From a virus, in the IMG/VR virus record IMGVR_UViG_3300032046_000268, positions 1 through 20,254 of that record: 20,254 nt of DNA; one strand, 5' to 3'. The notes beneath the pieces were generated by a model. It was not told the DNA's origin. It made no database searches and was given only the letters and a program-made list of their open reading frames with translations. Shown here piece after piece: positions 1 to 20,254 of the stretch (positions are counted from its first letter, which is position 1; each line of letters opens with the position of its first letter). The position numbers and the translations under genes are program-made.

Positions 1-75
1 GTTGTGCGTCTCAGCGACCCGTACGACCTCACCCGTTACGGGGTTTACCTTGTCCACAACGAGTTCGCCTCTCAT
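1..75 (-). CDS. Start of an unidentified gene, cut by the left edge of the window
   Basis: An ATG at 75 to 73 opens a frame that stays open for 25 codons to the window edge. It is preceded at good spacing by AGGAG (AGGAGTGGGCAACT then ATG). The visible N-terminus reads MRGELVVDKVNPVTGE, followed by VVRVAETHN, which looks like ordinary coding sequence. The gene begins inside the end of the DUF4031 gene (47-base overlap) in another frame. The fragment is too short to assign a family. Confidence 0.6.
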   Translation of the reverse strand, partial: MRGELVVDKVNPVTGEVVRVAETHN

Positions 76-361
76 AGTTGCCCACTCCTAAAAGGGTGGC
101 CACATCACGTGACCTCAGGAACCTCACCAGTTCACCGAACTTGATCTCCACCGCACCCAACCTAACGGCCAACGCTCTCTTGCCCTTTGTCAAGTCGTAA
201 TGTGGGAGGCGTTTGTCCTGAAACCACTCCCTCTTCAACCCCAACCGTGTGGCGAAAGAGTGGAGTTCCTCGAGAGAGTCGGCCACAAGGTGGCAAGACT
301 CGGTGTACCTCCACCTCGCATTCGGTACGCAAAAACCCAAACTGTCAACGTATACACTCAT
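29..361 (-). CDS. DUF4031 domain protein
   Basis: This protein of about 110 residues begins MSVYVDSLGF and carries the hallmark stretches of the DUF4031 family: an N-terminal VYVD, a central HLVADSLEELHSFATRLGL, REWFQDK, and PHYDLTKGKRALAVRLGAVE. The function of the family is not known; in my knowledge it occurs in bacteria, often actinobacteria, and in phages. The ATG at 361 overlaps the TGA of the preceding gene (TGATG), which implies translational coupling. A GTG one codon earlier is also possible. The last 25 residues are Arg/Gly-rich and overlap the next gene. Assignment is by remembered family pattern. Confidence 0.8.
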   Translation of the reverse strand: MSVYVDSLGFCVPNARWRYTESCHLVADSLEELHSFATRLGLKREWFQDKRLPHYDLTKGKRALAVRLGAVEIKFGELVRFLRSRDVATLLGVGNYERRTRCGQGKPRNG

Positions 362-570
362 CACTCACCGGGTCGCGGTAACCGAGCAAACCTGCGGAGG
401 AACCTCTCCGACGACCAACCCGTGCCGCCGAATGAGTTCGCCCACCTAAAACCCCGTCCGTCCCCTGAATTGTAGGTGGGTCCTCGAAGGGTGATGCGGT
501 CTGACCCACCCGCTGGTTGCTCAACAACCAACACCATTCCTACCCGCAACTGTGTGTGTCTCGGGATCAT
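361..570 (-). CDS. Small hypothetical protein (69 aa)
   Basis: A 69-residue frame begins MIPRHTQLRVGMVLVVEQ and ends RRFARLPRPGE. It fills the gap between the tail-fibre-like gene, whose stop is at 578, and the DUF4031 gene, whose ATG overlaps this stop. The pattern of a short hydrophobic strand, Gly-rich turns (GPTYNSGDGRGF, NSFGGTGW) and a basic C-terminus suggests a small beta-rich domain, but I recognise no family. There is no strong ribosome binding site; the start could also be the GTG at 576. Placement between two coupled genes is the main support. Confidence 0.55.
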   Translation of the reverse strand: MIPRHTQLRVGMVLVVEQPAGGSDRITLRGPTYNSGDGRGFRWANSFGGTGWSSERFLRRFARLPRPGE

Positions 571-577
571 GACCACG

Positions 578-1051
578 TTACACCCATGTGAGGGTCCACC
601 TGATAAGCCACTCAAAAGCACCACTTTTAGCCATCCCCGGGAAGGTTTTTCTTGCCGCCAACACGTGAGTGGAGAACAGGAGACCCGCCTCCTGGAAGAC
701 CACACCGTTACCCAGACCCGCGGCGAGCGTGGCCTCGAACCTCACACTCTTCAGTGCGGGGTAGGAAAACGTCGTAACGGCGAACTCAACAGGGTTGGTT
801 ATCACTGTGTCACCCGCGACCTCGGGTACACCACTCGTCCCGAGTTGGACGTACGCGACCTTGTAGTCCGCGGCGGGTCCACCTCCAACGATCCCTCTCA
901 CCTCCTGGGTGAGGAACCCAGCAACGATGACGTTCTCCTGGTCGACCAACCTCTCCCACTCCGCTTCACCGAACCCTCTTCTGAGGATCTCCAGCCGCCC
1001 TCGTACCTGGGGGATCCTGTCAGAGCGGTTGCCAACTCGGGTGGTAGTCAC
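578..1051 (-). CDS. Phage structural protein, tail-fibre/collar-like
   Basis: This 157-residue protein starts at a GTG with a clear AAAGGAGA site five bases upstream. Its second half matches a pattern I know from phage tail-associated proteins. It has a VQLGTSG strand, then a prediction-friendly series of beta strands, the segment FQEAGLLFSTHVLAARKTFP (compare EaGLf...llAR..Fp), and a C-terminal FEWLIRWTLTWV that resembles the usual i.WtitV ending. These proteins are mostly annotated as tail or fibre-associated. The N-terminal 35 residues are charged and probably helical. A virion role is inferred from pattern and genomic context; receptor binding is possible but not shown. Confidence 0.6.
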   Translation of the reverse strand: MTTTRVGNRSDRIPQVRGRLEILRRGFGEAEWERLVDQENVIVAGFLTQEVRGIVGGGPAADYKVAYVQLGTSGVPEVAGDTVITNPVEFAVTTFSYPALKSVRFEATLAAGLGNGVVFQEAGLLFSTHVLAARKTFPGMAKSGAFEWLIRWTLTWV

Positions 1052-1066
1052 AAGAGTCTCCTTTCC

Positions 1067-1252
1067 TCACTCACCATCCAGGTCTGCGGACAACCAATCC
1101 GCCCTCGTCCTTAGGTGTCTCTCGATCTGGTCCTTCAACTCTGGGTAGACCCACCCCTCACCCAACAACCAGTCCAGGTACGAGGTGGGAACGTCACTGA
1201 TATGTTTCCCTTTGTGGCAACCGAATTGCAGGATCGGGTCGGGTTCAGGCAT
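1067..1252 (-). CDS. DUF3820-like small protein
   Basis: A protein of about 61 residues. The core FGCHKGKHISDVPTSYLDWL followed by LGEGW and a charged helix fits the DUF3820 pattern (FGkhkGk.lsdvP.sYLdWl). That family is annotated in places as a putative quorum-sensing-regulated factor; its actual role is unclear. The ATG at 1252 overlaps the last codons of the glycosyltransferase gene by eight bases. A GTG at 1264 lies just behind GAAGGAG and is an alternative start adding four residues. The gene sits between a glycosyltransferase and a tail-fibre-like gene. Confidence 0.7.
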   Translation of the reverse strand: MPEPDPILQFGCHKGKHISDVPTSYLDWLLGEGWVYPELKDQIERHLRTRADWLSADLDGE

Positions 1253-2102
1253 GATGGGGTACACCCTTCTCCTTCAGGTACGCCTCTGCCGCAAGTTCAC
1301 CACCAACACGCGAGGCAACTCGAGAGAACAGGACATGGTCGAACCCAGCAACCTCTAACTGGTGATCCTTCTCCGTGTAGTACCCTCTGACACACCAGAA
1401 CGGTGCGTGCCCCTCGGAATGGATGACCGACCCTGTGGGACCCACACCGAGGTGTTGAACCTGATAGGGTGGTTTCGTTCGGGTACAATACGAGTAACCC
1501 GCACTCTTAAGTGAGGCAAACTGTACGTCCGCGAACCCCTTCGGTTGGTCGCCGAAGTGGACACCCACTACGTCCAGTGCCCTACGGTCGAACACAACGT
1601 GTGCCTCACCCGTGTAACTCAGTTGTGCGAACATACTCGTACCAAACGAAAAGTGTTCACCCAGTGTCGCTAATCCGAAGAGGGTTAGCGCACCCACCTT
1701 GTGACCCTCCTGGATCAACGCCTGCAGGTCGCCTACACACTCGTGGACCGTCGCGGAGGAGACGAGGACGTCGTCATCCTTGAGAAAGATATAGTCGTAG
1801 GGTGGGTCCACGCTGAGAGCGAGGGTCAACACGTCTCTCCTAGCGAGTCCACACCGTTGGTTTGCCACTGCAAGTGTAGGACGCCCGAGGTAACTCCGCT
1901 TCAGGGTACTCACGTGAATCGCGACACCCTTGGAGAGCATCTCCTCGAGGTACGTGTGGACGTCCTTGTAGGTCGACCCGTCGTCGAAGATCCAGTAGGT
2001 AAACTCGTCCCGCCTGTCCTTGAGGAGCCACCCCGTGGTCAACCTCAACAGGTTTGGCCTGTTGTAGGTGGTCGTGACGACGAGAACTTTAGGGTTGCTC
2101 AC
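1245..2102 (-). CDS. GT-A type (GT2-like) glycosyltransferase
   Basis: This 285-residue protein is expected to transfer a sugar from a nucleotide-sugar donor. The N-terminal VLVVTTTYNRPNLL strand and loop, the DDGS at residues 40 to 43, and the FLKDDDVLV at 107 to 113 (DxD-like metal and donor site) are typical of GT-A glycosyltransferases of family 2 and relatives. The C-terminal half contains Trp/His-rich acceptor-side segments that I cannot assign. It starts at a GTG whose bases overlap the TGA of the metallohydrolase gene (GTGA). With the GT9 gene at 3568 it is the second glycosyltransferase in this late operon. The target may be a phage structural protein, DNA or host surface glycan; the sequence does not decide. 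Confidence 0.82.
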   Translation of the reverse strand: MSNPKVLVVTTTYNRPNLLRLTTGWLLKDRRDEFTYWIFDDGSTYKDVHTYLEEMLSKGVAIHVSTLKRSYLGRPTLAVANQRCGLARRDVLTLALSVDPPYDYIFLKDDDVLVSSATVHECVGDLQALIQEGHKVGALTLFGLATLGEHFSFGTSMFAQLSYTGEAHVVFDRRALDVVGVHFGDQPKGFADVQFASLKSAGYSYCTRTKPPYQVQHLGVGPTGSVIHSEGHAPFWCVRGYYTEKDHQLEVAGFDHVLFSRVASRVGGELAAEAYLKEKGVPHHA

Positions 2103-2614
2103 TTAACGCAAACCTCCGTGGGTTGTCCGACACCCACCTCCGGAAGGTAGTCGCGGATGTGGGGGTTCCCTGGTGGCTTGTGGGAGAAGACCACCCACTT
2201 GACCCGCTTCGCTTTGAACCCTTCCTTCAGTTCCTCCCAAGACTGGTCGCCAGCGAACCTCCGGATAATCTGAAGCAGGTGGTTGCAAAAGACCCGACCG
2301 TGAGCGGGTGAGTTGCGACCAAGGCGGTGTTTGTACATCGCGACGTGGGTCAACTCGTGGAGGACCACAAAATCGTTCCACTTGGACTTAGGTAGCACGA
2401 GCGTGCCCATCCATCCCATGGACGCTCTCCACCAATCAGGACCGACGATGAACTTGAACTCGCGTCTCGCGAAGGGGTACTTGGTCTTCCACCACCGACT
2501 CCCAACTACAGTGGAGATGAACTGTTTCACCTCGTCGAGCGACCCGAACTGCCGTCGGGTAGTGACGAAGCGCTCCGCGTCGTAGACCTTTTGCCTCTGC
2601 GAGTCGCGCTTCAT
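2099..2614 (-). CDS. TIGR04338-like zinc metallohydrolase
   Basis: This 171-residue protein begins MKRDSQRQKVYDAE, close to the RDxQRxkVYxaE opening of the TIGR04338 putative metallohydrolase family. The metal site is HELTH at residues 86 to 90, with a third likely ligand at H105 in SPAHGRVF, giving a HExxH plus downstream His arrangement. The protein is likely a cytoplasmic zinc hydrolase or peptidase; the substrate is unknown. I chose the ATG at 2614 because GGGAG lies nine bases upstream, overlapping the end of the preceding gene. Longer in-frame starts would run into that gene. The tail PTEVCVK ends at the GTGA coupling with the GT2 gene. Confidence 0.75.
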   Translation of the reverse strand: MKRDSQRQKVYDAERFVTTRRQFGSLDEVKQFISTVVGSRWWKTKYPFARREFKFIVGPDWWRASMGWMGTLVLPKSKWNDFVVLHELTHVAMYKHRLGRNSPAHGRVFCNHLLQIIRRFAGDQSWEELKEGFKAKRVKWVVFSHKPPGNPHIRDYLPEVGVGQPTEVCVK

Positions 2615-2619
2615 TTGTG

Positions 2620-2820
2620 CTACTCCCAGTGCTCTCGAATGTGGTCCCTTATCTGCTCGAGTGTGAGCCACCCATAACCCTCGCGTAGAAGCATCGCTTG
2701 GATCTTCTTGAGCCCACTCTCGAACTGAGCCTTCACCCGGTCGGGTGTGGTCTCCACAACTCCCTGGTGTAACGCGTGTACGATCCGCTGCGCGCGTTTG
2801 TCACTCATCAGGTCTGCCAC
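2620..2820 (-). CDS. Small helical protein of unknown function (66 aa)
   Basis: A 66-residue protein with charged, probably helical sequence (SDKRAQRIVHALHQGVVE, KAQFESGLKKIQAMLL, LTLEQIRDHIREHWE). It starts at a GTG behind GGAGG at 11 bases; a later ATG at 2808 is less well placed. A small C-terminal helix-turn-helix is conceivable, but no family is recognised. A perfect TATAAT lies just upstream at 2846 to 2851 and overlaps the stop of the previous gene. Without a recognisable -35 partner it is not called as a promoter. Confidence 0.6.
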   Translation of the reverse strand: MADLMSDKRAQRIVHALHQGVVETTPDRVKAQFESGLKKIQAMLLREGYGWLTLEQIRDHIREHWE

Positions 2821-2846
2821 GGACGATCTACCCTCCTCTCGTTATA

Positions 2847-3566
2847 TTATATGGCAACCCGGTCACCACATTCCGCCGGCATCCGTTGGAACAACTCTTT
2901 CTCTGCCCATACCACGAATGTTGCACCGTTCTGTTGGCACCACAGTCTTCCAGCTTCGAACTTCAACCTCTTCGTCTCGCTCGTAACGTCCCACCCGACC
3001 TCGATCAACTCCCGTCTTCCGTCTCGGTAGGTGACGAGGATGTCTGGGACATACAGTCGCTCCGTTCCCTTCGTATCGGTGTAAGGGATTGAGAAAGGTT
3101 CGTACCTGTAGGAGACGACGGTCACGTCTTTCTCCAACCACTGGAATGCGAGTAACTCGTAGGACGACCGGTGGTAGAACCTCTTTCCATTCTTCGCAGA
3201 CCAAAAGTGACCTACTCGACCCTGAAACCACTTTCCCTCAAGAATAAGTTGCACCACGGTCATAGACATTTTCGGGCGGGACCCCCGCAACTTCGCCCTG
3301 AACTCCTCCGAACGCGGAACCGCAGCGTACTTGTTGCCACGATGCCACGGGTGGGGTCCAGCAGCGTATCGGTTGCCGAGGTTTATCAGGCGAAGCTTCT
3401 CTCTCACCTCTTCACGGATCGGTGGTCGGGGCCTTCGTAACGCCTCCTGTACCTCTGGCCTCTTCGCGGGATTCTTGTCGCCACACATCGACGGTCGAGG
3501 AACCCCACGTCCGCCACCGTACTTGTTGCTAAGGTCCGCCAAACGAATCTTTTCCTCTCGTTCCAT
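2847..3566 (-). CDS. Free-standing homing-type nuclease, NUMOD3-like repeats plus PD-(D/E)XK domain
   Basis: A protein of about 239 residues. The first 100 residues contain several short basic motifs of NUMOD3 type (for example EEVREKLRLINLGNRY, then RSEEFRAKLRGSRPK), which bind DNA in phage homing endonucleases. Residues from about 130 look like a PD-(D/E)XK nuclease of the TnsA/Vsr-like style: a Glu in RSSYELLAFQWLEKD (E137), YVPDILVTYRDG (D175), and RRELIEVGW (E189). The canonical ExK lysine position is a Gly here (E-V-G), so the site is atypical. The ATG at 3566 is one base after the GT9 stop; the ribosome binding site is weak. Such genes are usually mobile within phage genomes. Confidence 0.7.
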   Translation of the reverse strand: MEREEKIRLADLSNKYGGGRGVPRPSMCGDKNPAKRPEVQEALRRPRPPIREEVREKLRLINLGNRYAAGPHPWHRGNKYAAVPRSEEFRAKLRGSRPKMSMTVVQLILEGKWFQGRVGHFWSAKNGKRFYHRSSYELLAFQWLEKDVTVVSYRYEPFSIPYTDTKGTERLYVPDILVTYRDGRRELIEVGWDVTSETKRLKFEAGRLWCQQNGATFVVWAEKELFQRMPAECGDRVAI

Positions 3567-3567
3567 A

Positions 3568-4539
3568 TTACGTAGCAACCCGCGAGGTCTTTTCCACATG
3601 GTTGGCAATGGACTCCACGGAATGGCTCAACATCCTGTCACAACCCGTCTCACGGCACTCCTTCTTCCAGCCCTTGAGGGAGTTGTAGTTGCAAGGGAGA
3701 CTACACCGGGTGCTCTCACCATCAAGGGGGGTGAGGGACGGGTAGGTCCGCGTGATGTTCCTCCCGTCTGTCGGACCGAAGACACCCACCGCGGGGGCAC
3801 CGAGAGAAGCGCACAAGTGGACCATCAAGGAGTCCACTGTGAGGACCACCTTGCACTGCTTCACCACACCAGCGACGAGGGGAATGGGGAGACCCACACA
3901 CAGTGTGGTACCGTCGGGGACCTCTATGGGGGGTACCACACAATCGAACCACACCACGTTACCGGACTTGGAGAGGCGTTCGGCAAGGGGCACCCACAAG
4001 TCTACGGGAAGACTTCTTGCCCTACAGGTGCACCGTGGTTGGTACCCGATCAGAGGTCTACCGAGGTCGCACCTCTGAGTGACCCACTCTCGTGCGCACC
4101 TCATCTCGTCTTCGGAAACACGCCACTGCGGACACGCGCGCGAAACGTCCTCCACACCCCCAGTCCGGGCGAACACCTGAGGACGGTTGAACAACAGTTC
4201 ACCCACACACGTTGCCTCGTACTGGAATGCTGGACAGTACTCGTCTACCACAGGGTAACCTCTGTCCAGGATCGACTTCAGGTATGGGTACTTGGTGGGG
4301 TCGAGGGGGTCGCACCTCCCCCTACGAGTCCTCCGAACGTCCTCCAGGAAACCGAGGCTCCACACCTCATCGACACCCACCAGGTGGCTCGCGGTGTCGA
4401 CAAACGGTTGAGGTGTGTATACGATCACACGCCAATGGGGGTGAGCGAGTTTGATCGCGAGAGCAGCAGCACCGAGGCAGATTACGTCACCGTACCCACC
4501 CGCCTCCCTCAACAAGATGACGCCCTCTTGGTCTCTCAC
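3568..4539 (-). CDS. GT9-like (heptosyltransferase-type) glycosyltransferase
   Basis: This 323-residue protein resembles ADP-heptose:LPS heptosyltransferase-type GT-B enzymes. The N-terminal GVILLREAGGYGDVICLG (residues 6 to 23) matches the first beta strand and glycine loop. A second Rossmann half contains LIGYQPRC, then VVLTVDSLMVHLCASLGAPA followed by VGVFGPTDG (residues 241 to 269), the typical GT9 donor-site signature. The C-terminus has four cysteines (289, 293, 305, 310), as in many GT9 proteins. It starts at a GTG overlapping the stop of the radical SAM gene (GTGA), so the two are probably co-translated. The substrate is unknown. In a late tail operon, glycosylation of a virion protein is as likely as modification of host glycan. 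Confidence 0.85.
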   Translation of the reverse strand: MRDQEGVILLREAGGYGDVICLGAAALAIKLAHPHWRVIVYTPQPFVDTASHLVGVDEVWSLGFLEDVRRTRRGRCDPLDPTKYPYLKSILDRGYPVVDEYCPAFQYEATCVGELLFNRPQVFARTGGVEDVSRACPQWRVSEDEMRCAREWVTQRCDLGRPLIGYQPRCTCRARSLPVDLWVPLAERLSKSGNVVWFDCVVPPIEVPDGTTLCVGLPIPLVAGVVKQCKVVLTVDSLMVHLCASLGAPAVGVFGPTDGRNITRTYPSLTPLDGESTRCSLPCNYNSLKGWKKECRETGCDRMLSHSVESIANHVEKTSRVAT

Positions 4540-5927
4540 TTCTGCTCACCCATTGGTTTACGCCCCTGAGGCGTCAACGCCCTTGGCTTCGGAACAATAC
4601 GGGTTAGGTCAGTCGGAGGGAGGTTGGACATGATCCACGCGGCAGCCTTGAGCCAGATGAAACGGAGTGCGCACTGAGTGGCAACCGGGGCGGATATGTC
4701 ACCGTGCACCCCGAGACTCTCCTCCCTGCAACCACCACCGCAAGAAAACCTCACGGGACACTGCATGCACCCCTTCCGTAAGTAGATCCTGTTGTCCAAC
4801 CACTTCGCCCTGAGTTCCTCGTCGAGACCACCCCGGAACACGTTCCCAATCAACGAGGACTGCTCCCGGTGGCACGCGAAAGTGTCCCCTTTGGAATTTA
4901 CCGACACGTACCCAACTCCAGCACCACATTCAGTTCCGCTGTGGATACAATAGAGGAGTCTCTCGAGGGTCTTGGTGATGTTGTGGAACACGGGTTTCCG
5001 ACCCAGTTGGATCTGCTCGACAAACCAATCCGCCACCTTTAGGTACTGGTCCTCCAACATCAGGAGGTCCTCCTGGGTAATGGTGACCTTGGAGGCATTG
5101 GGGTCGACGCACAGGGACTCCGTGAGGAAGGAGGGTTCGATGGACACGTGGTTCCCGAACCCATCCCAGACGAGTTGGTTCAAGAACTTCGCGACGTCGA
5201 GCATCTCGCCAGCGGTGTCCTTGGTGTAGGTCGCTCTGAGGGTGATGGACCCCGTGAACTGTTCCTGCCTGAGGAGCCTCAATCCCTCGAGAACGTCCTT
5301 GAAGGAACCCCTCCCGTTCGCGTCCTTCCGGTGCCTGTCGTGGACGTGTTCGGGTCCGTCGAGGGACACGATGAAGGAGAACCTCCTACCCCTCAAGAAC
5401 GCCAACTTGTCCTTCGAGAACAACGTCCCGTTGGTGGTGATGTGGAAGTGTGGTTGAGCGGGGAAGGTCCTCCCCTCGAAGTACCTGACGACGTCCACGA
5501 TCGTCCGCCAGTTCAAGAGTGGTTCACCACCGAAGAACCCGATACTCCCACCCTTGGCTGCCTCCACATTCGGGAAGAGGTAGTCGATCGCGGACCTCGC
5601 GGTGTCGAACGACATCATGTCCACACCAGGGTAATATGCCCGGACCAGGCAATAATCGCATCGAAGGTTACACGCGTGACAAGCCTCGATGACGAGATAC
5701 CTGCACGAGGAGAGCCTGTAACAGGGGAACACAGGTCGGTACTCCACCCCGAGGACGAGGTCGGGTGGGTGGTTTTTGGGGTTCTCACCAGGTTCGAGTT
5801 GTGCTAAGACCATCGAGTTGCAGTCGTACACGAACCTGCGGTCCCTAACAGTGAACTCGAACAGCTCGGGTTTCGCACCACCTGTGCACCTCACCTTAGG
5901 CGAGGTATCCGCGTTGAGAAGTTTCAT
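4536..5927 (-). CDS. Radical SAM/SPASM enzyme, peptide-maturase-like
   Basis: A 463-residue enzyme. An N-terminal segment (FTVRDRRFVYDCNSMVLAQL) resembles the leader region of SCIFF/QhpD-type maturases. The radical SAM cluster motif is C86-x3-C90-x2-C93 in CHACNLRCDYC, and the SAM-binding GGEP is at 133 to 136. The C-terminal SPASM domain is complete and canonical: C334-x12-G-x4-C352, then C387-x2-C390-x5-C396-x3-C400-x18-C419, enough for two auxiliary [4Fe-4S] clusters. Such enzymes form thioether or other cross-links in peptides, or oxidise Cys/Ser in sulfatases. It is preceded by AGGAG and coupled (ATGA) to a Cys-rich 66-residue gene, and followed by a GT9 gene (GTGA). The Cys-repeat tail proteins at 7431 to 10892 are attractive substrates. 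An anaerobic sulfatase-maturase-like role is less likely because no sulfatase is present. Confidence 0.9.
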   Translation of the reverse strand: MKLLNADTSPKVRCTGGAKPELFEFTVRDRRFVYDCNSMVLAQLEPGENPKNHPPDLVLGVEYRPVFPCYRLSSCRYLVIEACHACNLRCDYCLVRAYYPGVDMMSFDTARSAIDYLFPNVEAAKGGSIGFFGGEPLLNWRTIVDVVRYFEGRTFPAQPHFHITTNGTLFSKDKLAFLRGRRFSFIVSLDGPEHVHDRHRKDANGRGSFKDVLEGLRLLRQEQFTGSITLRATYTKDTAGEMLDVAKFLNQLVWDGFGNHVSIEPSFLTESLCVDPNASKVTITQEDLLMLEDQYLKVADWFVEQIQLGRKPVFHNITKTLERLLYCIHSGTECGAGVGYVSVNSKGDTFACHREQSSLIGNVFRGGLDEELRAKWLDNRIYLRKGCMQCPVRFSCGGGCREESLGVHGDISAPVATQCALRFIWLKAAAWIMSNLPPTDLTRIVPKPRALTPQGRKPMGEQK

Positions 5928-6124
5928 CCTACTCTCCTAATGGGTGTGGAGGCGGTCCACTTTGGAACCCTCTCTCGGAGACCTAACAAGCACACAGCGA
6001 AAGGTTTGAGGAGGTAGGTCTGGAACCCTACACAGCACCGAGTGTAGAACTCACACCTCCGGTTCGCGTAGTGTGTGCATGCCTCACAGACAGCCAACCT
6101 AGTCTTTTTCACGTCCGGACTCAC
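5924..6124 (-). CDS. Small Cys-rich protein coupled to the radical SAM gene
   Basis: A 66-residue protein with eight cysteines overall and a core motif CEACTHYANRRCEFYTRCC, then a later single Cys in FAVCLLG. The layout C-x2-C...C...CC...C resembles a family of small putative zinc-binding proteins common in phages (CksC..y....C..CGCfm......CP.gkW). Its TGA overlaps the ATG of the radical SAM gene, so they are co-translated. It could be a metal-binding accessory protein. Because RiPP precursors often sit directly upstream of their maturase, it could instead be a substrate. The GTG at 6124 has no strong ribosome binding site; a GTG at 6112 is an alternative. The 5' end overlaps the preceding 44-residue gene. 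Confidence 0.65.
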   Translation of the reverse strand: MSPDVKKTRLAVCEACTHYANRRCEFYTRCCVGFQTYLLKPFAVCLLGLRERVPKWTASTPIRRVG

Positions 6125-6233
6125 TCACGGAACAGTAGTGCCCGTTTCGATGGTCCAGAACAACGACCACCCCATCCTCAAACCCCACCGACAGGATATA
6201 ACCTTCCAGGTCAATTGTGATGTAGCGCACCAT
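6099..6233 (-). CDS. Very small protein (44 aa), function unknown
   Basis: The 140-base gap between the TM2-like gene and the Cys-rich gene holds an open frame from an ATG at 6233 to a TAG at 6101 to 6099. A GGATAGGTG-type ribosome binding sequence lies immediately upstream. The product begins MVRYITIDLEGYILSVGFED, followed by a hydrophobic GVVVVLDHRNGHYCSV and a charged end. It looks like a small two- or three-strand beta protein. No family is recognised. The frame overlaps the next gene by 26 bases if that gene starts at 6124. Confidence 0.5.
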   Translation of the reverse strand: MVRYITIDLEGYILSVGFEDGVVVVLDHRNGHYCSVSESGREKD

Positions 6234-6264
6234 CACCTATCCACCACCCACACTACATTCGGGT

Positions 6265-6627
6265 TCACCCGCGTAACCGCTCGACCTCGGACCGGAGACT
6301 AGAGATGGTACCCAAGAGTTCCTTGTGTTGTCTCTCCCTCTCGTATCTCTCACGTTGTTCCTTGATCTGGTGCCTCGCGAGTGCCCATCCACCAACAGCA
6401 CCCGCCACCACATACGGATTGGTGGGTTTTGGGTAGAGCGCCATATGGGGAACCCAGAACACGTCCACCAGTTGACCCACCCCGAGGAGACCCAAGGTGA
6501 ACAACCACAGGAAACCGGTAAAGGTCCTCCCGGTGTACAACCTGTGGAGACCACACAAACCGACTGCACACCCCAACCACAGGAGGTACGAGAGGAAGAT
6601 GCTCTTCCCTTTAACCTTCGGGTACAT
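6265..6627 (-). CDS. TM2-domain-like membrane protein with C-terminal coiled coil
   Basis: A 120-residue protein. Residues 1 to 60 fit a TM2 domain: a basic N-terminus (MYPKVKGKS), a first membrane helix (IFLSYLLWLGCAVG), the connecting G-HR-Y-GR element (CGLHRLYTGRTFTGF) and a second helix ending in a polar LVDVFW. A third short hydrophobic segment (YVVAGAVGGWALA, about 72 to 85) is followed by a charged, probably coiled-coil tail rich in Glu, Arg and Gln to the C-terminus. I chose the ATG at 6627 for the perfect AAGGAGGT seven bases upstream; the longer frame has no such site. A membrane protein inside a tail operon may act on the host envelope during infection or release; this is speculative. 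Confidence 0.72.
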   Translation of the reverse strand: MYPKVKGKSIFLSYLLWLGCAVGLCGLHRLYTGRTFTGFLWLFTLGLLGVGQLVDVFWVPHMALYPKPTNPYVVAGAVGGWALARHQIKEQRERYERERQHKELLGTISSLRSEVERLRG

Positions 6628-6686
6628 AGCTGACCTCCTTACGTTTGTGTGCCACACACCCAGGGCCAACTGATTACCCCATTAGG

Positions 6687-6959
6687 TTAAACACTAGGAG
6701 GAGTGGTTGCTTGGTGCGTAACCTTCCGCGACCCAATGCGGAAAGGCCAAAGCAGGACAAGCATGAACACGCACACGCACAGGACGAACAAGGAGGTGAC
6801 AAGACTTTTTTGTGCAACATCCAACGCCAACTGACAGGAACCAGCATTCATCCTCGGTAAACCAACGATAACCCTCACACACTGTGCTATCATAAGAAAG
6901 AGTGTGGGTACGGTGAGGGCAAAAAACACCCACACGACCAACTTGACTTTCGAGTACAT
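6687..6959 (-). CDS. Small membrane protein, two predicted transmembrane helices
   Basis: A 90-residue protein starting MYSKVKLVVW at an ATG with AAGGAGGT upstream. Two hydrophobic stretches are visible: VVWVFFALTVPTLFLMIA (about residues 7 to 24) and LVTSLFVLCVCVFMLVLLWP (about 54 to 73). They are joined by a loop with Cys and Arg, with a polar C-terminus. Its ribosome binding region and first codons resemble those of the neighbouring TM2-like gene (CACAA-x-C leader, AAGGAGGT, ATGTAC-CGAA-GT). A holin-like or superinfection-exclusion role could be guessed, but nothing in the sequence decides. Family unknown. Confidence 0.65.
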   Translation of the reverse strand: MYSKVKLVVWVFFALTVPTLFLMIAQCVRVIVGLPRMNAGSCQLALDVAQKSLVTSLFVLCVCVFMLVLLWPFRIGSRKVTHQATTPPSV

Positions 6960-7029
6960 TGCGAAACCTCCTTGTGCTTGTGCATCGTACACCTGGATTA
7001 TATGTCAACCTCCCCACACAACTCCGGAA

Positions 7030-7434
7030 TCACGCGGCCAAAGCCTTGCCATTCAGGTCGTACCAAACCCCATCGTCCATCAGAACTGCGATAATGTGCC
7101 CCCTAGCATCGACACGAAGGTTGTGTAGAATGGGTCTCCCTGCGGGCCATGGGCTCTCGAACGACAACTCGTTCCCGTCCAAGTCGTACCAACCAGCACC
7201 ACCGTCCGGGTATAGAGGGTGCTTCCCCGTGTCGTACCACTCCTGCACCTCACGAATGTGCCCGCGAGCGTCGATCCTCAGGTTTACGACATACTGGAGG
7301 TTGTACCACGTTGGGGCAAGTTCTTGCCCGCCTAGATCGTACCACCTGTACAACATCACCTCCCAATGCCACTTCGCCACATTTACAACATGGCCTCTAG
7401 CATCGACACGGAGTCCTACCAGCACGCGACTCAT
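7030..7434 (-). CDS. Tail-associated protein with three DARGH/WYDL repeats
   Basis: A 134-residue protein built from three imperfect repeats of about 40 to 50 residues. Each has LR[VI]DARGH[VI] followed by two to three polar residues, and then a WYDL-[GDN]-G element (WYDLGGQEL, WYDLDGNEL, WYDLNGKAL). The order is DARGHVVNV early, DARGHIREV in the middle and DARGHIIAV late. The ATG overlaps the stop of the preceding gpI-like gene (ATGA), so it is co-translated with a tail protein and is likely to be a virion or fibre-related part. Trp/Tyr-rich repeats are compatible with a beta-rich, possibly glycan-binding fold, but no known family was recognised. Confidence 0.65.
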   Translation of the reverse strand: MSRVLVGLRVDARGHVVNVAKWHWEVMLYRWYDLGGQELAPTWYNLQYVVNLRIDARGHIREVQEWYDTGKHPLYPDGGAGWYDLDGNELSFESPWPAGRPILHNLRVDARGHIIAVLMDDGVWYDLNGKALAA

Positions 7435-9302
7435 GGCAAGTCAGCCTCCGTATCGAGTTTTGTGGTCTGCGGGTCGCCATGGACGAGTTGTTTGTAGAAA
7501 GGACTTGTGGGGTCGGTGTCGATCACGAGCCAACCGTCGTCCTCCCCACCCTGTGGACGCTGGTACACCAAGTCACCACCCTCGATACCCTGTCCAGTGG
7601 TGAGCCACTCGTAACGGCAGTTGTCCTCCCGGATGTAGTAGAACGAGACCCTAGCACCACGAGGTGGTGGGTCCTTGAACGTAACTGTGAAGTTCCTCGT
7701 ACCCCGGTAGTTCACCCTCTTCTGTGCCACAGCAACGTTCGGGTCCACGTCACCACCGAGGGTACCGTACCATGTAGTGTTACCCCCGGGTGTGACCATC
7801 TCGATGGTGTGTACGTTCTGTGTGATCTCCCTCCGTTTGACCGACACAGGTGCGGTATAACTCTGCTTGGTTGAGCACTTCAGGTGGATCGTACCCGCAC
7901 TCGTGCTCTGGACTAGGTTAGTCTCCGCACCACTGTTGTCCTCGATAACAACTGCGTCTCCAGGAGAGAACAACGGTGCGGAAGGCGAAGAGATGGAGGT
8001 AGCACCCTGTGGGACAGACCCGATAACAGTTGCAGTGAGTGCGTCGAGTTTCGCCTCGAACCTGACGCTACAGGGGTGGGGTGGTGCACCCACATTGCCC
8101 GACCAAGCGGTAATGGTTCCGTTACCCTTAGTCGGGTGTGACTCGCCCACCTCGTTACCAGGGACACATCTAACGTGGGTCCAATCACCGTCGTCGACGT
8201 CTGGCAACACTTCGTCGTCCGAAAGCTTCGCGTCACCCACCACGGTGTAATAGAAGACAGGGATAGGTCCACCCACGGGAGTGACCCACCACGGGTCGTT
8301 CTCGTCAGCGGGTGGGAACGTCTCACCCACACAGGGGAACCAGACACGACCCTTTGGTCCCTCATCCTCCCGACCCTTCACAACCGCGGGGAAGATCTCG
8401 GTCTCAGCACACGCCTGACAACCTGACTGACAAGAACCAGACTGGCAACCTTGTTCGCAACTCCCTGCTTCACACCTTGCCCGGCAGTCGAGTGCGCAAG
8501 GTTGGTGTGCCTCACCCGAACCTTCACACCCACCCTGACACGCGACCTGGCACGCGGAGTACTCGCAGGTGGTCTCACAATAGGCCTGGCAGGAGGACTC
8601 GCACGTGACCTGACAAGTAACGTCAACTGTGACTCCTCCGGGACCATCCAAGATGCCACCGGAGGAGTCGCTGTAGGTACCCACCAACCCACTCCCAGCA
8701 AGGGAGTCGCTAACACGAAGGGTTTCCTCCTGGTCAACCCTCTCCATGTTGTGTCGCAGAACAACGTGAATCGGTCTAAGACTCTCGATGACGGGGACCA
8801 GTTGCGAGGCGTCAGTGGGGGAGAGGAATACGGGGTTCCCGAGTGGGTCCAAATAGTACAGGTCGAACCTCGCAGCACGGAGTTGGTGTGTGTAGTCACT
8901 AAACCTAGAGTAGTCACCCTCCTCGTAGGGGACACTCTTCCAGAGTTCCCACGCCTTGTAGAGGATCCCCTCGACCCACCTAAACTGCTTGTCCCATCCG
9001 AGGTGGGTACCCTTCACCTTGTAGAACCCGACCAGGTTCTTGACGAACCACCGCTGGAAGGGGAGACCCAACCCGGAGTCGACCATCGTCCCGAGGGTCG
9101 CGGAGATGAACAGGAGGAACTCGGGGTCGGTGATGTCGACGTCCATGATACGACCGAACTCACGGATCTCCGCCTCGGTAACACCAACCTCTTGTTCCAG
9201 ACACTCGACCACCTTCTGGAAGTTCCCCACCGCATCGGGTCCACCAGACGCGAGGGAGTCCTTATAGCGGACTATCCTCGGGATGAGGTCCCAGAGAGCC
9301 AT
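7431..9302 (-). CDS. gpI-like tail protein with internal Cys-repeat domain and beta-rich C-terminus
   Basis: A 623-residue protein. Residues 1 to about 185 form a Tail_P2_I/gpI-like domain (LIPRIVRYKDSLAS, then YKVKGTHLGWDKQF, WELWKSVPYEE, DYTHQLRAARFDLYYLDP, PIHVVLRHN). Residues 230 to 298 form a Cys-rich stretch of 16 Cys with C-[E/Q]-x-x spacing (CQVTCESSCQAYCETTC and similar). From about 305 to the end is a beta-rich, Thr/Gly/Pro-rich part of unknown fold. The N-terminal domain is clearly paralogous to that of the next gene upstream (WELWK...DYTHQL-AAR-D, PIHV). gpI-type proteins sit at the baseplate periphery next to the fibres. The start is an ATG; the ribosome binding site (AGGG) is modest. 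Confidence 0.8.
   Translation of the reverse strand: MALWDLIPRIVRYKDSLASGGPDAVGNFQKVVECLEQEVGVTEAEIREFGRIMDVDITDPEFLLFISATLGTMVDSGLGLPFQRWFVKNLVGFYKVKGTHLGWDKQFRWVEGILYKAWELWKSVPYEEGDYSRFSDYTHQLRAARFDLYYLDPLGNPVFLSPTDASQLVPVIESLRPIHVVLRHNMERVDQEETLRVSDSLAGSGLVGTYSDSSGGILDGPGGVTVDVTCQVTCESSCQAYCETTCEYSACQVACQGGCEGSGEAHQPCALDCRARCEAGSCEQGCQSGSCQSGCQACAETEIFPAVVKGREDEGPKGRVWFPCVGETFPPADENDPWWVTPVGGPIPVFYYTVVGDAKLSDDEVLPDVDDGDWTHVRCVPGNEVGESHPTKGNGTITAWSGNVGAPPHPCSVRFEAKLDALTATVIGSVPQGATSISSPSAPLFSPGDAVVIEDNSGAETNLVQSTSAGTIHLKCSTKQSYTAPVSVKRREITQNVHTIEMVTPGGNTTWYGTLGGDVDPNVAVAQKRVNYRGTRNFTVTFKDPPPRGARVSFYYIREDNCRYEWLTTGQGIEGGDLVYQRPQGGEDDGWLVIDTDPTSPFYKQLVHGDPQTTKLDTEADLP
8409..8615 (-). repeat. 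Cys tetrapeptide repeat domain (16 Cys) in the second gpI-like protein
   Basis: Residues 230 to 298 of the protein encoded at 7431 to 9302. Sixteen Cys occur in 69 residues, mostly spaced C-x3-C, usually with E or Q right after the Cys. A short gap without Cys (GSGEAHQP) splits the domain. It is the same repeat type as in the upstream paralogue but shorter and more degenerate. Confidence 0.85.
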
Positions 9303-9308
9303 TCAGAG

Positions 9309-10892
9309 CTACCCTAAAGGTAACTGGCAAGTAACCTCGCAAGTTGCTTCGCAACCACCGAGTTCGCAGACGGTTTGACAGGAGGACTGACAGACCGCCT
9401 GGCAGGTGTTCTCACACACCACCTCACAACCACCCAGTTGGCAGTGGGTCTGGCAGGTGTTCTCACACACCACCTCACAACCACCTAGTTCGCAACTAGT
9501 CTGACAGGTAACCTCACATCCCGTCATACAACCACCGAGTTCGCAACTAGTCTGACAGGCGAGTTGGCAGGTGGTTTGGCACGAAACGGACTCACACTCA
9601 GCCTCACACCCACCGAGTTCGCAAATTCCCTCACACCCTGCTTCACACACAGCTTGGCACCCCGGTTCGCAACCAACCTGGCAGGGACCCTGGCAGACGA
9701 GTTGGCAGGCTAGTTGGCAATCGGTCTCACACACTACCTCACAACCGAGTTCGCAGGTGGTCTGGCAGGTTGCCTGACAGGTTACCTGACAGGTGTTCTC
9801 ACATGCGGTCTCGCAACCCGCGAGTTCACAGGACCCTTGACAGACGTTCTCGCATGGGGTCTCGCAACCACCTTGACAGTAAGCCTGACAGGTGCCCTCA
9901 CACACCACCTCACAACCGAGTTCACAAACGGTCTGACAGGTGGTCTGGCAGGTGGTCTCACACGAGGTCAACTGGCAAGCGAGTTCGCAAGAGGTCTCAC
10001 ACCCACCCTGGCATGCAGTCTGACAGGTGGTCTCACAAGTTGCTTCACACCCGGTCTCGCAACTGCCTGCCTCACAACTCGAACCCTCGCAACCGACCGA
10101 CTCACATTGTGCCTCACACCAAGTGACACACGTGGTGAGGACCGTGACGGCGTCGCTCATACCAAGGGGTGGTTCGGTGAAGTGGCCACCTAACTGGTGG
10201 GGCGACCAAAGTTCACCACCAGTCTCACATGTTGCCTCACAACCCGTCTCACAACCGCCTGTGGACTCGCACGCGGAGTCGCAAGCGTGGGGGACGAGAT
10301 CGGTGGGGATGTCCCAGGGTGTTCCGGGCGACCTGATCAACACATGTATGGGCAAAACCGGAGTGAGGAGTGCGACCAACTCGTTCCTCACCACGGGGTC
10401 GAGCGACACCGGTAGGGTAGGGTAACCAGTGGGAACGATGTCCACTCGTGCGGCTTTGAGTTGGTGTGTGTAGTCCCTAAACGGGCTGTAGTCCCACTCC
10501 TCGTGAACCTTTGTCTTCCACAACTCCCAGGGGACGTGACCAGCCCACCCCCAGAGGGTCAACAGTGAGGAGAGACTTAGGTGGGCTCCCTTCAAGAGCC
10601 ACACCAACACCATACTCTTCACCACCACCCGCTTCTTTGTCGCAGACCAGGAACCATTGTAACCACCACACACGTAGTAAGCGAGGTAGGGGAGGAAGCC
10701 TAGAGGGCAGGTATCGGAGTCGGCCAAGTCCACCAGGTGGCGGATCTCCTCGCTGGTGACCTCCGTTTCCGACTCCAACCCATGAACGATCTTCTTTAGG
10801 ATGGACTCGGTGCCGACCGTTTCGTCGAGTATGCCACTCGCAAGGAGACTTTTAGACCGAACGACAAGAGGGAGGAGGTTGTAAAGGTCCAC
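9309..10892 (-). CDS. gpI-like tail protein with about 70-cysteine C-terminal repeat domain
   Basis: A 527-residue protein. Residues 1 to about 190 are a gpI/Tail_P2_I-like domain (LLPLVVRSKSLLASGILDE, KGAHLSLSSLLTLWGW, WELWKTKVHEE, DYTHQLKAARVD, PIHVLIRSP). From 204 to 522 there are about 70 Cys: five at 204 to 222, a Cys-free linker (SPHQLGGHFTEPPLG), then about 65 in 268 residues. Nearly every Cys is followed by Glu or Gln, giving C-[E/Q]-x-x units with a C-[E/Q]-LGG five-residue step about every 17 residues near the end. The start is a GTG behind GAGGAAGAAG. It lies between gpJ and its own paralogue, matching the P2 V-W-J-I order. The Cys domain is too dense for ordinary disulfide proteins and may be cross-linked, metal-loaded or disulfide-laddered. 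Confidence 0.82.
   Translation of the reverse strand: MDLYNLLPLVVRSKSLLASGILDETVGTESILKKIVHGLESETEVTSEEIRHLVDLADSDTCPLGFLPYLAYYVCGGYNGSWSATKKRVVVKSMVLVWLLKGAHLSLSSLLTLWGWAGHVPWELWKTKVHEEWDYSPFRDYTHQLKAARVDIVPTGYPTLPVSLDPVVRNELVALLTPVLPIHVLIRSPGTPWDIPTDLVPHACDSACESTGGCETGCEATCETGGELWSPHQLGGHFTEPPLGMSDAVTVLTTCVTWCEAQCESVGCEGSSCEAGSCETGCEATCETTCQTACQGGCETSCELACQLTSCETTCQTTCQTVCELGCEVVCEGTCQAYCQGGCETPCENVCQGSCELAGCETACENTCQVTCQATCQTTCELGCEVVCETDCQLACQLVCQGPCQVGCEPGCQAVCEAGCEGICELGGCEAECESVSCQTTCQLACQTSCELGGCMTGCEVTCQTSCELGGCEVVCENTCQTHCQLGGCEVVCENTCQAVCQSSCQTVCELGGCEATCEVTCQLPLG
9327..10283 (-). repeat. Cys tetrapeptide repeat domain (about 70 Cys) in the first gpI-like protein
   Basis: Residues 204 to 522 of the protein encoded at 9309 to 10892. 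Units follow C-[E/Q]-x-x, with common forms CETT, CQTT, CELG, CEVV, CENT and CQAV, and a fifth residue inserted at irregular intervals, most regularly as C-[E/Q]-LGG near the C-terminus. This produces a higher-order repeat of 17 residues (51 bases). The DNA repeats are in-frame coding repeats, not CRISPR. Confidence 0.9.
9401..9485 (-). repeat. Identical 34-base direct repeats at a 51-base offset
   Basis: Bases 9401 to 9434 recur identically at 9452 to 9485. A separate 22-base identity runs from 9487 to 9508 and 9538 to 9559, again at a 51-base offset. Both encode parts of the 17-residue super-repeat (CEVV-CENT units). The identity at nucleotide level suggests recent duplication or recombination between units. 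Confidence 0.85.
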
Positions 10893-10909
10893 ACCTATCT
10901 TCTTCCTCT

Positions 10910-13900
10910 CTACGCCGTCCCGATGGTGAGATTACCCCTCACCACGAGTTGGGTCTTCAAAACTGGGATGTCCTCGCTGGGGGTTCTCAACATCTGCCTG
11001 TACGTAGACCTCACCACCGTTCCCGCACCTGGGACAGCAGCGAAGGTGAAGTCGTACGCACCAGTATCGTAGTCGATGTGGTTGACACCCCCAGGGTTGA
11101 CATCACCAACCAACGCACCGTTTCCGTCGTCGGTCACGACCTGAATGCCATCGGAGAACGCGATGCCCTTCTCAGAGGTGATCGGGTCCCAGGGGACGAT
11201 CGGGGGGTACGTAACCACACCCGTGAACCTTGCAGTGGACCCGTCAGAGGTGGTCTCAACCTCTCCCCTCTGGTAATCAGCCACGTTCCTGTAGGTCGCG
11301 TACACGAGTTGGCCAACAGCGGGTGCGGCGGTGAACGTCACGTCCACCGCACCTGTAGCGTAGTCGATCGTACCCGTACCCGAACCCGTTAGGTTACCCT
11401 CCCCGTCGTCGGTTAACGACTGGGTCCCCGCGAAGACAACCACGGTGTGAGGAACCACAGGGAGGTTCGGTTCGAGATCGAGTGTCGCGATGAAGTGGGT
11501 TGTAACCGCGTTACCCACACCAATCGCGTCGGTCGACTTTAGGGAGGCAGTGATGAGGTTGACCACAGCATGGGAGACACCAACTGAGTCCTGGATTGCG
11601 TTGTACACCTTACTTATCCGTAGGGACACCCCGGGTTCGTTCTCCGCACTATCGAACAGGTCAACCAAACTGTCAGTCACGTTCGTCACAACCACCGCAG
11701 AGGTATACTCACTCTCGGGAGTCACAGTCACATCGATGTCCACATAGAGGATAACCCCATTGAGAACCTCCACGTCAGTACACACCACACGGATAGCACC
11801 CTCACCATTGTTCATGAAGTACGTCTGAAGAGCGTCTTTCAAGCCCACTGAGGGTTCGACGATATTCCCACCACCATCTCTCGCCCATGTGTAGAGTTCG
11901 ACAGTGTTGAGTTCCGGGATCTCTTGCTTCAGTTTGGCTTTCGCGAAGGCGACCTTCCCGTAGACAGGACTGCTGAAAGCAGTCGCGAGTGTGTCGAAGT
12001 CTCTCTCAGTAACCGCCCTCCCGTTCGTGGTAGCCCATCGAGGGATCCACAACTTCGCGTGCTCGATGGTCTCCCTCTCTTCACCACCACTCCCTCGGAA
12101 AACGTCATTCACAACCCCAACGGACACAGAGGTCGGGGGAAGCACACCATCTAGGTACCCATCAATACTGGTGTTCACCTCACCGATGTTGATGTTACCT
12201 CTCACACCACCACCCACCCTGTAGGTGACCACGATAGAGGACCCAGCGGGAGGGACCTGACCATTCACACCATCCCCAAACAGGACGTACACCTTGTCGT
12301 TCTCGTCGTGTTCCACCTGGTAGGCTGGGGAGGTGGTTGTGGCAAACACGAGAGAGGAGAGTGGAGACCACACAGCACCATCAACCACCACACTGATGGA
12401 CCCGCTGACGACACCCGGTTCAGTCAGAGCAAGCCTCAACCAGGTAGCACCCGATCCGACGAACGACTCACTCCGAGCCTCACCCTCGGTGAAGGTGGCG
12501 GACCCCGTGAGAGACCCAGCGGAGATCCTCTGTTCAGCCAACACCCTGAAGGTCACACCCTTCGCGGTCTGGACAGTGGTCCCCACAGGGATAACCACGT
12601 CCACAACCTGGGGTGCACCGATGGTTGCAGCGCACACAACCGCGGCACCAGTTGGGAGACCTAGTTGGTACCCCACCAACTTCCCCAACCTGATAACCGA
12701 TTCTCTATCCCGGGCTGTTGGAAGGAAACAATTGTGCACAAACACACCAGACCGGAGTCCGAAGTTATGGTGCTGCTCCACACGCAAATCGTAACAGTCC
12801 TCCCTTTCAACAAGACTCCGCACCACCTTCACACGGTGGTTATTAGCACACGCATACTGGTTGGACCAAGTCCTCTTGAGAGTTTCAGATCGCTTCAGGT
12901 TTGACTCGTGTGTCTGCTTACGTCCCAATAGTGCCGCACTGATCCTACACCGGTGCTCGAACGACTTGGCTCGTCCTGTGAGAGCCTCACTTACTTGCGC
13001 ACCAAACCCCTCGGGTTTAGGCACACCGGTTAGCAGGGATGAGACGTGACGTTTTGTGTCCTCCGTGTGGTGGTACCCACGAGCGAACTGGTTGCCTCCC
13101 ATCCATGCCGCGTGTTGGGGTCGCTTTTTACCACGGAAGGCGGAACCCGCACCATATCGCCACTCAGGAGTAACAGTGGGTCCGGAGATTTCACCAGATT
13201 TCACACGCAACCAATATCGTTGAAGACCCTCAGAGATCCTCCTACGGTGGTCCGCTGTTTTCGGTGTAGAATGCAACTCACGGTGGCCACACCACGTCAT
13301 CCACTCAAGCACCTCGGGACGATTGTCTCTTGTGTTGAAGCCACCATCAGGTTGCCTCTTGTGGTGAACCACTTCAAGGGGCACACCAAGAGCAAAGCAC
13401 AAGTGAGTCCGGACAAGTTTCTTTATATCTGGTTGATAGAGTAACTCGTAACCCCAACGGTCGTACCAGCGGTACAGTGGCATCAGGGACGTACCAGGAG
13501 TGAGATCCTTCGCCTCCCTGTAGGTACCGTCACGGAGCATCCATAGGTGGTCTGGGGTACAGCGAACGGATTGGTTGTTGTCGAGAATGACCTCGACCAG
13601 TTCGGCGTTAAGCCGAGTTTTACTCACACCCGTACAGCGACCTGGAACGATCTTCCCGGAAGAGTGGTCGTGGGAGTAAACCCAGAATGGGTCACGACCG
13701 ACGAGGTCCTTAATCAGGGCTTCGGTGCCATCCACGAGGGGGATTACAGTATCTCCAGTTAGGCACTCGTTTGCACTGAAATCTAGATAAAAACTCAGGA
13801 TATCGTGGGTGTAGGCCACCAACTCCAACCACGCCATCCCTATGGAACTCTCATAAAAGTTGCGCCAAGTATCGGGGAACTTCGCCTGGAGGTGAGCCCG

Positions 13901-13960
13901 GAGGGCCACCATCACACTGTCGAAGTCCCGCGCGGTATAGTCGATCCTTGGAGGTGCCAC
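10910..13960 (-). CDS. gpJ-like baseplate wedge protein interrupted by an intein
   Basis: A 1016-residue precursor; removing the intein (residues 66 to 410) leaves a 671-residue baseplate J-like protein. The N-extein contains RIDYTARDFDSVMVALRAHL and the WLELVAYTHDILSFYLDFSANE segment typical of gpJ/XkdT proteins. The C-extein resumes with CFLPTARDRESVIRLGKLVG, the classic conserved follow-on, then PTGAAV and beta-rich domains. The last 190 or so residues hold two copies of an IDYxTGAxDxTF...YR unit. It forms the contractile baseplate wedge arm and contacts gpI and gpW proteins. The GTG start is well placed behind AGGAGG (nine bases). It follows the gp25-like gene and precedes the gpI-like genes, as in P2-type order. 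Confidence 0.9.
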   Translation of the reverse strand: MAPPRIDYTARDFDSVMVALRAHLQAKFPDTWRNFYESSIGMAWLELVAYTHDILSFYLDFSANECLTGDTVIPLVDGTEALIKDLVGRDPFWVYSHDHSSGKIVPGRCTGVSKTRLNAELVEVILDNNQSVRCTPDHLWMLRDGTYREAKDLTPGTSLMPLYRWYDRWGYELLYQPDIKKLVRTHLCFALGVPLEVVHHKRQPDGGFNTRDNRPEVLEWMTWCGHRELHSTPKTADHRRRISEGLQRYWLRVKSGEISGPTVTPEWRYGAGSAFRGKKRPQHAAWMGGNQFARGYHHTEDTKRHVSSLLTGVPKPEGFGAQVSEALTGRAKSFEHRCRISAALLGRKQTHESNLKRSETLKRTWSNQYACANNHRVKVVRSLVEREDCYDLRVEQHHNFGLRSGVFVHNCFLPTARDRESVIRLGKLVGYQLGLPTGAAVVCAATIGAPQVVDVVIPVGTTVQTAKGVTFRVLAEQRISAGSLTGSATFTEGEARSESFVGSGATWLRLALTEPGVVSGSISVVVDGAVWSPLSSLVFATTTSPAYQVEHDENDKVYVLFGDGVNGQVPPAGSSIVVTYRVGGGVRGNINIGEVNTSIDGYLDGVLPPTSVSVGVVNDVFRGSGGEERETIEHAKLWIPRWATTNGRAVTERDFDTLATAFSSPVYGKVAFAKAKLKQEIPELNTVELYTWARDGGGNIVEPSVGLKDALQTYFMNNGEGAIRVVCTDVEVLNGVILYVDIDVTVTPESEYTSAVVVTNVTDSLVDLFDSAENEPGVSLRISKVYNAIQDSVGVSHAVVNLITASLKSTDAIGVGNAVTTHFIATLDLEPNLPVVPHTVVVFAGTQSLTDDGEGNLTGSGTGTIDYATGAVDVTFTAAPAVGQLVYATYRNVADYQRGEVETTSDGSTARFTGVVTYPPIVPWDPITSEKGIAFSDGIQVVTDDGNGALVGDVNPGGVNHIDYDTGAYDFTFAAVPGAGTVVRSTYRQMLRTPSEDIPVLKTQLVVRGNLTIGTA
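12731..13765 (-). mobile_element. Intein with HNH homing endonuclease in gpJ
   Basis: A 345-residue insertion at residues 66 to 410 of gpJ. It begins with Cys1 in CLTGDTVIPLVDG (block A). It has a block B motif with the TxxH pattern (CTPDHLWMLRDG), and ends with DCYDLRVEQHHNFGLRSGVFVHN, the block F/G ending with penultimate His and terminal Asn. The +1 extein residue is Cys (CFLPTA). In between are an HNH endonuclease-like motif (VVHHKRQPDGGFNTRDNRPE) and several NUMOD3-like segments (HHTEDTKRHVSSLLTG, SFEHRCRISAALLGRK and others). It should self-splice, ligating SANE to CFLPTA, and home as an endonuclease-bearing element. Splicing was not tested. Confidence 0.93.
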
Positions 13961-13973
13961 CTTTTAGGTCCTC

Positions 13974-14363
13974 CTACACTAGAACCCCGGGTTGGAGCTC
14001 AAACGCGAGTACCTGAACGGACTCCGCCTTGGGGTCCTTCTTCACCCGCCACTGAACTTTCACCCGCAGGGTGTTCCCGTCCATCTCAACACCGTAGTCG
14101 AGGAACTCCACCCTGTCATCCCACAACTCGACCGCTGTCCGAATCGATGCACCGATAGCGACCACAGTAGCGGGGTCGCCAGGTTCGAACAGCATCCCGG
14201 GGACGTCACTCCCGAAGAGGGGTAACATGACCCGTTCCCCCCTCCTAGTGAGGATGATGTTGATGATGGAAGTCTTGAGGACGTCCTGGTCACTCTTCAA
14301 CTCAGCGAACGAGGCGAGGTCCTCACCCCACGGGTACGCGATGTCGCTCCACTTTGTGGTCAC
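13974..14363 (-). CDS. gp25/gpW-like baseplate wedge protein
   Basis: A 129-residue protein with the conserved gp25/gpW pattern: an N-terminal helix (DQDVLKTSIINIILTRRGERVM), LPLFGSDVPGMLFEPGD, an ATVVAIGASIRTAVELWDDR helix and a C-terminal strand series (LRVKVQWRVKKD, VQVLAFEL). It is a small wedge subunit that attaches the sheath to the baseplate. I chose the GTG at 14363, which directly follows the TAA of the spike gene with GGGAG ten bases upstream. An in-frame GTG at 14390 would give nine more residues and overlap that gene by 26 bases. It precedes the gpJ-like gene. Confidence 0.85.
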   Translation of the reverse strand: MTTKWSDIAYPWGEDLASFAELKSDQDVLKTSIINIILTRRGERVMLPLFGSDVPGMLFEPGDPATVVAIGASIRTAVELWDDRVEFLDYGVEMDGNTLRVKVQWRVKKDPKAESVQVLAFELQPGVLV

Positions 14364-14364
14364 C

Positions 14365-15114
14365 TTAGTGGTTCTCCCACCCGGAGGCACGAACCGAAGC
14401 GTTGTATGTTCCCTCTTCGGCGGACACCCTCACGTTCTTCCCCGTTACCTTAACCTCACCTGAGGCGTTGACAACCAACTTCGTCGCGGTGATCCTAATC
14501 TCACCCGTGAGCGGGTTGATGACGATCGACTGCTCGGGCATACCCGCAGAGAGGTTGACCTTCCCGGTCTCAGACCTAACGTTCACGTCCCAGTCGTCCG
14601 CACGGAGGGCGATCTGCTTGGTGGTTTCGTCAAAGGTCAGGTGTGTCTTCCCCTCCTCGAACACCACCTCGAGGACCTTCGAGGAGGAGAACCTGATCCA
14701 CATCCCCGACTTCCTGAAAGGTGGCCTAATGAGGAAGATCTCGGGATAGTCTACACCCACATGGGAATCGTGGACAGCCTCTTCAGGCATCTCGTGTGAG
14801 ACCTGTTTCCCGTACCACGTACCCAACCACACGGGTGCGGAAGGGTCGCCTTGCTCGAACGTCACCCACACGGAGGACCCTATAGGTGGTAACGCGACAA
14901 ACCCGCAGGAGACCTCGTCACCGTTGATCTTGGTCCTCCCCCCACCCATTGGAAGGCACGGTTCTGCCCAGGGGAGGTCCGCGTCTTTGATCCCCTCCCC
15001 ATAGACCTGAGGGACAAATATCTTGAGCCTCCCCGTGTACGGCCACGAGGTTGAGGAGTCGTCGTTGTCCTTGACAACCCCTCGGAAGAGGCCACAATAG
15101 CGGTGGTCACCCAT
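14365..15114 (-). CDS. gpV/gp5-like baseplate spike (OB-fold and beta-helix)
   Basis: A 249-residue protein. The N-terminal part resembles the OB-fold of Phage_base_V proteins (HRYCGLFRGVV, GRLKIFVPQV, PWAEPCLPMGG, FVALPPIGSSVWVTFEQGD, APVWLGTWYG). The C-terminal 90 or so residues have alternating short strands (IVINPLTGEIRITATKLVVN, EVKVTGKNVRVSAEEG) typical of a trimeric beta-helix needle. It would form the central membrane-piercing spike under the tube. The ATG has GGAGG eight bases upstream and overlaps the end of the hub gene by eight bases. No lysozyme domain is present. Confidence 0.85.
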   Translation of the reverse strand: MGDHRYCGLFRGVVKDNDDSSTSWPYTGRLKIFVPQVYGEGIKDADLPWAEPCLPMGGGRTKINGDEVSCGFVALPPIGSSVWVTFEQGDPSAPVWLGTWYGKQVSHEMPEEAVHDSHVGVDYPEIFLIRPPFRKSGMWIRFSSSKVLEVVFEEGKTHLTFDETTKQIALRADDWDVNVRSETGKVNLSAGMPEQSIVINPLTGEIRITATKLVVNASGEVKVTGKNVRVSAEEGTYNASVRASGWENH

Positions 15115-16198
15115 AGTAAGTCCTCCGCTCGAGCCTCAAGATCGTTCCCTCCAGAGCGGCCTTCCTGAAGTACTCAACTTCATAGACCAACCAGCGACCG
15201 GAGGAGAAATGGTAGTCCCCGGTGGATCCCCTAACGTCAAGGTTCACCAGTTTCCCGACCTTTGCATCCACCGTCGGAGGGAGAACGACCTGGGTCCTGA
15301 ACAGTGACTGACAGTGTTCCGACCAGAGTGCGACACCGATGTTTTTTGCCACTCCTGGAGGAGAGTCACCCACCTGGAACCTTGGTGTGGCCACAACACG
15401 TGCGGGTAGTTCCGCGGGGACGGGACCCTTCGTCGCCAACTTGATGAAGGGAACAGTGGTGTCGTTCGCAAGCCAGAACACGGGTTCCTTCTTCCCGGGG
15501 TCGAACCCCCTAACCTGGACAGACCTAGCGTTCTCTGGTGCGAGGAAGGCACCCCTACGTGTGACCTCCAATTTGCTAATGTCACCAAGAGTGAGAGTTC
15601 CCAAGTCACTCCCCTGTTCGAACCTCGGAGGGGTGAACACCAGAGTCTTCCCGTCCTCAACATAGAAGAGGAACCCACCCTGTCCGTTGGTGTCTACCGC
15701 GAGAGGCAACAAGGTTTCGCACACGAACACACCATCCGGGAGACCACACTGATAAACCGAAAACTTCCCGAGAGTGGGTGCCACCCTAGGGGTTAACTTG
15801 TTCTGCCTAGCGATGGTCTCGACCATCTCGGAGACCCTCTTCTGGACGAACGCGTTCTCGTGACAGGACTCGCTTAGGACAACACCCGCATCGGTCCCCT
15901 CAAGCGTCAACTCAGCACCATCCGAATAGTACCTCAGTTTCGCGAGATTCGCGCGAACCTTCTTCCAGGAACCTCGTTGAGGGACCTGATCAACAACAGC
16001 GGAGAACCGAAGGAGGATCTCCACTTGGTCTTCCAGCTTTACCAACTCGTCCCACTTCCCCCGATCCTTGCTGGACAGGTTCATGGAGTAGGTGGAGAGA
16101 CCAGTAAGCGACTCCCTGTAGACACACCCCAAAACCTCCTGGTTGATGGAGAGGTCGTTCCCGTTGACCAACATCTCGATCACAAGAGCTAGGGTCAC
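15107..16198 (-). CDS. gpD/gp27-like baseplate hub protein
   Basis: A 363-residue protein of late-control gene D type. The N-terminal domain (GCVYRESLTGLSTYSMNLSS, DELVKLEDQVEILL) is followed by a central ETIARQNKL segment and an HExSLFR-like region (ALWSEHCQSLFRTQVVLPPT). It ends in a strand region (GDYHFSSGRWLVYEVEYFRK) and LRLERRTYYG, features of the P2 gpD/XkdQ hub family. The hub forms the threefold adaptor between tube and spike. Its GTG start overlaps the TGA of the LysM-like gene (GTGA). It is followed by the spike gene, as expected. Assignment is from pattern and gene order. Confidence 0.75.
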   Translation of the reverse strand: MTLALVIEMLVNGNDLSINQEVLGCVYRESLTGLSTYSMNLSSKDRGKWDELVKLEDQVEILLRFSAVVDQVPQRGSWKKVRANLAKLRYYSDGAELTLEGTDAGVVLSESCHENAFVQKRVSEMVETIARQNKLTPRVAPTLGKFSVYQCGLPDGVFVCETLLPLAVDTNGQGGFLFYVEDGKTLVFTPPRFEQGSDLGTLTLGDISKLEVTRRGAFLAPENARSVQVRGFDPGKKEPVFWLANDTTVPFIKLATKGPVPAELPARVVATPRFQVGDSPPGVAKNIGVALWSEHCQSLFRTQVVLPPTVDAKVGKLVNLDVRGSTGDYHFSSGRWLVYEVEYFRKAALEGTILRLERRTYYG

Positions 16199-16524
16199 TC
16201 TTCCGTAACCCCCTGTGCGAGTGCCGCGGAGACTGAGCTAGCATGCGGGATAACCAGTGTCGTCCCAACGGTGAGGTCCTTCAACGGGTTCGCGATGTTG
16301 TTGACTATCGCGATCGCCCACCACAAGGCGGGGTCACCTAACATCTGGGACGCGATTCGGTCGATCCTCTGGAGGTCGCCTTGGGTAACGGTGTAGAGGT
16401 CGTACTCGGCGAGGTCAATCAGCGGGACTTTCCAGAGACCGAACCTGAGTCTCCCGGGGGAGACCAGGTCGTCGACATGTTGGTTCGTCAACCTTAACCT
16501 ACTAACCGCACCGAGTTCAGCCAC
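16195..16524 (-). CDS. gp53/LysM-like baseplate wedge protein
   Basis: A 109-residue protein with the recognisable pattern RIDRIASQMLGDPALWWAIA, then IVNNIANPLKDLTVGTTLVIP. This matches the D.IA...yGDP.lWW.Ia..NNI.nPl.dl..G..L.IP signature of T4 gp53-type proteins and LysM-like tail proteins (P2 gpX, XkdP end). It likely stabilises the wedges or the hub. The GTG start is placed seven bases after AAGGGG. It lies between the tube-like gene and the hub gene. Confidence 0.85.
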   Translation of the reverse strand: MAELGAVSRLRLTNQHVDDLVSPGRLRFGLWKVPLIDLAEYDLYTVTQGDLQRIDRIASQMLGDPALWWAIAIVNNIANPLKDLTVGTTLVIPHASSVSAALAQGVTEE

Positions 16525-16534
16525 GTCGCACCCC

Positions 16535-17068
16535 TTACTCCCTCACCACGTCGTCACACCTAAGAACGAGGGTGATAAGGTTCTGCTCGTCACGGTCCAT
16601 GTCACCCCCGCCCATGTCGATCGAGACGGGCCACAGGTTGACCAACTTCCACCCCCTCCTAGTTTGACCACTTGGTGCTAACCAGAAGAGTCTCCCCGTA
16701 CCGACCAGTTTCGGTTTGTCCACGAGGTTCCCACTCGGCATACCCCTAACTCGGCAACACCAGTCCCAGAGGTAGTATCTTACGGGGTTCTCGTAGACAT
16801 AGTCCACGAAGGTTGCAGTGAGTTCACTCACCCGTGAGGTTACGGGGACGTACACCACCAAGTTGTTTATTCGAGCCTCTCTCACCTCAGTGACAACCTT
16901 CGGGAAGGTGCACGAGTGGAGTGCGAGCTCGAGGATCTGAGAGGGCAACTCCTTATAAACCGAAGGCGGGGAGATCCTCAACAAGAAGTTGCACTTCCGC
17001 TGGGGTTCGTACTCACGCGACTCACCAGCAGCGATGTGGTTACCTGATAGTACCGCACTCTCAGGCAT
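16535..17068 (-). CDS. Tail-tube-like protein (T4 gp19 type), possibly a tube initiator
   Basis: A 177-residue protein. The ending GWKLVNLWPVSIDMGGGDMD, then LITLVLRCDDVV, is typical of T4 gp19-type tube proteins (W.l.naWP.k...gd.d......tl.l.yd). So are the middle strands (VYVPVTSRVSELTATFVDYV, ENPVRYYLWDWCCRV). The main tube gene is expected upstream of the chaperone, outside this window. A second tube-like gene after the tape measure fits a gp54/gp48-like initiator or cap. The ATG has GAGGG seven bases upstream. The family assignment is moderately sure, the exact role less so. Confidence 0.6.
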   Translation of the reverse strand: MPESAVLSGNHIAAGESREYEPQRKCNFLLRISPPSVYKELPSQILELALHSCTFPKVVTEVREARINNLVVYVPVTSRVSELTATFVDYVYENPVRYYLWDWCCRVRGMPSGNLVDKPKLVGTGRLFWLAPSGQTRRGWKLVNLWPVSIDMGGGDMDRDEQNLITLVLRCDDVVRE

Positions 17069-17070
17069 GC

Positions 17071-17646
17071 TTACGCCCTCGACTTACCCTGGAGGAACGA
17101 CCACTTATGCTTCGGTAGGTCCCTCGCCATCATGCCACGTTTGTGACCCGCCACCTGTGCGTAGGTCGGCACCAACTTCAGAGCAACTCTCGCTCTACGA
17201 TACATCCCTGTGGGAACGTCCACGGGGAGGGACCACGTCGCCGACACGTGTGCAACAAAGAAGGTTGCCTGGAACCAGGGCGTCCCATCTTTTCCAACCA
17301 CAGCAACGGTTGTGGCGTTGGAGTAGAGGTTGCCACCATTGTTGGGGTCGCCCATGGGGAGGACCATGTCGTACAACTCCTCGACCACGTTCACCAGGTC
17401 CTTCGCGGTGGCAATCCTGTAACTCACACCAGCTTCGAGGTCCAACCTAAGTTCCACATCGTCCACACTCCCACCACTGTAGAGGTGACTTGATGGGTGC
17501 GTTCGGTGCATCACCACAACCTCTTTCAACTTAGTCAGGTACCCTGTGGTGAGTTCCTCAGGGAGGTAAAACCCGAGCTTCACACCTGTTTGTGTGAGGA
17601 CCAACAAGGGTTGGTCCAACAGTGTATTAGCCTCGGGGATGGCCAC
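17071..17646 (-). CDS. Putative tube-initiator/CIS-tube-like tail protein
   Basis: A 191-residue protein in the position right after the tape measure. It has a pattern that resembles contractile-system tube-related proteins. An early FYLPEELT strand is followed by a small-residue stretch ending SHLYSGGSVDDVELRLDLEAG. A helix (AKDLVNVVEELYDMVLP) is then followed by strands ending MYRRARVALKLVP. The C-terminus is basic. I cannot name a family with certainty; a tube adaptor or tail completion protein is the best guess. The GTG overlaps the TAG of the tape measure gene by one base. Confidence 0.55.
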   Translation of the reverse strand: MAIPEANTLLDQPLLVLTQTGVKLGFYLPEELTTGYLTKLKEVVVMHRTHPSSHLYSGGSVDDVELRLDLEAGVSYRIATAKDLVNVVEELYDMVLPMGDPNNGGNLYSNATTVAVVGKDGTPWFQATFFVAHVSATWSLPVDVPTGMYRRARVALKLVPTYAQVAGHKRGMMARDLPKHKWSFLQGKSRA

Positions 17647-19229
17647 TAGGTACCCCTCAAGGACGCGACCTTAGAGAGCCACGTGTCAACCCCGACTATG
17701 TTGTTGGGGTTCAGGGTGGACTCGTCCCTGTGAAACTCGTACAACCTCCTCACCTCCACGGCGATCCTATCCAGTGCCTCAAGTTGTTGTGGCGACACAG
17801 AGGAGATCTGACTAACCCCCTCGACGTACTCCATCGGTGTGGGTTCACGTTGCCCCGCAACTCGCGCTGTGGCACGTGCCATCTCGTAGGGCGTCCCGAG
17901 GATCGCTTTCGCCTCCTCACTGAGAGTCGGAGGTGTGGGTCCACGTGTGGCAGGTGGGAGTGTGGGTGGAGGGATCGGAACAGGGTACGCGGCAGACCCG
18001 GGTACCAACTCAAGACCACGGGGACCCTGCATGTAAATCAACCCCTCCTTCCAGGGCAAACGCACACCGACACCTTCTTCCTCAAACTTCGGTGGTTTGA
18101 TCTTCTCCTCTATCCACTGGAAGACCTTGGCGAAGAGGGACTCCTCTCTAAGCCACGTGTAGAACTCACCCAACCTCTCCATCATCCAAACCAGTGACTC
18201 CGCGAGTCTAACCCCGAGGTTCGCCAACACGTTCGCCAGGATGTGGGAGAGCTTCACCAGAGGTGGGATTAGGGGTGTGAGCGCCTCGTAGATCTGCAAC
18301 AAGGCCTCCTGGAACGGTGCGGCGAGCATCTGGGTGAGATTCTCCAAGACGGTCACCACGGGTTCCATTGCCATCCGGATGAACTTCAGTGGGGAGAGGA
18401 CGTCACCCAGGATCCTAAACGGTTCGGTGATAACGGACAACAAGTGAGATCCCAAGTAGCTCAGCGCACCTGCAGCAGCACCCACGAGCATTCCATGAGG
18501 GCCAGCTGCTGCACCAACTTGTGCACCTTCCGCAACAGCGGATACGGGTCCAGGGAGAGGTGGGAGTGGAGCGACAACTTGTGCTACCGGGACCTCTAAC
18601 ATGTGCCTGACAAGGACCGCGCGAGCAGAGGGTGTTGCCAGCTCGAATTGCCTCAACACAGCAGCAGAAATGTCACCCCTTCCAAGTTCCTTCGCGAGCA
18701 TGGCCACCACAGAGGGTGTGGCGGACTCAACCGCACGAACAAAGGCGTCGGACATCTCCTTGGGCATCGCCTCGCCCAACATAGTCCTCATCACGCTCAC
18801 CGCCCGAGTGAACTGTTCGGGACTTCCCAGAGCGAGTTTCTCGAGTTGGTCACTGAAGGACTCCACACCTTTGGAGGTTTCCATAAAGGAGGTTGCAACC
18901 TTACGAACCTCTTCCGCAGACGCACCAAAGGTTTCGAGTGCCTTGACGCTCTGTAGGAGGGACCCCAGAGACCGCGTCACACCAAACTCGATCTCCGAAC
19001 CCGACGTTCTCGCCGCGAGAGCGAAGTCAACCACACCCTCCTCCGCGACCCTGAGCGCGTCGCTCGTCGACCTCTCCAGCAAAGCCATCCGCTGGGTAGT
19101 GCTGGTGAACGAGGCTGAGAGAGCCTCTGCAGCAGCCTCAACCTTCTGCTCCATTGAGGCCAGTTGGGGGGAGACCTCATCCTTGAACTGTGCGGTCCAC
19201 TGAAACCCCTGCTCGCTAGGACCCGCCAT
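17646..19229 (-). CDS. Tail tape measure protein
   Basis: A 527-residue protein. The N-terminus is strongly helical and Ala/Ser/Glu-rich (MEQKVEAAAEALSASFTSTT, RSTSDALRVAEEGVV) and contains long coiled-coil-like segments. A central hydrophobic Ala/Gly stretch (VGAAAGPHGMLVGAAAGALS) is followed by amphipathic helices (FQEALLQIYEALTPLIPPLV, SHILANVLANLGVRL). The tail is Pro-rich. This is the layout of tape measure proteins, which set tail length and occupy the tube. It is directly downstream of the tail assembly chaperone genes and upstream of baseplate genes. The length is short for the family, suggesting a short tail. The ATG is placed eight bases after AAGGA. Confidence 0.8.
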   Translation of the reverse strand: MAGPSEQGFQWTAQFKDEVSPQLASMEQKVEAAAEALSASFTSTTQRMALLERSTSDALRVAEEGVVDFALAARTSGSEIEFGVTRSLGSLLQSVKALETFGASAEEVRKVATSFMETSKGVESFSDQLEKLALGSPEQFTRAVSVMRTMLGEAMPKEMSDAFVRAVESATPSVVAMLAKELGRGDISAAVLRQFELATPSARAVLVRHMLEVPVAQVVAPLPPLPGPVSAVAEGAQVGAAAGPHGMLVGAAAGALSYLGSHLLSVITEPFRILGDVLSPLKFIRMAMEPVVTVLENLTQMLAAPFQEALLQIYEALTPLIPPLVKLSHILANVLANLGVRLAESLVWMMERLGEFYTWLREESLFAKVFQWIEEKIKPPKFEEEGVGVRLPWKEGLIYMQGPRGLELVPGSAAYPVPIPPPTLPPATRGPTPPTLSEEAKAILGTPYEMARATARVAGQREPTPMEYVEGVSQISSVSPQQLEALDRIAVEVRRLYEFHRDESTLNPNNIVGVDTWLSKVASLRGT

Positions 19230-19434
19230 CGGAGCGTTCCTTACGGGAGTCCTCTATGGATTGGTTAACCAACTCGAGGAGTTCACGTCGTTCGGGTGTC
19301 AACAACGTACCCGTATCCGTCCAACTCATCCCCACGTTAGCTACCAGCGCCAACCTTTCCTTCAGTAACTGCCTTCGCGCCACCTTCAGGTTCTTGTCGT
19401 CCACTCCTACTGATGGCGATAACTCTTGGACGAA
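19216..19434 (-). CDS. Frameshift extension of the tail assembly chaperone
   Basis: An open frame of 72 residues (FVQELSPSVGVDDKNLKVAR onward, ending SRKERSDGGS) in the +1 (or -2) frame relative to the chaperone gene at 19337 to 20143. It is reached by slipping at the six-T run at 19433 to 19438. It is highly charged and helical, unlike the low-complexity zero-frame end, and it ends 13 bases inside the tape measure gene. No good independent ribosome binding site and start were found, so translation through frameshifting is the favoured reading. The fused product would be 308 residues. Independent start at an internal GTG remains possible. Confidence 0.55.
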   Translation of the reverse strand, partial: FVQELSPSVGVDDKNLKVARRQLLKERLALVANVGMSWTDTGTLLTPERRELLELVNQSIEDSRKERSDGGS

Positions 19435-20143
19435 AAAAGTCGTCGGTGAGGGGCATGAGCCTTTCGAACTCCTCGCCACACTTGGGGCAAGCGTAGGAGG
19501 GGGTTAACACGAGACCACTGTCGTGTACCTCTACCGAACGTTCGATCGTAAGGGAGTCCGCACTTTCCATGTTCTCACACATCGTGAGTGCTGCCGAGGA
19601 GTCCACCTTCACACCGTCCACGTTGACAATGTGGCGGGAGAGGCGGTAGAAGTGGCCTGTATCACCCTCTCCCGCAATCGGTTTGCTCTCAACGTACCTG
19701 GCAACCTCCTCCTCGTCGCTGACACGGAGCAACCTAAGTTGGACCTTCTTCCCCAGCACAGGGAGGAGAACCTCGAAGGGTTCCTTGTCCTCAGAGGTTA
19801 GGACCTTCAGTTGCAGTCCACTCGGGATGTCCAGTTTCCAGTTGAACCTAGACTTGCACGAGGGGCACTTCACACGGTACTCGTAGTGGGGACCGAAGGT
19901 AATGTTCCTGATGACGAACAGGAGGAAGTACCTGTCGCTACTCAGGAGGTTCGTGACGGGGACCGCCCTGGTCACCAGGCACAGGTCCACCACCCGGTTC
20001 AGCAGTTTGACCCTCTCTGAGCGAGGACTCAGAAGGAGTGACTCCTCTTGGGTAGACATGGGTCTGACTTCAACCCACCCACCGGGGAGTACACCTCCGT
20101 AAAAGAAACCACGACTTGGTAGTTGAACTCTCTCCACGTACAT
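19337..20143 (-). CDS. Tail assembly chaperone/gp26-like baseplate protein with zinc-ribbon cysteines
   Basis: A 268-residue protein upstream of the tape measure gene, the usual place of tail assembly chaperones. The N-terminal half (VQLPSRGFFYGG, VEVRPMSTQEESLLLSPRS, RYFLLFVIRNITFGPHYEY) fits a T4 gp26/T4_baseplate type pattern. Two Cys pairs, C93-x2-C96 (KCPSCKSRF) and C219-x2-C222 (CPKCGEEF), could form one zinc ribbon. It ends RPRVIAISRSGRQEPEGGAK and a Gly-rich tail after a Phe-Phe pair at 236 to 237, where a frameshift is proposed. The ATG has AGGAGAG upstream. The chaperone role is inferred from position and the overlapping second frame. Confidence 0.7.
   Translation of the reverse strand: MYVERVQLPSRGFFYGGVLPGGWVEVRPMSTQEESLLLSPRSERVKLLNRVVDLCLVTRAVPVTNLLSSDRYFLLFVIRNITFGPHYEYRVKCPSCKSRFNWKLDIPSGLQLKVLTSEDKEPFEVLLPVLGKKVQLRLLRVSDEEEVARYVESKPIAGEGDTGHFYRLSRHIVNVDGVKVDSSAALTMCENMESADSLTIERSVEVHDSGLVLTPSYACPKCGEEFERLMPLTDDFFRPRVIAISRSGRQEPEGGAKAVTEGKVGAGS
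19433..19438 (-). promoter_or_regulatory. Candidate slippery site for programmed +1/-2 frameshift
   Basis: A run of six T bases (read as TTT TTT in frame, codons 236 and 237, followed by CGT) lets a Phe-tRNA re-pair one base forward and read TTC. This enters the helical open frame that ends at 19216. Length and position (late in the chaperone gene, just before the tape measure gene) fit the G/GT-type organisation. Mu-like phages use a -2 shift, which gives the same frame. No flanking RNA structure was checked. Confidence 0.5.
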
Positions 20144-20186
20144 GTCTCTCTCCTATCCAACACACAACTGAGACCAGTGGTCGTCC

Positions 20187-20222
20187 GTTCGGTCCTTCAG
20201 GTCTCTCCCGTGGGGACCGAAC
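20187..20222. repeat. 9-base perfect inverted repeat
   Basis: GTTCGGTCC at 20187 to 20195 pairs with GGACCGAAC at 20214 to 20222, with an 18-base loop. On the minus strand it overlaps the end of a possible upstream gene and lies 44 bases before the chaperone start. No T-run follows on the minus strand, so it is not a classical terminator; it may be an RNA processing or attenuation hairpin. Confidence 0.4.
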
Positions 20223-20254
20223 ATTCAACATGATTTTCATCATCGAAACCACAA
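20197..20254 (-). CDS. Possible end of an upstream gene (partial)
   Basis: In one frame, the right edge reads CGFDDENHVECSVPTGET and stops at a TGA at 20199 to 20197, 53 bases before the chaperone ATG. The spacing is consistent with a preceding gene ending here. Another frame is also open through this stretch, so the choice is uncertain. Nothing can be said about the product. Confidence 0.35.
   Translation of the reverse strand, partial: CGFDDENHVECSVPTGET

Follow-up and report, generated by a model that had tools for sequence, protein, structure and literature searches.

Among the closest described systems, PapB forms nested links between Cys and Asp or Glu, and does not accept Asn; on C-x4-D no product was seen in one report, and loose spacing was tolerated in a later one. 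QhpD makes Cys-to-Glu/Asp links within a protein. Tte1186 forms a Cys32-Thr37 link in vitro, i.e., between residues that are five apart, but the SCIFF linkage is disputed as Cys32-Thr34 was reported in vivo. Here we describe a phage locus that encodes a related radical SAM (rSAM) enzyme next to tail proteins with long runs of Cys. The window comprises 20,254 nt, positions 1 to 20,254 of the virus record IMGVR_UViG_3300032046_000268.

An rSAM enzyme and two glycosyltransferases in a tail operon

The rSAM, GT9, GT2-like and tail genes are all found on the minus strand (Table 1). The genes 5' of the cassette include gp25-, gp6-, gp53- and gp5-like baseplate genes, as in a T4-like baseplate operon. 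The first-pass annotation had placed two glycosyltransferases and an rSAM/SPASM gene in a tail operon, with the GT9 translationally coupled to the SPASM enzyme, and both claims stand: the former agrees with Pfam matches, motifs and the baseplate genes upstream, and the latter with the 4-nt sequence GTGA, in which the stop codon of rSAM overlaps the start codon of GT9. The order rSAM-GT9-GT2 was found again in other phages, and the gene set is therefore not a matter of chance. The interval between GT9 and GT2 holds the TnsA-like endonuclease, the HEXXH metalloprotein and a 66-aa ORF, and the two glycosyltransferase genes adjoin each other in three other loci (L153, L157, and L158). The endonuclease probably lies outside the module, as the metalloprotein probably does.

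Table 1. Features of the window discussed in the text, with the matches or motifs on which each assignment is based.
Feature	Position	Strand	Basis
GT2-like glycosyltransferase	1245..2102	-	PF00535 and family A5
HEXXH metalloprotein	2099..2671	-	TIGR04338 E 2.9e-9, below cut-off
TnsA-like endonuclease, inserted between GT9 and GT2	2847..3608	-	PF08722 E 3.3e-11
GT9 glycosyltransferase, overlaps rSAM by 4 nt	3568..4539	-	PF01075
rSAM/SPASM enzyme, 463 aa, proposed thioether maturase of tail proteins	4536..5927	-	PF04055
SPASM auxiliary-cluster motifs C-x12-G-x4-C, C-x2-C-x5-C-x3-C	4728..4928	-	motif search; aligned to CteB
SAM-cluster motif CNLRCDYC, aa 86-93	5649..5672	-	three Cys invariant in alignment A3
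Tail protein A, 623 aa, paralogue of tail protein B, shorter Cys run	7431..9302	-	TIGR02242 E 2e-7, below cut-off; alignment A1
Cys-run region of tail protein A, 16 Cys	8397..8615	-	motif count
Tail protein B, 527 aa, TIGR02242/P2 gpI-kind baseplate domain and long Cys-run region	9309..10892	-	TIGR02242, PF09684
Cys-run region of tail protein B, 70 Cys	9312..10283	-	motif count
gp6/J-like baseplate wedge protein, with intein 12731-13765 (limits set by motif)	10910..13960	-	phrog_219 E 8e-29

The rSAM/SPASM enzyme

The enzyme belongs to the radical SAM superfamily by its CxxxCxxC motif and its match to PF04055 (E 6.5e-18, 65.9 bits against a cut-off of 29.5). The SPASM consensus comprises seven Cys, C-x(9-15)-G-x4-C ... 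C-x2-C-x5-C-x3-C ... C, and this pattern is complete in the phage enzyme (aa 334-352, 387-400, and the seventh Cys at aa 419); inteins break the SPASM Cys positions in two relatives. More than 70 NCBIfam models match the enzyme, headed by PapB (199.3 bits), the SCIFF maturase (195.6 bits) and QhpD (177.4 bits), but it reached no curated family cut-off, neither of these three models nor of the CXXX-repeat maturase or any other, which counts against the reading proposed below. The best match in a PDB sequence search was CteB (5wgg, E 5e-44), and CteB was also at the top when the predicted structure (mean pLDDT 80.5) was compared with known folds (Z 36.2; runner-up 30.1). At the N-terminus, which was checked for the peptide-binding RRE domain of RiPP maturases, the CteB alignment begins at model residue 19, and three strands are predicted, followed by a low-confidence stretch at 54-71. 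PapB or SCIFF is also the best model for nine of ten other phage rSAM enzymes; the tenth has no model at 1e-20 and matches QhpD/PapB weakly. The phage rSAM clade near this enzyme groups with bacterial SCIFF-type enzymes, apart from a second phage lineage. SCIFF maturases with the peptide CQTSCQSACKTSC, which has the Cys period described below, are among the nearest cellular relatives.

Cys runs in two tail proteins and a directional residue rule

Both tail proteins encoded upstream of the cassette have runs with Cys at every fourth residue. Tail protein B has 72 Cys in total (TIGR02242 E 9.4e-8, below cut-off; PF09684 E 4e-6) and tail protein A has 22. A BLAST search of named phages with tail protein B gave no match. 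A low-complexity tandem repeat was considered for the run of this phage and rejected, as its 53 units comprise 46 distinct DNA 12-mers and 35 distinct peptides. The repeats had been called Thr-rich; they are instead rich in Cys, Glu, and Gln, and at either of their two variable positions only about 17% of the residues are Thr.

Within the Cys runs Glu/Gln tracks the Cys five residues upstream and not the Cys immediately before it. The last Cys of a run has Glu/Gln at +5 in 24/37 and 30/41 cases, while the first Cys has Glu/Gln at +1 in 7/47 and 8/49 (background 13-14.5%), and the logistic weight for Glu/Gln peaks for a Cys at -5. As the proteins are homologous the run ends are not independent, and counted per protein the majority of run ends fit in 12/18 and 8/13. 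Where two Cys are spaced by five residues Glu/Gln is found at +6 in 85-93%, and the rule is therefore best read as 'after the next Cys, or at +5'. In tail protein B the rule (Glu/Gln at +5, or at +6 if position +5 is itself Cys) holds for 67 of the 72 Cys, against a mean of 14.1 and a maximum of 27 when the non-Cys residues were shuffled; in tail protein A it is 16 of 22 (shuffled mean 2.5, maximum 9). Thr is not raised at +5 or +1 of Cys. The directional C-x4-[E/Q] rule suggests nested Cys-to-Glu/Gln thioether rings, of which it is the expected trace.

Association of rSAM genes with Cys repeats

A DNA pattern scan for Cys repeats returned mostly low-complexity tandem records, which were taken out by an entropy filter. 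An rSAM gene is present in 18/23 of the non-tandem Cys-repeat records and in 3/50 low-complexity controls (Fisher 6e-10), or in 16/21 after dropping L100, which is a copy of L074, and L003, which has four rSAM genes and is host-like. In L102, a Cys-repeat record of 35.6 kb, Pfam gave no rSAM match and there is a divergent candidate only, and none of 275 stretches from the pattern scan on contigs with a tail domain was confirmed. As alignment A1 was too divergent for scanning, A2 was used instead.

The association is also seen with rSAM as bait. The 73 loci counted (22 near-clade and 51 distant) are what is left of 80 after removal of this phage (L002) and six repeat contigs or copies (L204, L206, L234, L269, L272, and L276). 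By threshold, a Cys-repeat gene lies no more than 10 kb from rSAM in 17 of the 22 near-clade loci; of the other five, four have a shorter Cys run and one is cut by the contig end. A same-strand Cys-repeat gene passing the threshold is absent in 33/51 distant loci, and 18/51 have both Cys runs and rSAM. The 73 loci contain 51 Cys-repeat ORFs, 34 of them within 2 kb of rSAM on the same strand and three on the opposite strand. The rSAM gene adjoins Cys-repeat tail or fibre-like genes in two separate phage rSAM lineages. In the cultured SPN3US-type phages, two rSAM genes are next to two ORFs with Cys at every fourth residue. The earlier suggestion that the cassette modifies virion proteins is supported in part, and strongly for the rSAM enzyme by these neighbours, together with relatives that make Cys thioethers.

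The glycosyltransferases

The GT9 protein is a member of its family by PF01075 (E 5.9e-11, 42.6 bits against a gathering score of 22), and its family A4 has four invariant C-terminal Cys. The GT2-like protein stays below the PF00535 gathering score (E 0.0068, 16.8 bits against 23.3) and is not assigned to GT2 proper; its family A5 is coherent with a DDD motif invariant in four homologues. GT9 is found in 18/22 near-clade loci and GT2 in 10/22, as opposed to 0/51 distant loci for either. The GT9 profile was made from three sequences, that of this phage not among them, and without the seed-bearing loci L201, L212, and L214 GT9 is still found in 15/19. The distribution supports that GT9 and GT2 belong to the rSAM module, as the cassette proposal had it.

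It is possible, if somewhat doubtful as a full account, that the tail proteins are glycosylated by GT9 and GT2, for which Thr/Ser of the Cys units may be the sites, with the rSAM enzyme as a helper. The distribution of the two genes and the 4-nt overlap between rSAM and GT9 agree with this, but both glycosyltransferases are absent from all 51 distant loci including the 18 that have Cys runs and rSAM, and Thr makes up merely some 17% of variable positions. Because these 18 loci have the runs and the rSAM gene without GT9/GT2, Cys runs do not need the glycosyltransferases, and glycans are not favoured as the main fate of the repeats. The repeats, which the first-pass annotation had assigned to the glycosyltransferases, thus go first to the rSAM enzyme. 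Tail glycosylation is compatible with the thioether reading as an added step.

That GT9 and GT2 alter a surface glycan of the host, e.g., as a barrier to superinfection, and have no more than the operon in common with the tail genes is less likely. Among characterised GT9 enzymes in the PDB, LPS heptosyltransferases are the closest (E 1e-4 or weaker), which agrees with a host target, but the linkage of GT9 with the near rSAM clade is tight and specific. TibC-type autotransporter heptosyltransferases are a comparison group for GT9, and as TibC is not among the PDB matches at E 0.01, a link to these enzymes is not supported.

A proposed thioether maturation of the tail

From the genes and motifs, their co-occurrence, the fold similarity and the residue rule, we propose that the phage tail is covalently matured by the phage itself. 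It is likely, judged from sequence, that dozens of interlocked thioethers are put into the tail proteins as staples by the rSAM enzyme. The donor Cys would lie in the C-terminal runs of the two baseplate-associated proteins, with the acceptor Glu/Gln five residues downstream. As each Cys stands opposite a Glu/Gln at +5, neighbouring donor-acceptor pairs would therefore interlock (C-x-x-x-C-E-x-x-C-E). SAM bound at the CxxxCxxC cluster would give a 5'-deoxyadenosyl radical that abstracts H from a side-chain carbon of the acceptor, probably C-gamma, and the Cys sulphur, possibly held on an auxiliary cluster, would close the thioether with a change of -2 Da for each ring. Tens of such closures would give a redox-proof chain of nested rings, hard to unfold, between the baseplate domain and the outer portion of the protein. 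The conserved partners, GT9 and, in an inner clade, GT2, may decorate the same tail proteins.

We consider it rather improbable that the enzyme modifies the Cys runs by another bond or pairing, i.e., a sactionine, a link from Cys to Ser/Thr in the unit or a non-thioether, with Glu/Gln serving recognition or packing. The association of rSAM with Cys repeats is equally compatible with such a bond, the chemistry of SPASM enzymes is varied, as the many matching NCBIfam models illustrate, and the link in CteA is itself disputed (Thr37 or Thr34). However, the nearest models and structures make non-alpha thioethers, and the directional +5 rule suits donor-acceptor pairing while Thr is not raised at either position. 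Finally, period-4 Cys could form a metal- or disulphide-lined fibre, with rSAM as a metabolic passenger of the kind proposed in one report for the rSAM genes of Campylobacter phages (host metabolism; PMC2853527), but this is very improbable given the association in both directions with abutting same-strand genes, the class of the rSAM enzyme and the asymmetry of run starts and ends, which is unexpected for a symmetric repeat.

The thioether reading may extend beyond this phage. We lean, with less assurance, towards the view that phages of at least two rSAM lineages each encode a thioether maturase that turns tail or fibre proteins into long chains of interlocked C-x4-[E/Q] macrocycles, an undescribed class of virion maturation. 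To about the same degree we expect the number of rings to vary from a few in short linkers to about 70 in tail protein B and more than 100 in others, with the largest clade paired with GT9. The enzyme class is known, while the substrate class and the pairing rule are apparently new; no earlier description of such chemistry in virion particles was found in the titles and abstract openings among the literature matches listed.

If true, the peptide chemistry of rSAM enzymes, whose other known substrates are small natural products and one enzyme subunit, would extend to a viral structural protein, and unexplained phage rSAM genes would have a concrete role. The engineering of stapled peptides would also gain many natural pairs of enzyme and substrate that follow a simple pairing rule, and extremely tough tail parts are predicted. 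If confirmed, this would be a redox-independent covalent hardening of a viral injection machine, and the products would be among the most heavily cross-linked of rSAM enzymes.

Comparison with known systems

The SCIFF system (CteA/CteB, Tte1186a/Tte1186; TIGR03974) resembles the phage locus in that CteB is the best PDB match by both sequence and fold, in the shared Cys period of the precursor core, and in the in vitro link between residues five apart. It differs in that the phage enzyme scores 195.6 bits against a cut-off of 425, that the SCIFF peptide has about 45-60 aa whereas the candidate phage substrates are mostly tail proteins several hundred residues long, in which Cys can number more than 100, and that the phage runs have Glu/Gln in the acceptor place. 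Freyrasin (PapA/PapB; NF047865) is the best or near-best NCBIfam model and has nested Cys-to-acidic links in a repeated motif, but the motif is C-x3-D and not C-x4-[E/Q], and the phage enzyme is below its cut-off of 340 bits. Gln is often in the acceptor place here, yet PapB makes no use of Asn, and this counts against the proposed pairing.

QhpD (TIGR03906) likewise forms Cys-Glu/Asp links and acts on a protein subunit, not on a small natural-product peptide. Its target is however one small enzyme subunit with three links that is not part of a virion, and the phage enzyme has 177.4 bits against a cut-off of 453. The CXXX-repeat maturase (TIGR04115) is also an rSAM enzyme paired with targets that have Cys at every fourth residue, but its target is a small peptide and the phage enzyme has 78 bits against 350. 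The near-copies L074 and L100 do fall in TIGR04115, and the rSAM of L074 (scored as L170) reaches the cut-off with 485.6 bits. As in ranthipeptide systems a gene for a Cys-rich candidate substrate is found beside rSAM (17/22 near loci, with short runs in four more), but the candidate substrates are tail proteins with a baseplate domain and not small leader-core precursors. The phage GT9 shares with GT9 heptosyltransferases a PF01075 match above the gathering score and differs from them in having no LPS-pathway context, and with regard to donor and acceptor it is a putative glycosyltransferase.

Gene Organization around the Cys-Run Tail Proteins

The window comes from a large tailed phage, and every gene listed for it is on the minus strand. 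Positions 1–7121 are shared with contig G001 (56.9 kb) and positions 7467–19302 with contig G078 (54.3 kb), both at 99.9% identity, and from these overlaps the phage genome is probably at least 110 kb. G001 codes for a portal of the T4 type, a fusion of a family A DNA polymerase with a uracil-DNA glycosylase domain, and a TSCPD-domain ribonucleotide reductase. Both longer contigs diverge from the window in and beside the gene of a 134-aa protein adjoining tail protein A. The TnsA-like endonuclease has short repeated N-terminal motifs and is placed like a mobile insertion.

Features of the window and of related loci
Feature	Sequence	Position	Strand	Remark
gp26-like gene, then tape measure-like protein	window	high end	-	gp26 presumed
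gp53-, gp5-, gp25-, gp6-like baseplate genes	window	next after tape measure-like gene	-	gp25 presumed
Intein in gp6/J-like baseplate protein	window	12731-13765		inserted after residue 65
Tail protein B	window	9309-10892	-	after baseplate genes
Tail protein A	window	7431-9302	-	after tail protein B
134-aa protein	window	7030-7434		three LR(V/I)DARGHI-type repeats
Small ORFs	window	between tail protein A and rSAM	-
Radical SAM/SPASM enzyme (rSAM)	window	4536-5927	-
GT9	window	3568-4539	-	after rSAM
TnsA-like endonuclease	window	2847-3608	-	between GT9 and GT2-like gene
HEXXH protein	window	between TnsA-like endonuclease and GT2-like gene	-
GT2-like gene	window	1245-2102	-	last of series
Polymerase–uracil-DNA glycosylase fusion	L150	7464-10043	-
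Adjacent rSAM genes	L168	1135-3304	-
rSAM with one intein	L199	5687-8329	-	at SPASM Cys
rSAM with two inteins	L167	5668-8220	-	at SPASM Cys
Two small Cys-every-fourth ORFs	L195	5061-5459, 5473-5874		Salmonella phage SPN3US; first ORF without annotated gene

Residues 204–527 of tail protein B hold 70 Cys and residues 230–302 of tail protein A hold 16, and the spacing within the repeats is mostly four and sometimes five. The Cys repeat is maintained at the protein level, because the 53 C[EQ]xx units found in tail protein B are encoded by 46 different DNA 12-mers and specify 35 peptides, with frequent use of both Cys codons.

Linkage of Cys Runs, rSAM and Glycosyltransferases

A scan of viral contigs with a DNA pattern designed to match five C[EQ]xx units gave at least 119 stretches. 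Among the matches listed, an entropy filter (at least four units, at least 1.5 bits at each of the two variable positions) set 23 true-repeat records apart from low-complexity ones, and an rSAM domain was found in 18 of these 23 (16 above the cut-off) vs. 3 of 50 controls, drawn in order from the 95 records that the filter rejected (Fisher, 6e-10). As for the records without the domain, the contig end falls inside the Cys gene in three (L013, L055, L118); L108 stops 119 bases past the start side of that gene, and its relatives L053 and L227 have an rSAM at the missing place; in L102 a divergent candidate (QhpD model, E 2.7e-7) lies a few genes off. Two of the 18 positive records (L074, L100) are near-copies belonging to a known CXXX-repeat maturase family, and another with four rSAMs (L003) may be host DNA. 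Two to four adjacent rSAM genes occur at some Cys-run loci (L161, L168).

The association was also followed in reverse, starting from the rSAM alignment and without any requirement for Cys. The best 80 of 157 viral relatives were kept; the locus of the window itself was then removed together with six repeat contigs or copies, leaving 73 loci, 22 near (profile E < 1e-80) and 51 far. Within this sample a same-strand Cys-repeat ORF lay within 10 kb of the rSAM at 17/22 near and 18/51 far loci, a GT9 within 3 kb at 18/22 and 0/51, and a GT2 within 6 kb at 10/22 and 0/51. The first-pass annotation had read the two glycosyltransferases and the radical SAM enzyme of this late tail operon as a cassette modifying virion proteins. 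As a group of genes the cassette is real and conserved, and its centre is the rSAM paired with the Cys-run tail proteins. Four near loci under the threshold (L210, L219, L221, L222) have short runs, e.g., CETYCEQTEESGCMTGCEVGCEIGIE, which precede collagen-like stretches in L210 and L222, and the contig of a further one (L202) ends 259 bases upstream. When the tail domain served as bait, Cys runs were found in the tail genes of 8 of 9 loci, and the ninth (L160) stops inside the gene.

Residue Rule within the Cys Runs

Glu/Gln placement was scored in runs of at least three Cys at spacing 3–5, in 27 proteins chosen for having two or more C[EQ]xxC and not by the Cys pattern (set 1, some near-identical to pattern-found ones) and in 17 distant pattern-found proteins (set 2). 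In set 1, Glu/Gln directly follows the first Cys of a clean run in 7/47 cases (15%, background 12.8%) and an inner Cys at spacing four in 692/799 (87%), while past the last Cys it stands at +5 in 24/37 (65%), at +4 in 4 and at +6 in 8. The corresponding counts in set 2 are 8/49, 730/803, and 30/41 at +5, 0 at +4 and 1 at +6; in both sets the proteins are homologous and the counts hence not independent. Counted per protein, the majority of ends fit in 12/18 and 8/13, compared with 3/22 and 2/15 for the first Cys. Because of these first-, inner- and last-Cys counts, Glu/Gln tracks the Cys five residues upstream rather than the neighboring one. A run opens on a Cys that has no partner Glu and closes on a Glu that lacks a Cys, as a donor-acceptor pairing C-x4-[E/Q] would predict. 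In the window, 67/72 Cys of tail protein B and 16/22 of tail protein A fit the rule (Glu/Gln at +5, or at +6 where +5 is itself a Cys), whereas shuffles gave 14.1 (maximum 27) and 2.5 (maximum 9).

Phage and Bacterial Relatives

In a 41-row tree, midpoint-rooted and with some long branches, the near phage rSAMs group together (100/99) and are placed with bacterial SCIFF-type enzymes, and the distant phage rSAMs make up the opposite side (99/94). Among the matches listed, 41 of the 80 bacterial loci closest to the phage rSAM have the canonical SCIFF peptide, GGCGECQTSCQSACKTSC, and the highest-ranking locus, on a contig from a planctomycete MAG (CAIUPP010000138.1, L279), carries the phage module of a 1391-aa Cys-run protein, rSAM and GT9; it is possibly a hint of the host or a binned phage. 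In all five cultured SPN3US-like jumbo phages examined (L190, L195–L198), two small adjoining Cys-every-fourth ORFs lie beside two rSAM genes and read CGGTCSWTCSNGC..., with Ser/Gly in place of Glu/Gln. Achromobacter phage JWF (L189) has a Hint-domain tail-fiber gene with a CNCDCNCNCSC stretch and an rSAM two genes downstream.

Proposed Mechanism and Comparison with Known Maturases

The rSAM has the motifs CNLRCDYC and FFGGEP and all seven SPASM Cys. Inteins located at SPASM Cys in two related maturases point to conservation of these active-site residues. The best PDB sequence match is the SCIFF maturase CteB (E 5e-44, residues 71–433; runner-up 5e-15), which is also the best fold match of the AlphaFold model (mean pLDDT 80.5; Z 36.2, rmsd 3.2, 397 residues aligned; best non-CteB match, Z 30.1).

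The direct observations are the genes, their motifs, their linkage and the residue rule. Beyond these, a 5'-deoxyadenosyl radical would abstract hydrogen from the side chain of the acceptor, and the ring would then be closed by the Cys sulfur, on the model of PapB, CteB, and QhpD. With many rings nested in this way, the segment adjoining the baseplate would be rigid and reduction-proof. GT9 and GT2 may glycosylate these tail proteins or act on the host. As enzymes of this kind are oxygen-sensitive, the module suggests an anaerobic or micro-oxic host, which would agree with the TSCPD-type ribonucleotide reductase of G001, a type that is usually B12-dependent.

The top NCBIfam models are PapB (E 9.5e-59), SCIFF maturase (1.4e-57), and QhpD (4e-52), the window rSAM being under the cut-off for each, and all three curated families form a thioether from Cys to a side-chain carbon. 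The enzyme class is already known; as far as the literature was searched, what appears to be new is the virion substrate and the C-x4-[E/Q] rule.
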